From the NCBI RefSeq assembly GCF_017303155.1, contig NZ_JAEKJR010000002.1, forward strand, positions 1 through 64,000: a stretch of DNA of 64,000 nt. Reading direction: 5' to 3'. The DNA is from Microbulbifer salipaludis. Its GTDB lineage: Bacteria; Pseudomonadota; Gammaproteobacteria; Pseudomonadales; Cellvibrionaceae. Every line of letters starts with the position of its first letter. Positions within the stretch are counted from its first letter, which is position 1. The notes beneath the pieces were generated by a model. It saw nothing but the letters and a program-made list of their open reading frames with translations, searched no databases and was not told the origin of the DNA. Shown here one piece after another: positions 1 to 64,000 of the stretch. A program made the translations under genes and the position numbers.

Positions 1-115
1 TGACGACAATAGAGTTGTGGAACCACCTGATCCCTTGCCGAACTCAGAAGTGAAACGCAACATCGCCGATGGTAGTGTGGGGCTTCCCCATGTGAGAGTA
101 GGTCATCGTCAGGCT
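1..115 (+). rRNA. rrf: 5S ribosomal RNA, 5' end at or just outside the window edge
   Basis: The conserved 5S core is present: the CCGAACTCAGAAGTGAAAC block at about 38-58, GCCGATGGTAGTGTGGGG at about 65-82 and the GAGAGTAGG loop at about 94-102. The first bases (TGACGA) pair with TCGTCA near 105-110 to close helix I, so at most a couple of 5' bases lie outside. A strong terminator follows, so this is the end of an rRNA operon transcribed on the plus strand. Confidence 0.95.
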
Positions 116-130
116 TCTAAATAAAAGAAA

Positions 131-159
131 GGGCCACCCATTTGGGTGGCCCTTTTTTT
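131..159 (+). terminator. Rho-independent terminator of the rRNA operon
   Basis: A perfect GC-rich stem (GGGCCACCCA, loop TT, TGGGTGGCCC) runs straight into seven T residues, immediately downstream of 5S rRNA. Confidence 0.92.
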
Positions 160-295
160 ATTTGGGATACGGTGAATTACTGCCACTACCTCGCAGCGCA
201 AAGCGCTGCCATGTGAAAGCCCATTCTCCGAAGGAGCAGAGGCTAGGGCGCCGAAGGCGTCGCGCCGCGATGGCGAGCGGAGCTCGACACCCAGT

Positions 296-316
296 GTAGG
301 TCATCGTCAGGCTTCT
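296..316 (+). repeat. Duplicated 3' end of 5S rRNA
   Basis: These 21 bases are an exact direct repeat of positions 98-118, the 3' end of 5S rRNA plus a few bases of trailer. The sequence upstream of this copy (about 190-295) is not 5S-like. It holds small hairpins with AAA/GAA loops, such as CAGCGC-AAA-GCGCTG and CTCC-GAA-GGAG. A second terminator follows directly, as would be expected of a decayed second 5S gene or an insertion that split a tandem 5S copy. Confidence 0.75.
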
Positions 317-321
317 ATTCC

Positions 322-356
322 AAAAGCCCTGATCGCTAACGCGGTCAGGGCTTTTT
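322..356 (+). terminator. Rho-independent terminator after the 5S fragment
   Basis: AAAAGCCCTGATCGC, loop TAAC, GCGGTCAGGGCTTTTTT forms a long stem with one G-T wobble and a T tract. It follows the duplicated 5S end and probably acts as a second rRNA terminator. Confidence 0.88.
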
Positions 357-831
357 TATTACCCGATTTTTGCAAAAACAAGCGTGGCGTTTTTTTAGTC
401 GTTTTCTCAAGGTCAGTAGCCACGCCACTCGCATCCAATATCCCGTAGTTATCCCCAGGTATATCCATGGAAACTGTGGGAAAGTCGGTAATCCACAGGC
501 TCTGAATTGTGGAAGTTTGCATACCGGAAGTGGCCAGCCGGGGGATGCAGCTTCCAACAAGAATGGTGGCTAAAAATAGATCCAAGCGTGGTTTCTGGGG
601 TGTCAGGTCTTCTTCGCAACTTGCTGCTGGAAAATTGATCAGGTGTTACTTGCAACCCAGGCTTATTGGCGGAACGCGTTCTTTTCAGGCTTTTCTTCTT
701 TCATTAGTGTCTTGGAGCGGATAAAATCTGTGTCTCAGGTCACAAAAATTCAAAAACAAGGCGCATGGGTGAACGGATCCAGAGTGTTTCCACAGCTAGC
801 GCACGCCGGTGAGAGTTTAGGGAAAGTAGGG
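357..831. other. Intergenic stretch upstream of the DUF11 operon
   Basis: No convincing gene is seen; the short frames here lack ribosome sites and recognisable protein character. Two near matches to a DnaA box occur (TTATCCCCA near 446 and TAATCCACA near 490), too imperfect to call. The promoter of the downstream operon must lie here, but no clear -35/-10 pair stands out. Confidence 0.4.
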
Positions 832-1821
832 ATGTCTTTACAAAGATGGTTTTTTGGGGGAGCTGCGCTGCTTCTTTCGGCCCAGGCGTTGGCGGTCGGC
901 ACCGGTGCCGGTACCACCATCAGTAACACCGCCTCCGCCACCTATACCGATACCTTGGGTACTCCCCAGTCCGTGAGTTCCAATACCACCAGCCTCCGTG
1001 TGGATGAGTTGCTGGATGTCACTGTCGCTTCCAATGATGCGGGCTATATCCCTGCTTCATCGCCGGAGAGCGGCGCTGTGTTGTCCTTCACCGTCACCAA
1101 TACCGGGAACGGGGGTGAGGCCTATGACCTCGCAGTAAACTCTGCGCTTACTGGTGACCAGTTCGACCCTCAAAATACGCTGATATACATCGATAGTAAC
1201 GGCGATGGCCTCTACGACGCCGGTGACGCGCTGTATGACTCAAGTACGCCCCTGCAACTTACTGCGGATGAATCAATCGCGGTCTTCGTGGTTGCCGACA
1301 TTCCCGATGCACAGTCCAGCAGTGACCTGGGCCTGATAGAGCTGACTGCGGAATCTATTACCGCACAGGCTAGTGCCGGTAGCGATGCACCGGGTACCGT
1401 GTTCGCGGGGCAGGGTGATGGCGGCGGCAATGCGGTGGTAGGTAGCAGCGGTGCCGCAGCGGCCGCCCAGAATGGCTACCAGATTATCCTGGTGCAGCCC
1501 GCCTTCACCAAGAGTCAGAGCGTGGTCGACCCCTTCGGGGGCAGTGCCGCGGTCCAGGGCGCGATCATTACCTATACCCTCACCTTTTCTGCCAGCGGAG
1601 TTGGCGACATTACGGATGTGATCCTGAGTGATGACATCCCTGATAATACCAGTTACGTGGCAGGCTCCATCACCCTGAACGGTGCAGGTAAAAGCGATGC
1701 CGCTGACACTGATGAAGCGCGGTTCGATAGTAGTACGACTCCGCCGTTTGTCGAAATCAACATTGGCACGGTCACCGCACCGGCCACCTACACGGCCACT
1801 TTCCAGGTGGAAATTGACTGA
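832..1821 (+). CDS. Secreted DUF11-type surface protein (first of the cluster)
   Basis: This 329-aa protein starts at the ATG at 832; the same frame opens further upstream, but the signal peptide (MSLQRWFFGGAALLLSAQALA) begins here. The mature protein is Thr/Ser/Ala/Asp-rich and starts with a TTISNTASATYTD segment that recurs in the third and fourth genes of the cluster. Central parts resemble Ig-like beta-sandwiches. The last 100 residues are DUF11-like, with the typical sequence of a DPF motif, ITYTLTFS, then DDIPDNTSYVAGSITLNG. No catalytic motif is seen. The next gene starts 17 bases downstream, so the two are probably cotranscribed. The inferred role is an exported structural or adhesive subunit. 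Confidence 0.8.
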   Translation: MSLQRWFFGGAALLLSAQALAVGTGAGTTISNTASATYTDTLGTPQSVSSNTTSLRVDELLDVTVASNDAGYIPASSPESGAVLSFTVTNTGNGGEAYDLAVNSALTGDQFDPQNTLIYIDSNGDGLYDAGDALYDSSTPLQLTADESIAVFVVADIPDAQSSSDLGLIELTAESITAQASAGSDAPGTVFAGQGDGGGNAVVGSSGAAAAAQNGYQIILVQPAFTKSQSVVDPFGGSAAVQGAIITYTLTFSASGVGDITDVILSDDIPDNTSYVAGSITLNGAGKSDAADTDEARFDSSTTPPFVEINIGTVTAPATYTATFQVEID

Positions 1822-1838
1822 TTGCTAGTGAGGTTCAG

Positions 1839-2318
1839 ATGAAAAAAATCTTTGGGGCTTTGGTCCTTGCTGTCGGGTTGGTGACGGCGGCGGTGCCGGC
1901 TTTCGCTGCAGTAGAGTTGGAAACCCGCGCATTTATTGAGGTGGCTATCACCGATACGAATGGTGTGCAAAGCAAAGAGCTGCAGCCGGTTGAACGTGCG
2001 CAGCCGGGGCAGGAAGTGGTATTCGTTATCACCTATCGCAACACTGGTGAAGAGCCAGCGGAAAACCTGGTAGTAAATAACCGGGTACCAAAAGAGATGG
2101 TGTACGTAGCCGATAGCGCTCAGGGTGAGAGTGCGCTTATTCAGGTTTCCGTAGATGGCAACCGTTTTGGCTCTCTGCAAAGCCTGCAGGTCACAGAGGC
2201 CGACGGTTCCGTTCGCGCTGCGAAGGCATCGGATGTGGTGGCGCTGCGCTGGACTTTACAGGGTGCGGTTGCTCCTGGTGATTCCGGCAGTGTGCGGTAC
2301 CGGGCAGTTTTGAAATAA
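1839..2318 (+). CDS. Small secreted DUF11-like protein
   Basis: This 159-aa protein has a clear Sec signal peptide (MKKIFGALVLAVGLVTAAVPAFA) and a GAGG ribosome site in front of the ATG. The mature part is essentially one DUF11-like domain: PGQEVVFVITYRNTGEEPAENL is followed by NNRVPKEMVYVADSAQG, the usual 'non-coincident idealised partners' pattern of DUF11 repeats, and it ends in SGSVRYRAVLK. It lies between two larger DUF11 proteins, which suggests a minor subunit or connector of the same extracellular structure. There are no cysteines and no sorting signal. The function is not known. Confidence 0.8.
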   Translation: MKKIFGALVLAVGLVTAAVPAFAAVELETRAFIEVAITDTNGVQSKELQPVERAQPGQEVVFVITYRNTGEEPAENLVVNNRVPKEMVYVADSAQGESALIQVSVDGNRFGSLQSLQVTEADGSVRAAKASDVVALRWTLQGAVAPGDSGSVRYRAVLK

Positions 2319-2377
2319 TCCGCGCTAATGCGGTGGCTCATATCAAGTATTAAAAATGGAATCGGGGTGGAGTGAAA

Positions 2378-3415
2378 ATGTTTACCAAAAAATTAACGTT
2401 CTATTGGGCTGTAATCGGGTTACTTGCGGTGGGTGTGTCTCCACTGGCGTTTGCCGCGGGTACTACCGCAGGTGATACGGTTTCCAATACCGCGACCGTC
2501 TCCTACCAGGTGGGTGGCGTGGATCAGGCAGATGTTGACAGTAATGAAGCGACATTCACTGTGGATAGAGTGATCCGTATGACGCTCGATCAAAACGATA
2601 GCCCCGTACTCACTGTCCCAGGTGCGACGGCGATTGTGACCAGTTATACGCTTACAAATACTTCGAATGACATTTTGGATTTCAGCCTGAGTGCAGCGAA
2701 CGTCACTACCGGAACATCGACCGGATTCGGGGCAGACTCCATTGATGGCGCTGCTGTTGCGGTGTATGTGGACAACGGTGATGGTGTTTTCAATGCCGCT
2801 GACGATACAAGTACCAGTGTTGATAACCTTGATGAGGATGGTACTGCCACCATTTTTGTGGTGCTCAACGTGCCGTCCACCGCTATAGATGGGGATATCC
2901 TCGGTGTCCTGCTAGGAGCTACCGCACTGGATTCAGATGGCTCTGTGCTGAGCGAAACTAGCGGTGCGAACACGGCTGGGATAGATACCGTATTTGGCGA
3001 CCTGAGTGGCGCGGTTGACAGCAATGGTGATGCACAGATTACTGTATATGGCGCTTATGAAGTGGGCAGTGCGACCCTGAGTGTAGCAAAAAGCTCTACG
3101 GTAATTAGTGATCCGTTCAACGGAACCACCGATCCCAAATCTATACCGGGCGCAGTCATTGAGTACTGCATTGTGGTAGAAAATAGTGGTAGCACTGACG
3201 CCGATACTGTTGAAGTAAACGATCCTCTTCCAACCGAAACTACTTATGTGGCTGGCAGCGTTATGACCGGAACTGGTGCTGCTTGCGATAGTTCCGCGAC
3301 AGATACCGGTTTTGGTTCTACCTCTGGCACGCCGGTTGACACCGTTACAGCATCGTTCGGTACTGTAACTTCTACCAGTGCTGTATGGGTCAGCTTCCAG
3401 GTAATCCTGAACTAG
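2378..3415 (+). CDS. Secreted DUF11-type surface protein
   Basis: This 345-aa protein is assigned the ATG at 2378 because a GGAG ribosome site lies about five bases before it; an in-frame GTG two codons upstream is less well placed. The signal peptide ends in PLAFA. The mature N-terminus (GTTAGDTVSNTATVSYQVGG) closely parallels the first protein of the cluster, and the C-terminal third is again DUF11-like (PFNGTTDPKSIPGAVIEYCIVVENSGS, shown here in part, then NDPLPTETTYVAGSV). The two proteins look like diverged paralogues. Two cysteines in the last domain could form a disulfide. The role is inferred as an exported structural protein. Confidence 0.8.
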   Translation: MFTKKLTFYWAVIGLLAVGVSPLAFAAGTTAGDTVSNTATVSYQVGGVDQADVDSNEATFTVDRVIRMTLDQNDSPVLTVPGATAIVTSYTLTNTSNDILDFSLSAANVTTGTSTGFGADSIDGAAVAVYVDNGDGVFNAADDTSTSVDNLDEDGTATIFVVLNVPSTAIDGDILGVLLGATALDSDGSVLSETSGANTAGIDTVFGDLSGAVDSNGDAQITVYGAYEVGSATLSVAKSSTVISDPFNGTTDPKSIPGAVIEYCIVVENSGSTDADTVEVNDPLPTETTYVAGSVMTGTGAACDSSATDTGFGSTSGTPVDTVTASFGTVTSTSAVWVSFQVILN

Positions 3416-3427
3416 TCACCTCGCACC

Positions 3428-3445
3428 GGGTGGCATTAGCCACCC
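3428..3445. other. Short hairpin inside the DUF11 operon
   Basis: GGGTGGC, loop ATTA, GCCACCC lies between the third and fourth genes of the cluster. There is no T tract, so it is more likely an mRNA-stabilising or REP-like stem than a terminator. Confidence 0.45.
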
Positions 3446-3481
3446 GCTCCGCTTCCCAGCGGTGCGCGATGTATAGCCGTC

Positions 3482-6400
3482 ATGGTTGATACCCTCCTGG
3501 CCCAGCACTCACTCGTGCCCGGGGGACGTAAGTCCGCCGGGCTTTGTTGCGCCCGGCGTTTTCTGTTGGGGCTGGCAGCGATACTGTTGCTAGGGTTAAT
3601 CCTTCCGTCCACTTCTCTGCGCGCTGCGGATATCGAAGTGGTCAATACCGCCCGCGCCGGCTGGGTATACCCGGGCGACTCGGCCTCCCGCTGGCTCGAC
3701 TCCAATAGCGTTAGCCTGGGCGTATTGGAAACCCCAGCGTGTACCCCCTCCTCGGTCGCCTTTTACCAAAATGTCCCGTCCGCGTTTTCGGCCCCCGACA
3801 GTGTCAGCCGTAACTTCACAGGTGGCAGTTATGTTGATGCCTCGGGAGCACGCTTATCCTTGCCGGTACCCACCGCACTGGATGGCAGTGCGCTGTCGCT
3901 GCAGGCTTTAGAGTCTCGTGCTGCGACGGTATACCACGGTGGTGAGCCGGTACTGATTGCGCTCGAAGATGGCAACCGTAATATTGATGCCTCGGTGCGG
4001 GAATTCGTGGCGGTGGAACTGTCTGTCGATTATTCGGATACCGTATCCGGCGCAGATACTGGTTTGCCTGAGCGAGAACAGCTATACCTGTACGAAACCG
4101 GCCCGGATACCGGTGTCTTCGCGGCTGCCGTCAGGAGTAGTTTTTATCGCGCTGATCGACGCCCGCAGAGCGGCGATGGTCAACTGGTACTGGGTGAAAA
4201 CGCACAACTCTCGCTGAGCTACCAGGACCCCATGTGTTCTGGAGAAGTTGCACGCGCCGGCGCATTTGCCGATCCGCTTGGCATGGTATTCGATTCCGTT
4301 GATGGAACACCTCTTGCCGGTGCTACGGTATCGCTAGTGAATGCCGGCGATGGCTCGCCGGCCATCGTTTATGACGATGACGGTGTAACGCCGTTCTCCA
4401 ATACCCAGGTTACCGGCGGCAGCGGTAACCCGAGTTTCCGTTTCCCCTATGTTCCGCCGGGTAGCTATCGCCTGACGGTGGTACCCCCCTCGGGCTACAC
4501 CGCGCCTTCCACCGTTGCCGACAGCGAAATGCCACCAGCGCCTGACGGTTTTCCTTACCGGGTAGTGACCGGTTCCCGGGGTGAGACATTTTCTGTTTCA
4601 GTGAGTCCGGCTCTGGCCATGGACGTACCTGTGGATCCTTCCGCGGCGGGCCTGCTATTGGAGAAAAGCGTCTCGAAAAGCGCCGCTGCCGCTGGTGATT
4701 ACCTGCAATACCGCCTGCAGCTACAGAGCCTGATTTCTGCTCCCGCCAGCGAGGCATTGATTGTCGATCGCCTGCCGGCGGGCATGCGCTACCGTGCGGG
4801 ATCCTTGTACCTCGATGGCGAAAAATTAGTGGAACCAACGATTGGCGCCGATGGCCGCACGCTTGAGATTCCCTTGGGTGCGCTGGCGGCCGATGCCCAG
4901 TTGGAAGTGCGCTATGTCGTTGAGGTGACCGCCGGCGTACCGACCGGTGAGGCGGTCAACACCGCTACCGCCACTGCTCTCAATCCGGGCGGTGGTGCTA
5001 TGACTTCTAACCTGGCGCAGGTAGCGGTAACGATTAGCGAGCCCTTCATCAGCGACCGCTTCACCCTGGTCGGCGGTGTTTACGGGGGGGGTTGCGACGT
5101 CCCTTGGAGCGAACGCAAAGGCTTGGCGAATGTGCGCGTGCTGCTGGACGACGGCACCTATGTGGTCACCGATGCGGATGGCCGTTACCACATGGAGGGG
5201 CTGCGGCCGGGTACCCACGTAGTCCAGCTGGATATCGCCAACCTCCCGGCAGGCTGGGAGCCGGTCTCCTGCGTGGACAACACCCGCTTTGCCGGCAGCG
5301 CTTATTCCCAGTTTATCGATGCCCGCGGCGGCAGCCTGTGGCGCGCCGATTTTCAATTGCGTCCGTCCACTGCCGGGTTGCGTCTGCAGACCCAACAGGA
5401 ACAGGTGTTGCCGCTGCTGGAAGAAGTGGCGCCGACCAAGTACACGTTCCGCGGCCGTTTCGCTTCTGGGGACGACCAACTGTTGCCTGAGTCGGCGGCG
5501 GAGCTGCAGGCGCTGGTGGAGACGTTAAAAGGTGGTGAGGTATTTGGGTTGGAAATTGTCGGCCACACCGACAGCCAGCGTCTCTCCCGCCGCGCCAGAG
5601 CAAAATTCCGCGATAACAATGGGTTGTCCATGGCCCGCGCCAGCACGGTGGCCAATGTGCTGGGGGATGCGCTGGGCCTTTCCGCCGAGCGGGTCACCGT
5701 GGGTGGCATGGGTCCAAGCTTGCCGCTGGCAGACAATTTCACCTGGGAAGGGATGGCCCGCAATCGGCGGGTCGATGTTCTTGTATATGGCCGTACTGGC
5801 CCGGCGAAAGTTGAGGTAGGCAAGCGCCTGCAACGTACTCACACGGTGGCGCTGGATACCAGTGGCGGCACGTTTACCAATCTGCGCGTTACCGCCATGT
5901 TACCCGCGGGGATGCGCTATCTCCCCGGCACCGCGCGCCTGGACGGGAAACCCGTGGACGACCCCCGTCAGAGTGGTGTGGTGCTGATGTGGCGTCTCCC
6001 GGACGACACCGAAGCGCCGCAGCGCAAAAGCGCGGCCTACGCTCGACAATTCACGTTTGAAACGGAAGCGCTGCGCCGGGATCAGGCCGATGCCGGCCAC
6101 TGTGAGGCCGGAAACACCATCAAGGTCAACGCGCTGGTGGATACCGCCATTGGAGAAAACCTGCGCCTGCCGGTTGCGGAAAACCGCCTCGATTGCAAAT
6201 CAGCGGCGGATAAAGAACCTGGTGCGCCTGAAGCTGCAAGTGACAGCGGTCGCCTCACCGTCAACCTGACCGACCCGGCCACTTACTCGGCGCCCGATGA
6301 CCGCGCAGCGGGCGAGAACGAAAAGGCCTCTTCCGCAGCCGCAGCGGGTGCGGGCGTGGACTGGCTGGCGCAGGCGGCGGGTGAGCAGGGCTTTCTGTTT

Positions 6401-9400
6401 CCGCAGGAAAGGCACAACCCGCGGGCACCGGCGGTGCGCGCGGTGGTCGCCCACGGTGTCGGTGAGCGGGTGGAGCTTACCGTCAACGGCAAGCCCGCCC
6501 CGGCACTTAGTTATGAAGGTATTGAAACAGCGCCCCGCAGCGGGGTTGCCATCAGCCATTGGCGAGCACTGCCACTGGAGGAAGGTGATAACCAGCTTCT
6601 GGCAAAGGTGTATGACGATAGCGGCCAATTACTCGCCAGCTACCGCCGTGTGGTGCACTTCGCCAATACCCCGGCGCGGGCCGAGCTGTTGCCGGAGCGC
6701 TCCGATCTGCGCGCCGATGGCGTGTCGCGCCCGCGTATCGCGGTGCGCATTCTGGATCGCGATGGGTTCCCGGTGCGCGACGGCATCACCGGGAGTGTGG
6801 CCATCAGTGCCCCCTATGAGGCGTGGCAGAGCCAGAGCGATAAACAACAGCGCAAACTGGCGGGGCTGGGTGAATTCCAGCCCCAGTACCGGGTGGAGGG
6901 CGACGAGGGTATTGCCTGGATCGAGCTGGCCCCCACCACCCGCTCCGGCGCATTTACCCTGGACTTCCGCTTCCACACCGGCGTCGACACCCGCCGTGAG
7001 CAACAGCTACACGGCTGGATGTCGCCCGCTGCCCGGGACTGGGTTGTGGTTGGCTTTGCCGAGGGGACCCTCGGCTACAACACCCTCAACGAGCGAATGG
7101 AATCTCTGCCGGTGGGGGAGGACGAAGGCGTCTATACCGATGGCCAGCTGAGCTTCTACGCCAAGGGGCGCGTGCTGGGCGAGTGGCTGTTGACCATGGC
7201 TTACGACAGCGATAAGCCGCGTGAGCAGGCGCTGATGTCGCCCATCGACCCGTCCCGCTATTACACGCTCTATGGCGACGGTACCACCCAGGTTTATGGC
7301 GCCGCCAGCCGCGAAAAACTTTACGTAAAAATGGAACGGGGCCAGTTCTACGCCCTGTTCGGTGACTACGAAACCGGCCTGGTGAAAACCCAGCTGTCCC
7401 GTTATAGCCGTACCCTGAGCGGTTTCAAGGCGGAAGACGGCGACGGTCCGTTGGTCTACACAGTATTTGCCGCAGACACCGAGCAGAGCTATGCCCGCGA
7501 TGAAATTCAGGGCGACGGCACCTCAGGCCTCTACCGCCTCAGTTATCCGGGAATCCTGCTCAACAGTGAACGGGTGCGTATCGAAACCCGCGACCGCGTG
7601 CACCGCGAGCAGGTATTGAAAACCGAAACCCTGACCCCCTACATCGATTACGAGATCGATTATGCCGCGGGCACCCTGTTTTTCCGCGAGCCGATCTTCA
7701 GTCGGGACCTCGACTTTAATCCGGTGTACATCGTCGCCGAATACGAAACCAGTGGCGGCAACAACCGGGCATTCACCGGTGGTGGTCGTGTTGGGCTCAA
7801 CCTGCAGGATGAGACGCTACAGGTAGGTGTCAGTGGCCTGCGCGACGAAGGTATCGACGGGAGCGTGGACCTCGCCGGAGCCGACCTGCGTTGGTTCTTT
7901 GGTGACGACAGCGAGCTGCGCCTGGAAGCCGCGCAGACCCGTGGCGACGACGCCGCGCGCGACGGCGAAGCGTGGCTGGCGGAAGTGGAACACCACAGCA
8001 GCCGCTACGATCTACTCGCCTACAGCCGCCAGCAGGATGCGAAATTTGGCCTGAATCAGCAAACCGCGGGGCAGTCCGGCCAGCGCAAGTCCGGCGTGCA
8101 GGGGCAGGTTCATTTGGGCGAAGAATGGTCCCTGCAGGGAGAGGCTTACCGACAGCAGAACCTGACCAACGACGCGCGCCGCAATGCCGCCGAGGCGCGC
8201 ATGCGCTATGAAACCAATGCAACACGGATCAGTTTCGGTGCGCAGCACGCCGCCGATGAGCTACCGGCAACCACCGCCGGCGAGGCACCGATTGAGGCGA
8301 ATTCCAGTCAGGCACTATTTGCTGCCAGCCGCCAGCTACTGAATGGCCGCGCCGACCTGTCGCTGCAAACCGAGACCTCCCTCGGTGGTGGCCGCAATGA
8401 GAGCGCCGACTACCCGGATCGCTATCTGCTGGGCGCCAGCTACGCGCTCACCGACTATGCCCGGCTACTGGCTGGACAGGAATTCAGTGACGGCGATAGC
8501 GGTAATACCCGCGCCAGTCGTGTGGGCGTCCAGCTCACGCCGTGGTCCGGAGGTCTTGTTACTTCCACCCTGAATGAGAGCCGGGCCAGTGGCTATGGCC
8601 CGCGTCGTTATTCCCAGCTGGGGCTGAGCCAGGCGGCAAACCTGAGTGAGCAGTGGCGCCTGGATCTGGGCCTGGATGCCAGTCATTCCCTGGACGAAGA
8701 CACGTCATCCCCGGATTTGAATACGACTACCGGCAACAGCGCCTTCGGCCAAGCGTCTGTCAGCAATATCACTGAGGACTTTGTTGCCCTCAGTGTCGGC
8801 GCCGCATGGCGTGGCGATGTGTGGGCCTGGCGTGGGCGGATGGAATCCCGCCGCGCAGACAGTGGTGATCGCGTGGGAATGAGCAGTGGCTTCCTGCGTC
8901 AGGCGCAGGCGGGTATTGCCTTCTCGAGCACCCTCGAGGCATTCCATAACGATACGGAGCAGGGCGCCAGCGGTGATCTCGCGAGCCTGGACCTTTCCTG
9001 GGCGTGGCGGCCGCTGGACAGCCACTGGTCGATCCTCAACCGCCTGGAATTCCGTTACGAGCGTGTTGAAAATACGGCCGTCGATGGAGGCCTGTTCGGC
9101 TTCGATAGCCTCGCCGCCGACAATGCCCGCAGCCGCCGTGTGATTAATAATTTTGCCCTCAACCGGATTTCCCGCCCCTGGAGCGGTGAAGACCGCACCG
9201 GCAACCTGTTCCAGCGTTACCAGCGCAGCCAGCTGTCGCTGTATTACGGCGCCAAATATGCGCAGGACAATTTCGACGGAGTTGAATACGACGGATACAC
9301 CGACCTGCTCGGCGTCGAGGCGCGCTACGACCTTAATGACTGGATGGACCTGGGACTGCAAGCCAGTGCGCTCAATTCCTGGGAGGCCGGCACGCACCTT

Positions 9401-9595
9401 TATTCCTTTGGCCCGCAGCTGGGCTTCTCTCCGGTGCGGGATGGCTGGATTACCTTGGGGTGGAACTTCCAGGGGTTCCGCGACCGGGATTTCGAGGCCG
9501 CCCGCTACACGGCCCAGGGCCCGTACCTGCAACTGCGGTTCAAGTTTGACCAGAGCACCCGCTTCGGCAGCGGTAGCGAATCGGGAGAGCAATGA
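3482..9595 (+). CDS. Giant OmpA/DUF11/beta-barrel outer-membrane protein
   Basis: This 2037-aa protein has a long signal region (hydrophobic core FLLGLAAILLLGLILP, about residues 27-42). Visible parts in order are: an N-terminal NTARAGW segment shared with the small cluster proteins; a carboxypeptidase-regulatory or Cna-B-like fold (about 255-350); DUF11 (about 390-510); an SdrD-B-like repeat with DADGRYHMEGLRPGTH (about 525-600); an OmpA peptidoglycan-binding domain (about 655-770, with IVGHTDSQ and MARNRRVDVLVYG); a second DUF11-like part; an invasin/Big-1-like domain (about 1060-1120); and a C-terminal stretch of roughly 750 residues of alternating amphipathic strands ending in YLQLRFKF, as expected of an outer-membrane barrel. 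It probably anchors and perhaps exports the smaller DUF11 proteins. The stop overlaps the next start (ATGA). Domain limits are approximate. Confidence 0.82.
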   Translation: MVDTLLAQHSLVPGGRKSAGLCCARRFLLGLAAILLLGLILPSTSLRAADIEVVNTARAGWVYPGDSASRWLDSNSVSLGVLETPACTPSSVAFYQNVPSAFSAPDSVSRNFTGGSYVDASGARLSLPVPTALDGSALSLQALESRAATVYHGGEPVLIALEDGNRNIDASVREFVAVELSVDYSDTVSGADTGLPEREQLYLYETGPDTGVFAAAVRSSFYRADRRPQSGDGQLVLGENAQLSLSYQDPMCSGEVARAGAFADPLGMVFDSVDGTPLAGATVSLVNAGDGSPAIVYDDDGVTPFSNTQVTGGSGNPSFRFPYVPPGSYRLTVVPPSGYTAPSTVADSEMPPAPDGFPYRVVTGSRGETFSVSVSPALAMDVPVDPSAAGLLLEKSVSKSAAAAGDYLQYRLQLQSLISAPASEALIVDRLPAGMRYRAGSLYLDGEKLVEPTIGADGRTLEIPLGALAADAQLEVRYVVEVTAGVPTGEAVNTATATALNPGGGAMTSNLAQVAVTISEPFISDRFTLVGGVYGGGCDVPWSERKGLANVRVLLDDGTYVVTDADGRYHMEGLRPGTHVVQLDIANLPAGWEPVSCVDNTRFAGSAYSQFIDARGGSLWRADFQLRPSTAGLRLQTQQEQVLPLLEEVAPTKYTFRGRFASGDDQLLPESAAELQALVETLKGGEVFGLEIVGHTDSQRLSRRARAKFRDNNGLSMARASTVANVLGDALGLSAERVTVGGMGPSLPLADNFTWEGMARNRRVDVLVYGRTGPAKVEVGKRLQRTHTVALDTSGGTFTNLRVTAMLPAGMRYLPGTARLDGKPVDDPRQSGVVLMWRLPDDTEAPQRKSAAYARQFTFETEALRRDQADAGHCEAGNTIKVNALVDTAIGENLRLPVAENRLDCKSAADKEPGAPEAASDSGRLTVNLTDPATYSAPDDRAAGENEKASSAAAAGAGVDWLAQAAGEQGFLFPQERHNPRAPAVRAVVAHGVGERVELTVNGKPAPALSYEGIETAPRSGVAISHWRALPLEEGDNQLLAKVYDDSGQLLASYRRVVHFANTPARAELLPERSDLRADGVSRPRIAVRILDRDGFPVRDGITGSVAISAPYEAWQSQSDKQQRKLAGLGEFQPQYRVEGDEGIAWIELAPTTRSGAFTLDFRFHTGVDTRREQQLHGWMSPAARDWVVVGFAEGTLGYNTLNERMESLPVGEDEGVYTDGQLSFYAKGRVLGEWLLTMAYDSDKPREQALMSPIDPSRYYTLYGDGTTQVYGAASREKLYVKMERGQFYALFGDYETGLVKTQLSRYSRTLSGFKAEDGDGPLVYTVFAADTEQSYARDEIQGDGTSGLYRLSYPGILLNSERVRIETRDRVHREQVLKTETLTPYIDYEIDYAAGTLFFREPIFSRDLDFNPVYIVAEYETSGGNNRAFTGGGRVGLNLQDETLQVGVSGLRDEGIDGSVDLAGADLRWFFGDDSELRLEAAQTRGDDAARDGEAWLAEVEHHSSRYDLLAYSRQQDAKFGLNQQTAGQSGQRKSGVQGQVHLGEEWSLQGEAYRQQNLTNDARRNAAEARMRYETNATRISFGAQHAADELPATTAGEAPIEANSSQALFAASRQLLNGRADLSLQTETSLGGGRNESADYPDRYLLGASYALTDYARLLAGQEFSDGDSGNTRASRVGVQLTPWSGGLVTSTLNESRASGYGPRRYSQLGLSQAANLSEQWRLDLGLDASHSLDEDTSSPDLNTTTGNSAFGQASVSNITEDFVALSVGAAWRGDVWAWRGRMESRRADSGDRVGMSSGFLRQAQAGIAFSSTLEAFHNDTEQGASGDLASLDLSWAWRPLDSHWSILNRLEFRYERVENTAVDGGLFGFDSLAADNARSRRVINNFALNRISRPWSGEDRTGNLFQRYQRSQLSLYYGAKYAQDNFDGVEYDGYTDLLGVEARYDLNDWMDLGLQASALNSWEAGTHLYSFGPQLGFSPVRDGWITLGWNFQGFRDRDFEAARYTAQGPYLQLRFKFDQSTRFGSGSESGEQ

Positions 9596-12039
9596 TGTTG
9601 GCGAAGACAACGCGTAAACGGATCGCCGTTGGCGCACTCGCGCTGCTGGCTATGCCGACGGCCGCTCAGGTTATCACCACCACCAACGCAGAGCAGGGGC
9701 TGTCGTGCGCGGGTACGCGCTATGGGAGTGACCTGAACTGCAGTGCCGGCGAATTTACCGTAGAGCCGATATTCAGCGCTGAACCCGGCACGCCACCATT
9801 TTGCGTGGCCGGCGAAGAATTTTTGTTCCGGGTGGATGTCGGCCTGTCCGGCAGTAATGCCGACCGCTACGATGTCGGCTTTTTTGTGGGCGAAGCGGGT
9901 AACGATCCCCGCTTAAGCGACGCTTCTCAATCCTGTTCGGTAGCATCATTCCCCACCAGTCCCCTGCCGTGGTTTGATAAAAATCCTGCGAATACGGCCA
10001 ACAGCTGTGGTGACTACACCGCACGTGGAGACGACGACGTTCGCGTGGATAAAATCCGCGTGCTGTGTCAGGGGGATGCCGCCACCGGCGCGCTCCAGGT
10101 ACCGTTTGTTCTGACCTACAACCAGAATGAACAGGCAGCCTGTGCGGTGCCGTCCGATGTGCAGCCCGGCTCGAAGTCGAAGTGTAACAGTGGCGTCAGT
10201 CTGGTCAGTGGCGACGTCCAGGTGTTTTCCGGGGCGCATGTGGACGTCACCAAGCAGACCGAGCCGGATGGCGATGGCCAGGAATTCACTTATACCGCGA
10301 GTGGCCCCAGCGGTTCCAAGGTGATTGTGCGACTCGCCGATGGCACCTATACCGACACCATTGCCAGTGCCGGCAACACGGCCAGCTTTACCCTGAGCGA
10401 CGGCGAGACTGCGCGGGTTTTTATCACTGCATTGCCGATCGCACAGCGTCTGGTGATCCGCGAACAACTGGAGACCGGCTGGGACAGCACTGCACTGATC
10501 AACTGTTCCGACCAGCGCGGCGATCCGGTCGTCAGCGTGGACGAGGCCAACCGCAGTATTACCGCGGACCTGGATGAAGATAACTCGGCCGCCGCCTGCA
10601 CCATTACCAACCGCAAATTGCCGCAGGTGACCGTTACCAAAACCAGCCTCGGTGACAGCGGCAGTTTTACCTTTACCGGCTCCAATGGCTGGAGTGACCA
10701 GACTATCAGCACCCCATCTGCAGGTGCATCGGTGAGTAGCACTGCGCAGTACCTTGCCGCACTGGGGGTGGCTACGGATCTGGTAGAGACGCCTCAAGCG
10801 GGCTGGCGCCTGGCGAGTGTAAATTGCAGTGGGCTCGGCAGCGGTGGCAGTGCCAGCGCGGACCTGGCAACGCAAACCGTTACCCTGGATGCCGCGGCGG
10901 TGTCTGAGCCGGGGGCTGAAATCGGTTGTACCTTTACCAATGTGCGCCAGCGCAGTCTTACCGTTACCAAACAACTGACTCCGATCAGTCCCTGGCCCGG
11001 TGGCGACAGCGGCCTGTTCGTGATGAATGCCAACGGCACAACAGGCAGCGAGGGTGGCGACGGTGCCAGCGCCAGCGAGCTGGTGGATGTGGGTGCGAGT
11101 GCGACCTTCGCCGAGAGCGCGGGCTCCGGTACCGATCTGGCCAATTACACAGCCAGTTACCGCTGTGACACCACGCCGGTCACCAGTGGCAGTGGCACCA
11201 GCGGCACCCTCACCATGCCCAACACGGACGTGGACTGTACCTTCACCAACACCCGTCGCTCCGCCACATTGACCTTACGCAAGACCTGGCAGGACGGTGC
11301 CAGTGGCGATACCGCGACGGTGATCACCAGCGGATTCAATAACAACGCCAGCACCGGTGCGGTGGTTTCTGCGGGCAATAACAGCGTTGATGGCATCCCG
11401 GTGACTGTCTACGCGGGGGAGAGCGGCACCATTGCCGAGACGTTCTCGGTGGGCGACCCCGGGCTCTACAGCCTGGCGATCGATTGCAGTGGCGGCAGTA
11501 TCTCCGGCAGTACTCTCACGGTGCTGCCGGGCGACACCAGTATCCTGTGTACCGCCACCAATAGCCGGGTGCTGCCATCCCTCAGTCTGCTGAAGTGGGT
11601 TGTTACCCTGTGGGATCCGGTGAATGGCAGTGTCAATCCCAAGGCGATCCCGGGTGCGGTGAGTCAGTACACCCTGCGCCTCAGCAATAGCGGCGACGGC
11701 AGCACCGACAGTGACAGCCTGGTTCTGGGCGATGCCTTGCCTGATCATGTGGATCTGTATGTGGGAGATCTGGGGGCGGCGGGTTCCGGGCCTGTCGGCT
11801 TCAGTGATGGCACACCGGCAAGCGGGCTGAGCTGGGTGTATTCCGCGCTGGACAGCGACACAGACCACGTGGAGTTTTCCCAAGATGGTATCGACTGGGG
11901 CTATGTGCCGACACCGGATGCCGATGGGTTTGACCCCTCGGTGCGCCATATCCGCCTGAAACCCGCGGGACGGATGAATGGACAATCCGGCGGCAATGAC
12001 ACCTGGGTGGAATTCACGTTCCGGGTGCGTGTGCGCTGA
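9592..12039 (+). CDS. Secreted protein with prealbumin-like repeats and terminal DUF11
   Basis: This 815-aa protein overlaps the preceding stop by four bases (ATGA), which indicates translational coupling; the ATG at 9592 or the next at 9595 may be used. A signal peptide ends at MPTAAQ. Four to five repeats of about 95 residues follow, each resembling SpaA/prealbumin-like folds. Their recurring ends are CTITNRKLPQVTVTKT, CTFTNVRQRSLTVTKQ, CTFTNTRRSATLTLRK and CTATNSRVLPSLSLLK, and each repeat has a conserved Cys pair (ASVNCSG...CTFTN). The C-terminal 150 residues are DUF11 (DPVNGSVNPKAIPGAVSQYTL). Such rigid, disulfide-stabilised repeats suit a stalk or adhesin. No enzyme motif is seen. Confidence 0.8.
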   Translation: MMLAKTTRKRIAVGALALLAMPTAAQVITTTNAEQGLSCAGTRYGSDLNCSAGEFTVEPIFSAEPGTPPFCVAGEEFLFRVDVGLSGSNADRYDVGFFVGEAGNDPRLSDASQSCSVASFPTSPLPWFDKNPANTANSCGDYTARGDDDVRVDKIRVLCQGDAATGALQVPFVLTYNQNEQAACAVPSDVQPGSKSKCNSGVSLVSGDVQVFSGAHVDVTKQTEPDGDGQEFTYTASGPSGSKVIVRLADGTYTDTIASAGNTASFTLSDGETARVFITALPIAQRLVIREQLETGWDSTALINCSDQRGDPVVSVDEANRSITADLDEDNSAAACTITNRKLPQVTVTKTSLGDSGSFTFTGSNGWSDQTISTPSAGASVSSTAQYLAALGVATDLVETPQAGWRLASVNCSGLGSGGSASADLATQTVTLDAAAVSEPGAEIGCTFTNVRQRSLTVTKQLTPISPWPGGDSGLFVMNANGTTGSEGGDGASASELVDVGASATFAESAGSGTDLANYTASYRCDTTPVTSGSGTSGTLTMPNTDVDCTFTNTRRSATLTLRKTWQDGASGDTATVITSGFNNNASTGAVVSAGNNSVDGIPVTVYAGESGTIAETFSVGDPGLYSLAIDCSGGSISGSTLTVLPGDTSILCTATNSRVLPSLSLLKWVVTLWDPVNGSVNPKAIPGAVSQYTLRLSNSGDGSTDSDSLVLGDALPDHVDLYVGDLGAAGSGPVGFSDGTPASGLSWVYSALDSDTDHVEFSQDGIDWGYVPTPDADGFDPSVRHIRLKPAGRMNGQSGGNDTWVEFTFRVRVR

Positions 12040-12217
12040 CGTTTTTTTAGGCTTCTTCAGCGAGGCGAACAGTCACGTGGTTCAAGGCATCTATTCGCAA
12101 CTTATACACAGGACTGTCCCAAGTTTCTGTGTGTAATCCCGGTTGTGGAAAAGTGTGGAATCACTATTCAAATCAAGTTCGGACCACCGGTGTTGCCTCG
12201 TGTCCTTGATCTGCGCG

Positions 12218-12934
12218 TTAGAAATGTACGCTCCAGCCCAGTGAGGCTGACTCTACGTCGTGCTTCCCGAGAAGCGCATCACTCCCGATTTCCGGGAACC
12301 ATTCCCACTCTGCCCGCAGGGACCAGCGGTTCCTGAAGCTGTAACTGACACCCGCACCATACCCCCAATGGAAACCGCTGGTGCTCTCCGAGAAGGTGCC
12401 GTCCACAGGAAACAGGACGGGCTGCAGGGAGCCGTCTTCCAACTGGAACACGGCGAGCGCATCCCCTCGCTGTCTGGAGCGCAGCTGGCCGAGCCAGAAA
12501 CCGCCGCCGACCTTGCCGAAGACACTGACACCGGATCTTCCGACGGGCAGATGCCCCACAACGAACGCATTACCCATGCGGGTGGTGAGTGTTTCCTTGA
12601 TGTTCAGATAAGGCAGCTGTGGATTGCTTATGCTGAACTGCGCCGTTGTGGTAGCGGCCTGACGCAAGTCTGCCTCCACGGCAAAGCTGGGGCTCCAGCG
12701 CCAGCCGGCATAGAGTTTTGCGCCCGGCCCACTGTCGGTGCAGTTCGCCAGCTGCGCCGTTTGTTGTTCGCCGTTCAGGCCGTCAACAAACGCTCGTGCG
12801 TTGTGGCACAGCGGATCCTGGGCCGTGTGTTGCAGGCTGATACCGCCATAGCGGTGGGAATAGAAGTCGGCACTGGCGAGGCTGCTGCCCAGCAGTGAAA
12901 GGGGTACCACAAGCAGAAGGGGAAGCCTGGCCAT
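12218..12934 (-). CDS. OmpA-like eight-stranded outer-membrane porin
   Basis: This 238-aa protein has a signal peptide (MARLPLLLVVPLSLLGSSLASA) and an AGG ribosome site eight bases before the ATG. The mature protein shows alternating beta-strands typical of small OmpA-type barrels: AKLYAGWRWSPSFAVEADLRQ, VSVFGKVGGGFWLGQL, WGYGAGVSYSFRNRWSLRAEWEW and a last strand ending in aromatic F (SASLGWSVHF), the BamA recognition signature. Two Cys pairs lie in the predicted first extracellular loop. It has no C-terminal peptidoglycan-binding domain. It converges on the DUF11 operon but is not obviously part of it. Confidence 0.82.
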   Translation of the reverse strand: MARLPLLLVVPLSLLGSSLASADFYSHRYGGISLQHTAQDPLCHNARAFVDGLNGEQQTAQLANCTDSGPGAKLYAGWRWSPSFAVEADLRQAATTTAQFSISNPQLPYLNIKETLTTRMGNAFVVGHLPVGRSGVSVFGKVGGGFWLGQLRSRQRGDALAVFQLEDGSLQPVLFPVDGTFSESTSGFHWGYGAGVSYSFRNRWSLRAEWEWFPEIGSDALLGKHDVESASLGWSVHF

Positions 12935-13034
12935 GGCGATACCTGCTCTGGAGTCGAAGAAAGGTTTATGCAGGCCCGGTTCCTAACACCCCAGGAAAGT
13001 GACCTTAGGGCTGGCACACAAGCCAGCCCTCACA

Positions 13035-13688
13035 TCATATTTTGAATTGCGCGCGCAATTCCGCCAACTTCTTGGCATTTTCGGCTTTGGACAGTGGTTT
13101 GGCTGGCTGATGCTCCAGTTGAACCTGCTGCGGCGCGGGCAGGCTCTCACCGGCCATCAGTTTTTCGCAGATTTTCTTATAGTGGCTGGCGAACACCGGG
13201 TAGGCCGAGGATTCCGGGTTGTTGGCGAGGAAAAACCAGTCTGACGCACGCCCCGCGTGGTATACCGCCGGGTGGCTCCACTTGTTATTTGCTTTTGGGC
13301 TGGGTGCGTTACAGGCTTCGCGATAAGCGGCGCGCGGGTCGGGCAGGCCGTGCTCCCCCTCTGCGCAGAATTGCAGCATCTTGTGGATGGTGGGCAGGTA
13401 CTCGGACTGTTTGATGGCGCGCTTGGCGCCAGCGACCATTTGCTCGGGCGAGAAGCCCGCGAGGGATTCCAGCCACAAGCGCTTGGCGTGGTTGAGTGTC
13501 TGAACATCTTGGAAGGCCGAGTTGAACTGGTTGTGATAACTCAACTTGAGGAGACCGAACACCTCATTGAGTGCGCGTTTGCGCGCCTCAAGCTCCGGAC
13601 TACCAGTTTGTGTCTGTGACGATGTCCCAGACCGGTGTGTCCCTGGTTCGCTGGTTACCTGAGTGCCCGGATTCTTTTGGCTTGCCAT
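13035..13688 (-). CDS. Replication protein P-like helicase loader
   Basis: This 217-aa protein resembles the phage lambda P family (replication protein P), which loads DnaB helicase. Its recognisable core is ALNEVFGLLKLSYHNQF, then LAKRLW-type and GFSPEQMVAGAKRAIKQSEYLPTIHKM segments, and AYREACNAP followed by HPAVYHAGRASDWFFL. The ATG at 13688 is supported by AGGA seven bases upstream and by the lack of any later Met before the conserved core. The gene therefore overlaps the end of the DnaT-like gene by 89 bases, indicating tight co-expression. No other phage genes are nearby, so this is more likely a domesticated chromosomal module than a prophage. Confidence 0.8.
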   Translation of the reverse strand: MASQKNPGTQVTSEPGTHRSGTSSQTQTGSPELEARKRALNEVFGLLKLSYHNQFNSAFQDVQTLNHAKRLWLESLAGFSPEQMVAGAKRAIKQSEYLPTIHKMLQFCAEGEHGLPDPRAAYREACNAPSPKANNKWSHPAVYHAGRASDWFFLANNPESSAYPVFASHYKKICEKLMAGESLPAPQQVQLEHQPAKPLSKAENAKKLAELRAQFKI

Positions 13689-14925
13689 GATTCTGTCCTA
13701 TCGCGAATTTATTGCGCTCAGCCCACTGGTAGCGGGCGTGCCGTACGAATACCGAATCCCAGCTTTTGCGGGCAGCACCCTGCTCGCGCCAGTAAAGTCG
13801 AAATTCCGGTACCAGGCCGAGAACAAATTCGCGGTCGATTTCACATTGATTCAAAAGGTGGCCGAGGCAGTCCGTGGACGGCTGCCAGTTGCGCGAGATG
13901 GGCTTGGCCACCGGGTTTTTCTCGATACCCTGGCAGTAGTAAGCCCACTCGGTACGCGCGTAATCGATAAACTGCTCGCCCCAGCGTGCGCTGTGGCCAC
14001 CGCGCTCCAGCCATTTATAAATAAATTCCGGCAGCAATTCTGCGGCAAAATTGGGGTTGATAGCCAGTCGGCGCAATTGCTCCCAGGTATTTTCACTGGG
14101 TTGCCAGTCGCGTGTCATCGGTTCCGGCTTGCGCTTTTCAATAAATGGGGTGTCCTGCTTTTCCCAGTCTTCCGTTACCCAGTCATTGAATTCCAGGTCC
14201 CAGGAAACGGACTGCTTGCCGCTGTTGCGGTGGTACTCGACAAACCGCTGCAGGCAGCGCCGTACAAATGTGCTCGGCACTCCCTCATCGGAGAGTCTCC
14301 GCAGGGTCTCCTCACCCGGATGCCACTGCTCGGGAATGGGTTGCTTGCGCCCCTGGGTCGCACGAAAAGACTCCCACTTGGTCTTCACCTGCTTCAGGAA
14401 CAGGGAACCAAAGGAGTGCCGGCTTTCGCCGCGGTCCCGCCAGTAGGTGACGAACTCGGGCAGTTGCTCGCGCACGAAATGTTCCGGCACACCCAGCTGC
14501 GCGATACGCGCCATGGTCTCGGAATCTGGCTGCCAGCTCGGAGAAATGGTGTTGGCTGCCCGCGGTGCCGGGGCCTGGGGTGCTGGGGCAGTTGATTCCG
14601 CGGCGGTCTGTTGCCCGGAGGCGCCACTCAGTGCAAATTTGAGCATCGCACTGCTGCCGTAGGGCGCTGCGCCCAGCAACAGGGCACCCTGATTGCGCAG
14701 GCTGGTGGAAACCCGCTGAATGTCTGCCGGCTCCCAGAACGGCAACAGCCGTTGCAGTTGATCGCCGTCTGCGGTGTACCAGTCCCGGCCGGGATGTGAC
14801 TCCACGGGCAAGAAGGGTATCAGGTCACCCAGTGCCGCCAGCAATACCGCCTCCTCCAGGCCGAGGGTGGCGGCCAGAGTGGGGGAGATGACGAGGGGAC
14901 GTTCCGGGAGCAGGGGGTGTTTCAT
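13600..14925 (-). CDS. DnaT-like primosomal protein with four tandem DnaT domains
   Basis: This 441-aa protein has an N-terminal DnaT-like region (about 1-100) and then four repeats of about 70 residues, each with the pattern W-x-P, LxxLGI-like helix, EFxxYW, SW/RW...F and a closing W. They begin near residues 129 (SWQPDSETMARI), 201 (QWHPGEETLRRL), 274 (DWQPSENTWEQL) and 346 (NWQPSTDCLGHL). In DnaT this C-terminal domain binds single-stranded DNA and helps load DnaB-DnaC at PriA sites. Classical DnaT has one copy; four is unusual. The gene overlaps the helicase-loader gene downstream, consistent with joint function in replication restart. Confidence 0.82.
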   Translation of the reverse strand: MKHPLLPERPLVISPTLAATLGLEEAVLLAALGDLIPFLPVESHPGRDWYTADGDQLQRLLPFWEPADIQRVSTSLRNQGALLLGAAPYGSSAMLKFALSGASGQQTAAESTAPAPQAPAPRAANTISPSWQPDSETMARIAQLGVPEHFVREQLPEFVTYWRDRGESRHSFGSLFLKQVKTKWESFRATQGRKQPIPEQWHPGEETLRRLSDEGVPSTFVRRCLQRFVEYHRNSGKQSVSWDLEFNDWVTEDWEKQDTPFIEKRKPEPMTRDWQPSENTWEQLRRLAINPNFAAELLPEFIYKWLERGGHSARWGEQFIDYARTEWAYYCQGIEKNPVAKPISRNWQPSTDCLGHLLNQCEIDREFVLGLVPEFRLYWREQGAARKSWDSVFVRHARYQWAERNKFAIGQNHGKPKESGHSGNQRTRDTPVWDIVTDTNW

Positions 14926-15147
14926 GCCGCGATGATACCACCCGGGAGGAGGCTACCGGGAGTGGATTTGATACGGTGTGCCCGGCAGGCGGCTGACCTT
15001 CTGGTCGACGCGCATGCGCCGGCAGACAGCGGGCCGCGCCGCTAGGCTGAGGGCAGTTCTTCCCCGGCCTGGTTTACCCGGCCCCCTGGAACCCTTTCAC
15101 CTGAAACCCTTTAAAATGCCGGCATCTAACCCCTGGTGGAGAGCAAT

Positions 15148-17400
15148 ATGACTGAAACATCATCGATGTCCCCACAGACCTTCCGCCTGCAGGGGGTGAG
15201 CTGTGCCGGCTGCGTGAAAAAAATCGAGTCCGCACTGGGCCGGGTGTCCGGTGTCGAAGATGCCCGCGTAAACCTGGGCGACAAAACCCTGGTGGTCCAG
15301 GGTAGCGCGACTGCGCAGGCATGCATTGCCGCGGTGGAGTCCGCCGGTTACGGCGCGGAGGCGGTGCAGGTGAATGCCCGGGTGTTGCGCGCGCAGCAGC
15401 GGGAGGAGGAACAGGCGCACTACCGGCAACTGTTGTGGCGCTCGGGTATAGCGCTGGGGCTCGGAGTTCCCCTGATGATCTGGGGGCTGGTGACCGGCGA
15501 GATGGGGGTGCACAACACCGCTCAGCAGATAGCCTGGGGCAGTGTCGGCCTGTTGACACTGGCGGTGCTGGTTTTCTGTGGTGGGCACTTTTTTACCGGT
15601 GCCTGGCGAGCCTTCCGTCACCACAGTGCCACCATGGACACCCTGGTCGCGCTGGGTACTGGCACCGCGTGGCTATTTTCCATGCTAGTGGTATTGCTCC
15701 CGCATGTACTGCCGGAGTCGGCACGTCACGTGTACTTTGAAGCCAGTGCGATGATTATCGGCCTGATCAACCTGGGGCAGGCGTTGGAAGTGCGTGCCCG
15801 CGGTCGCACCAGTGCCGCGGTGGAAAAGTTACTGCAATTGCAGGACCCCAATGCGCGTGTCATTCGCGACGGCGAAGAAATAGATATTCCCATTGACCAG
15901 GTGATGGTCGGCGACAAGCTGCGCGTGCGGCCCGGAGAAAAAATCCCGGTGGACGGCCGCGTGATCGAGGGCGAGAGCCTGGTGGATGAAGCCATGCTTA
16001 CCGGCGAGCCGCTACCAGTAAAAAAAGCGGGAGGTGATGCGCTCACCGCCGGCACCCTGAATAAAAATGGCAGCCTGGTATTTGCGGCGGAAAAGGTGGG
16101 GGCGGATACCCGCCTGGCGCAGATTATCCAGATGGTAAAAAACGCCCAGAGCTCGCGGGTTCCCATCGCGCGCCTCGCGGATACCATCTCATCGATTTTT
16201 GTGCCGAGTGTCATGATCATCGCGGTGGTCGCTGCACTGGTCTGGTACAACTGGGGCCCCGATCCGAAAATCGCGCATATGCTGGTGGTGCTGACTTCGG
16301 TGCTGATTATTGCCTGCCCCTGTGCCCTTGGGCTGGCCACGCCCATGTCGGTGATGGTGGGCGTCGGCAAAGGGGCGGAAAATGGCGTACTGGTACGCAA
16401 CGGCAAGGCCCTGCAGCAGGCCACGGATCTGGACACTCTGGTGGTGGATAAAACGGGCACGCTGACCGAGGGCGCGCCGAAACTGACCGATATCGAGTGC
16501 GACGGCGATGCGGATGCGCTGTTGCAGCAGCTCGCGAGCCTGGAAAGTCGTTCCGAACATCCGCTGGCAGAGGCGATTGTCAGTGCCGCCCGGGAAAAAC
16601 AGCTGTCGCTCTCGGATGTACAGGGCTTCGAAGCCATTACCGCGCATGGTGTCCGTGCTGAGGTCGACGGCAAAACCGTGCTGCTCGGCAACCGTAAATT
16701 GATGCAGCGCGAAGGTATCGACCCGGGCAAGTGGACAGAAAAGGCCGAAGCGCTGGCGGAGCAGGGGCGTACCGCCATGTATGCGGCAGTGGATGGCGCC
16801 ATGGCCGGCATCATTGCGGTGGCAGGCCCCATTCGTGAGGATGCACAAGCCGCAGTTGCACGTCTGAAAAAGCTCGGGCTGCGCATCGAAATGCTGACCG
16901 GGGACAACCGGGCGACGGCCGAGGCCGTGGCCAGGCAGCTGGGTATCGATCACGTACATGCGGATCTGCTGCCGGAGGACAAAGAGAAGATTGTCGCGGA
17001 TCTGCAGAAAAACCACGCCAAGGTGGGCATGGCGGGCGATGGTATCAACGACGCCCCGGCACTGGCGCGGGCAGATGTGGGGTTTGCCATAGGTGCGGGC
17101 ACCGATGTTGCCATCGAGTCTGCGGATGTGACCCTGATGCGCTCGTCGCTGCACGGCGTTGCGGATGCTGTGGAGCTTTCCCGCGCGACCCTGCGCAACA
17201 TCAAGCAGAATCTGTTTGGTGCGTTTATTTACAACACCCTGGGTATCCCCATTGCCGCCGGTGTGCTTTATCCCATCACTGGCATGCTGTTGAGCCCGGT
17301 CATCGCCGGTGCGGCGATGGCGTTTTCTTCGGTTACCGTGGTGAGTAATGCCAACCGGTTGCGGTTTTTCAAACCGTCACAGAACGGAGGTACCGCATAA
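15148..17400 (+). CDS. copA: Copper-exporting P1B-type ATPase
   Basis: This 750-aa inner-membrane ATPase exports Cu(I) from the cytoplasm. The ATG at 15148 follows GGAG by six bases; an upstream GTG in frame is less likely. Motifs in order are: one heavy-metal-binding domain ([10 protein letters not shown]); the phosphatase TGE loop (MLTGEPLPV); the transmembrane metal site CPC at 390-392; the phosphorylation motif DKTGTLTEG with D434; the P1B signature SEHPLA; and [13 protein letters not shown]. Late N and MSS-type residues in the last two helices ([15 protein letters not shown] and [15 protein letters not shown]) mark the Cu subgroup. It is immediately followed by a cupredoxin gene (TAATG overlap). 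Confidence 0.95.
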
Positions 17401-17768
17401 TGGAATCCGTAGTGATTAACGTGCTTGGGCTTGCCGCGATTGTATTGACGGTATGGTGGTTTTGGCTTGCGCCCAAGGGCAGCAGGCAGCCTGCGGCGGG
17501 TGTCGCCGAGGCGCTACAGATACTGGTCAAGGATGGCGTATACGAGCCCGACCGGATTCGCATTGCTGCCGGAAAAGCAACGGTGCTGAAATTCCGGCGG
17601 GAAGACGCATCACCCTGTGCGGAGTGGGTATTGTTTCCCGATCTGGAAATCAGTGCACAGCTGGCGGTCGATCAGGTGACCGAGGTGCAACTTCCCGCAG
17701 CGGATGCCGGCGAGTATCCGTTTCACTGTCAGATGCAAATGTATCGCGGCACCCTGATCGTTGAGTAA
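17400..17768 (+). CDS. Membrane-anchored cupredoxin-like protein
   Basis: This 122-aa protein starts within the copA stop codon (TAATG), so translation is coupled. It has one N-terminal membrane anchor (about residues 5-25) and then a cupredoxin-like beta-sandwich: VYEPDRIRIAAGKATVLKF, then ASPCAEWVLFPDL, then AGEYPFHCQMQMYRGTLIV. The Cys of SPCAEW and the His, Cys and Met residues of FHCQMQM are candidate copper ligands, comparable to the EfeO/cupredoxin_1 family. It is probably a periplasmic copper carrier or chaperone working with CopA. The ligand assignment is inferred from motif position. Confidence 0.85.
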   Translation: MESVVINVLGLAAIVLTVWWFWLAPKGSRQPAAGVAEALQILVKDGVYEPDRIRIAAGKATVLKFRREDASPCAEWVLFPDLEISAQLAVDQVTEVQLPAADAGEYPFHCQMQMYRGTLIVE

Positions 17769-17777
17769 ACGCCTGTG

Positions 17778-17801
17778 AAAAAAGGCCCGGATGACCGGGC
17801 C
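17778..17801 (-). terminator. Terminator between the cupredoxin gene and the DUF411 gene
   Basis: GGCCCGG, loop, CCGGGCC is flanked on the copA side by six A residues, which become a T tract on the minus strand. It therefore terminates the minus-strand DUF411 transcript and may slow the plus-strand one. Confidence 0.8.
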
Positions 17802-17837
17802 GGCGAGTCATCTGGGCTTCTCGGACTCACGAATACT

Positions 17838-18365
17838 TCAGTGTTGTTGCTCAAAGTGATCGATACTCGCGTACACAGAGGTGCTGCCGTCCCGGTTGAG
17901 CTGCAGTACCTTGTATGGCGTAAAACGGTCACCCACTTCCATGCCGGGGCTGCCCAGAGGCATGGCCGGCACTGCCAGGCCGCGTGCACCGGCCGGCGGA
18001 TTCTGCAGGAACTGGCGAATCAGCTTTGCCGGAATATGCCCTTCGAATACATAACCGTCCGCTGACACACTGGTGTGGCAGGACTGCAATTCCGCGGCAA
18101 TTTCGTATTTGTCCTTGATGGCGTTCAGGTCAGAAACATCCTGGGCGTCGATCTTAAAACCATTGTCCGTTGCGTGTTCCACCCACAGTGTGCAGCAGCC
18201 ACAGGTGGCACTTTTATAGGTGGTCAATGTCGATGCCGCCTTCGCGGCGACGGTGCTGGCTCCGTCTTCACGCCCATCGTGATCGCGGTCGCTTTTGGCA
18301 CAGGCGGTCAGGGCGAGCAGTGCAGAAATGGCGAGGCCACGCAGGAAAACTTTCTGATTCATCAT
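17838..18365 (-). CDS. DUF411 lipoprotein, putative copper-binding
   Basis: This 175-aa lipoprotein is assigned the ATG at 18365, which has AGG upstream and begins a lipoprotein signal (LRGLAISALLALTAC, lipobox LTAC). A 21-residue upstream extension in the same frame has no signal character. The mature protein is a full DUF411 domain: TTYKSATCGCCTLWVEH with its CxCC motif, the central SCHTSVSADGYVFEGHIPA, and AVPAMPLGSPGMEVG. The family is found with copper resistance genes and is rich in Cys, His and Met. It converges on copA and the cupredoxin gene, so a periplasmic copper-sequestering role is likely. Confidence 0.88.
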   Translation of the reverse strand: MMNQKVFLRGLAISALLALTACAKSDRDHDGREDGASTVAAKAASTLTTYKSATCGCCTLWVEHATDNGFKIDAQDVSDLNAIKDKYEIAAELQSCHTSVSADGYVFEGHIPAKLIRQFLQNPPAGARGLAVPAMPLGSPGMEVGDRFTPYKVLQLNRDGSTSVYASIDHFEQQH

Positions 18366-18424
18366 TTTTTCAACCTTTTGCTCACAGTATTCGTGACGGG
18401 AAACATGGAGTAACGAGCGTTGGA

Positions 18425-20305
18425 TCAATTCCCAAAATCATCAAACGCAATCTGTTCTTCCTGTACACCGAGTTCCGTCAGCATCGCGATGCAGGCGCGC
18501 AACATGGCCGGTGGGCCGCACAGGTAGAACGCGCAATTGCCAATGTCCGGGTGCTTGCGCAGGTAAGTTTCGGCGGCAATATCGCTGATAAAGCCGGTGG
18601 CTCCTTGCCACTGATCTTCTGCACGCGGTTCCGACAGTGCCAGCTGCCATTGAAAGTTGTCGTGTGCCTGTGCCAGCGCGTCGAACTGATCTGCATAGAA
18701 TACTTCCCGCATGCTGCGCGCACCGTACCAGAAGCGGATTGACCGGTTGGTGCGATGGTTGTGCAGTTGATCCAGAATCATCGAGCGCAGTGGCGCCATG
18801 CCGGCACCTCCACCGATCAGGACAATTTCACGGGTGCTGTCCTGCACGTGGAAACTGCCAAACGGTCCGTGCAGTTGTAGTTGGTCGCCGGGCTTCAGGT
18901 TGAACATGTAGCTGGAACCGGCGCCGGCGGGCAGCCCTGTGCGGCCTGCGGGCGGTGGCTGGATGCGCACATTCAGCAGGATCTCTTCACCGCGCTCCCC
19001 GGCAATGGTTTCCCCCGGTGCGTTGGCCATGGAGTAGGAGCGACGCAGTGCGGTACTGTGACTGGCGCCTGCGGCAGTCAGCCAGGGTTGCCAGTCGTCG
19101 CGGAAGCGCGCGTCCACCGGGGTGTCGGCCAGGCGCAGGGTGTGCGGTGGCACCTCCACCTGCACGAAGCTGCCAGCGCGGAATACAAACGGGCGCGGCC
19201 CCAGCGGCGCCAGACGAATCTCCTTGATGTAGGGGGTGAGGAAGCGGGTTTCCCGCACCTCTGCGCGGTATATCTCCGCCTGCAGCACACTGTGATCCAG
19301 CGTAAGCTGGGTGGCCGCGGTGGCCCGTTGCTGGCAGGCGAGGCGCTTGCCCAAGGCCAGCTCGGCGGCCGACAGCAGGGATTTTTCGCTGCCGGTGATG
19401 GGGGCCTCCGGTGACAGCTGCACCAGGCACAGGCCGCAACTGCCACCGCCGCCGCAGTTGGAAGGCAGCTGCACGCCCTGGGCCGCAAGGCCGTCGAACA
19501 GGTTGGCACCGCTAGGCAGCGCCAGCTCCTGCACCGGGTTGGCGGCGGGGTCGAGCAGGGTGACGGCGACCTTGCTGCGGCGCAACTTGGCCACCAGGTT
19601 GAAGTCGTGGCGGGAGAAACTGGAAAACAGCATCACGCAACCGGAAACGGACAGCAGCAGGGCGCCGATACCGAAGATCACCACGAACGGATTGTTGAAA
19701 TCCTGGCGCTCGGTGTAATCCATGATGTGCAGCATCCAGAAGATATCGAACAGCCGCCAGGTATCGTTGCGCCGCTCGAGCAAGCGGCCGTCCTGCGCGG
19801 AGATGTACAGGCTGGTATTGCCCTGGTCCGCGATATCCACACGCCATACGGGCCCGTGGTGACGACGGGATTCCAAATTGGGTTGCGGCAGGTGTTGTGG
19901 CGTGCCGATCAGACGATCGTCGCCGGCGTAGTCGTGTGCCGCGATAGCCGCCGCCAGCGGAGCATCGATCACCAGCAGGTTGCCGGTGCGGGCATCGCGC
20001 AGCTCCACGCGGTCGCCGGTCTGAACCCGGTAAACCGGGCGGTCGAAACCCGGCTGCAGGCGAATATCCACAAGCGGCCTGTCGGTGTTGTGGTACAGGC
20101 TGGCGATCTCGGCGTGCGAGCGCAGCAAAGCATGGGCGGACTGGTCCGAGGAAAGGGGCCCGGCCGGATGGCGCTCCGCCAGATGGCGGCCGCCGACCAC
20201 GTTGGAATCGAGCAGGGCAAAGCCGAGGCCGCTGACCAGCCACAGCACCAGCTGCAGGCCGATTACCAGGCTCAGCCACTTGTGTGCAGCTTTGATGAAA
20301 ATCAC
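18425..20305 (-). CDS. PepSY-ferredoxin-flavin reductase fusion (probable ferric reductase)
   Basis: This 626-aa membrane redox protein has an N-terminal PepSY_TM region (about 1-240), with a first helix at about 10-32 and a second around 205-228, the latter after FDIFWMLHIMDYTER. A plant-type 2Fe-2S ferredoxin follows (about 255-330), whose Cys ligands lie in NCGGGGSCGLCLVQ and LACQQ. The C-terminus is an NqrF-like FAD/NAD(P)H reductase with RRSYSMAN for FAD, GGGAGMAPLRSMI for NAD binding and FYLCGPPAML at the end. Electrons would flow from NAD(P)H through FAD and 2Fe-2S toward the membrane. The start overlaps the previous stop (ATGA). Context suggests ferric-siderophore reduction, which is an inference. 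Confidence 0.85.
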   Translation of the reverse strand: MIFIKAAHKWLSLVIGLQLVLWLVSGLGFALLDSNVVGGRHLAERHPAGPLSSDQSAHALLRSHAEIASLYHNTDRPLVDIRLQPGFDRPVYRVQTGDRVELRDARTGNLLVIDAPLAAAIAAHDYAGDDRLIGTPQHLPQPNLESRRHHGPVWRVDIADQGNTSLYISAQDGRLLERRNDTWRLFDIFWMLHIMDYTERQDFNNPFVVIFGIGALLLSVSGCVMLFSSFSRHDFNLVAKLRRSKVAVTLLDPAANPVQELALPSGANLFDGLAAQGVQLPSNCGGGGSCGLCLVQLSPEAPITGSEKSLLSAAELALGKRLACQQRATAATQLTLDHSVLQAEIYRAEVRETRFLTPYIKEIRLAPLGPRPFVFRAGSFVQVEVPPHTLRLADTPVDARFRDDWQPWLTAAGASHSTALRRSYSMANAPGETIAGERGEEILLNVRIQPPPAGRTGLPAGAGSSYMFNLKPGDQLQLHGPFGSFHVQDSTREIVLIGGGAGMAPLRSMILDQLHNHRTNRSIRFWYGARSMREVFYADQFDALAQAHDNFQWQLALSEPRAEDQWQGATGFISDIAAETYLRKHPDIGNCAFYLCGPPAMLRACIAMLTELGVQEEQIAFDDFGN

Positions 20306-21033
20306 CCTGCACCTCCCGCTGTGGCGGCGTTGCCAGGGGCCTTGCCCCGGCGCGCAAAGCTGTAGAACAGCAGGATCAGGCCGGCCAGTACGCCGGTCAG
20401 GCTGACGATGGAAATGACCAGCAGCAGCGGGTTGTGGATATCCGCACGCTCCTCGTAGTCCATGATGTGCAGCATCCAGAAGAAATCGAAGGCGCGCCAG
20501 TAATTGTGGCGGCGGGTGGCCAGCGCGCCGGTGCTGGGGTCGATGTACAGGCTGGTGCCGTAGCGGTCGTCAAAATTGACCCGCCACAGGGGCAGCGCGC
20601 GGGACGGTACTTCGGTAGGTGGGTTGCTGGTAATCAGCTCGGCAGAGGCGGCGGGCAGTTCGCCAGAATAGTAGTGCTCCGCCAATGCGCGTGCGCGCGT
20701 GCTGTCGACGGGCGGTACTTCGCGGCCGCTGCGGGCGTCAACCAGGTGTGCGCCTTCGCCAGTTTTCACCACATAGTAGGGGTTGCCCTGCAGCGCCTTG
20801 AGCTGGATGTGTTTGACCCCGCGGTAGCGCTCAAGTATTTCCGCGGTGGGCGCCAGTTGCTCCAGATTTGCCGGCAGTGGCTCGCTCAGATTCTTGACCA
20901 GGTGATCGCCGTGGATGAAGTCCAGATCCATCACCACCATATAAACGCCGCTCAGGGTCCACAACAGGGCCTGAATGCCGACAAACAGAAACAGCCATTT
21001 GTGGATTTTTCTGGAAAGAGATGCGCGCCCCAT
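20302..21033 (-). CDS. PepSY domain membrane protein
   Basis: This 243-aa protein has an N-terminal transmembrane helix (FLFVGIQALLWTLSGVYMVV), a periplasmic PepSY-like region with PYYVVKTGEGAHLVDARSG and WRVNFDDRYGTSLYIDPSTG, and a C-terminal helix (LLLVISIVSLTGVLAGLILLFYSF). FDFFWMLHIMDYEER is nearly identical to the matching part of the downstream reductase, so the two are paralogous membrane modules and may form a heterodimer. It overlaps the reductase gene by four bases. Confidence 0.85.
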   Translation of the reverse strand: MGRASLSRKIHKWLFLFVGIQALLWTLSGVYMVVMDLDFIHGDHLVKNLSEPLPANLEQLAPTAEILERYRGVKHIQLKALQGNPYYVVKTGEGAHLVDARSGREVPPVDSTRARALAEHYYSGELPAASAELITSNPPTEVPSRALPLWRVNFDDRYGTSLYIDPSTGALATRRHNYWRAFDFFWMLHIMDYEERADIHNPLLLVISIVSLTGVLAGLILLFYSFARRGKAPGNAATAGGAG

Positions 21034-21141
21034 TATTATCGCTCGCCGGATGCTGCTGGATATAAAGTATACGAATGGCGCCAGTTTATCGGTGCGATGG
21101 GAAAAAGTCTTGCGGCGCTTTTTCGGGGGGTAGTCTTGGGA

Positions 21142-21858
21142 TTAGTCAAAACCCCGGTGTATACCCGCCTGTTGCAGTTCCTCCAGCGCCGGGTCGGTGC
21201 CCGCCAGTGCCACATGCAGTTGCGTGGTATCCGGTAGCGGGTGCATGGCGTAGTAGAACTGCCAGGGGGCGTCCCGGTCGGCGAGGGTTTCGTCGAAAGA
21301 GACACCCTCCCCCAGGTGGTAGCCCGCCAGGTTGATCCGCCCCAACCCCTCGGAGATGCCGGTCCCGCGGGCCTTGAAAAAGGCCTCTTTCATGGTCCAC
21401 AGCCGGTAGAAATGCATGGGCATCAGTTCCAGCGGCGGCGATTCCAGCAAGGCGCACTCCTGGGGGTGGAAGTAGTGGCGGGCGATCCGCAGGAAGTCGC
21501 GCGGTTTGCGCGGCTGCTCGATATCAATGCCGATGGGCGCCTCGCAGGAAACCGCCAGCGCGATCCACTGGCCGCTGTGGCTGAGACTGAAGTGCAGTTC
21601 CGGAAAATCCACTAACAGTGGCTTGCCGCTGGGCAGGCGATCGAACTGCAGCTGTGCAGGCGGCTGCCCGCTGATTTTTCCGAGTACCTTGCGCAGCATG
21701 CCACGACTCAACAGAAACTGATGTCGAGCCTCCGCGTGCCTGTAACTGCACTGGCGTCGGAGTTCTTCAGCCGATAACAGGGTGGCGAGCGCCAGAGCCT
21801 CTGGGCTGTCAGGAGCTATTTCATCGCTGCGTAGCAGCCAAACTGCGGGAAGTGTCAT
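21142..21858 (-). CDS. 4'-phosphopantetheinyl transferase, Sfp/EntD type
   Basis: This 238-aa enzyme, by family, transfers the phosphopantetheine arm of CoA to carrier domains of non-ribosomal peptide or polyketide synthases. Family motifs are FSLSHSGQWIALAV, IGIDIEQPRKPRDF (Mg-binding D and E) and FYRLWTMKEAFFKARG (W-x-x-KEA). The frame opens at an ATG at 21912, but the second Met (21858) is preferred because a Fur-box-like sequence occupies 21884-21902, within the longer version. The PepSY gene follows 108 bases later on the same strand. Sfp-type enzymes are often iron-regulated through siderophore synthesis. No synthase lies in this window. Confidence 0.87.
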   Translation of the reverse strand: MTLPAVWLLRSDEIAPDSPEALALATLLSAEELRRQCSYRHAEARHQFLLSRGMLRKVLGKISGQPPAQLQFDRLPSGKPLLVDFPELHFSLSHSGQWIALAVSCEAPIGIDIEQPRKPRDFLRIARHYFHPQECALLESPPLELMPMHFYRLWTMKEAFFKARGTGISEGLGRINLAGYHLGEGVSFDETLADRDAPWQFYYAMHPLPDTTQLHVALAGTDPALEELQQAGIHRGFD

Positions 21859-21883
21859 AGAGCCAACAAAACGTGTGCTTTGT

Positions 21884-21902
21884 ATTAATGCTAATCGTTG
21901 CG
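21884..21902. promoter_or_regulatory. Fur-box-like sequence before the PPTase gene
   Basis: ATTAATGCTAATCGTTGCG matches the consensus GATAATGATAATCATTATC at 12 of 19 positions, including 11 of 13 in the AATGATAATCATT core. It lies 26-44 bases upstream of the preferred PPTase start, a normal operator position. Confidence 0.5.
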
Positions 21903-21952
21903 CACTCGGCATGCCACCGGGGGAGTGCTATGCAGCTCACCGCTGGGGATTG

Positions 21953-21981
21953 GCTTGAGGTGCTTGAGGTATGCTTGAGGT
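21953..21981. repeat. Three copies of GCTTGAGGT
   Basis: The nonamer occurs at 21953-21961, 21962-21970 and 21973-21981, between the divergent PPTase and radA genes. The first two are abutting and the third is two bases away. It may be simple slippage or a direct-repeat binding site. Confidence 0.6.
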
Positions 21982-22137
21982 AGAAGTAGCGTGAGATAAG
22001 CGCGGCTTGAAGGCAGGGGCATTGGGCTGGCCATCAGGGAAGGGTAAACTCTGCGGCTTCCGCCGGGCGGCGTACGGTCCGTTCTGCGGCCACTCGTAGA
22101 CCCAATTTAATTCAAGAGTCCCGCAAGGGGAGAGCCT

Positions 22138-23532
22138 TTGGCCAAAAAAACCAAAACCGCATTTGTGTGCAATGAATGCGGAGCCGACTACAGCAAATGG
22201 GCAGGCCAGTGCGGTGCCTGTGGGGCGTGGAACAGCCTGAGTGAAGTGCGGCTGGGGCCAGCGCATACGGACAGCCGTTCCGCCAACTTTACCGATGCCC
22301 AGGCCGGCTACGCTGGTGCCGCGGGGCAGGGCAAGGTGCAGAAGCTGTCCGAGATTGACCTCAGCGAGCTGCCCCGTATTCCCACCAATGCCAGCGAGCT
22401 CGACCGGGTACTGGGGGGCGGGCTGGTGCCCGGGTCGGTGGTGCTGATTGGTGGCCATCCCGGTGCGGGCAAGTCCACGGTGCTGCTACAGACCCTGTGC
22501 CACCTCTCGCAGACTCTGCCGGCGCTCTACGTGACCGGTGAGGAGTCCCTGCAGCAGGTGGCTATGCGCGCCAAGCGTCTGGGCCTGCCGGCAGACCACC
22601 TGCAGATGCTGTCGGAAACCAATGTGGAGCAGATCTGCCTCACCGCTGGTGAAGTAAAACCCAAGGTGATGGTGGTGGACTCCATCCAGGTCATGCATAT
22701 GGCCGAAGTGCAGTCTGCACCGGGCTCGGTGGCGCAGGTGCGCGAGAGTGCCGCCTACCTCACCCGTTTCGCCAAGCAGACCGGCACCGCGCTGATTCTG
22801 GTCGGGCACGTCACCAAAGACGGCAGCCTCGCCGGGCCCAAGGTGCTGGAACACATCATCGACTGCTCCATCATGCTCGAGGGGACCCACGACTCCCGCT
22901 TCCGCACCTTGCGCGCGCACAAAAACCGATTTGGTGCGGTGAACGAGCTGGGGGTGTTTGCGATGACCGAGCAGGGGCTGAAAGAAGTCTCCAACCCCTC
23001 CGCGATTTTCCTGCAGCGGGCGGAAGAAATTGCCGCGGGTTCGGTGGTGACTTCCGTATGGGAGGGCACCCGCCCGTTGCTGGTGGAACTGCAGGCGCTG
23101 GTGGACGACAGCAGCCTCGGCAATCCCCGTCGGGTCGCGGTGGGCCTGGACCAGAACCGTTTGAACATGCTGCTGGCTGTATTGCACCGCCACGGCGGTG
23201 TGCTGGTCGGCGACCAGGATGTGTTTATCAACGTGGTCGGCGGTGTGAAAGTGATGGAAACCAGCGCCGACCTCACCCTGCTGATGGCGGTAGTCTCCAG
23301 CTTCCGCAACCGCGCGCTGGATCGGGACCTGATGATTTTTGGTGAAGTGGGGCTCGCCGGTGAAATCCGCCCGGTACCCTCGGGGCAGGAACGGTTGCGG
23401 GAAGCGGCCAAGCATGGCTTTAGAAAAGCGATTGTGCCGGCAGCAAATCGCCTAAAAGCTGATATCGAGGGTATGCAGGTAATTCCGGTGAAGAGCCTGT
23501 TGGAAACGCTTGATGCGCTGGGAATGCATTAG
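22138..23532 (+). CDS. radA: DNA repair protein RadA
   Basis: This 464-aa branch-migration ATPase of recombinational repair begins with TTG, supported by GGGGAG seven bases upstream and by the universal N-terminus MAKKTKTAFVCNECG. It shows the CxxC...CxxC zinc finger (CNECG, CGACG), Walker A (GHPGAGKST), the RadA-specific KNRFG motif (AHKNRFGAVNELG), Walker B-like VMVVDSIQ, and the C-terminal Lon-protease-like domain (LMIFGEVGLAGEIRPV). Length and domain order are standard. It is transcribed divergently from the PPTase gene. Confidence 0.96.
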   Translation: MAKKTKTAFVCNECGADYSKWAGQCGACGAWNSLSEVRLGPAHTDSRSANFTDAQAGYAGAAGQGKVQKLSEIDLSELPRIPTNASELDRVLGGGLVPGSVVLIGGHPGAGKSTVLLQTLCHLSQTLPALYVTGEESLQQVAMRAKRLGLPADHLQMLSETNVEQICLTAGEVKPKVMVVDSIQVMHMAEVQSAPGSVAQVRESAAYLTRFAKQTGTALILVGHVTKDGSLAGPKVLEHIIDCSIMLEGTHDSRFRTLRAHKNRFGAVNELGVFAMTEQGLKEVSNPSAIFLQRAEEIAAGSVVTSVWEGTRPLLVELQALVDDSSLGNPRRVAVGLDQNRLNMLLAVLHRHGGVLVGDQDVFINVVGGVKVMETSADLTLLMAVVSSFRNRALDRDLMIFGEVGLAGEIRPVPSGQERLREAAKHGFRKAIVPAANRLKADIEGMQVIPVKSLLETLDALGMH

Positions 23533-23586
23533 ATTGATATGGCGAAATAATTGGCTCGTCCAATAGCTTGACTATCAGGTAAGTGG

Positions 23587-23961
23587 CTAGGAAAAGAAAT
23601 TTAATTTATCTAACCCGATCAACGCTAGCATGCTCATCGCTGATCCCATGAACGACCAGAAAAATATAATGGCGATGATTTTATCAAAAAAATTTGTGTG
23701 CTTTTTGATGAGATCTGAATTTGCATGTAAAAATGATAGTTGACCGCTTTCCAGTACTTTGTGAATTTTACTCGGTGTGGCGAGAGCCTGAGCTACATTT
23801 AAGATGTCCCAACCACTCGCGAATTCAAGGCCGAGATCGCTCCTTGTTTCAGGGTTTTTTCGTAGTTTTCGTACAGTTACCTGTCCGAAAACTACATATA
23901 AAAATAGGCTGAAAAACATAACTGCAGCGCAACAGCCAAGTAGGAATGTAAATGTACTCAT
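23587..23961 (-). CDS. Small two-helix membrane protein, candidate immunity protein
   Basis: This 124-aa protein is predicted to have two transmembrane segments (about residues 5-27 and 88-112), separated by a cytoplasmic or periplasmic stretch of 60 residues (FASGWDILNVAQALATPSKI and onward). The start overlaps the stop of the upstream gene by four bases (ATGA), so the two are translated together. The region is clearly more AT-rich than its surroundings. I do not recognise the family. Its position just after a glycine-zipper membrane protein suggests a cognate immunity protein. Confidence 0.6.
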   Translation of the reverse strand: MSTFTFLLGCCAAVMFFSLFLYVVFGQVTVRKLRKNPETRSDLGLEFASGWDILNVAQALATPSKIHKVLESGQLSFLHANSDLIKKHTNFFDKIIAIIFFWSFMGSAMSMLALIGLDKLNFFS

Positions 23962-24941
23962 GATTCGACGCCGCTGATTGCACCCATTATTCCTTCATAC
24001 CACGCATCGGCGTTTGACTGCGTAACCTCATTCACGGCCATCGCTGCACCCGCTGATGCTCCAGCTATTGCCAGCCCACCAATGACCAGTCCAACCCAGC
24101 CAATCGGTGTGGCGACAACTAGTATGCCTAGAACGGCAGCGCCAATTTTTGCTGTCGCCACTCCAGTCCCGGCACTTAGTCCAAAACTCAGTGATTCTCT
24201 AAATAGATCCTTCTCCCACTCTCCGCCAGTCTGATAGCTATTGTGGACCTTGCCCACACGAGACCCAAAATCAATTACTGCCAACCCATTGCCGAGTAGC
24301 TTGGTGTGCTGGCTCAACCTTACCAGTCTGTGGGCGTCAATCTCACTACTGAGCTGTAGTTTCGCCACATTACGGCTGCTACCAGCGATATTGGTGCCGC
24401 GTTCAGCGCTGGTCAGCGGGGTGCCGCGGCGGGAGCGAATGTGACTGGTTACCATATGCAGCTCGGCGCGGAACTGCGCCTGCATACGGTTGAAGGCATG
24501 GTGTGCCCTTTGCTTCAGTTGTGCCTGATAACCGGCTTTGCTCTGTTTCGCCTCGCGGTAAGTGAGTAGCGCTACTTGGTACTCCTTGACCGACTTTGCA
24601 AAACCACTGATACGCTCTCCGTAAACGCTGGTTGAGGCACCGGTCAGGGCAATATTGTAATCCTTGAGTTGCTCCATCATCGCGGCGATGGCCACGGTGT
24701 TGTCTTCACCAAAGGTAAGCGCCAGCTCGGTTACCGGTTTTGATATGTGTTTCGGTGCCAGCAGTGACTGAATACGCTTGCCCTGGGCATCGTTATGGCC
24801 GTTCAGCAGGTAGGGGGTATTGGCTTTGGCAGATTGGGGGGCAGAGCTATGGAGTTCGGAATACTGTTGAAAATTGGCGTTGCAGGCCAGCTGGATAGCT
24901 GGCGCACTGAGCGGCCGATTGCACAGGAGAAGCGTAGTCAC
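23958..24941 (-). CDS. Glycine-zipper protein, candidate pore-forming toxin
   Basis: This 327-aa protein has no signal peptide. Residues 1-240 are polar and largely helical, with long stretches such as YQVALLTYREAKQSKAGYQAQ and HAFNRMQAQFRAELHMV. Residues about 248-303 form hydrophobic Gly/Ala-rich helices with repeated small-residue spacing (SAGTGVATAKIGAAVLG, then IGGLAIAGASAGAAMAV), a glycine-zipper pattern seen in pore-forming effectors. A short polar tail (WYEGIMGAISG) ends the protein. It is followed, with ATGA overlap, by a small two-helix membrane gene. No secretion genes lie nearby. The toxin role is inferred from architecture only. Confidence 0.55.
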   Translation of the reverse strand: MTTLLLCNRPLSAPAIQLACNANFQQYSELHSSAPQSAKANTPYLLNGHNDAQGKRIQSLLAPKHISKPVTELALTFGEDNTVAIAAMMEQLKDYNIALTGASTSVYGERISGFAKSVKEYQVALLTYREAKQSKAGYQAQLKQRAHHAFNRMQAQFRAELHMVTSHIRSRRGTPLTSAERGTNIAGSSRNVAKLQLSSEIDAHRLVRLSQHTKLLGNGLAVIDFGSRVGKVHNSYQTGGEWEKDLFRESLSFGLSAGTGVATAKIGAAVLGILVVATPIGWVGLVIGGLAIAGASAGAAMAVNEVTQSNADAWYEGIMGAISGVES

Positions 24942-25155
24942 TTTCAGGTCCTTTTGAAAAGTGCGTGAAGCGAAAGCGCAAATTCTACTGATGATGCAGA
25001 CGATCTTGAAGTGATATTCGGAGTATGAACGTACCAGTTAGGTTGGGGCTTGTCGGAATAGACCATTCCCTGTGGGCAGGATTTCTCAGCACGGAATGGA
25101 TAAGCAGTTTTTTCAGGTCTGAGTGGCTGCGGATGTGGATACGGATGCGGCGATC

Positions 25156-25184
25156 GGCGGCCACCCAATACCTTGGGGGCCGCC
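25156..25184 (-). terminator. Terminator-like hairpin after the DUF6249 gene
   Basis: GGCGGCCACCC and GGGGGCCGCC can form a strong stem with one bulge just past the stop of the minus-strand gene. There is no T tract, so it may be a Rho-dependent or stabilising element. Confidence 0.4.
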
Positions 25185-25191
25185 CACCTGG

Positions 25192-25572
25192 TTAGTGTGC
25201 TTGCGGTTTGGCGAGGTAGTGCATTGCAAAATACGCGACGCCGATCGCGAACGGAATTGCGGCGGCCGCGAGTGTTCCCATGAACGCATGGTTGCTCGGA
25301 TCGGGAGTAAGCAGGCCGATCAGTCCGAGGCCTACGGCTACCGCGGTCCAGACGATGCCGCGGCGCAGGTCTTCTTGCGGGTGCGAATTGTTGGCGCTCA
25401 GGCTTTCTATCAGTTCCGCAGGTACATCGGCGCCTTTTTCCAGGGCCAGGCGCAGGGTTTGCTGTGTCTCACCATTTTTTTTCGCAAAGTAACCGAGCAG
25501 CATCCGTAGGGACAGACCGATGAGCAGGAAAAGACCAAAAGGCACCAGCAGTGCAAGGGTGGATTCGTTCAT
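25192..25572 (-). CDS. DUF6249-like small membrane protein
   Basis: This 126-aa protein has an N-terminal helix (LALLVPFGLFLLIGLSLRMLLG), a charged middle segment (KKNGETQQTLRLALEKGADVP) and two further hydrophobic helices (RGIVWTAVAVGLGLIGLL and MGTLAAAAIPFAIGVAYFAM). The pattern of 'helix, LEKG-x-x-P-ELI, RRG, two helices' matches the DUF6249 family of inner-membrane proteins, often found beside sigma factors. No such partner is visible here. It is monocistronic by spacing. The function is unknown. Confidence 0.7.
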   Translation of the reverse strand: MNESTLALLVPFGLFLLIGLSLRMLLGYFAKKNGETQQTLRLALEKGADVPAELIESLSANNSHPQEDLRRGIVWTAVAVGLGLIGLLTPDPSNHAFMGTLAAAAIPFAIGVAYFAMHYLAKPQAH

Positions 25573-25739
25573 TGTGTTCTCCAGTTGTTGATACGCATCT
25601 TGATGTGTTGCCGATAGGATGCGTTGGCCGGCGACTTTGGATGCAACTGGAGTGAAAATTCGAACGGCCAGGGCTTACCCACCGAGCGCACCGGCGATGC
25701 CGGAGCGCTGGGTCACAGGTTAGTAGCGCCGACGTTTAC

Positions 25740-27185
25740 CTATTTGGTCAGGCGCAGCATCAACTTCATCATACTGCTTGCAAGCTTGCCGTAAGGCGGC
25801 ATCAGCAGTTTCAGTGGATCCAGCGGGCCCTGGTAGAACACCGGGCGCAGTTTGGAGAAGGTGAGGAACCCCTCGTAGCCGTGGTAGTGACCCATGCCGC
25901 TCTCGCCCACGCCACCGAAGGGAATGTCGTGCTGGCCCACATGTAGCACCGCGTTGTTGACGCTGACGCCCCCGGACATGACGTGGTCGATGTAGTAGTC
26001 CCGCAGGTCGGCGTCTTTGGTGAACGGGTAGATGGCCAGTGGGCGGTCACCGCGGTTGATATAGGCCGCAACTTCCTCGCGGTTCTTGTAGGTCTTGATC
26101 GGCAGCAGTGGGCCAAAAATTTCCCGCTGCATGACGGTCATGTCTTCGGTCACGTTGATCAGCAGGTGTGCGGGGAATTTTTTCAGCGTGTCGCCGCGGT
26201 CGCCCTGGCCATCGGTAAGGTCGATGGCGGTGGCCCCTTTTTGCGAGGCGTCGTCCAGGGTCTGCCAGATACGCTGGAAAGAGCGCTCGTCGATCACCGA
26301 CGTATAGTCCGGATGGTGGATATCCGGGTAGCGCTTCTTGAATACCTGCTTGGCTTTGTCGATAAACTCAGCGAGTTTTTCTTCGGGTAACAGTAGATAG
26401 TCTACCGTGGTGCAGATCTGGCCGGCATTGAACAACTTCCAGAACAGGATGCGTTCAACGGCGGTATCGGTGTCGTAGTCGGGGCCGACAATGGCCGGGG
26501 ATTTGCCACCCAGTTCCAGGGTGACCGGGGTGAGGTTGGCCGCGGCCGCAGCCATGACTTTGCGGCCGGTGGTTCCCGATCCGGTAAAAATCAGGTGATC
26601 AAACTTGAGCTTGGAAAACTCGACACCCACGTTGCCGGTTTCTTCGAGGAAAACCAGCTTGTCTGCGGGGAAATAATCCACGCTGATGCGCTTCAATACC
26701 GCCGTGAGGTTGCGGGAATTCTCCGACATTTTCACCATGGCGCGGTTGCCGGCAGCGAAAATGTTGATCAGCGGACCGATGGACAGATTGATTGGAAAGT
26801 TCCACGGCACGATTACGCCAATCACACCCAGTGGCTGAGGGATGACCTTCGCCGCCGAGGATGGGAAGGCCGTAAACTCCACATGCCGTCGCTGCGGCTT
26901 CATCCATTTTTTCAGGCGCTTGATCGTATCTTTTATGCCATCAAGTGCCGGAAATATTTCCGCGAACAGGGTTTCATGGTGGGAGCGATTGCCGTAGTCC
27001 GCGCTGACCGCCTGTACCAGCTCGTCCTGGTGTTCGCGAATCATGCGCGCCAGGGCCTGCAGGTCACTGATGCGTTGAGCGCGGTCGGGCACCGGGTTGG
27101 CCAGATACGCCTGGCGTTGCTGGTCTAACAGGTCGGTCAGGTTCTCTGTGGTGTGGTGGTCGACAGCTTCGGCGATCTGGTTCAT
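25740..27185 (-). CDS. Coniferyl aldehyde dehydrogenase-like NAD-dependent ALDH
   Basis: This 481-aa enzyme of the aldehyde dehydrogenase superfamily oxidises aldehydes to acids. Visible motifs are PWNFPINLSIGPLINIFAAGN, the cofactor loop FTGSGTTGRKVM, the general base in LELGGKSPAIVG and the catalytic Cys in NAGQICTTVDYLL. Closest in character to coniferyl aldehyde dehydrogenases: it is short, lacks the extended N-terminus and ends with a hydrophobic helix-rich tail (YGKLASSMMKLMLRL), as in membrane-associated ALDH3 types. It stands alone, with a large gap before the divergent ABC operon. The physiological substrate cannot be read from the sequence. Confidence 0.87.
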   Translation of the reverse strand: MNQIAEAVDHHTTENLTDLLDQQRQAYLANPVPDRAQRISDLQALARMIREHQDELVQAVSADYGNRSHHETLFAEIFPALDGIKDTIKRLKKWMKPQRRHVEFTAFPSSAAKVIPQPLGVIGVIVPWNFPINLSIGPLINIFAAGNRAMVKMSENSRNLTAVLKRISVDYFPADKLVFLEETGNVGVEFSKLKFDHLIFTGSGTTGRKVMAAAAANLTPVTLELGGKSPAIVGPDYDTDTAVERILFWKLFNAGQICTTVDYLLLPEEKLAEFIDKAKQVFKKRYPDIHHPDYTSVIDERSFQRIWQTLDDASQKGATAIDLTDGQGDRGDTLKKFPAHLLINVTEDMTVMQREIFGPLLPIKTYKNREEVAAYINRGDRPLAIYPFTKDADLRDYYIDHVMSGGVSVNNAVLHVGQHDIPFGGVGESGMGHYHGYEGFLTFSKLRPVFYQGPLDPLKLLMPPYGKLASSMMKLMLRLTK

Positions 27186-27653
27186 GGGCGTGGCTCGGTA
27201 TTTGTTTCAACAGTGTTTATTGGTCGCGTCGGTAGCGCCGGCTCCAAAATTTTTCGCGACGACGGATGATTGTACGACAAGGGGACTGCGTACTCTGGAT
27301 GTTTGCGGACGTAATTCGATACCGTGCAAAAAAAGTCCCTTACTGCCAGCATACTGTATTTGGCATACGCGGCGTTGACCGAACAGTTCACTGGATTGAC
27401 TTTTTGCGGCGAAGACCACGTATTTTGTGGGTGTTTTGGGGGAGGGTATCCCTTAGCCGGCCGTGTGGTTGGCATGCATTGCCTCAAGATGAGAACTGAC
27501 GCTGGTTGCAGCAGAATACCGCCGTATATCCTATTGATGTTCCTCTGGTAACGCGGGCAATTCCATTTGTGCGATGGCTCGTCTATTGTGAGTTCTCGCG
27601 TCAGCTGTATGCAGCGGTGCCCGGACGCGCGGATGATCGAAGAGACCTAGCAC
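27186..27653. other. Divergent intergenic region between ALDH and the ABC operon
   Basis: No gene is supported; short frames here lack ribosome sites and protein character. The region must hold the two divergent promoters, but I see no clear operator, and the glucan-locus motif AAnGTGGGRCGA is absent. Confidence 0.4.
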
Positions 27654-28754
27654 GTGGCGAATATTGAATTCAGAAATGTCAGCAAGCGTTATGACGATGG
27701 CCCGCTTACCGTGCCGGGGCTCGATCTGGACATTCGCGATGGCGAGTTCATGGTGCTGGTGGGCCCGTCCGGCTGCGGCAAGTCCACCATCCTGCGCATG
27801 ATTGCCGGGCTGGAATCCATCTCTTCCGGCGACCTCTATATCAGCGGTCACCGGGTCAATGACCTGCCCCCCAAAGACCGGGACATTGCGATGGTGTTCC
27901 AGAACTACGCCCTGTACCCGCATATGACCGTGTTTGACAACATGGCCTTCGGCCTGCGGGTGCGCAATTTTCCCAAGCTGGGTATCGAGCGCCGGGTGCG
28001 TGAGGCGGCGGAGACCCTCGGGCTCGCTGATCTGTTGCAGCGCAAACCGGCCCAGTTGTCCGGCGGTCAGAGCCAGCGGGTGGCCCTCGGGCGCGCCATG
28101 GTGCGCGATCCGCAGGTGTTTCTGTTCGATGAGCCCCTGTCCAATCTGGATGCGGAGCTGCGTGTGCAGATGCGCAGTGTGATCAGTCGCCTGCACCGCC
28201 AGCTGGGCACCACCTCGGTGTACGTCACCCACGATCAGGTGGAGGCTATGACCCTGGGCACACGTATCGCCATCCTGAATCAGGGGCGCCTGATGCAGGT
28301 GGGCACGCCCCTGAGCCTGTACAACGATCCGGACAACACCTTTGTGGCCGGCTTTATGGGCTCGCCGCCGATGAACCTGCTACCGGTAACCAACGATGGC
28401 CGTCACCTGACTTGCGCCTTGCTGCAGCTGCCGCGGGCGGATCTGGCAGGGCAGGGCGCAAAGCTGTTGCTGGGGCTGCGCCCGGAAAAGCTGGTCTACG
28501 CCGCCACCGCACCCGCCAACTGGCCGCGCCTCAGCGGTGAAATCGAACTGGTAGAGAGCCTCGGCGCGGAAATGTTGGTGCACCTGCAGACAGGTGGCGC
28601 GCAGCTGGTGGCGCGCCTGCCCGGTTTGCGAGTATTCACTCCCGGAGAAACCCTGCAGCTCGCCTTTGATCCTGCCGCGGTGTATCTGTTTGAGGTGGAA
28701 AGCGGGCAGCGTATCCGCACGGACATCAATCCTGCCGGGGCCGCCTCGTGCTGA
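27654..28754 (+). CDS. Sugar ABC transporter ATP-binding protein, MalK/UgpC type
   Basis: This 366-aa ATPase has a GTG start and no better alternative. Motifs are Walker A (GPSGCGKST), Q-loop (MVFQNYALYPHMT), the ABC signature (LSGGQSQRVALGRA), Walker B (VFLFDEPLSNLDA) and the H-loop (YVTHDQVEAMTL). The C-terminal 130 residues form the OB-fold regulatory extension typical of MalK/UgpC, with LLLGLRPEKL. The next gene overlaps the stop by seven bases. It energises import by the fused binding-protein/permease and the second permease that follow. Confidence 0.92.
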   Translation: MANIEFRNVSKRYDDGPLTVPGLDLDIRDGEFMVLVGPSGCGKSTILRMIAGLESISSGDLYISGHRVNDLPPKDRDIAMVFQNYALYPHMTVFDNMAFGLRVRNFPKLGIERRVREAAETLGLADLLQRKPAQLSGGQSQRVALGRAMVRDPQVFLFDEPLSNLDAELRVQMRSVISRLHRQLGTTSVYVTHDQVEAMTLGTRIAILNQGRLMQVGTPLSLYNDPDNTFVAGFMGSPPMNLLPVTNDGRHLTCALLQLPRADLAGQGAKLLLGLRPEKLVYAATAPANWPRLSGEIELVESLGAEMLVHLQTGGAQLVARLPGLRVFTPGETLQLAFDPAAVYLFEVESGQRIRTDINPAGAASC

Positions 28755-30997
28755 AGCGCCTGAGTGCCGCCCTCTGCCTGCTGGTGCAGTGGGCACTGGC
28801 GTTGGATGCGTGCGCGGTGGAAACGCTGACCCTCTGGCACGGCTACCGCGGCGCCGAGCGCGCCGCCTTCGAGCGACTGATTGAGGACTACAACCACAGC
28901 CAGGTTAATGTCGAGGTCAAGGCGCTGGCGGTCCCGTTCGGGGGCTACGCCGACAAGCTCTCGGCCGCCTTGCCCCGCGGCCAGGGACCGGACCTGTTTG
29001 TATTTGCCCACGACCGCCTCGGCGGCTGGGCCAGTGCCGGCCACACGGTGGCGCCGATCGACCGCTATGTGAGTGAGCGGGTACTGCGCCGTTTCGCGCC
29101 TAACCTGATCGATGCCATGACCTTCGGCGGTGACCTCTATGGGCTGCCACTGGCGTTCAAGAGTCCCGCGTTGATCCTCAATACCGACCTGGTGCACACC
29201 GCGCCCGCCACCACCGACGCGCTGGTAGCCGAGGCCCGTCGCCACACCGACCGCAACCGCGGGCGTTTTGGGCTCGCCTACAGCTATACCGAGCCGTTCT
29301 TCCATGGCGCGCTGATGAACAGTTTTGGCCGCGGGCCCTTTGATCGCGGCGGCAACCTGGACCTCGACAGCGAAGCCAATGTCCGCTCGATCGAGATGCT
29401 CGCACACTGGGCGCGCGATGACCGGATACTGCCGGAGGAGCCCACCAGCACACTGGTGACCAACCTGTTCAACCAGGGGCGTGCGGCGATGGTGATCAGT
29501 GGCCCCTGGATGCTCGGGGAAATTGCCCCCGAGGTGAACTATCGCGTGGTGCCACTGCCGATCAACAGTGAGAGCGGCCGGCCGCTGGCACCCTGGGTGG
29601 CAGTGGAGGGGTTGTTCCTTTCCCCCTGGGCGGAAAACCCGGCGGCGGCGGTTGAGGTGATGGACTTTCTTACCCGCCGCGGGTCTGCGGAACGAATGGG
29701 CATTGACGGCGGGCAGTTGCCGGCCAATATCAGCGCCTTTGCGCATCCGCAGCTCGCGGCCAATGACGCTGCCATGGCGTTCCGGCGCCAGCTGGAAGTG
29801 GCGGTACCCATTCCCAATCTGCCGGCCATGACCCTGATCTGGGTGCCGCTGGAAAACGTGCTGAAGAAAGTCGTGAAGGGCGCGGCGCAGCCGGAGGCGG
29901 AGATGCATCAGTTGCAGCGACAGCTGAGTATCGACCTGGCGCGGCTTGAACGCTCGCGGGTGCGGGGCGAGTCGCCGGCACAGATGCCGGCGTGGCTGTG
30001 GCTGATTCCTGTTGCGCTGGTGCTGCTGGCGCTGTGGGCCTGGCGGCGCTACCGCCTTCAACTGGCCGCCGGCTGGCGGTCCAACCGCACCGCTTACCTG
30101 TACCTGATGCCCGCGGTGCTGGGCATGCTGGTGCTGGTATTTTTCCCGCTGCTGTACGGTCTGCTGCTGTCGTTTACCGATACCACCGTGTTCAATGAAC
30201 AGGCGCCCCTGTGGTCGCGCTTTATCGGCTTGGACAACTATGTGGCGATCCTCGGTGACTTTGACCTCTGGCGCGGTCAGGGCGGCGAGCGCAGCCTCGA
30301 CTTCGACAACTTTTACTGGACCCTGCTGATCACCATTTTATGGACCGCCTGCAATGTGATGGTGTCCGTGGGGCTGGCGCTGGTACTGGCACTGGCGCTG
30401 TACAAGCCGATTCCCGGCCGTGCCTGGTTCCGCCTGATCCTGATCCTGCCCTGGGCAATTCCGAATTACATCACCGCGCTGGTGTGGAAAGGCATGTTCC
30501 ATCCCCAGTTCGGAGCCATCAATCAGGGGCTGCAGGTGCTGGGTCTGGCCCCGGTGGCCTGGTTCGACACCATCGGCGCGAGCTTCTTTACCGGGGTGGT
30601 GACCAATGTGTGGCTGAGTATCCCGTTTATGATGGTGGTGATCCTTGGCGGCCTGCAGTCGATCCCGCGGGAGCTGTATGAGGTGGCCCGGGTAGAGGGG
30701 GCCGGACGCTGGTTCCAGTTCCGCTCGATTACCCTGCCACTGCTGAAGCCGGTGCTGATTCCCGCGGTCATCCTGTCGGTGGTGTGGACCTTCAATATGT
30801 TCAATGTGATTTACCTGGTCAGCGACGGTGCGCCCGCCGGGGCCAACGATATCCTGATCACCCGGGCGTTTCGCATCGGCTTTGAAAAGTACCAGTACGC
30901 CTATGCCGCCGCCTATTCCATGGTGATCCTGGCGTTGCTGTTCGGCTACGCCATGTGGCAGATGCGTATCAGCCGCACACTGGGAGCGGTGCGATGA
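28748..30997 (+). CDS. Fused solute-binding protein and MalF-type permease
   Basis: This 749-aa fusion starts with a GTG overlapping the ATPase gene. Residues 1-24 form a signal peptide and about 25-400 a periplasmic maltose-type binding protein (ETLTLWHGYRG at the N-terminus, GRAAMVISGPWMLGEI, then NPAAAVEVMDFLTR). A transmembrane helix at about 416-433 leads into a MalF-like permease (about 440-749): YLMPAVLGMLVLVFFPLLYGLLLSFTDTT, shown here in part by key residues, and the ATPase-contact EAA loop ELYEVARVEGAGRW. In most systems these are separate proteins. Tethering the binding protein to the pore would raise its local concentration. The substrate is probably a glucoside, an inference from the neighbouring glucan locus. 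Confidence 0.9.
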   Translation: MLKRLSAALCLLVQWALALDACAVETLTLWHGYRGAERAAFERLIEDYNHSQVNVEVKALAVPFGGYADKLSAALPRGQGPDLFVFAHDRLGGWASAGHTVAPIDRYVSERVLRRFAPNLIDAMTFGGDLYGLPLAFKSPALILNTDLVHTAPATTDALVAEARRHTDRNRGRFGLAYSYTEPFFHGALMNSFGRGPFDRGGNLDLDSEANVRSIEMLAHWARDDRILPEEPTSTLVTNLFNQGRAAMVISGPWMLGEIAPEVNYRVVPLPINSESGRPLAPWVAVEGLFLSPWAENPAAAVEVMDFLTRRGSAERMGIDGGQLPANISAFAHPQLAANDAAMAFRRQLEVAVPIPNLPAMTLIWVPLENVLKKVVKGAAQPEAEMHQLQRQLSIDLARLERSRVRGESPAQMPAWLWLIPVALVLLALWAWRRYRLQLAAGWRSNRTAYLYLMPAVLGMLVLVFFPLLYGLLLSFTDTTVFNEQAPLWSRFIGLDNYVAILGDFDLWRGQGGERSLDFDNFYWTLLITILWTACNVMVSVGLALVLALALYKPIPGRAWFRLILILPWAIPNYITALVWKGMFHPQFGAINQGLQVLGLAPVAWFDTIGASFFTGVVTNVWLSIPFMMVVILGGLQSIPRELYEVARVEGAGRWFQFRSITLPLLKPVLIPAVILSVVWTFNMFNVIYLVSDGAPAGANDILITRAFRIGFEKYQYAYAAAYSMVILALLFGYAMWQMRISRTLGAVR

Positions 30998-31878
30998 ATT
31001 TCCGTTTGCCGCAGCGATTGGCTGGCCTCATGAGCTGGCGCTTTGCCCTGCTGGTGTTCGCCTCGCTGATTGTGCTCTACCCGATGCTGTGGGTGGTCAG
31101 CCTTGCGTTTTCCGGGCAGCAGTCCCTGATCGTTGGCCTGCCACAAGACGCCAGTCTCGGTCAGCAGCTGCAGGCGCTGATCCCGCTGCCGGAGCGGTGG
31201 ACCCTCGACAACTTCCGCGCGGTGCTCACCGAGCAGCCCTTCCTGCGCTGGCTGCTTAACAGCCTGGTGGTGGCTGCTGCCACCACGCTGGTGGGTCTGT
31301 CGCTCAGCTGTACTGCCGCTTACGCCTTTTCACGCTTCCGCTTCGCCGGTCGCCAGCGGGGCATGTTGCTGTTTCTGATCTCGCAGATGTTCCCCGCGGT
31401 GCTGATGCTGATTCCTCTCTATGTGATCGTGGTGCAATGGCTGGGGCTGGGGAATTCCTGGCTGGGGCTGATACTGGTGTACTCCATCACCGCGCTGCCG
31501 TTCTGTGTGTGGATGCTGAAGGGCTACTTCGACACGCTGCCGTATGAGATCGAGGAGTCCGCGCTGCTCGACGGGGCCAGTCACTGGACCATTTTCACCC
31601 GGATCATCCTGCCCCTGGCGCGCCCGGCCATCGCCGTGACCGGGCTGTTCGCCTTTATGACCGCCTGGAACGAATTCATCCTCGCCTCGATATTCATGGA
31701 CGATGAGTCACTCTACACCGTGCCGGTGGGGTTGCGCTTCTTTGTCAGTGACTACGCCTCCGAGTGGGGATATTTCGCTGCGGGCTCCATTCTGGTTTCC
31801 CTGCCGGTGATGCTGCTGTTTCTGGCATTGCAGCGCTTTCTGGTTTCCGGGCTTGTTGCGGGTGCCGTGAAGGGCTGA
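30994..31878 (+). CDS. MalG-type sugar ABC permease
   Basis: This 294-aa permease is assigned the ATG at 30994, which overlaps the previous stop (ATGA) and is preceded by GGAG; a frame extension 13 codons upstream lies inside the previous gene. Six membrane helices are visible, and the EAA loop is EIEESALLDGASHWTIFTRIILP (key part EESALLDGA). It ends in SGLVAGAVKG, the usual MalG C-terminus (GAVKG). It completes the transporter with the ATPase and the fused permease. Confidence 0.92.
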   Translation: MNFRLPQRLAGLMSWRFALLVFASLIVLYPMLWVVSLAFSGQQSLIVGLPQDASLGQQLQALIPLPERWTLDNFRAVLTEQPFLRWLLNSLVVAAATTLVGLSLSCTAAYAFSRFRFAGRQRGMLLFLISQMFPAVLMLIPLYVIVVQWLGLGNSWLGLILVYSITALPFCVWMLKGYFDTLPYEIEESALLDGASHWTIFTRIILPLARPAIAVTGLFAFMTAWNEFILASIFMDDESLYTVPVGLRFFVSDYASEWGYFAAGSILVSLPVMLLFLALQRFLVSGLVAGAVKG

Positions 31879-32249
31879 GTCCGGCCTGGGGTACTGAATC
31901 TTCCTGCCGGCGGCATAGCCGGTGTCTGTCGGGTCACAGAATATGGTTGGCTACTTTTTGTTCTTTCTGTAAGGTCGCCCCTTTCATCCGGCGCATCGTG
32001 CACTTTTCTGGAACATTTTTGGGTCGGAAGTTTAACTCATTGAAAAATAACGATTTTTTTGTTCCCGCTTTGTAGGTGGGAAGGTGGGAAAGTCCATTTT
32101 TCAGTAATTTTGAAAGGTGGGACGACTCAATTTGGTACACCGGCGGAGTATACGTTTGCGCCAGAGCGGGTCGTTTGTTTGTGTTTTCAGGGGCCCCCTC
32201 ATGGCGAAACCAATAAATAAAATGACGTGACGATGGGGGAGACAACTCC
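31879..32249. other. Regulatory region upstream of the first TonB receptor
   Basis: No gene is present. The AT-rich part at about 32035-32110 is likely the promoter zone. Copies of a GGTGGGA motif are at 32074, 32082 and 32115, described separately as candidate operators. Confidence 0.6.
32074..32127 (+). promoter_or_regulatory. Candidate glucan-locus operator before TonB receptor 1
   Basis: TGAAAGGTGGGACGACT (32111-32127) is a strong copy of the motif shared across the locus. AAGGTGGGAAAGTC at 32081 repeats it 33 bases earlier, three helical turns, and another AGGTGGGA begins at 32074. They lie 120-180 bases upstream of the receptor start. Confidence 0.6.
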
Positions 32250-35213
32250 ATGAATAGAACAGCCGGATTCAAGAAGAAGTCCATTGCTGTGGCGATTGCC
32301 GCCATGGCAGGAATCAACAGCCAGGCATTTGCCCAGAGCGAGGGTGATGCCGCTCTGGAAGAAGTGGTGGTAACCGGTATCCGTGGCAGCCTCGAGCAGT
32401 CAATGGATATCAAGCGCGATGCCCAGGGGGTGGTGGATGCCATCTCCGCGGAAGATATCGGTAAGTTCCCCGATACCAACCTGGCGGAATCTCTGCAGCG
32501 TATCACCGGTGTGTCAATCGACCGCCAGAACGGTGAAGGCAGTCGTGTGACCGTGCGCGGTTTTGGTCCTGACTATAACGTCGTGACCCTGAATGGTCGC
32601 CAGATGCCGGCGGCAAACCTGGAAGGTGGAACTGCCTCTTCCTCTCGCTCCTTCGACTTTGCCAATCTGGCAGCTGAAAGTGTGAGCGGCGTTGACGTGT
32701 TCAAGACCGGTCGTGCGAACCAGCCAACGGGCGGTATCGGTTCCGTGATCAACGTGCGCACCCTGCGCCCGCTGGATCAGTCCGACACGGTCCTGAAGCT
32801 GAGCGCCAAGAGCATGCACGACACCTCCAGCGAGGAAGGTGATTCCGTGACCCCGGAGCTGTCCGGTATTTACAGCGGCAAATTCGCGGACGACACCATC
32901 GGTGTTTCCTTCGCCGGCTCCTTCTCCGAGCGTCATTCCGGTCAGGCTGGCTCCGAAACGGGCCCTGGCTGGTACACCATCCCGGGCGGCCAGTGGGACT
33001 GGGGTTCGGTTAACCCGGGTCACCCGGCTTTTGACAACTTTGAAAACGTACCTCAGGAAGGTGACATCTACTCCATGCCGCGTGGTATCGGTTTCAGCTT
33101 CTCCGAAACCCAGCGTGAGCGTACCAACGCCATCCTGACCCTGCAGTGGGCACCGTCCGACGAGTTCGAAGCGACTCTGGACTATGCCTACGCTGAGCAG
33201 GACGTTGAGCACCAGTACAATGCCATGGGTGCCTGGTTCAATGGCAACCCTGAATCCGGTTCCTTTACCGAAGGTACTGGCAACGGTAGCGTCGTGGCTC
33301 CCATTGTGTATGTGGATAATAATCCTTGGACCAACAATGATGACGTGACCTTCAATGCGGGCGAATGGGGTACGGTCAACAAAAATGACTCCATCGGCCT
33401 GAACCTGGTCTGGACTCCCCGTGAAGATCTTACCCTTGCGTTCGATTACCACAATTCCAGCGCCGAAAATGGTGCCAAGGACGACCGCGGTACCAACAAC
33501 AATATCGCCGGTGTGCAGTACAACCGTGACGCCACTATTGTCAACTACGGTTATGACCTGCCAACCGTTAACTTCGTGTTTGGCGACGGTCAGGGCTTTG
33601 ATCCTTCCCAGATGCTGACTTCCGGTAACGTGTTTAACAACGCATACATGAAGCACGATATCGAGCAGGCGCGCTTTGACGGTACCTTCGACGTGGATGC
33701 CGGTCCGGTGAAGAGCATCGACTTTGGTATCGGCCGTAGCGAATCCACCAACCGCTCCGCATTCGCCAACGTGCAGAATAACTCCTGGGGTGGCTATGGC
33801 ACCGCTGCCGACTACGACGATTCCCTGTTTGTACAGAAGAGCATGGCGGACGCGTTGCACGATTTCGGCAGCGCCGACAGCTCCGAAATGACCCCGTACT
33901 ACTACGCCTCTGACTTTGAAGGCATGCGTGCTGCCATCGCTGCCATTGCGGCTGCGAACGGCGACGTACTGAGCCCTTGCGGCACTGTGCTTTGTGCCAG
34001 CAACGACTTCAGTACCGATCGTACCGCCATCGAAACCCAGCAGTCTGTTTACGCACAGGTAAACCTGTCCTGGGATGACGCTGCTATGCCAATGAACCTG
34101 GCTGTGGGTTTGCGCATGGAAGACACCAAGGTAGATGCCACGGCGAAAGTGCCGACCTATGAGTCCATTTCTTGGGTGGGCGACAATGAATTTTTTGCCA
34201 ACGCCAATGGGGAAACCTTTGAGCGTCGTGAGGGTGCCTATCTCAACTGGCTGCCGAACATCGATTTCGATATTCAGGTTAGGGAAGACGTGGTTGCACG
34301 TGCCTCTATCAGCAAGACCATTACCCGTCCAGGTTATGGCGATATTCAGGGTGGGCAAACTATTGCACCGCTATTGAGGGCTGAGGGTGGCACCTCGAAT
34401 CTGGGTAACCCAGATCTGGATCCGTTTGAGTCCACCAACTTCGACCTCTCTGCCGAGTGGTACTACGATGAAGGCAGCTATGTCTCCTTGGGTTACTACA
34501 GCAAAGACGTAGACAACTTCATCGGTCAGACTTCGTATCAAGAGCCTACCTTCGACTTGGCGCATCCATTTAATGGTCCGCGCTACCAGGAGGTTGTTGC
34601 CGATTTGGGGGCCGGTGCGACGACGCAGGAAATTCGTGAAGAGTTAAACGCACGCTACGGCGATCCTTTCACCGGTTCCGCGGACGCGGGCGATGCATCA
34701 GCCATGTTTACTGTTATCACTCCGGTCAACGCTAAGACTGCCGGGATTGACGGCATCGAATTCGCGGTACAGCACATGTTCGCGGATACAGGCTTCGGTA
34801 CGCAGTTCAACTTCACCACGGTTGATGGCGACATCGCCTACGACAACTTCAACACCAACAAGGGTGAGGGTGTCGAAAACCAGTTTGCACTGCTCGGCCT
34901 GAGTGATTCCGCGAACCTTGTCGGCTTCTATGACAAGAACGGAATTCAGGCGCGTATTGCCTACAACTGGCGCGATGACTTCCTGGCTGGTACGTTCGAC
35001 GGTAACGGCGAGCGCAACCCGGTATACGTTGCGTCTTACGGCCAGTGGGATGCCAGCGCAAGCTACGACGTGCAGGACAACCTCACCGTGTTCTTCGAAG
35101 GCATCAACCTGACCAACGAGACCAAGCGTCTGTACGGTCGTCATGAAAACATGATGATTGGCGCCTACCAGACCGGTGCTCGCTACAACCTGGGTGTGAG
35201 TTACAGCTTCTAA
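32250..35213 (+). CDS. TonB-dependent receptor for carbohydrate (receptor 1)
   Basis: This 987-aa outer-membrane receptor imports oligosaccharides using TonB energy. GGGGGAG lies eight bases before the ATG. A signal peptide ends in SQAFA, followed by the TonB box region (LEEVVVTGIRGSLEQSMDIKRD), the plug (ISAEDIGKFPDTNLAESLQRITGVSIDR, key residues quoted in part; then VTVRGFGPDYNVVTLNGRQMP) and a 22-strand barrel ending in YNLGVSYSF with terminal Phe. The GIRGSL/IKRDA/ISAEDIGKFPD pattern is the Caulobacter/Xanthomonas carbohydrate receptor type. There is no SusD partner. It heads the halogenase-cupin-glucanase block and carries the locus operator motif upstream. Confidence 0.93.
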   Translation: MNRTAGFKKKSIAVAIAAMAGINSQAFAQSEGDAALEEVVVTGIRGSLEQSMDIKRDAQGVVDAISAEDIGKFPDTNLAESLQRITGVSIDRQNGEGSRVTVRGFGPDYNVVTLNGRQMPAANLEGGTASSSRSFDFANLAAESVSGVDVFKTGRANQPTGGIGSVINVRTLRPLDQSDTVLKLSAKSMHDTSSEEGDSVTPELSGIYSGKFADDTIGVSFAGSFSERHSGQAGSETGPGWYTIPGGQWDWGSVNPGHPAFDNFENVPQEGDIYSMPRGIGFSFSETQRERTNAILTLQWAPSDEFEATLDYAYAEQDVEHQYNAMGAWFNGNPESGSFTEGTGNGSVVAPIVYVDNNPWTNNDDVTFNAGEWGTVNKNDSIGLNLVWTPREDLTLAFDYHNSSAENGAKDDRGTNNNIAGVQYNRDATIVNYGYDLPTVNFVFGDGQGFDPSQMLTSGNVFNNAYMKHDIEQARFDGTFDVDAGPVKSIDFGIGRSESTNRSAFANVQNNSWGGYGTAADYDDSLFVQKSMADALHDFGSADSSEMTPYYYASDFEGMRAAIAAIAAANGDVLSPCGTVLCASNDFSTDRTAIETQQSVYAQVNLSWDDAAMPMNLAVGLRMEDTKVDATAKVPTYESISWVGDNEFFANANGETFERREGAYLNWLPNIDFDIQVREDVVARASISKTITRPGYGDIQGGQTIAPLLRAEGGTSNLGNPDLDPFESTNFDLSAEWYYDEGSYVSLGYYSKDVDNFIGQTSYQEPTFDLAHPFNGPRYQEVVADLGAGATTQEIREELNARYGDPFTGSADAGDASAMFTVITPVNAKTAGIDGIEFAVQHMFADTGFGTQFNFTTVDGDIAYDNFNTNKGEGVENQFALLGLSDSANLVGFYDKNGIQARIAYNWRDDFLAGTFDGNGERNPVYVASYGQWDASASYDVQDNLTVFFEGINLTNETKRLYGRHENMMIGAYQTGARYNLGVSYSF

Positions 35214-35224
35214 GGCTGTACTAG

Positions 35225-35293
35225 GAGTGGCGGCAAGCCGCCACTCACGTCTCGCAGGATGCAAAGGGCGTGAGCAATCACGCCCTTTTTTTT
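35225..35293 (+). terminator. Tandem hairpins ending the TonB receptor 1 transcript
   Basis: The first stem, GAGTGGCGGC/GCCGCCACTC (35225-35246), has almost no loop. The second, GGGCGTGA-GCAA-TCACGCCC (35266-35285), is followed by eight T residues and is a classic intrinsic terminator. Downstream halogenase genes therefore depend on read-through or their own promoter. Confidence 0.9.
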
Positions 35294-35325
35294 GAATTAA
35301 GTCCTTGAAGTGGGGGGGCTCCACA

Positions 35326-36888
35326 ATGCAACAGGCACCGTTATCCATCTGCATACTGGGCGGCGGCGCAGCAGGCTGGCTGACCGCAGGTGTGCTGGCG
35401 GCGGAGCATGGCCGCGTTGCCGGCGGTGATTGCACCATTACCGTGGTCGAGTCCCCGAAGATTCCTACGGTTGGAGTGGGTGAGGGTACCTGGCCTTCAA
35501 TGCGCGAAACCCTGCGCCGTATCGGCCTCAGTGAACAGCGCCTGTTCGCGGAGTGTGATGCAGCGTTCAAGCAGGGGTCACTGTTTTTAGCCTGGAAGAC
35601 GGCTGATCGCAATGACCAGTATTACCATCCGTTCTCCCTTCCTCACGGTTACTTTGAACAGGACCTGGCGCGTTTCGTTGAACGGGAATACGCCTATGCC
35701 GTGACCCCGCAGGCGGCCGTTTGTGATGAATATCTAGCGCCCAAGCAGCTGGCGACACCCGAGTATGCGGGCGTGCTTAATTACGGTTACCACTTTGACG
35801 CGGTGAAATTCGGGCTGTGCCTGAGTGATCACTGCACCCGGAATTTGGGTGTACAGCACGTGCGTGCCGATGTGATATCGGTAGAGAGCGATGCAGAGAA
35901 CAATATCGCGGCGCTGGTGACGGATGCCGGCGAGTGCTTCAGCGCGGACCTGTTTGTGGACTGCTCCGGCAGCGCCGCGCTACTTATTGGTGAGCATATG
36001 CAGGTCCCCTGGGTGGACCGCTCGTCAGTTCTGTTTAATGACCGCGCTTTGGCAGTACAGATTCCGCATGCCTCAAATGATGCGCCGATCGCTTCGGTCA
36101 CCCGCTCGACCGCGCGTAAGAACGGCTGGATTTGGGATATCGGATTACCGACACGCCGCGGTATGGGGTATGTCTACTCCAGTCAGTTCACGGATACCGA
36201 TACGGTGGAATCTGATTTTCGTGAATTTCTCAGCGCAGAATTGCCGCAGAGTGCATTACTGGATCTCAGTTTTCGCGAGCTGACGTTTCAGCCGGGGCAC
36301 CGTGAAGTCATGTGGCGGGGCAACTGTGTGGCAGTGGGTATGGCGGCGGGCTTCATTGAGCCGCTGGAAGCATCGGCGCTTGCTCTGATTGAACAGAGCG
36401 CGGGGTTGATCCGCGACTTCCTTCCAGCAGGTAAGGAGCAGATGGCGCTAGCAGCGAAGCGCTTTAATCAGCAGATACTGTCCCACTGGGACAACATTAT
36501 CGACTTTCTCAAATTGCATTATGTGCTCTCGCAGCGCACAGACTCGGAATACTGGCTGGCGCATCAGGCGAATGAAAGTATCCCCGATGCGCTGCAGGAA
36601 AACCTGGCACTGTGGCGTCACCGAGCACCTGCAAAGCAGGACTTCCCGCAGGCGCAACCACTGTTCCCGCCGGCCAGTTATCGCTATGTCCTCAACGGTA
36701 TGGGATATGTGTGCGATCGCTTGCGCGCACCCCGCAAAGAAGCCGACGAGGCACGCGCAAAGATGCTGCTGGCGCAAGTGCAAAAGCAGCTTGCCAGTTT
36801 CAAGCAAGGACTGCCGACGAACCGTAAACTGCTCAGTCAGTTGGTTGAGCGCGCTCAGGCGTACGGTAATACAGGAGGAATAGGCTAG
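35326..36888 (+). CDS. Flavin-dependent tryptophan-halogenase-like protein A (divergent)
   Basis: This 520-aa protein is assigned the ATG at 35326 in preference to an upstream TTG, since the FAD motif LGGGAAGW starts ten residues in. It matches the tryptophan halogenase family along its length, including the lysine (K82, in AFKQG) that aligns with the catalytic Lys79 of PrnA. However, the hallmark GWxWxIP is GWIWDIG here and the EPLES motif reads EPLEA, so the serine after the active-site glutamate is lost. It may be a halogenase with altered activity or a flavoprotein of another kind. The next gene overlaps by one base. Confidence 0.83.
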   Translation: MQQAPLSICILGGGAAGWLTAGVLAAEHGRVAGGDCTITVVESPKIPTVGVGEGTWPSMRETLRRIGLSEQRLFAECDAAFKQGSLFLAWKTADRNDQYYHPFSLPHGYFEQDLARFVEREYAYAVTPQAAVCDEYLAPKQLATPEYAGVLNYGYHFDAVKFGLCLSDHCTRNLGVQHVRADVISVESDAENNIAALVTDAGECFSADLFVDCSGSAALLIGEHMQVPWVDRSSVLFNDRALAVQIPHASNDAPIASVTRSTARKNGWIWDIGLPTRRGMGYVYSSQFTDTDTVESDFREFLSAELPQSALLDLSFRELTFQPGHREVMWRGNCVAVGMAAGFIEPLEASALALIEQSAGLIRDFLPAGKEQMALAAKRFNQQILSHWDNIIDFLKLHYVLSQRTDSEYWLAHQANESIPDALQENLALWRHRAPAKQDFPQAQPLFPPASYRYVLNGMGYVCDRLRAPRKEADEARAKMLLAQVQKQLASFKQGLPTNRKLLSQLVERAQAYGNTGGIG

Positions 36889-37898
36889 TGAAGTACCCTG
36901 AGAATATTCCCTCAGTAGAAACCCTTACCGACGTTACCGCTGAAGAAATCCCGACGTCTATCAATGGCCGTACTGAGCCGCTGTTGTTCAAAGGGGTAGC
37001 TGCGCACTGGCCGATGGTTGCGGCGGCGAAAGCCGGTGAGCTGTCTGACTATCTTGCGTCTTTCGATCAGGGCCGCCCGTTGATGGTGTTTCGCGCCGGA
37101 GCCGAAAGCGAGGGGCGAATTTTTTACAATGAGCGCATGGATGGCTTCAATTTTGAGCGCACCGCGGGACAGCTGGTGCCGACTATGCGTGCGCTTGAGA
37201 GCGGCGGTGTTGGTGAGGAGTGCTGCTATGTCGGCTCGACCCCCGTGGATCACCACCTGCCAGGCCTGCGTGAAGCGAACGATATCCCTGTCGGTGAAGA
37301 GAAGCCGCTGGTGTCCCTTTGGTTTGGTAACCGCACCCGTGTCGCTGCACACTTCGATCTGCCGGGAAATCTGGCCTGTGTAGTGGCGGGGCGCCGCCGC
37401 TTTACTTTATTTGCCCCGGACCAGGTGAGTAACCTCTATCCGGGGCCTTTGGACTTCAATCCCGCGGGGCAGGCTATTAGCATGGTCGACTTTTATGCCC
37501 CCGATTTTGCGCGTTTCCCGCGCTATCGTGAGGCGCTGCAAGCCGCGTTAGTGGCAGACATGGAGCCCGGGGATGTGCTCTACGTGCCGAGCATGTGGTG
37601 GCACCAGGTAGAGGCACTCGATGATCTCAACGTGCTGGTGAATTACTGGTGGCGCTCCACCCCAACTTGGAGTGGCCTGCCCCAAGATGCATTGATGCAC
37701 GCATTGCTCTCTATCGGAGGTCTGCCGGAGGCGCAGCGCAAGGCCTGGGGAGAGCTGTTTCAACACTTTGTGGTGAACAAAGATCAGGCTTGCGAACATA
37801 TTCCGGAAGGCAGGCACGGGGTACTCGGTGATCTGAACCGGGACGCCTCGGCTCGACTGAAAAAATTACTCATAGAAAAACTGCAGCGCACGCTGTAA
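36888..37898 (+). CDS. JmjC/cupin_8-type Fe(II) oxygenase-like protein
   Basis: This 336-aa protein starts with a GTG that shares a base with the preceding stop (TAGTG). It has the cupin_8 (FIH-like, JmjC) fold, with the metal triad visible as H155 and D157 in AAHFDLPGNLACVVAGRRRFTLF (key AHFD) and H239 in SMWWHQVEAL. Such enzymes are 2-oxoglutarate-dependent hydroxylases. In Xanthomonas and Caulobacter carbohydrate loci, cupin or 'Pass1' genes accompany TonB receptors and W-halogenases, but the substrate is unknown. It is sandwiched between two halogenase genes and is probably part of one operon with them. Confidence 0.85.
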   Translation: MKYPENIPSVETLTDVTAEEIPTSINGRTEPLLFKGVAAHWPMVAAAKAGELSDYLASFDQGRPLMVFRAGAESEGRIFYNERMDGFNFERTAGQLVPTMRALESGGVGEECCYVGSTPVDHHLPGLREANDIPVGEEKPLVSLWFGNRTRVAAHFDLPGNLACVVAGRRRFTLFAPDQVSNLYPGPLDFNPAGQAISMVDFYAPDFARFPRYREALQAALVADMEPGDVLYVPSMWWHQVEALDDLNVLVNYWWRSTPTWSGLPQDALMHALLSIGGLPEAQRKAWGELFQHFVVNKDQACEHIPEGRHGVLGDLNRDASARLKKLLIEKLQRTL

Positions 37899-37930
37899 GC
37901 CTGACAGCAGACGCTGAAGCGGAGAGAGAT

Positions 37931-39424
37931 ATGGCTCAAGCGATTAAAAAAGTAGTAATTGCCGGTGGTGGCACCGCTGGCTGGATGACCGCAGCGGCAC
38001 TTTCCAAATTGATGGGTAGACAGCTCGATATCACTCTGGTCGAGTCTGAGTCCATCGGCACCATTGGTGTCGGTGAGGCTACGATTCCAACCCTGGTTTT
38101 TTTCCACCGCCTGCTGGAAATTGATGAAGCCGAGTTCCTGCGGGAGACGCACGGTACTTACAAGCTCGGCATCCAGTTCGAAAACTGGCGCGATATGGGT
38201 AAAGACTACATTCACGCGTTCGGGGTTACCGGTAGGGACTGCTGGGCGTGTGGTTTCCAGCACTTCTGGCTACGTGCAAAAGAGCTCGGTCTTGCCGGCG
38301 ACTTCGGTGACTATTGCCTAGAGCGTCGTGCCGGGGAGGCAAATAAATTCTCCCACCTGCCCAATAACGGTCTCAATTACGCGTTTCATATCGATGCCAG
38401 TCGCTATGCCGCCTACCTGCGAAAATTCAGCGAAGGGTTTGGCGCAAAGCGTGTCGAGGGCAAAATCGACCATGTACAGATCCATCCGGAGAGCGGTTAT
38501 ATCCGGTCATTAAAACTGGATTCCGGGCAGGAAATCGAGGGCGACTTCTTCATCGACTGCACCGGTATGCGTGCGCTGCTGATCGAGCAGGCGTTGCACA
38601 CAGGGTTTGAATCCTGGTCGCACTGGCTGCCTTGTGACAGTGCCATGGCGGTGCAGACGGAGGCCGTTGAGGCACCCATCCCGTATACCCGATCGATCGC
38701 CCATGAAAGTGGCTGGCAGTGGCGTATCCCGCTGCAGACCCGGGTCGGCAATGGCCTGGTCTATGCAAGTCGCTACCAGAGCGACGAGTCGGCACGGACA
38801 CAGCTGCTGGAGAATATTGAGGGCGAAATGCTGACCGATCCCCTAACTATTAAGTTCCAGACCGGCCGGCGCCGCAAGCAGTGGCACAAGAACTGCCTGG
38901 CGGTGGGGCTTTCCAGCGGGTTTCTCGAGCCGCTCGAATCCACCAGTATCCATCTTATCCAGCAGAATATCGTGCGCTTCCTGCAATTCTTCCCACAGCA
39001 GGAAATTCACCAGCGGGAAGTCGATGAGTTCAACCGCCAGTGTGAGTTTGATATGGAGCGTATTCGCGACTTCATCATCCTGCACTACAAGGTGACTGAT
39101 CGCACCGACACCGAATTCTGGCGTCACTGCCGGCAGCTGGATATTCCGGATACTCTGGCGGCGAAAATCGACATGTTCCGTGAAACCGGCCATGTCTTCC
39201 GCGAAGGTGGTGAGCTGTTTGTGGATTCCTGGCAGCAAGTGATGATCGGCCAGGGGCTGATGCCGGAACGCTATCACCCGCTGGTGGACAGTATGTCCGA
39301 GCAGGAGCTGGCTGGTTTCATTCAGCAGATCAAGCGGGGTGTCGACCAGCAGGTGGCGTCCCTGAACGGCCACAACGAATACCTGAAGGACTTCCTGGCG
39401 GGCCGGCGTACACTGCCGCGCTGA
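37931..39424 (+). CDS. Flavin-dependent tryptophan-halogenase-like protein B
   Basis: This 497-aa protein has GAGAGA before the ATG. All the family marks are intact: FAD-binding GGGTAGW (13-18 region), K78 in GTYKLGIQFENW (equivalent to the catalytic Lys of PrnA), GWQWRIP, and GFLEPLESTSIHL with the active-site Glu. By family it would use FADH2, oxygen and halide to halogenate an aromatic substrate, and marine relatives often prefer bromide. Its location in a TonB-receptor locus argues against a secondary-metabolite pathway. The substrate is not known. Confidence 0.88.
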   Translation: MAQAIKKVVIAGGGTAGWMTAAALSKLMGRQLDITLVESESIGTIGVGEATIPTLVFFHRLLEIDEAEFLRETHGTYKLGIQFENWRDMGKDYIHAFGVTGRDCWACGFQHFWLRAKELGLAGDFGDYCLERRAGEANKFSHLPNNGLNYAFHIDASRYAAYLRKFSEGFGAKRVEGKIDHVQIHPESGYIRSLKLDSGQEIEGDFFIDCTGMRALLIEQALHTGFESWSHWLPCDSAMAVQTEAVEAPIPYTRSIAHESGWQWRIPLQTRVGNGLVYASRYQSDESARTQLLENIEGEMLTDPLTIKFQTGRRRKQWHKNCLAVGLSSGFLEPLESTSIHLIQQNIVRFLQFFPQQEIHQREVDEFNRQCEFDMERIRDFIILHYKVTDRTDTEFWRHCRQLDIPDTLAAKIDMFRETGHVFREGGELFVDSWQQVMIGQGLMPERYHPLVDSMSEQELAGFIQQIKRGVDQQVASLNGHNEYLKDFLAGRRTLPR

Positions 39425-39459
39425 AAACACATGCGAAGAAATAAATGAATACGGACTAG

Positions 39460-39493
39460 CGCCCCACATTGTGAAAATTTCCAATATGGGGCG
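39460..39493. promoter_or_regulatory. Dyad operator upstream of the GH16 lipoprotein gene
   Basis: CGCCCCACATT (39460-39470), 12-base spacer, AATATGGGGCG (39483-39493) form an almost perfect inverted repeat that matches the locus motif AAnGTGGGRCGA. It lies 105-140 bases before the GH16 start. No T tract follows, so it is a better operator than terminator. Confidence 0.65.
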
Positions 39494-39598
39494 ATTTGCA
39501 TTCCCTGCACGCGATAAAACCTCCTGCTGATACGCCAAACCAGCGTATCGATAATGGCGATTGCCAGAAGAACAATAATTTTCGGTGAGGGATTATCC

Positions 39599-41149
39599 AT
39601 GTTTCAATGTTTTACAAAAAAACACCTGCCAGCCTGTGCCCTCGGGTTGTCGTTGCTGATTAGCGGTTGTGGCGGTAGCAGCGGTGGTGGCAACGATGTA
39701 GCCGACGTTCCTGTGGCGCCGGTGCTCCCTGAGCGCCCGGAACCATGCTTGGAGGATCCGCTCAACTCGGGCTACTGCCTGGTGTGGGCGGATGAATTCT
39801 CTGGGGATGCCATTGATGCCGGCAAGTGGTCGCACGAAAAGAATTGCGTGGGCGGCGGTAACAATGAGGCGCAGTGCTACGTAGAAGCTACCGAAAACGC
39901 CTGGGTCGCCGACGACCTGTTGCACATCAAGGCGATTCGCAAAGACGCCGAGGGGCCCAATCGATTTGATGATGACCCCGCCTACGATCCCAATGACACC
40001 AGCGGCAGCGGTACTTATACCTCGGCGCGTTTGCGCACCAAGGGGCTGGGAGACTGGAAATACGGCCGCTTCGAAATGCGGGCGAAATTACCGCAGGGGC
40101 AGGGCAGTTGGCCGGCATTCTGGATGCTGCCGACCGAAGGCGTATACGGCGGTTGGCCACTCTCCGGCGAAATCGACATTGTTGAGGCGGTGAACCTCAA
40201 AGTTGGTGGTGAAGACAAGGTGCATGGCACCCTGCATTACGGGGGCAGCTGGCCCGGCAATAAATATTCCGGTGAGGCTTATCAAATTCCCGGTGGCGTG
40301 AATCCAGCGGATGACTTCCACACCTACGCGGTGGAATGGGAGGAGGGGGAAGTGCGCTGGTATGTGGATGGCGACCACTATGCAACGCAGACCAGCGCGG
40401 GGTGGTACACCACCGCGGATCTGGAAAACCCGCTGGCTCCGTTTGATCAGAGCTTCCATCTGATCCTGAATCTCGCTGTGGGCGGCGATTGGCCTGCGAA
40501 CGTGAATGACACGGGTATCGACGAAAGCGCGTTTCCACAGGAGTTCGTGGTCGACTATGTTCGTGTTTATCAGTGCAGTGAAGACTTTACGACGGGCAAA
40601 GGCTGTGGCTCGAGTGATGGTGACTTCGTACTAAACCCCGGTACTCAACCACCTGCGGCGCCGGATAGCGACAACAATGCGCTGGTCCTCTTTGATGGAG
40701 AAGCGAAAGCTCCATACTCCTGGTTTACCTGGACGGCGAGTGGTGACATCGATTACACGGTGATCGATGCCGGTGATGACTATGGCGACGTTGCCCAGCT
40801 GACCTACAACACCAACCAGGGCATCGGTTATCTTCAGTCAGAAGCAGCCTACAATCTGAGCGCCTTCACCTACGTTGAATTTGACCTTCGGGTGCAGGCG
40901 GAACCATCCGATCCAGGCTCCGCCTCCCTCACGTTTCGCGCAGATTGTGTCCACCCGTGCTCGTCCGGTGATTATTCCCTCGATATGCCAGCACTGGGGG
41001 TATGGACGCATTTTCAAATTCCGGTAATGGATCTGGCCGGTGGTGGACTCAACACCGCCAGTGTAAACACGCCGTTTGTCATCTCTCCCGGGTGGGACAA
41101 CCAGCTCGGCGCCGTGCTGCAGTTGGACAATATCCAATGGGTTAAGTAA
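39599..41149 (+). CDS. GH16 endo-beta-1,3-glucanase lipoprotein (laminarinase)
   Basis: This 516-aa protein is assigned the ATG at 39599, with GAGG upstream and a lipoprotein signal whose lipobox is LISGC; an upstream Met 15 codons earlier has no signal character. After a Gly/Ser linker, the GH16 domain (about 60-330) carries the catalytic signature GEIDIVEAVN with E191, D193 and E196, plus WPAFWMLP. The typical laminarinase residues are present, and nothing marks it as an agarase or carrageenase. The C-terminal 150 residues (LVLFDGEAKAPYSWFTW to LQLDNIQWVK) look like an ExoP-type carbohydrate-binding domain. It is probably anchored in the outer membrane and makes oligosaccharides for the receptors. 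Confidence 0.9.
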   Translation: MFQCFTKKHLPACALGLSLLISGCGGSSGGGNDVADVPVAPVLPERPEPCLEDPLNSGYCLVWADEFSGDAIDAGKWSHEKNCVGGGNNEAQCYVEATENAWVADDLLHIKAIRKDAEGPNRFDDDPAYDPNDTSGSGTYTSARLRTKGLGDWKYGRFEMRAKLPQGQGSWPAFWMLPTEGVYGGWPLSGEIDIVEAVNLKVGGEDKVHGTLHYGGSWPGNKYSGEAYQIPGGVNPADDFHTYAVEWEEGEVRWYVDGDHYATQTSAGWYTTADLENPLAPFDQSFHLILNLAVGGDWPANVNDTGIDESAFPQEFVVDYVRVYQCSEDFTTGKGCGSSDGDFVLNPGTQPPAAPDSDNNALVLFDGEAKAPYSWFTWTASGDIDYTVIDAGDDYGDVAQLTYNTNQGIGYLQSEAAYNLSAFTYVEFDLRVQAEPSDPGSASLTFRADCVHPCSSGDYSLDMPALGVWTHFQIPVMDLAGGGLNTASVNTPFVISPGWDNQLGAVLQLDNIQWVK

Positions 41150-41167
41150 CGCGCCAACAGGTTGTAA

Positions 41168-41238
41168 GTCCCATTCTTATTTCATCGTTTTTATAAGGCG
41201 GAGTGTTTCATTTTTGGCAAATGCTAAATGTGGGACGA
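41168..41238 (+). promoter_or_regulatory. Candidate glucan-locus operator before the GH16-DHOR gene
   Basis: AAATGTGGGACGA (41226-41238) is a near-consensus copy of the locus motif; an inverted GTCCCATT lies upstream at 41168-41175. They are about 115-180 bases before the next gene start. Confidence 0.55.
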
Positions 41239-41351
41239 TCTGAGAAGGCCAATTCCCTACAAACGAGGCGGACGAAGCCGGACCTGTCAGCAGGTCCCGC
41301 GCGAATGCATTACGTCACTGCCTCAATAAAAATAATGTAGATGGAATAGCG

Positions 41352-44300
41352 ATGACACAAAAACAATCGAATGCTGTGCGGTTGCGCAGCGCTCTTGTAT
41401 TTTCAGGTTGCCTGCTGGCTGCAGGTGTTTCTCAGGTCTCCACAGCCGGTGTTGACTACTCCGACGTTGGCGAAATCCTGTGGGAAGAAAACTTTAATGA
41501 AATTAGTGCCTCGACCTGGAATCTGGTTGAGGGAGACGGATGTGCGTACGGTGCCGATCTCTGCGGCTGGGGCAACCAGGAGTTGCAATGGTATGCCGCG
41601 GAAAACGTTGCAGTAGAAGATATCCCGGGAGAGCCGGGAAACAAGGCCCTGACCCTCACGGCGCTCAATGAGTCCGTTGCCAGCAGTGCCTTTACCTCGG
41701 GCAAAGTGGACTCAAAGGGCAAGCTCGCCATTCAGTACGGCATGATCGAAACCCGCCTGCGCGTGCCCCAGGTGGGAACCGGTTTGTGGCCTGCTGCCTG
41801 GTTACTTGGTACGAGCACGGCGACCTGGCCGGCGAATGGCGAGATCGACATGATGGAAATGGGCCATCGTGCACAAGCCATGGTCGATGCGGGCCACCCC
41901 GGTGCGGATGTGAACAGCTATGTGGGCTCCAATGCGATTTTCTATGCGGAGGCGGCCTGCTCCGAGGGTAATCCGACCTGTGCCGCAAGCACGGCCTGGC
42001 AAACGGACAATGCTTATGTAGCGGAAACGCCGCTATCAGACCGTTTTGTCATCTATCGCACCTATTGGACCGACACCGAATTGCGCTTCACCGTGGTGGA
42101 CAACGGTGTCGAGCATGACCTGTATGCTGCGCCAATCAATATTGGTGAGGGGATGGAGGAGTTTAAGGCTCCCTTCTATCTGTTACTCAACCTGGCGGTG
42201 GGCGGCAACTTTACCGATGCGGCGACCGCCGGCGATGTGACCGCGCCCTTGCCCGGCAAGATGTACGTGGACTATGTGCGCGTCTATGAATTGAGCGGTC
42301 TGGGACAGGTCACCTTCGGGGGCAGCGCACCCGAAACCGGTGACTTCGGCGTGTTTACTGACACAACGCCGGTTGATGGCGGTCTCGAAGCTGGTGTCAG
42401 CGCCGATATCTATGTATGGAATGCGGCGTCGGTTTCGGCAGGTACGGAAGCTCCCTTTGAAGGAAGCAATGTCATCGCCTGGGACTACACCACACCGGGC
42501 GCCTGGTTTGGCGGCGGTATTGACAGCCGACAAGCGCTGGATATGGGCAACTACGAAGATGCGGCGTTAAATTTCCGTATCAAGATTCCGGCAGAGGTTG
42601 CGTTCAAGGTGGGCATTAAAGACACCCATGGCAACGAAAGCTGGGTGAGTTTCCCGGCACAAACTACCACCCATGGGCTGGTACGTGACGGTAGCTGGGG
42701 TGCAGCCAGTATTCCGCTGGCACAGCTGCGCAGCGCTGAACTCGATCTGACCTCGATGCAGGGAATGTTCTATCTCGCCAGCGAAGATGAGAGCCTGCCC
42801 ACCGCGACATTCTCCATGGCGGTAGACGATATCGTCTGGGCCGGCGGCGCACAGCTGCCTGCGGACAGTGATGGCGATGGTGTGAATGACAGCCTCGATC
42901 AATGCGCGTCTACGCCGGCAGGTACAGTCGTCGATGCCAGTGGCTGCCCGTTGCCAACGCAACTGCGTATAGAGGCAGAGGATTACGCGCGCTTTTTTGA
43001 TACCACCGCGGGTAACACGGGCGGTGCCTGTCGCAATGACGATGTCGACCTGGAAGCCACTACGGACATCGGCGGTGGCTGTAATCTCGGCTATGTGGCT
43101 GCCGGCGAGTGGCTGGAATACGACTTTGCCCTGGCGGCTGGAACCTACCGTATGACCAGCCGGGTTGCTTCACAAAATGGCGGTGCCGGCTACTCCCTGT
43201 CGATCGACGGTAACAGTGTGGCGAACGGCAGCGTGCCTGCCACCGGCGGGTGGCAGAGCTGGCAATCCCAGGACCTCGGTACACTCAGCCTGGACGGCAA
43301 TCACAGTTTGCGGGTGTCCATTGATGGTGGGGAGTTCAATCTCAACTGGATTGAGTTTACGCCGGTCGCGGCAGATACCGATGGTGACGGCGTTGCCGAT
43401 GGTTCCGATCTATGTCCAAACACACCCGCGGGCGTGAGTGTCGATGACGACGGCTGCGAATTGCAGTCCGGCGCCTACGGCGTACGTCAGACCAGCGCGA
43501 ACACCGCGGAATTCTTCGTCAATAGCGACTACTGGGCCATTGTGCATTACAGCGTAAACGGCGGTGCCGAAAACAATGTAAGTATGGTGCAGGCGAGTGG
43601 TATCAATACCTATTCGGTGACCGGATTACAGGCCGGTGATCAGCTCACTTACTGGTTTACCTATAACACGCCTACCGGTGCAGTCGATACCTATCCGGGT
43701 GAACCCAAGGGTAGTTTCACGCTGGCTGCGGGCACTACAGATTCTGACGGTGATGGCATTGACGACAGTGCAGACCAGTGCCCTGGCACCGCGCAAGGTG
43801 TCGCCGTCGACAGCAGTGGTTGCGCAATACCACCTGCGGATTCTGATGGGGATGGTGTGGCCGATAGTAGTGATCAGTGTCCGGGCACCGCACAGGGTGT
43901 CGCGGTGGATGCCACCGGCTGCCCACTGCCTCCGTCGGATAGTGACGGGGATGGCGTGGCCGACACCAATGACCTGTGTCCGAATACACCACAAGGTGCC
44001 AGCGTTGATGGTGATGGTTGTGAAGTGGTGTCCCAGAGCTTTGGTATTACCCAGATTGATAGCAGTCAGGTTCGCTTCTATGTCAGCGATGCCGCTTGGG
44101 CAGTCGTGCACTACAGCATTAACGGCGGTGCCGAGCAGAACGTGAGCATGAACGCGGATGGTGCGGACCAGATCCTGAATGTAGGAGGCCTCGCCGTTGG
44201 TGACACTATCAGTTACTGGTACACCTATGATAGTGGCACCGGTGCCGTCGATACTTTCCCCGCAGATCCAAAATATACCTTCACGTTGACCGGTGCTTCC

Positions 44301-46814
44301 GATGTGGACGGCGATGGCGTGATGGATAGCATCGATCAGTGCCCCATGACGCCGCCCGGCACGCCGGTGGATGCCTCCGGCTGCCCGTTGACGACCTCTG
44401 ACAGCGATGGCGATGGCGTGGTCGATGCCAGTGACCTGTGCCCCGAAACACCGACAGATACCGCAGTCGATACTGATGGTTGCCCTGTGGCTGTGGCCGA
44501 TAGCGATGGCGATGGGGTGGCAGACACCGTAGATGCCTGCCCGAACACCCCGGCGCAAACCCCTGTGGATGCGCAAGGCTGTGCATTGGCACCGGCATCT
44601 GAAGAAGTTGCCGTGAACGGTAATCTGCTGGTTGGCGGTGCCGACTCCCCATTACCCGGTTACGCCTTGTATGTGTTCGACAATGATGTGGGTAGCAGTA
44701 GTTGCTACGACAGCTGCGCCAGCAACTGGCCGCCGCTACTTGTGTCCGATGGTCTCGCCTCCGGTGCCGCCGGTCTCGGCAGCGTGCAACGGAATGACGG
44801 CAACTGGCAGGTGACCTACGACGGCCGGCCGCTGTACTTTTACGCCGGTGACAGTGCGGCCGCACAGACCAACGGCGATGGTATCGGTGGTGTTTGGTGG
44901 CTGGCTGTCTATAACCCGCAAACACTGTCGGTGGTACCGCTGTTTGATGCGACTACTGCGCTGGAACCTGCCATCAAGTTCGATCGCGGCGACGCTTTGA
45001 TTACGCGCTTTTCCGACCGTGCACGCGACCGTCATGCCAAGGAAGACCATTTCCAGGCCTACGATCACTACCTGAGCTTCTACTGGGAAGACCGCACCGC
45101 GGGCATCGAAATTATCGACGAGGTTGCCAACGGTGGTGATACGGTTCGCATGAACGTGCGCACGGAGTTTCGCCTGAGTGATACCGAAGCGGAGAACCGC
45201 TGGTTCTATCGCGGCGTGGGCACCGTGGCCGAGTATTGCGACAACGGCGTGATGAACGTGGTGGACCAGTACAATTATTACAAGGAGCGCAGTTTTAATT
45301 GCCGGGAAAATCGCCCGATACAGGTGGGTGACCTGCTGGAATTCGAGATCAGCCAGTTCCTGGATCCCAGCGTACCCAATGGTCGTGCGAACTACTACGG
45401 CACCACTTTCCTGTACATCGTGGGTGAAGGCCTGGTGCCCTGGGATGTGGGTGGCGCGACACCGTTCGGCGGGGTTAAGGACTCCTTTAAAATTCCCGAA
45501 AGTGCCTGGCTGGGGGGCGACACCACGATTCATGCGCTGACCTCCGGTGAGACCGACAACCACTTTATGCAGATGGCAACCAATACGGGTTACGACAATG
45601 CGCAGCCTTTCATGCGTGGTCGCCGAGTCCTGCATACGTCGGCCATTGACGGTGTGCACGATGAAAAGCCACTTGAAAACCCACCGCTGCAGGACATGGT
45701 TGGTCTTGCGGGTCCGCACTATGTGAATGACAGCTGTGCCAGCTGCCATGAACGTAATGGCCGCGCCGCACCTGCCCCTGTTGGTGAGCCGCTGGACAAG
45801 TGGGCATTTAAAGTGGCCGATGCCAACGGCAACCCACACCCCTTCCTTGGCAGTGCGCTGCAATCCAAAGCGCGGGATGGCGCTGTGAGTGAAGGCGATG
45901 TCTCCATCGCATTCTGGACCGAGCAAGACGGATTGCGTTCGCCTAACTATGCCTTTACTGGTATCACCCCGGAGCGCTTCTCGGCCCGTATCGCACCCAA
46001 CCTCGTCGGTATGGGGCTGCTGGAAGCCATTGCAGAGTCTTCGATATTGACCAACGAAGATCCCGAGGACAGCAATGGCGACGGGATCTCTGGCCGTGCA
46101 AACCGCGTGCTGGACCCCGAAACCGGTGATCTGCGTCTGGGGCGCTTCGGCTGGAAGGCGGGGGCAGTGAGTATTCGCCATCAGTTGGCCCGCGCACTCA
46201 ATACCGATATGGGCGTGATGACCGCGGTACTGCCGCAGCCAGATTGTGGCGACAGCCAAACGGATTGCGGCACGCCCGGTGCGGAACTGGCCGACGAGCA
46301 CCTGCGTGACCTCACCAAGTACATTGCCTTGTTGGGTGTGCGTCCTCAGCGCGACTATGACAACCCGGTAGTACAAAACGGCGAACAACTGTTTACCAGT
46401 ATTGGCTGTGCGGATTGCCACACGCCCACCCAGCAAACCAGTGCATTCCACCCCCTGGCGGAACTGCGCAACCAGACCATTCATCCCTATACGGATCTAC
46501 TGCTGCACGATATGGGGCCGGGTCTTGCGGACAATCTGGGTGAAGGCGAGGCCAATGGTGCGGAATGGCGGACTACGCCCCTGTGGGGCCTGGGGCTTTC
46601 CGCCTGTGTGACGGGTGGCGTGGAGAACCCGACCGGCGGGCAGGGCAATGAAGTGTGTACGCCGGTACACAGCTACCTGCATGACGGCCGCGCACGCACA
46701 ATCGAGGAGGCAATCCTGTGGCATGGCGGTGAAGCGCAGAGCGCGAACACGGCCTACCAGAACTTGTCAGCCCAGGATCGCAATGCCGTGCTGGAATTCC
46801 TCAAGTCACTCTAG
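41352..46814 (+). CDS. Secreted laminarinase fused to glucan-binding modules and a di-haem oxidoreductase
   Basis: This 1820-aa protein has a signal peptide (about 1-32). Domains in order: GH16 (33-315, catalytic GEIDMMEMG with E164, D166, E169); a beta-sandwich CBM-like module (320-496); a TSP3-like Asp-rich linker; CBM6 (538-673, IEAEDYARF to FNLNWIEF); linker; CBM56-like (707-795); linker; a second CBM56-like (896-975); linker; a Yx[FWY]xxD secreted repeat (1083-1180, YALYVFDNDVGSSSCYDSCASNWPP in part); and a DHOR-type region (1200-1820). The last has two haem sites, CASCH at 1462-1466 and CADCH at 1686-1690. It would bind and cut beta-1,3-glucan while carrying a peroxidase or electron-transfer module. 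The Asp-rich linkers probably bind calcium. Module limits are approximate. Confidence 0.88.
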   Translation: MTQKQSNAVRLRSALVFSGCLLAAGVSQVSTAGVDYSDVGEILWEENFNEISASTWNLVEGDGCAYGADLCGWGNQELQWYAAENVAVEDIPGEPGNKALTLTALNESVASSAFTSGKVDSKGKLAIQYGMIETRLRVPQVGTGLWPAAWLLGTSTATWPANGEIDMMEMGHRAQAMVDAGHPGADVNSYVGSNAIFYAEAACSEGNPTCAASTAWQTDNAYVAETPLSDRFVIYRTYWTDTELRFTVVDNGVEHDLYAAPINIGEGMEEFKAPFYLLLNLAVGGNFTDAATAGDVTAPLPGKMYVDYVRVYELSGLGQVTFGGSAPETGDFGVFTDTTPVDGGLEAGVSADIYVWNAASVSAGTEAPFEGSNVIAWDYTTPGAWFGGGIDSRQALDMGNYEDAALNFRIKIPAEVAFKVGIKDTHGNESWVSFPAQTTTHGLVRDGSWGAASIPLAQLRSAELDLTSMQGMFYLASEDESLPTATFSMAVDDIVWAGGAQLPADSDGDGVNDSLDQCASTPAGTVVDASGCPLPTQLRIEAEDYARFFDTTAGNTGGACRNDDVDLEATTDIGGGCNLGYVAAGEWLEYDFALAAGTYRMTSRVASQNGGAGYSLSIDGNSVANGSVPATGGWQSWQSQDLGTLSLDGNHSLRVSIDGGEFNLNWIEFTPVAADTDGDGVADGSDLCPNTPAGVSVDDDGCELQSGAYGVRQTSANTAEFFVNSDYWAIVHYSVNGGAENNVSMVQASGINTYSVTGLQAGDQLTYWFTYNTPTGAVDTYPGEPKGSFTLAAGTTDSDGDGIDDSADQCPGTAQGVAVDSSGCAIPPADSDGDGVADSSDQCPGTAQGVAVDATGCPLPPSDSDGDGVADTNDLCPNTPQGASVDGDGCEVVSQSFGITQIDSSQVRFYVSDAAWAVVHYSINGGAEQNVSMNADGADQILNVGGLAVGDTISYWYTYDSGTGAVDTFPADPKYTFTLTGASDVDGDGVMDSIDQCPMTPPGTPVDASGCPLTTSDSDGDGVVDASDLCPETPTDTAVDTDGCPVAVADSDGDGVADTVDACPNTPAQTPVDAQGCALAPASEEVAVNGNLLVGGADSPLPGYALYVFDNDVGSSSCYDSCASNWPPLLVSDGLASGAAGLGSVQRNDGNWQVTYDGRPLYFYAGDSAAAQTNGDGIGGVWWLAVYNPQTLSVVPLFDATTALEPAIKFDRGDALITRFSDRARDRHAKEDHFQAYDHYLSFYWEDRTAGIEIIDEVANGGDTVRMNVRTEFRLSDTEAENRWFYRGVGTVAEYCDNGVMNVVDQYNYYKERSFNCRENRPIQVGDLLEFEISQFLDPSVPNGRANYYGTTFLYIVGEGLVPWDVGGATPFGGVKDSFKIPESAWLGGDTTIHALTSGETDNHFMQMATNTGYDNAQPFMRGRRVLHTSAIDGVHDEKPLENPPLQDMVGLAGPHYVNDSCASCHERNGRAAPAPVGEPLDKWAFKVADANGNPHPFLGSALQSKARDGAVSEGDVSIAFWTEQDGLRSPNYAFTGITPERFSARIAPNLVGMGLLEAIAESSILTNEDPEDSNGDGISGRANRVLDPETGDLRLGRFGWKAGAVSIRHQLARALNTDMGVMTAVLPQPDCGDSQTDCGTPGAELADEHLRDLTKYIALLGVRPQRDYDNPVVQNGEQLFTSIGCADCHTPTQQTSAFHPLAELRNQTIHPYTDLLLHDMGPGLADNLGEGEANGAEWRTTPLWGLGLSACVTGGVENPTGGQGNEVCTPVHSYLHDGRARTIEEAILWHGGEAQSANTAYQNLSAQDRNAVLEFLKSL

Positions 46815-46829
46815 TGACACGGCAATAAC

Positions 46830-46869
46830 GGCTTTCTCCGGCGCCTTGACCTTGGGCCCGGAGAAAGCC
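46830..46869 (+). terminator. Hairpin after the GH16-DHOR gene
   Basis: GGCTTTCTCCGG and CCGGAGAAAGCC form a perfect 12-bp stem with a 16-base loop, 16 bases after the stop. The following sequence is pyrimidine-rich but not a clean T run. Confidence 0.65.
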
Positions 46870-46898
46870 CCTTCCTATTTCTTCGCCTGTGTCACCCT

Positions 46899-47993
46899 AT
46901 GATTTCTTTCCTTTTTTATTCTCTTGTTTCTACAGGTGCGGCGCCGTCGGTGTTGCCTGCAGAGCTTGATTACTTCGACCCTGCCCAACGATCGCATGCG
47001 CTCGGTCCTTTGATTGAGAGCCTGGGAGAGGGCAGTGATTTTCAGGAGCTTCACAGCTTTCTGGTATATCGGCATGGCAAGGTCGTAGCGGAACAATATT
47101 ATTCGGGCAATGCGGATTACATCGATTTTCCCGGCGGGTTAGAGCGTATCGCGATAGCGGATCGCAAGCAGTGGTCGGCTTCAGATCCGCACTATGTCGC
47201 ATCGGTAAACAAAAGTGTGACTGCACTGCTCACTGGCATATGGTTGAGCGAACAGGGAAGAACAACGAAGCAGACGCTTGCCCCTTTGTTGCCGGAATAT
47301 CAGGCCTATTTTTCCGGTTCTAAAAAATCTGCATTGTCGGTGCACCATATTCTATCGATGCAGACCGGTTTTTCATGGGATGAGTGGGATGGTGATGATT
47401 TGGTGCAATTGTGGCGATCCAACGATTTCGCCAGTTTTTTATTGAGCCAAGAAAATTCCGGACCCGGAAGAGAGTGGCGCTATAACAGCGCGGCCCTGAA
47501 CCTGCTGTTTGAGGCCATTCAAGGGACACTTCCGATACCACTGGACGAGTGGGCCACGCGCCGGCTCTATCATCCCATGGGCATTACCGACTTTGAGTGG
47601 GGCAGGCAACCCAACGGTGTTGCGGAGGCTTCGGCTCGGCTGTTTCTGCTCCCGCGGGACATGTTGAAGCTGGGTGTGCTTATTTTGCAGGAGGGGTACT
47701 GGGAAGGTAAGCAACTCGTGCCCTCACTGTGGATTCGGCAGATGTGCTCGGTTCAGGCTGAGGGGCCAGCGGGTTTTTATGGTTATGGAATTTGGTTGCG
47801 AGAAATCAATGGCATCCCCGTATGCACTGCCGAAGGCGACGGCGGGCAGTACATCCATGTCATTGCGGAAAAAGAGCTGGTTGTAGTGATGACCCAGGGA
47901 AACTATCTGCAGTGGCCACTCTATCGCGAGCAATCAGACACAATTTTGCGCAGGCTGCTGGAGGCCCTGGAAGGGCCTGCGCCTGACTCCTAG
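46899..47993 (+). CDS. Serine hydrolase of the class C beta-lactamase fold
   Basis: This 364-aa protein has a short hydrophobic N-terminus (MISFLFYSLVSTGAAP) that may act as a signal peptide. It carries the active-site SxxK as SVNK in YVASVNKSVTALLTG and the second motif YxN as YNS in WRYNSAALNLLFEA; a KTG-like third element is not clear (GDGG in CTAEGDGGQYIHV lies at that place). The family includes esterases, D-aminopeptidases and transpeptidase-like enzymes as well as lactamases. It lies between two glucanase genes on the same strand, so an esterase acting on decorated glucan is possible but unproven. The GC content is lower than in its neighbours. Confidence 0.78.
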   Translation: MISFLFYSLVSTGAAPSVLPAELDYFDPAQRSHALGPLIESLGEGSDFQELHSFLVYRHGKVVAEQYYSGNADYIDFPGGLERIAIADRKQWSASDPHYVASVNKSVTALLTGIWLSEQGRTTKQTLAPLLPEYQAYFSGSKKSALSVHHILSMQTGFSWDEWDGDDLVQLWRSNDFASFLLSQENSGPGREWRYNSAALNLLFEAIQGTLPIPLDEWATRRLYHPMGITDFEWGRQPNGVAEASARLFLLPRDMLKLGVLILQEGYWEGKQLVPSLWIRQMCSVQAEGPAGFYGYGIWLREINGIPVCTAEGDGGQYIHVIAEKELVVVMTQGNYLQWPLYREQSDTILRRLLEALEGPAPDS

Positions 47994-48002
47994 AAAATGT
48001 AT

Positions 48003-48026
48003 GCCCTGATCGCAATTTTTCAGGGC
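48003..48026 (+). promoter_or_regulatory. Hairpin covering the GH81 ribosome site
   Basis: GCCCTGA (48003-48009) pairs with TCAGGGC (48020-48026). The second arm contains the AGGG ribosome site for the ATG at 48034, so folding would hide it. Confidence 0.45.
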
Positions 48027-48033
48027 AAAAATA

Positions 48034-51000
48034 ATGGATAAGCGAAAAATGGAAATCTACTCAAATTCGATAGCTTTGCTCAGGCAAAGTTGGAACGTCA
48101 TCTTTAGCGTCGTTTCGCTATGTTTTTTAAGCATAAGTACACACCTCTCAGCCCAGGACTGGGAAATCGAACAGGTCGGTGCCGGCTCTATCAGCCATGA
48201 AAGGGTGGGGTCGCAGTTTTTCAACTGGGTCGAAGGAGATCGGGCAGACCGCAGCCCACCCACACAAGTTTATCTCACAGACAATTTTTCCGGCCCGATC
48301 CCCAGTAACGACTGGGCCAGTTCGCTGATTGTCGATCGCTACTCCAAGGCGCTGCACGCACATCCGTTAGCCTACCGAGCAACCGCCGATGGGTTTGAAG
48401 TTTCAATGCCGCCGGTGACCATAGGCCCAGTAGATACCATGGGGGAAACCTCGGTGCGACGTACCCATGGTGAACATGTAGACCTGTTGATCCAGGGTAA
48501 TAATTTCCAACCACAGGATGCGCGTGTCGATCGCGTTACGGATTGGACCTACGATATCGTAATGGCCACAGACAGCAGGGCGATGGCGGTGACGATCGGG
48601 CATGGCCTGCCCTATGCCTATTTCAGTTTCACAAACACGCAGCCCGTGATCGAACTACTACGAGGCACCCAGCGCGAACTTATGCTGGATGAAGGTAACG
48701 CATTGAAGTTGCGTCTGCTGGACCCGGTAGATAATCAATTCAATTATTACGGTGTATTTCTTCCGGACGGTGCCACGTATACCTGGAATGGTTCCAGCCT
48801 GCAGTTGAGCCTGCCAGCCGGACGAAGCTACCTGACCGTTGCCGGGTTGCCCGACGACAGTGCAGCAACCTGGGCGCTGTTTAAAAGCCGCGCATATAAC
48901 GTGGTTACCGATACCCAAGTGAGCTGGGTGTATGACGAAAGTGACGGCCGCTTGCGGACCACCTACTCGGTAACGACGCAAAATCAGGCAGAAAGTACCG
49001 CGGCCGGTACCGTCTTCGCCCTGTTGCCGCACCAGTGGCGCCATGCCAGTGAACATTACGCGGCACCGGAGTTTGACAGTATTCGTGGGCAGATGAAGCT
49101 GGTGGCGGCGAGCGAGTTCAGTACGAGCATGCCTTATCACGGCATCCTGCCGGAATTGCCGCGACTTGCTACCAGCGAAGGGATAGATACACTCACGGGT
49201 CACCTGACGGATTACTACGGCTACGGATATGGCTTAACCCCCAAGTTTATCCAGCCGGGTGTGGATGGGGCCAATACCGGCTATGACACCTACTGGATGG
49301 GTAAAAACCTGAACCGCCTCTCTGGTCTGGTGGCGATTTCCGACCAGCTTGATGACGCAAATCCGGAGCTTGCGGAAATTACCGGTACCATGTTCGATGC
49401 GTTAAAAGGACAGCTCGAATACTGGTTTAATGCTGGCAAGCCAAACCCGGATAACTACTTTTACTACAACGCCCAGTGGGGCACCTTGATCGGCTACCCA
49501 TCCAGTTACGACACCGATACGGACCTGAACGATCACCACTTCCACTACGGCTATTGGATCAACGCTGCCGCACAAATTGCGTTGCGCGAACCCGGCTGGG
49601 CGGCAACCGAAAACTGGGGCGGCATGGTCTATGAGTTAATTGGTGATATTGCCAACACAGACCGCAACAGTAGCCGCTATCCATTTCTGCGCAATTTCGA
49701 TCCCTACGAGGGGCACTCCTGGGCGTCCGGAGTCGTACCGTATGTGGAAGATGGCTTTTATCCGGAAGGTAACAACAATGAGGCGTCTTCAGAGGCCATC
49801 AATGCCTGGGCCGGCCTGATCCTGTGGGGGGAGGCGGTCGGTGATCGCACCGTGCGCGATCTCGGTATTTACCTGTATGTCCACGAAGTAGAGGCGGCGA
49901 ACACCTACTGGTTCAACCTGTATGGTGATATCGGTCATCCAGACTACCCCAATGAAGAGGTGTCACGCTTGTGGGGCGGTGGCTACGACCACTCTACCTG
50001 GTGGACCGAGGATCCGATTCAGACGCACGGCATCAATATGCTGCCGATCACCGGCGCATCCATGTATCTGGGGCGCGACCGGGAGTTTGTACAGCGCAAC
50101 TACGATGCTATCTGGGCAGAGTACGCGCGCTGGGATGGTGACAACGGGATTTTTGACAAGACGCTGGTGCGAGACCGTTGGCAAGATATCACCAGTAAGT
50201 ACATCGCGTTTGTGAATCCGCAGTTTGCGCTGGATACCTGGAAATCCATAAACGTGGATGAGGATCCGATCAATGGCGTCGATCCCGCTTTGGGTATCGA
50301 ATTTGGCGAGTCCCGCGCGCACACCTACCAACACATAAAAATGCTGGATGACTATGGCCTGCCAGACTTTTCCGTCAGGCCGGTGGAACATGTGCTTGGT
50401 TTTGTATTGAATAAAAATGGCACTCGAACTTATGTCGCCTATAACGCGAGCGATACACCGCGCACCCTGAAATTCAGTGACGGTATGGGGCTTGTCGAAG
50501 TGCCGCCACGCGCTCTTGGTCAGGGTCCGGGTAGTCCTGTGGATATAACGCCACCCGCCGACAGCGATGCAGATGGCGTGCGCGACCGTGACGACCTGTG
50601 CCCGATGACTGCTGCCGGCACCCCGGTAAATGTCGCTGGCTGCCCGGACACCGACGGTGATGGGGTATTCGATAATCTTGACCTCTGCCCCCTCACGCCC
50701 GCGGAAAGTCCGGTGAATACGCAAGGGTGCCCGGACAGTGACGGTGATGGCGTAGCGGATAATAACGATTTGTGTGGTGCGACACCGGAAGGGCAAATAG
50801 TGGATGTGGAGGGTTGTGCAATTCTCGACGACGATGGTGATGGGATACCCGATGCAGTCGATCTCTGCCCGGGTTCTGATCCTGGTATTGAGGTTGACGC
50901 CACCGGTTGTGAAATTACCTACCCGGAACCCGAGGTAGATAGCGATAGCGATGGTGTACCCGACAGCCAGGACCTGTGCCCGGGCACCGCGAGTGGTGCC

Positions 51001-51681
51001 AGCGTGGATGCCACCGGCTGCGTTGTTGAGCCAGTGCTGTGGGGGCTGGCAGAAGCAGGCGAGGGGCAGGGCATACTGTTTCTTAATACAACCGGTTGGG
51101 CCGACGCCCATTACCGCATCAATGCCGGTGCGCAGCTGAATGTTCGTATGCAGCAGACTGGTATTCGTAACGAGTGGGTATTGGAGGGGCTTTCCGAGGG
51201 TGACCAGGTGTCCGTGTTCTTTACCTATCTTGATGGCGAATGCGCGTGCGTCGTTGATAGCGAGCCGGTCACGTTCACCTATGCGGCGGTCTCCCCCGGT
51301 CCTGACGATCCCGTTGATCCGCGGCCCGACAGTGACGCCGATGGCGTTGCTGATGACAATGATCAGTGCCCCGGCACCGTTGCCGGCACCGAGGTGGACA
51401 GCAGCGGTTGCCCTCTGGCAAACGAGGCGCCCTATGGCGCCAACATACTTGGCGGTGGCGTAATGGAGCTGTTTGCTGAGAACACGGCCTGGGCCGACGC
51501 TCATTATCGGGTGAATGGCGGGCAACAGCTAAACGTGCGTATGACGCAGAGCGGGGAGCGCAGCCACTATGCGATCAATGGGCTGGCAAGCGGCGACACG
51601 GTCGATTTTTACTTGACCTATTGGGACCCTGGCTGTGCCTGTGCCGTTGATTCACCCTGGCAGGGGGCCACGTATCCATAA
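48034..51681 (+). CDS. GH81 endo-beta-1,3-glucanase with TSP3 linkers and two CBM56 modules
   Basis: This 1215-aa protein is assigned the ATG at 48034, with AGGG upstream. The signal peptide ends near STHLSAQ. The GH81 catalytic region (about 45-830) contains NNNEASSEAINAW, where E583 and E587 align with the glutamates described for GH81 enzymes, together with DHHFHYGYW. From about 845 there are five to six Asp-rich TSP3-like calcium-binding repeats (DSDADGVRDRDDLCP type), then a CBM56-like module (about 1005-1085), another linker and a second CBM56-like module ending the protein (CACAVDSPWQGATYP). GH81 enzymes cleave laminarin and curdlan internally by inversion. The linker and CBM types are the same as in the GH16-DHOR protein. 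Confidence 0.92.
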   Translation: MDKRKMEIYSNSIALLRQSWNVIFSVVSLCFLSISTHLSAQDWEIEQVGAGSISHERVGSQFFNWVEGDRADRSPPTQVYLTDNFSGPIPSNDWASSLIVDRYSKALHAHPLAYRATADGFEVSMPPVTIGPVDTMGETSVRRTHGEHVDLLIQGNNFQPQDARVDRVTDWTYDIVMATDSRAMAVTIGHGLPYAYFSFTNTQPVIELLRGTQRELMLDEGNALKLRLLDPVDNQFNYYGVFLPDGATYTWNGSSLQLSLPAGRSYLTVAGLPDDSAATWALFKSRAYNVVTDTQVSWVYDESDGRLRTTYSVTTQNQAESTAAGTVFALLPHQWRHASEHYAAPEFDSIRGQMKLVAASEFSTSMPYHGILPELPRLATSEGIDTLTGHLTDYYGYGYGLTPKFIQPGVDGANTGYDTYWMGKNLNRLSGLVAISDQLDDANPELAEITGTMFDALKGQLEYWFNAGKPNPDNYFYYNAQWGTLIGYPSSYDTDTDLNDHHFHYGYWINAAAQIALREPGWAATENWGGMVYELIGDIANTDRNSSRYPFLRNFDPYEGHSWASGVVPYVEDGFYPEGNNNEASSEAINAWAGLILWGEAVGDRTVRDLGIYLYVHEVEAANTYWFNLYGDIGHPDYPNEEVSRLWGGGYDHSTWWTEDPIQTHGINMLPITGASMYLGRDREFVQRNYDAIWAEYARWDGDNGIFDKTLVRDRWQDITSKYIAFVNPQFALDTWKSINVDEDPINGVDPALGIEFGESRAHTYQHIKMLDDYGLPDFSVRPVEHVLGFVLNKNGTRTYVAYNASDTPRTLKFSDGMGLVEVPPRALGQGPGSPVDITPPADSDADGVRDRDDLCPMTAAGTPVNVAGCPDTDGDGVFDNLDLCPLTPAESPVNTQGCPDSDGDGVADNNDLCGATPEGQIVDVEGCAILDDDGDGIPDAVDLCPGSDPGIEVDATGCEITYPEPEVDSDSDGVPDSQDLCPGTASGASVDATGCVVEPVLWGLAEAGEGQGILFLNTTGWADAHYRINAGAQLNVRMQQTGIRNEWVLEGLSEGDQVSVFFTYLDGECACVVDSEPVTFTYAAVSPGPDDPVDPRPDSDADGVADDNDQCPGTVAGTEVDSSGCPLANEAPYGANILGGGVMELFAENTAWADAHYRVNGGQQLNVRMTQSGERSHYAINGLASGDTVDFYLTYWDPGCACAVDSPWQGATYP

Positions 51682-51808
51682 GGCGTCGGTTGTACGCGCG
51701 GTTGCCGTACGGCAAGGGCGGTGAGCGAGGCGGGTGAGTTAGGGACGTGCATTAGGGAGATGAGTGAGGGAGGTGACTGGCAATCGATCAGCTCCCTCGT
51801 CATCAGCC

Positions 51809-52975
51809 TCAGGGTGTCTGCGCCTGTGGGTTTGCTGACAGGGCCTTTTTTCGAAATTCAGTCGGCGACATGCCGACCAGACGATTGAAAAAACGATGGA
51901 AGGCCGACTTGCTGTTGAAACCGGATTCGAGCAAAACATCCAATACCGTCATGTGGCTATTCGCCGGATCGGCCAGCAGGGTTTTGGCGGTCTCGATACG
52001 GTAGCTGTTTACGTACTCAAAAAAGTTGGTGCCGAAGTGCTTGTTGATGACGGTTGAAACCTCCTTTACTGGGAGGCCAATTTTTTCAGAAAATTGCTCT
52101 ATGTTTATATTGCTTTTCAGGTAAAACCTTTCACGTTCCATCCCGTTTAGTACTTTCTCAATGGAAAGCTTCGAAGGCTCATCCTCTTCCGGGGCGGCCT
52201 TTCTACTCGCGGTCTCAGGTCTGGTAGCGAGTAAATGCTGCGCATACGTCACGTTGTAGGCAAAAAAGGCGTTGACCAGGACAAACGAAACATAAATATC
52301 AACGATGCCCATGTAATCGGCGATGTAGTCGCTGGTGAACTTTGCCACAATGTGCACGGTTGCCGTCCAAGCCCAGGCGATGCAGACACCCCATACCGGC
52401 ACCATTAACCAGTTCAGTTCCACCTCGGAGTAGTGGGAGTATTCGTTGTTTAATTCGCGGCGATAGCGGCGGACCTGGCGAAGCGCCGCCAGGGCGTAAG
52501 CGAAGGGTGTTACGGAAGCGAGATCCCACACAAATGCAATCGCACCGGCAGGCGGCATTTCCCCGGGGGCCGTGGAATGGCGTAGATCACTGCTGGAGAT
52601 ATCGAACACTGCGATGCAGGCGATCGCCAGAACCGCAGGGACAGCATGCAGTGCCATATGCGGAGACAGTGAGAAATTTTGCCGAGTCAGGGCGCATATG
52701 TAGCAATAAATTGCCGGGCCCTTGAGTAGCAGAGCGGTAAACAGCAGGTATGGAATCAGGCTTTGCTGGCCCCAGGGCGCGGACCTGAACTGGTCGCTCC
52801 AGAGCACGAGTGTGCATGCGGAAGCCAGGGCCACGATGATCAGAAACGCGGTCAGCAACCGACCGTCGTGGCGGGAGCGCGTGGGCAATGCGGACTGGAA
52901 AATAGCCAGCAGCAGGCATTCCGCGGTCGTCATTAATAGAACGACATCGTGAATATTGAACAGAAAGTAGGTCAT
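51809..52975 (-). CDS. Membrane-embedded AraC-family regulator (7TM-AraC), copy 1
   Basis: This 388-aa protein has about seven membrane helices in residues 1-245 (FLFNIHDVVLLMTTAECLLLAIF at the start, in part), a charged linker (RPETASRKAAPEEDEPSK), and then a C-terminal AraC/HTH_18 domain (about 285-380): NINIEQFSEKIGLPVKEVSTVINKHF, in part, and the signature SGFNSKSAFHRFFNRLVGMSPTEFRK. This design lets one protein sense a signal in the membrane or periplasm and bind DNA in the cytoplasm. It sits between the GH81 and GH3 genes on the opposite strand and is a close paralogue of the regulator at 56105. Likely role: inducer-sensing regulator of the glucan locus. Confidence 0.9.
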   Translation of the reverse strand: MTYFLFNIHDVVLLMTTAECLLLAIFQSALPTRSRHDGRLLTAFLIIVALASACTLVLWSDQFRSAPWGQQSLIPYLLFTALLLKGPAIYCYICALTRQNFSLSPHMALHAVPAVLAIACIAVFDISSSDLRHSTAPGEMPPAGAIAFVWDLASVTPFAYALAALRQVRRYRRELNNEYSHYSEVELNWLMVPVWGVCIAWAWTATVHIVAKFTSDYIADYMGIVDIYVSFVLVNAFFAYNVTYAQHLLATRPETASRKAAPEEDEPSKLSIEKVLNGMERERFYLKSNINIEQFSEKIGLPVKEVSTVINKHFGTNFFEYVNSYRIETAKTLLADPANSHMTVLDVLLESGFNSKSAFHRFFNRLVGMSPTEFRKKALSANPQAQTP

Positions 52976-53425
52976 AAGCGCGTCGCCGGTGAAATTTATG
53001 GTTCTTATAGGCTGGTTACTTTAGCGTGCGATTAGTCATTGTACATTCCCTGAAGCGCCGCAGGCTCGCCAATACCCCCGCGCGTGCGGTGTTTCACTCA
53101 GGTGGGTGACGCTTACAGGGCCGCCCGGAGTGTCTTTGTAACAAACTGGGTCGATCACAAACACTTTTTGGTATCGGTTGCTGGTGCTGGTGGCCAGTGT
53201 CTAGGGCCGGTGCCGGCGTGGCATTTCTCGTCCCATTTCACGGCACTGCCCGCAGTGCAAGGTGGCCCGGGTCACTTTGACGGCGGGGATGAAAGTGGGA
53301 CGAACCCCTCTGGCCGCTCCGGTAAAACAAACCCTGAGAAAAACAGGCTCGGGCACATTGTGTGTGACCGTTTGGCCGCGTTAAGTCATAGCATTAATAA
53401 AAGTTTATAGCGGGATCGGGGGTGT
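52976..53425. other. Divergent regulatory region between AraC copy 1 and GH3
   Basis: No gene is supported; a 108-codon open frame here overlaps the operator motifs and lacks protein character. Two inverted copies of the locus motif lie at 53228-53240 and 53290-53303. Confidence 0.6.
53228..53303. promoter_or_regulatory. Paired inverted operator motifs upstream of GH3
   Basis: TCGTCCCATTTCA (53228-53240) and TGAAAGTGGGACGA (53290-53303) are reverse complements of each other apart from one base, with centres about five to six helical turns apart. A weaker partner, CGGGTCACTTT (53268-53278), lies 13 bases before the second copy. GH3 starts 123 bases further on. Confidence 0.65.
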
Positions 53426-55966
53426 ATGGTGTTTAAGAAGCGAATGTTACTGGGGGTCATTTCGGCTCTGGTTGTCGGAGGTGGTCTACTCGGCTGCGCG
53501 GACCAGGCGGGGGATCAGGCAGTGGGCCAACAGGCCGAGTCGGAGCATCCCAGCTGGCCGGCACTGACTTCGGGGATTGCCAAAGATCCCGCGATTGAAT
53601 CACGCATCGACGCATTGCTGGCGCAGATGAGCGTGGAAGAGAAAGTGGGTCAGATGATCCAGGTGGAAATTCGTACGGCCACACCGGAAGAGGTCCGGGA
53701 GTACCACATTGGCTCCATTCTCAACGGTGGTGGTTCCTTCCCCGACAACAACAAGCATGCCAGTGTCGCCGACTGGGTGGCCTTGGCGGATCGTTATTAC
53801 CACGCTTCCATGGATACCAGCGACGGCGGTGTGGCGATTCCCATGATCTGGGGTACCGACGCGGTACACGGCCACAACAACGTGATCGGCGCGACCCTGT
53901 TTCCGCACAATATTGCCCTCGGGGCCACGCACAATCCTGAGCTGATGCGCAAGATTGGTGAAGTGACCGCCGCCGAGGTGTCCGCCACCGGAATCGATTG
54001 GGTGTTTGCCCCCACCCTCGCCGTGACCCGCGATGATCGCTGGGGCCGCAGTTACGAATCCTACTCCGAAGACCCCGAAGTGGTACGCGACTACGCCGGT
54101 GAACTGGTGGAAGGGCTGCAGGGCACCCCGGGCAGTGGTGACCTGCTGCGCGGCAAGTATGTGGTCAGTACGGCCAAGCACTTCCTCGCCGATGGCGGTA
54201 CCGAAAATGGTATCGACCGTGGTGATGCCATGCTCAGCGAGCAGGAGCTGATGGATATCCACGCGCAGGGTTACTTCTCTGCGATCGAGTCCGGCGTGCA
54301 GACGGTGATGGCGTCCTTCAGCAGCTGGAACGGCAAAAAAATGCACGGTCACAAGTATCTGATGACCGATGTGCTGAAGCAGCAGCTGGGCTTTGATGGA
54401 TTCATCATCGGTGACTGGGCTGGTCACCAGTTTGTGAATGGTTGTAGCAATGTGAGCTGCCCGCAGTCCATCAATGCCGGCCTGGATATGTTCATGGCGC
54501 CGGACCCCAGCTGGAAAGAGCTGTTCGCCAATACGGTTGCGCAGGCCAAAAGTGGTGAGATCTCAGCCGAGCGCCTGAACGATGCGGTGCGACGCATCCT
54601 GCGTGTGAAGCTGCGCGCTGGCCTGTTTGACGCCGGTGCGCCTTCCGAGCGCGCTTATGCCGGTGACGAATCCCTGATCGGTGCGCCGGAGCATCGCGCC
54701 ATCGCCCGCCAGGCGGTGCGCGAGTCCCTGGTGCTGCTGAAGAACAACGATGGACTGCTGCCCCTGGCGCGGAACCAGAAGGTGCTGGTGACCGGTGACG
54801 GTGCCGACAACATCGGCAAGCAGTCCGGCGGCTGGAGCGTGACCTGGCAGGGCACCGGCAACCAGAATGCCGATTTCCCCGGCGCCACCTCGGTGTACGG
54901 TGGTATCGCAGAAGCGGTGGAAAGCGCGGGCGGCAGTGTTCAGTTGTCGACAGACGGCAGCTTTGCCACAAAGCCGGATGTGGCCATCGTGGTGTTCGGA
55001 GAAGATCCTTACGCAGAAATGCAGGGCGATGTTTCCAATCTTCGCTACCAGGGCGAGCAAGACCTGGCCCTGATGCAGCGCCTGCGTGCGCAGGGTATCC
55101 CGGTGGTGGGACTGTTCATTACCGGCCGCCCGCTGTGGGTCAATCCGCAGCTCAATGCGAGTGATGCCTTTGCCGTGATCTGGCAGCCGGGTACCGAAGG
55201 CGCGGGTGTGGCGGACGTCATTTTCCGCGATGCGCAGGGTAACGTGCAGTACGACTTCACCGGCAAACTGACCTTCTCCTGGCCGGATGATGCCACCCCG
55301 GTGGTGCGCAACCGCGGTGAAAACGAAGCCCAGGCGCTGTTCCAGTACGGTTACGGCCTCAGCTACAGCGATAGCGTGCAAATGGCCGCGCTTTCCGAAG
55401 AGAGCGGACTGCAGCAGGCGGAAGGCCGCGAGTCCCTGGCGATCTTTAACGGCCGTGCGCTCGACCCCTGGCACTTTCAGGTGGTGGATGCGGCTAACCA
55501 TCAGTCGGTCATCTCCAGCAGTGTGACCAAACTGAACGGTATCAGCGTCAAATCGGTGGACCGCAATGTGCAGGAAGACAGCCGCCGTCTGCAGTGGACT
55601 GGTGAGGGCGATGCCACCGTTGGTTTCTTCGCCAACAGTCGCACCGACCTGTCCCGCTATGCGGCCAACGGTGGGGCGCTGGTATTTGATGTGAAGATCG
55701 ACCGCGCGCCCAGTGATGCGGTGAATATCGGTATCAACTGCGGTATGGACTGCGGGGCAGAGCAAGCGATTACCGAAGTCCTCAGCGGCATGACCGCCGG
55801 CGAGTGGAAAACCGTGGCGGTGGACCTGCAGTGTCTGGCGACTGACGGGGTGAAAATGGACATGGTGCTGTCGCCCTTCTATGTACGTACCGCTGGTGCG
55901 CTGGATATGACCGTACACAACATCCATGTCGCCGCCGATGCGAAGGCCGATATCCATTGCGGGTAA
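53426..55966 (+). CDS. GH3 beta-glucosidase lipoprotein
   Basis: This 846-aa exo-acting glucosidase has a lipoprotein signal with lipobox LLGC. The N-terminal TIM barrel carries IPMIWGTDAVHGHNN, KHFLADGG and the nucleophile D330 in FIIGDWAGHQFVNG. The alpha/beta sandwich with KVLVTGDGADNIGKQSGGW (in part) follows, and the last 160 residues are an ExoP-like carbohydrate-binding domain (ALDPWHFQVVDAANH to VHNIHVAADAKADIHCG). It probably releases glucose from laminarioligosaccharides in the periplasm or at the outer membrane. Upstream inverted operator motifs tie it to the locus. Confidence 0.93.
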   Translation: MVFKKRMLLGVISALVVGGGLLGCADQAGDQAVGQQAESEHPSWPALTSGIAKDPAIESRIDALLAQMSVEEKVGQMIQVEIRTATPEEVREYHIGSILNGGGSFPDNNKHASVADWVALADRYYHASMDTSDGGVAIPMIWGTDAVHGHNNVIGATLFPHNIALGATHNPELMRKIGEVTAAEVSATGIDWVFAPTLAVTRDDRWGRSYESYSEDPEVVRDYAGELVEGLQGTPGSGDLLRGKYVVSTAKHFLADGGTENGIDRGDAMLSEQELMDIHAQGYFSAIESGVQTVMASFSSWNGKKMHGHKYLMTDVLKQQLGFDGFIIGDWAGHQFVNGCSNVSCPQSINAGLDMFMAPDPSWKELFANTVAQAKSGEISAERLNDAVRRILRVKLRAGLFDAGAPSERAYAGDESLIGAPEHRAIARQAVRESLVLLKNNDGLLPLARNQKVLVTGDGADNIGKQSGGWSVTWQGTGNQNADFPGATSVYGGIAEAVESAGGSVQLSTDGSFATKPDVAIVVFGEDPYAEMQGDVSNLRYQGEQDLALMQRLRAQGIPVVGLFITGRPLWVNPQLNASDAFAVIWQPGTEGAGVADVIFRDAQGNVQYDFTGKLTFSWPDDATPVVRNRGENEAQALFQYGYGLSYSDSVQMAALSEESGLQQAEGRESLAIFNGRALDPWHFQVVDAANHQSVISSSVTKLNGISVKSVDRNVQEDSRRLQWTGEGDATVGFFANSRTDLSRYAANGGALVFDVKIDRAPSDAVNIGINCGMDCGAEQAITEVLSGMTAGEWKTVAVDLQCLATDGVKMDMVLSPFYVRTAGALDMTVHNIHVAADAKADIHCG

Positions 55967-56006
55967 TGCCGCCGACGTTGGGCGGTGAGTAATACCTGTG
56001 AGCAAC

Positions 56007-56038
56007 AAAAAAGCACCGACCCAGTCGGTGCTTTTTTT
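56007..56038. terminator. Bidirectional terminator between GH3 and AraC copy 2
   Basis: AAAAAAGCACCGAC, loop CCA, GTCGGTGCTTTTTTT is flanked by A and T tracts, so it works for both converging genes. Confidence 0.93.
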
Positions 56039-56104
56039 ATGCCGGACGGAACATCGCGGCAGTTTGCCCTGCTTGTGGGGAGCGGCGGGATGCCGCGGCA
56101 GTGT

Positions 56105-57265
56105 TTAGGGTTCCGCCGGGCCCTTGGCCATAGCCTGCTTGCGAAACTCCGTGGGTGACATGCCCACCAGACGGCTAAAGAAGCGGTGGAAGGCGGACTT
56201 GCTGTTGAACCCGGATTCCAGCAACACATCCAGCACCGTCATATCCGCATTCTGCGGATCGGCCAGCAACGCCTTGGCGGCTTCTACCCGGTAGCTGTTG
56301 ACGAATTCAAAGAAGTTGGTGCCGAAGTGCTTGTTGATCACCGCTGACACTTCCTTTGCGGGCAGGTCGATGCGCTCGGAAAACTGTTCCAGGTTGAGGT
56401 TCTTTTTGAGGAAGATGCGGTCGTTTTCCATGGCGCTGCGCACCTTCTCGATGGCGGGCTCCGTGGGTTCCTCGGGCTCGGACGCGGGTTCGCGGGGCTC
56501 TTCCTTGGGTTGGGTCGCCAGCAACTGGTGCGCGTAGGTCAGGCTGTAGGCAAAAAACGCGTTGATCAGGATAAATGACAGGTAGTTGTCGGCAATACCC
56601 ATGTAGTCGGCGACGTTCTCGCTGGAAAATTTGGCCACCACATGCACCACCATGGTCCATGCCCAGGCGATGCACACCCCCCAGGCCAGGGCCGAGAGCC
56701 AGTCCAGCTCCACTTCCGAAAAGTGCGAGTATTCATCTTTCAGTGCGTGGCGATAGCGGCGAATCTGCAGCAGGGCGGCAACTGCGTAAATAAACGGCAC
56801 CAGCGAGGCCAGATCCCAGATCAGCTCGATGACCAGGGACGGCGATGTACTGGTTGTATCCGAAGCGAGGCGCAGATCGTTGCTGGAAATACCGAAGATG
56901 GCAAGGCACAACAGGATGGCGAGGGCCGGCAGCAGGTGCACCGCCATCCTGGGATTGAAGGCCAGCTTTTGCCGGGTCAGCGAGCAGACGTACAGATAGA
57001 TCGCCGGCCCCTTCAGCAGCAGGGCGGCAAACAGCAGATACGGCAGCAGTGTTTGCTCAAACCAGGGGGCGAGGGCGAACTGGTCGTTCCACAGGATCAG
57101 CGTGCAGCTCGAAGCCACCGCAATAATCAGCAGGAACGCGGTGAGCAGGCGGCCGTCGTGCCGGGCTCGGGTGGGGAGTATCGACTGGAACACGGCCAGC
57201 AGCAGGCACTCGGCGGCAGTCATCAGCAGGACTACATCGTGGATATTGAATATGTATTCTTTCAT
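56105..57265 (-). CDS. Membrane-embedded AraC-family regulator (7TM-AraC), copy 2
   Basis: This 386-aa protein is a paralogue of the regulator at 51809: both start with F-NIHDVVLLMT and end with SAFHRFF-RLVGMSPTEFRK. Residues about 1-245 form seven membrane helices, followed by an acidic linker (PKEEPREPASEPEEPTEPA) and the AraC HTH_18 domain (about 285-378; NLNLEQFSERIDLPAKEVSAVINKHF in part). The recognition helices of the two copies are nearly identical (VLDVLLESGFNSKSAFHRFF), so they may share binding sites. Differences concentrate in the membrane domain, so they may sense different signals. It is divergent from glucokinase across a 712-base gap that contains a locus operator. Confidence 0.9.
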   Translation of the reverse strand: MKEYIFNIHDVVLLMTAAECLLLAVFQSILPTRARHDGRLLTAFLLIIAVASSCTLILWNDQFALAPWFEQTLLPYLLFAALLLKGPAIYLYVCSLTRQKLAFNPRMAVHLLPALAILLCLAIFGISSNDLRLASDTTSTSPSLVIELIWDLASLVPFIYAVAALLQIRRYRHALKDEYSHFSEVELDWLSALAWGVCIAWAWTMVVHVVAKFSSENVADYMGIADNYLSFILINAFFAYSLTYAHQLLATQPKEEPREPASEPEEPTEPAIEKVRSAMENDRIFLKKNLNLEQFSERIDLPAKEVSAVINKHFGTNFFEFVNSYRVEAAKALLADPQNADMTVLDVLLESGFNSKSAFHRFFSRLVGMSPTEFRKQAMAKGPAEP

Positions 57266-57415
57266 TGAGTCATCGCCGGTCGGACATGGTCGCTGTTATT
57301 TTTTATTGGTCTTGTAGGGTAGGGAGTATATGAGAATTCCCGCTGCGGTAGGAGCGCGTCCCGGCCATGCCGGCGCCCCAGCGGCATCCCATGTCCCTGA
57401 ATACGCAAAGTGGAC

Positions 57416-57450
57416 TGCCCCAGTTTGTGGCGATTAGGAAAGTGGGGCGA
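57416..57450. promoter_or_regulatory. Dyad operator between AraC copy 2 and glucokinase
   Basis: TGCCCCAGTTT (57416-57426), 12-base spacer, AAAGTGGGGCGA (57439-57450): same arm length and spacing as the dyad upstream of GH16 at 39460. Confidence 0.62.
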
Positions 57451-57610
57451 CGCTTTGTGCAGGGTGGCGCACACTGGCTTCCGGGTCTCTGGTTCACGGT
57501 GCCCCGGCGCAGTGCATCCGATGCCGTGGCACAGTGATACAGGGAAGCTCGTATTCATCTCTCTTCTTCCGCTGAAAGGGCTTTCTCGTCGTCCTTTCTC
57601 GCTTGGTAAG

Positions 57611-57639
57611 ACCGGCAGGGACACCTGCCGGTGTTTTTT
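57611..57639 (+). terminator. Intrinsic terminator inside the AraC-glucokinase gap
   Basis: ACCGGCAGG, loop GACA, CCTGCCGGT is followed by G and a T tract. No gene precedes it on the plus strand, so it may end a small RNA or act as a leader attenuator for glucokinase. Confidence 0.8.
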
Positions 57640-57977
57640 CTCTTTCCCCGGCTTTGCCGACGCCCAGTCTCCTCCCGTGTCCAGCGGAACCAAACACCAG
57701 TTCAGTGTGGCTTGCCCAGAATGCTCCAGAATACTGTAGACGCCTCGTTCCCCCATATTTGTATCTCCCCCTAAAGGAAGGGCTGGAGTTTTTGTCGGCG
57801 AATCATTACCTTATAGCGCCTTTTTTGGGCTGGGCCCGCGCTGTTCACGCTGGATGGTGTGTTATACGGCTGCCGCTCTCTGTCAGCCGGCGCCGCGCCG
57901 CGCGGCGGGCTAAAATTCAAACCCGTGCGCTGGAAAGTGCGTCAGGCGGGGATTAAGGAATATTTAAGGAAAGTGCC

Positions 57978-58940
57978 ATGACCAGAATCGTTGCGGACAT
58001 CGGCGGCACCAATGCCCGCTTCGCTATCGCTCACCCACATCAGGGAGGCTACCGACTGGAGGCCATCCATGTGGTGAATTGCGCCAAGTTTGGCGACTTC
58101 TATTCCGCGATGGGCCAATGGCTGGAAGGGCTGGATCAGGCCGCCCCCAAGGACGCATGCGTAGCGGTAGCGGGGCCGGTGGAGAAAACGCCCGAGGGCG
58201 GTCGCGTGACCATGACCAATCTGGGCTGGGACATTCGCGCTGAAGAGCTCTGTGCGCGCTTCTCGCTCGACCGCGCCCTTGTGGTGAATGATTTTGCCGC
58301 GCTTGCACTGTCCTTGCCGCGCCTGCCACAAGAAGACAAGTGGGCGCTGCGGGATGTGCCCGCGCAAAAAGGCGGCCCCATGGTGGTGCTTGGCCCGGGC
58401 ACTGGCCTCGGTGTTGCCGCACTGGTGAGCGACGGCGGCCGCTACAGCGTGGTGCCTGGAGAGGGTGGCCACGCCAACCTGTCTGCCGGTAGCGAGCGCG
58501 AACTGGAGCTGTTGCGTATTCTGGCCCGCGAGCAGATGCCGGTGTACAACGAATATGTACTGAGCGGTGGCGGTCTGGTGAATCTGTATCGCGCCGTCTG
58601 TGCCCTGCACGGTCGCTCGGCGGAAGCGCTGACGCCGCCGGACGTGAGTGGCCGCGGCCTGGATGGCTCCGACCCCCTGTGCCGGGAAACCCTGATCGAT
58701 TTCCTCAATTTCCTCGGCAGCGCTGCCGGCGATGCCGCGCTCTACTATGTGGCCCGCGGTGGTGTGTTCCTTGGCGGCGGCGTGCTGCCGCGGATCGAAT
58801 CCCTGTTGCCGGAAAGCCAGTTTGAACAGCGCTTTATCACCAAAGGCTGCCTGGGCGAGTGGCTGCAGGGCGTGCGTGTGGAGGTGCTGAAAGCCGGCTA
58901 TCCGGCCCTGATTGGTGCGGCCGCGTTCCTGGAAAGCTGA
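57978..58940 (+). CDS. glk: Glucokinase
   Basis: This 320-aa enzyme phosphorylates glucose with ATP. AAGGAA lies before the ATG. Motifs: the phosphate-1 loop ADIGGTNARFAIA, catalytic VVNDFAALALSLP, glucose-binding GEGGHANLSAGSERELELL (in part), and FLGGGVLPRI near the C-terminus. It belongs to the proteobacterial Glk group rather than ROK kinases, since the ROK zinc motif is absent. It completes laminarin catabolism by committing the glucose released by GH3 to glycolysis. Confidence 0.95.
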   Translation: MTRIVADIGGTNARFAIAHPHQGGYRLEAIHVVNCAKFGDFYSAMGQWLEGLDQAAPKDACVAVAGPVEKTPEGGRVTMTNLGWDIRAEELCARFSLDRALVVNDFAALALSLPRLPQEDKWALRDVPAQKGGPMVVLGPGTGLGVAALVSDGGRYSVVPGEGGHANLSAGSERELELLRILAREQMPVYNEYVLSGGGLVNLYRAVCALHGRSAEALTPPDVSGRGLDGSDPLCRETLIDFLNFLGSAAGDAALYYVARGGVFLGGGVLPRIESLLPESQFEQRFITKGCLGEWLQGVRVEVLKAGYPALIGAAAFLES

Positions 58941-58977
58941 CCGCCGCGTTCTCCCTCGATAAAACCTCTCCTCAGGG

Positions 58978-59006
58978 CTGAACAATATTTGTTCATTCCG
59001 TATAAT
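58978..59006 (+). promoter_or_regulatory. Sigma-70-like promoter before TonB receptor 2
   Basis: A perfect TATAAT (59001-59006) is preceded at 17 bases by CTGAAC (58978-58983), a weak -35 (three of six). The receptor starts about 150 bases downstream. Confidence 0.4.
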
Positions 59007-59164
59007 CGCCCCGCAATGGTGACCGGGGCCGGCTCCGTTACCTCCTCTACTCCTCTGCCGGCCCCAATTTCTCCCTCCTCCTCCCCCCCTGGGGGTGGAG
59101 GATATGGACTTCGGGTAGGCCTAGGATGGCAGTACTCACCATAACGATAAGTCCAAGGGAGAAG

Positions 59165-61930
59165 ATGATGAGTCTGACGAACAAACGTTTCCGACCGGCA
59201 CTGCTTTCCGCAGCCATTGCCGCGTCCACTGTTTCCGGTGCTGCCTTTGCCCAGGAAGAGGGCAATACCGAGCTGGAAGAAATTACCGTTACCGGTTTCC
59301 GCAAGAGTGTTATGGACTCTATCGGTACCAAGCGTGACGCCAAGGGTGTAGTAGAAGCCATCTCTGCCGAAGACATCGGCAAGCTGCCTGACTCCTCTAT
59401 CGCTGAATCCCTCGCTCGTCTGCCCGGTCTGGCTGCCCAGCGCCTCGACGGCCGTGCCAGCCGCGTGACCATTCGTGGTTTTGGTGAAAACGAAAGTGCT
59501 ACCACCTTTAATGGTCGTGAGCAGGTTTCCATCAGTGATAACCGCGGTGTGGAATTCGACCTGTACCCGTCCGAGATCATGAGCGCTGTTACCGTGCACA
59601 AGACCCCGACCGCCGATCTGGAAGCGGAAGGCATCGCCGGTGTTATCGACATGCAGACCATCAGCCCGCTGGAGCGCGGTGAGCGCGTTGTGCAGTTTAA
59701 CGGCCAGATGGAAATGACCAGCTTCGACAAGCTGAATCCGGACGGTGAAGATCAGGGGCAGCGCGCTACCTTCTCTTACGTCGACCAGTTCGCGGATGAC
59801 ACCGTTGGTGTGGCCTTTGCCTACAGCACCATGAGCTCTCCAAATCAGGAAGAGCGCTGGAACGCCTGGGGTTACCTCGATTATCTCGACACTGATGGCA
59901 ACCTGTTTCTCGGTGGTGCCAAACCGTTCGTACGCTCCTCTGTACTGGATCGCGACAGCGCCATGCTGGTGGTGGAAGCACAGCCTACAGAGCGCCTGAA
60001 TATGACCTTCGACGCGCTGTACGTGGATTTCGTCGATGAAAAAATTCTACGTGGAATCGAAATTCCGTATGGCTGGGGGCAATCCTCGACAGCCAGCATT
60101 ACTTCAATGGGTGAAGTTGAGAACGGTTACTACACCAGCGGTACCACTGAAGGTGAGCACCTGGTGGTGCGTAACGACCTCGAAACTCGCGAAGCTGAGC
60201 TGAGCTCTTTTGGTTTCAATACCAAGTTTGACGCTAGCGAAACCCTGCAGTTGGAGTTCGACGTCAGTCACTCCGCGGTAGAGCGTCAGATCTGGAGTTA
60301 CGAGAGCTACGCTGGCACCGGCCGTGGCAGCTCGCAGGGCATCAATGACGAGCTGAGCTTTACGCTGGGCTCCGGTGCCGCCGGCGCGATGTTCGAGTCC
60401 GGTATCGATTACAGTGATTGGGACATCATCCAGTTGGGTGGCCCGTTGTCCTGGGGTGGCAGCGCCGCATTGAACGATAGCTTGGGTATTACCGGAACTG
60501 AGCTTGCAAACACTGGTCAGGATGGCTTTATCAATGCTCCGGAGATCGACGATGAGCTGACCTCACTGAAGCTGGCTGCGACCCAGATGGTGGAAGTGGG
60601 CATCGTCAACGAAATTTCTTATGGCGTATCCTACCGCGACCGTGAGAAGACCAAGCGCTCCGAAGGTTACTTCCTGACACTGACCGACTTCCCGAGTACC
60701 GTCGTAGTGCCGGATAAGTACCGTTTGGGTACTGCGTCTCTCGACTTTATCGGCATGGGTGACATGATTGCCTATGACTCTGCCGCTCTGCTGGCCGACG
60801 GCTACTACACTCTGCTGCAGGAGTCTCTGACTAATAGCAGCCATCTGACAAAGTCTTGGTCAGTAAACGAGAAGGTTACTGCAGCATTTGCTCAGGCTGA
60901 GTTTGAGACCGAGGTGGCTGGTTTAGCTCTGACCGGTAACGCCGGCCTGCGCTATGTCTACACCGAACTGCAGTCCGCTGGCGCGGCGGGCAGCCCGGAT
61001 GCCAATGGCATTATTCAAACGGTACCCACCGACCTGTCCCACGACTATAGCCACCTGCTGCCGAGCCTGAACATGGCGCTGGCGCTCGACGACCAGCAAA
61101 CCGTTCGCTTCGGCGCGGCCAAGACCATCTCCCGTGCACGCATGGACGAGATGAACGCCTCTCTGAGTGTGTCCTACAGCGAGCAGGTTAACCAAGAAGG
61201 TTATAACTGGAGCATCAGCGGCGGTAACCCCATGCTGGAGCCGAAAGAGGCGATTGGTGTCGATCTGTCCTATGAGAACTACTTCGTCGAAGACGGCTAC
61301 TTCTCTGTGGCGCTGTTCTGGAAAGACCTTAGCCAGTGGACTTTTGGCGGCAACTACTTGGTTGATCTGACCGGTGTCACCGACCCGGTAAGTGGCGAAG
61401 TGCCCGCCAACCCGATTGCCCTTGGTTCCGGTACCGTGAATGGCGGTGGCGGTACTCTGCAGGGCTACGAGTTATCCGTTTCTCTGCCGTTCCATGTGTT
61501 CAACGAAAATCTGGATGGCTTCGGTCTGATCGCCAGCCACACTGGCGTAAGTTCCGACATTCAGGATCCGAATGGCAACGACTACGAGCTGCCGGGCTTG
61601 TCTGATAGCATCCAGTCTATGACCGCGTACTACGAGAACTATGGCTTCTCCGCTCGTGCTAGCATGCGCAAGCGCGCTGACTTCAAGGGCGAGGTGTACG
61701 GCATTGGCTTCGACGCTCAACAGCGTAATGTTGTCGGTGAGACGCTGGTTGATGCGCAGATCGGATACGATTTCGCTGAGTCCGGTATCGGTGGTCTGGA
61801 GGGGCTGTCTGTATTCCTGCAGGGCCAGAACTTGACCAATGAGCCGTTCGTTACCAAGAACGGTGCCACCATTCAGGATTACCAAAACTATGGTAAGACC
61901 TACCTGATGGGCTTCAGCTACAAGCTGTAA
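59165..61930 (+). CDS. TonB-dependent receptor for carbohydrate (receptor 2)
   Basis: This 921-aa receptor is assigned the ATG at 59165, preceded by AAGGGAG; an upstream ATG at 59126 has its ribosome site too close and would put 13 residues in front of the signal peptide. The signal ends in GAAFAQ. The TonB box region (LEEITVTGFRKSVMDSIGTKRD in part), plug (ISAEDIGKLPDSSIAESLARLPG; VTIRGFGENESATTFNGREQ, both in part) and barrel ending in YLMGFSYKL follow. It is the same family as receptor 1 but diverged, so it may take a different oligosaccharide. The glucan-locus operator motif was not found in front of it. Confidence 0.92.
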   Translation: MMSLTNKRFRPALLSAAIAASTVSGAAFAQEEGNTELEEITVTGFRKSVMDSIGTKRDAKGVVEAISAEDIGKLPDSSIAESLARLPGLAAQRLDGRASRVTIRGFGENESATTFNGREQVSISDNRGVEFDLYPSEIMSAVTVHKTPTADLEAEGIAGVIDMQTISPLERGERVVQFNGQMEMTSFDKLNPDGEDQGQRATFSYVDQFADDTVGVAFAYSTMSSPNQEERWNAWGYLDYLDTDGNLFLGGAKPFVRSSVLDRDSAMLVVEAQPTERLNMTFDALYVDFVDEKILRGIEIPYGWGQSSTASITSMGEVENGYYTSGTTEGEHLVVRNDLETREAELSSFGFNTKFDASETLQLEFDVSHSAVERQIWSYESYAGTGRGSSQGINDELSFTLGSGAAGAMFESGIDYSDWDIIQLGGPLSWGGSAALNDSLGITGTELANTGQDGFINAPEIDDELTSLKLAATQMVEVGIVNEISYGVSYRDREKTKRSEGYFLTLTDFPSTVVVPDKYRLGTASLDFIGMGDMIAYDSAALLADGYYTLLQESLTNSSHLTKSWSVNEKVTAAFAQAEFETEVAGLALTGNAGLRYVYTELQSAGAAGSPDANGIIQTVPTDLSHDYSHLLPSLNMALALDDQQTVRFGAAKTISRARMDEMNASLSVSYSEQVNQEGYNWSISGGNPMLEPKEAIGVDLSYENYFVEDGYFSVALFWKDLSQWTFGGNYLVDLTGVTDPVSGEVPANPIALGSGTVNGGGGTLQGYELSVSLPFHVFNENLDGFGLIASHTGVSSDIQDPNGNDYELPGLSDSIQSMTAYYENYGFSARASMRKRADFKGEVYGIGFDAQQRNVVGETLVDAQIGYDFAESGIGGLEGLSVFLQGQNLTNEPFVTKNGATIQDYQNYGKTYLMGFSYKL

Positions 61931-61944
61931 TCCTAACGGAGTAG

Positions 61945-61983
61945 AAAAAAGCCCTTGTAATCTCGGTTACAGGGGCTTTTTTA
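61945..61983 (+). terminator. Intrinsic terminator after TonB receptor 2
   Basis: AAAAAAGCCCTTGTAA, loop, TTACAGGGGCTTTTTT forms a ten-pair stem with one wobble and flanking A/T tracts. It separates the receptor from the halogenase gene. Confidence 0.9.
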
Positions 61984-62049
61984 TTTCTCCGATAAGACTA
62001 TAAATACAGGTGTCAGCGTTTCGTGCATTGATAGGCAGAGGTATCTAAA

Positions 62050-63540
62050 TTGCAAAATACAATAATAAAAAACCTGGTTATTCTCGGCGGCGGTACTGCC
62101 GGCTGGATGACCGCCGCACTGATGGCCAAGGTGCTGGGCAAGACCGTTCAGATCACGCTGGTGGAGTCGGAGCAGATCGGCACGGTGGGCGTTGGCGAAG
62201 CCACCATTCCCCCGATCATCAATTTCAACCAGGCCCTGGGCCTGGATGAAAAAGAATTCCTGCGCGAAACCAATGGCAGTATCAAGCTGGGGATACAGTT
62301 TGAGGGCTGGTCGCAGCCTGGCGAAAGCTACATGCACGCCTTCGGAAACGTCGGCAAGAATTTTCCTTTTTGCGATTTTCATCACTTCTGGGTGCGCCAT
62401 TGCCAGCAGGGCGGTCGCGACAGCTACTGGGATTATTCACTGAATTACCAGGCCGCAGTCCAGAATACATTTTCCCCGATCGCAAAAATTCCCAATACAA
62501 ACCTCCCGGGCATTTCCTACGCGTACCATTTTGACGCGGGTCTTTATGCCAAGTTTTTGCGCCGTTACGCCGAGGAAAAAGGTGTAAAGCGCGTGGAGGG
62601 CAAGGTCTCCGATGTGCGGAAAAACCCGGAGAGCGGTTTTGTGGAAAGTCTGGTGCTGGAGAGCGGCCAGGCTGTCACAGGGGATCTATTCGCGGACTGC
62701 TCAGGATTCATCGGCCTGCTCATTGACAAGGCCGTGGGTAGCGAGTACGAGAGCTGGAGCCAGTGGCTGCCCTGCGACCGCGCCATGGCGGTACCCAGCG
62801 CTTCCGGCGAGCGTATTCCGCCGTACACGCGCTCCATTGCCCACGCCTGTGGCTGGCAGTGGCAGATTCCGCTGCAACATCGCACCGGCAATGGTCTGGT
62901 GTATTCCAGTAGCCACTGGAGCGACGAGCAGGCGCACGAAGCGCTGTTTGGGAATCTACCCGGCGAGCCGCTCGCCGAGCCGCGGATTATCCCGTTCAAA
63001 ACGGGCCACCGGCGTGAACAGTGGAAAAAGAACGTGGTAAGCCTCGGGCTCGCCAGCGGATTCCTTGAGCCTCTGGAGAGCACATCCATTCACCTGGTGC
63101 AGTCCGCGGCCACACGGCTGATCAAGTGTTTCCCCCATCGCGGTATTCGCGGCGAAGAAGTGGCGGAGTTCAACCGCCAATCCCGTGTGGAAATGGAACG
63201 CATTCGAGATTTCATTATTCTGCATTACAAGGCCAACCAGCGCCGCGACAGCGACTTCTGGCGCGCCTGTGAAGACATGCCGGTGCCCGATAGCCTGAAG
63301 GAAAAGATGGAATTGTTCCGCAGCTCCGGCAAGGTATTCCGGGATTTCGATGACCTGTTTACGGAAGTCGCGTGGCAGCAGGTGATGATTGGTCAGGGCA
63401 TCGTGCCAGCCGATTACCACGGCATCGCCGATGGGCTGACCGACGGTCAATTGGCGGATCTGATGCAGAGCCTGAAGACCCTGATTCAGGGTACGGTAAA
63501 GCAGCTGCCTCCGCACGAGGCATTTCTTTCCCGCAAGTAG
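62050..63540 (+). CDS. Flavin-dependent tryptophan-halogenase-like protein C
   Basis: This 496-aa protein begins with TTG; GAGG lies about nine bases upstream, and the FAD motif ILGGGTAGW starts at residue 11, so no later start is possible. Family marks are intact: K79 in NGSIKLGIQFEGW (same place as Lys79 of PrnA), GWQWQIP, and GFLEPLESTSIHL. It is close to protein B at 37931 but with a different substrate-facing region (FGNVGKNFPFCDFHHFW in place of TGRDCWACGFQHFW). It follows receptor 2 just as protein A follows receptor 1, so receptor and halogenase appear to be paired. Confidence 0.88.
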   Translation: MQNTIIKNLVILGGGTAGWMTAALMAKVLGKTVQITLVESEQIGTVGVGEATIPPIINFNQALGLDEKEFLRETNGSIKLGIQFEGWSQPGESYMHAFGNVGKNFPFCDFHHFWVRHCQQGGRDSYWDYSLNYQAAVQNTFSPIAKIPNTNLPGISYAYHFDAGLYAKFLRRYAEEKGVKRVEGKVSDVRKNPESGFVESLVLESGQAVTGDLFADCSGFIGLLIDKAVGSEYESWSQWLPCDRAMAVPSASGERIPPYTRSIAHACGWQWQIPLQHRTGNGLVYSSSHWSDEQAHEALFGNLPGEPLAEPRIIPFKTGHRREQWKKNVVSLGLASGFLEPLESTSIHLVQSAATRLIKCFPHRGIRGEEVAEFNRQSRVEMERIRDFIILHYKANQRRDSDFWRACEDMPVPDSLKEKMELFRSSGKVFRDFDDLFTEVAWQQVMIGQGIVPADYHGIADGLTDGQLADLMQSLKTLIQGTVKQLPPHEAFLSRK

Positions 63541-63566
63541 CCTTTTGGGCAGGGGTTATTCAAACT

Positions 63567-63590
63567 GGGGCACTCAAGGTGCCCCTTTTT
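63567..63590 (+). terminator. Terminator after halogenase C
   Basis: GGGGCAC, loop, GTGCCCC followed by TTTTTCTT. It overlaps the last codons of the convergent esterase gene. Confidence 0.8.
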
Positions 63591-63999
63591 CTTGTTTATC
63601 GCAGTGCGCGTTCAGCATCCAGCGGATGGCCTGCGGAAACTCGCCTTGCCAGAAGGCTTCATTGTGCTCCCCTTCCGCGTCGAGTTTTGCCTGCCAAGTA
63701 TCGGCACTGGCGTTTTGCTGCAGGAGCGTTTGCATCTGCACAAAACCGCGGGTCATGGATTCGCCCTCCTTGCCTCCGGCCACCAGATAAATTCGGGTAT
63801 CTTTTAGTGCGGGATTGGCTTCGGTGGCCGCAAATATTTGCGGGGCAATCCAGTAAGAAGGCGAAAAAAGGCCGGCACTGCCAAAAACTTCCGGATAACG
63901 GTTAATCGCGTGGTTTGAAATCAGCCCGCCCATGGAGCTACCCATGATCAGTGTGTGTTCGCGGTCGGGCAGTGTGCGGTATTCGCGATCGATGCGCGG
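63574..63999 (-). CDS. Alpha/beta-hydrolase, putative esterase (5' end beyond window)
   Basis: About 141 C-terminal codons are visible; the frame stays open to the window edge, so the true start lies outside. The nucleophile elbow GSSMGGLISNHAI is present, as are the downstream ALKDTRIYLVAGGKEG strand and a His-containing AEGEHNEAFWQGEFPQAIRWML end (catalytic His). This is the putative esterase family (esterase D / Fes-like, PF00756). It might remove acyl groups or hydrolyse siderophores; the neighbourhood favours a carbohydrate esterase, but this is unproven. Confidence 0.85.
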   Translation of the reverse strand, partial: PRIDREYRTLPDREHTLIMGSSMGGLISNHAINRYPEVFGSAGLFSPSYWIAPQIFAATEANPALKDTRIYLVAGGKEGESMTRGFVQMQTLLQQNASADTWQAKLDAEGEHNEAFWQGEFPQAIRWMLNAHCDKQEKGAP

Positions 64000-64000
64000 C

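Follow-up and report, generated by a model that had tools for sequence, protein, structure and literature searches.

A single reading frame on the forward strand of the window, that is, of the whole 64,000-nucleotide stretch of Microbulbifer salipaludis DNA analysed here, joins a GH16 hydrolase domain to a DHOR domain with two CXXCH haem sites. The frame runs uninterrupted from ATG to stop (41352-46814), and together with Pfam it gives the module order GH16-CBM6-CBM56x2-TSP3-Lipoprotein_15-NDOM-DHOR on one chain, NDOM being an undescribed domain before haem 1. The gene sits in what looks, from the sequence of its neighbours, like a β-1,3-glucan utilisation locus. The following neighbours are assigned by Pfam:

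32250..35213, forward strand: TonB-dependent receptor
39554..41149, forward strand: second GH16 (with Exop_C), the upstream neighbour
48034..51681, forward strand: GH81 with two CBM56
53426..55966, forward strand: GH3
59126..61930, forward strand: second TonB-dependent receptor

A glucokinase (57978) and a pair of AraC regulators belong to the locus as well, as do three tryptophan-halogenase-like genes (PF04820) and Cupin_8 (35305-39424 and 62050-63540), and a serine β-lactamase-fold hydrolase (46899-47993) separates the GH16-DHOR and GH81 genes. Elsewhere in the window, one reading frame (28748-30997) combines SBP_bac_1 (extracellular solute-binding) with BPD_transp_1 (ABC permease), and positions 3482-12039 encode a pair of very large proteins in which OmpA, SpaA/prealbumin-like and DUF11-type domains occur.

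The glucan-directed part of the protein comprises the following features:

41352..46814, forward strand: whole protein, 1820 aa (open frame; Pfam)
41352..41447, forward strand: probable Sec signal peptide, aa 1-32, by eye (basic start, hydrophobic core, ...STA|GV)
41454..42305, forward strand: GH16 laminarinase catalytic domain, aa 35-318 (PDB laminarinases, E ~1e-26; phmmer across relatives)
41841..41858, forward strand: GH16 active-site motif EIDMME, aa 164-169 (E164/D166/E169; ExDxxE motif present)
42306..42956, forward strand: stretch of ~217 aa (aa 319-535) for which Pfam gives nothing at E 0.01, a gap in the domain map
43032..43361, forward strand: CBM6, aa 561-670 (Pfam 1e-19)
43476..43691, forward strand: CBM56 copy 1, aa 709-780 (Pfam 7.5e-41, in two stretches)
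43728..44036, forward strand: DxDGDG repeats of TSP3 type that separate the two CBM56 copies, aa 793-895 (TSP_3 9.8e-23; extent by eye)
44037..44285, forward strand: CBM56 copy 2, aa 896-978 (domain map across relatives)
44604..44936, forward strand: Lipoprotein_15 or Yx(FWY)xxD domain, aa 1085-1195 (Pfam 8.8e-16)

Solved GH16 laminarinases align over aa 40-313 (E ~1e-26, sequence search against the PDB) and Pfam gives a SKN1_KRE6 match (1.8e-10); as a laminarinase, the GH16 domain should cut β-1,3-glucan. A gap of comparable size to aa 319-535 follows GH16 in many relatives. Seven residues of the Lipoprotein_15 domain (C1118, C1122, Y1107, D1112, W1126, Y1162 and D1167) are kept in 78/78 aligned rows. 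A first-pass annotation of this DNA had read the GH16 triad, CBM6, two CBM56-like modules, the Yx[FWY]xxD repeat and haem sites at 1462 and 1686 from one frame, and each of these elements is borne out. Neither a frameshift nor a stop, which it had named as the possible flaw, is seen between the CBM and haem parts. Two proteins named M. agarilyticus (P0002 and P0003, on contigs of 106,617 and 97,212 bases) are 94% and 93% identical in the haem region and repeat the module order, with one and two CBM56 copies, respectively. Because these two and many other relatives have a matching architecture, an assembly fusion or a chance joining of the GH16 and haem parts is rejected.

The C-terminal part carries the haem features:

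44967..45701, forward strand: NDOM, undescribed domain, aa 1206-1450 (β-sandwich predicted in its first part)
45735..45749, forward strand: haem 1 site CASCH, aa 1462-1466 (CXXCH scan)
45978..46811, forward strand: DHOR (PF06537) match, aa 1543-1820 (9.4e-64)
46143..46214, forward strand: segment aligned with bCCP WDGR...EQA...EM, aa 1598-1621, with Gln1611 and Asp1619 (alignment)
46407..46421, forward strand: haem 2 site CADCH, aa 1686-1690 (CXXCH scan)
46512..46514, forward strand: Met1721 of the HDMG motif, a candidate sixth ligand (Met in 239/241 rows)

The DHOR assignment, for which the first-pass annotation had proposed a search against PF06537, holds at 216 bits (cut-off 22), with a match to profile positions 212-499 of 499 rather than to the whole profile; some relatives additionally match positions ~3-90, around haem 1. 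By prediction, the fold of the haem part resembles that of di-haem cytochrome c peroxidase (bCCP) or MauG. The bCCP/MauG family PF03150 is not among the Pfam matches of the window protein at E 0.01, and at E 0.001 the whole genome shows no PF03150 peroxidase. The genome has a CcmE match and T2SSC matches in two places, and no second DHOR was found in it. A PDB search that used just the window protein as query turns up no relative of the haem part at E 10; with a profile of 19 rows, the sole matches, to cytochromes and bCCPs, are weak or partial. Gln1611 and Asp1619 align near the Gln/Glu pair of the peroxidases, not identically, the acid being Asp at +8 instead of Glu at +10. Haem 2 is probably a Met-ligated relay. 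The Met-ligand idea is not pressed, however, because six short-spaced DHOR proteins (L051, L052 twice, L053, L150 and L151) lack the HDMG Met and have a Met before HDG, the Met position in four further proteins (L056-L059) follows no single rule, and most aligned bCCPs have Phe at this position.

NDOM draws no Pfam match even at E 1 (window copy, aa 1200-1452). Its predicted β-sandwich is CBM56-like, other fold matches being mostly antibody or Ig folds, plus isoamylase (7.3-7.5) and some glycosidases. A relation between NDOM and CBM56 in sequence is rejected (hhalign probability 0.6%, no Pfam match), and no sequence link between NDOM and Lipoprotein_15 is detected. In an even draw from the class, NDOM occurs in 3/369 genomes, the window's own included; all eight Gilvimarinus genomes (8/8) match it.

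Relatives were collected with aa 1235-1820 as query among proteins of ~1001-3185 aa (7991 scored candidates). This length-limited search yields 1043 relatives, and 120 are listed, the window's own protein included. Among the matches listed, NDOM and the haem part are both found in 120/120, every protein has exactly two CXXCH motifs spaced 221-230 apart, and both CXXCH motifs and the pocket Gln are present throughout (120/120) at identities down to 57%. Across 84,980 species genomes, a pattern scan gives 214 loci with relatives, of which 80 were kept. Nearly all kept loci are titled Gammaproteobacteria (Microbulbifer, Gilvimarinus, Cellvibrio, Reinekea, Colwellia, Rheinheimera, Paraglaciecola and others), the exceptions being MAGs titled Planctomycetota, Mariprofundus, Paucimonas or uncultured bacterium.

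The fusion is recurrent. With the window GH16 as phmmer seed, GH16 is found in at least 53 of the 120 listed proteins and GH81 in 4. The survey of GH16+DHOR architectures that the first-pass annotation had suggested, run with a second GH16 seed over both protein searches, finds GH16 in at least 76/159 proteins, GH81 in 4, a TIM-barrel hydrolase in 1 and none in 78; for the 82 ORFs from the 80 genome loci, the figures are at least 23 for GH16, 2 for GH3 and 57 with none. These phmmer counts are lower bounds, as P0044 and P0047, for example, have no GH by the first seed yet carry PF00722. By Pfam, P0153 combines GH2_C/GH72-like barrels with the haem module. Two GH3 proteins of 2113 and 2802 aa, measured stop to stop (L100:5900-12238 and L102:3833-12238), carry this di-haem module along with CBM6 and Lipoprotein_15 in Pfam. 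Otherwise, among the proteins read, the haem module is fused to binding modules only. This is a large family of sugar-bound haem proteins, almost unstudied.

In a FastTree phylogeny of 241 rows (159 of 160 proteins, P0138 having failed the filters, plus the 82 ORFs), P0002, P0003 and the window protein nest in a clade with nine Microbulbifer haem proteins, in none of which a GH was found; successive nodes of the clade have support of 89, 95 and 100. Within at most 10 kb of the nine sister genes (L061-L069), Cupin_8 and a tryptophan-halogenase-like gene occur at 8/9 loci and a TonB receptor, GH16 and GH3 at 7/9 each. L069 has none of these, and L068 has no GH16 or GH3 in the available DNA. Since these neighbours recur, the haem protein is usually a member of a laminarin-type locus in this clade, and it is fused to GH16 in the window's lineage. 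Over the whole tree, the GH/no-GH state changes at least 25 times, against a mean of 78 and a minimum of 63 in 200 label shuffles; the tree thus implies frequent but non-random gain or loss of hydrolases, in a direction that it does not make readable. Outside Microbulbifer no conserved operon is seen and flanking ORFs scatter over families. Among 96 flanking ORFs from 26 loci (25 of them outside Microbulbifer), GH16 occurs in 5 and GH3 in 2. This set represents 96 of 127 picked ORFs, some of which may not be genes, and large receptors and GH81 are under-counted in it because frames >1100 aa were left out.

Two further DHOR branches extend the picture. A short-spaced branch (haem spacing 112 or 135) occurs in Microbulbifer and Gilvimarinus, and Pfam places CBM31, which binds β-1,3-xylan, in 4/5 of its scanned proteins and Lipoprotein_15 in 1/5; the sixth protein, L053, resembles the fifth in a BLAST comparison only. 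NDOM is not found in the 112-spaced proteins, and in L150 and L151 it is partial and weak. CBM31-DHOR fusions lie at L051:876-3878 and L052:2453-5353 and in L150 and L151. The L052 DHOR gene is near TonB receptor, sugar transporter, GFO/IDH/MocA and AraC genes. Two of the short-spaced DHOR genes are directly followed by a frame for a protein of 676-677 aa (L052:17218-19251 and L053:5394-7424). Pfam matches nothing in one of these proteins at E 1e-4; its counterpart carries CBM6. A third, long-DHOR group (L031, L032, L043, L047, L049 and L050), outside the 221-230 set, has a haem spacing of 249-267 and a divergent NDOM, with F5/8-type modules in the three members scanned by Pfam (L031, L032 and L043). 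The CBM31 branch and the published xylanase Xyn65, described below, suggest that DHOR modules of this kind accompany β-1,3-linked glycans generally, while the targets of many members with CBM6 or F5/8 modules are unassigned.

Taken together, the protein might best be explained as a glucan-anchored, peroxide-reactive di-haem enzyme that performs peroxide chemistry at the glucan surface through a bCCP-type pocket, a reading to which we assign a probability of about 0.5. The chain would be a secreted β-1,3-glucanase held on laminarin-type glucan by CBM6 and CBM56, with flexible TSP3 linkers leading to a c-type enzyme with two haems, from the DHOR branch of the bCCP/MauG fold. Haem attachment would take place in the periplasm, followed by export of the folded protein. 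Haem 1 (CASCH 1462) would be the reactive haem, with distal Gln1611 and Asp1619 about where bCCP and MauG have their H2O2-activating Gln/Glu, and haem 2 (CADCH 1686) would be a relay, the donor or substrate being putative. H2O2 might be either removed, for example that of an alga's defence, or used as oxidant for something held at this surface, be it glycan, phenolics or a partner. Peroxide chemistry is considered most likely because of this position of the Gln/acid pair on the distal side of haem 1. Destruction of peroxide was one of three roles put forward in the first-pass annotation, beside electron supply to oxidative enzymes and oxidation of sugar ends, and the predicted bCCP/MauG-type fold and the retained Gln/acid pair make a peroxide role the best supported of them.

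The haem module might, with rather lower probability, oxidise β-1,3-glucan chains or ends with H2O2 or O2, acting like an LPMO for laminarin while the hydrolase cuts the loosened chain. The module recurs with partners directed at β-1,3-glycans (GH16, GH81, CBM56, GH3, the CBM31 branch and a GH26 1,3-xylanase), and NDOM, beside haem 1, has the predicted CBM56-like β-sandwich, but the two share no detectable sequence similarity and many members bear F5/8-type or CBM6 modules. To our knowledge, no di-haem bCCP-type enzyme oxidises a polysaccharide. Module-bearing genomes without an AA10 LPMO (16/48) fit such a role, as does the proposal made in one study that the Cellvibrio proteins Cbp2D and Cbp2E themselves cleave cellulose, through a novel mechanism (PMC12542752). 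In its broadest form, which we regard as doubtful, NDOM-DHOR would be a new carbohydrate-active redox class: a di-haem c-type oxidase or peroxygenase attacking β-1,3-glycans (laminarin and, through the CBM31 sister branch, β-1,3-xylan), an oxidative arm without an AA10 LPMO that has been joined separately to GH16, GH81, GH3, a TIM-barrel hydrolase and, in Xyn65, GH26.

It is quite unlikely that the module is an electron donor for an LPMO on another chain, the role suggested for Cbp2D-type cytochromes. The first-pass annotation had seen no LPMO in the window, and rightly so, because the sole LPMO_10 (AA10) match of the genome is on another contig. An AA10 LPMO is present in 32/48 module-bearing genomes, chosen from the 80 loci and mostly isolates of unstated completeness, but absent in the other 16/48. 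Among order-level relatives with the module, 5/16 have none, all at least 97% complete; one of the five (G053) has solely divergent copies. Within the genus, an LPMO occurs in 11/14 genomes with the module against 12/23 without it, which is not significant (p 0.17); G004, whose DHOR and NDOM pieces lie in different frames as a broken copy, is counted as without. PF03067 appears in the Pfam column of 0/160 listed relatives. The isolated X183 domain of Cbp2D could start LPMO reduction (PMC12542752), but Teredinibacter X183 domains delivered no electrons to LPMOs under the conditions tried (PMC10916295). An LPMO partner as a conserved role, the electron supply suggested earlier, is weakened to the point of rejection by the 16/48 genomes without AA10 and the lack of PF03067 among the 160 listed relatives.

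Extracellular electron transfer, with Lipoprotein_15 and the haems carrying electrons to or from a partner or a mineral, is likewise improbable: Lipoprotein_15, with its two invariant Cys (78/78 rows), lies on the haem-module chain in 40/80 loci, but half of the loci lack it, and a wire needs no bCCP-like Gln/acid pocket. Very unlikely is a DHOR fold that has lost its haems, or that just binds glycan or steadies the chain, a possibility listed by the Xyn65 authors, whose enzyme was active when made without its signal peptide in Escherichia coli (PMC9638140, accessible text), but a dead domain is not expected to keep a CXXCH pair and pocket Gln in all 120 listed relatives.

Laminarin is among the largest marine carbon stores, and its breakdown is regarded as hydrolytic. 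A haem module with a near-invariant pocket that recurs on laminarinases and other β-1,3-glycan enzymes would imply that degraders either have to deal with peroxide where they act on the polysaccharide or possess an LPMO-free oxidative route.

The function of such modules has received little attention. No report of a GH16-DHOR or GH81-DHOR protein was found in the open-licence PMC literature, a body that leaves most subscription papers and preprints outside, and the same literature yielded nothing on the function of Lipoprotein_15, thiol oxidoreductase or DUF1111 in a laminarin or CBM setting. DUF1111 is called a di-haem peroxidase family, beside imelysin-like genes, in the excerpted text of one paper (PMC3143127). 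The first-pass annotation had called hydrolysis and haem chemistry on one chain unusual; the fusion is real, but it recurs among relatives and a GH26-DHOR xylanase is in print. According to the accessible part of that paper, Xyn65 of Gilvimarinus xylanilyticus is a GH26-CBM31-CBM6-Big-DHOR xylanase and the most abundant of four secreted 1,3-xylanases (82.3%), and DHOR domains had not previously been found in GHs (PMC9638140). As far as that text goes, secreted Xyn65 resembles the probably secreted window protein in being a marine polysaccharidase directed at a β-1,3-linked glycan, in bearing CBMs and in having its DHOR at the C-terminus, but the two differ in their hydrolase (GH26 there, GH16 here), and the Xyn65 DHOR may belong to the CBM31 short-spacing branch.

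Other redox systems share part of this design. The haem part is predicted to share the fold of bCCP/MauG (PF03150) and, like them, has two CXXCH, a distal Gln plus acid and an xHDG motif near the C-terminus; unlike them, it lacks a PF03150 match, has Asp +8 and not Glu +10, has Ala at the pocket Pro, and is glucanase-borne with the additional NDOM. Classic DHOR proteins (PF06537, ~500 aa) share the C-terminus type HDMG...EWRT.PLWG...LHDGRAR...EA(I/V)LWHGGE and the Gln+8 acid motif (7/8 read), but match nearly the whole profile at a haem spacing of 254-274, and their frames, at 473-536 aa, are too short to hold CAZyme modules as well. Cbp2D/Cbp2E and TERTU_2913/3803, too, are extracellular proteins with c-type cytochrome domains, come from related polysaccharide degraders and mostly carry CBMs, but their domains are X183, X158 and X122, and the word DHOR is absent from the two papers searched on these redox proteins. 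The GH-DHOR architecture is thus already published with GH26, though uncharacterised, and what goes beyond the open-licence papers covered is the GH16 variant and the breadth of the fusion, here with four kinds of catalytic partner.
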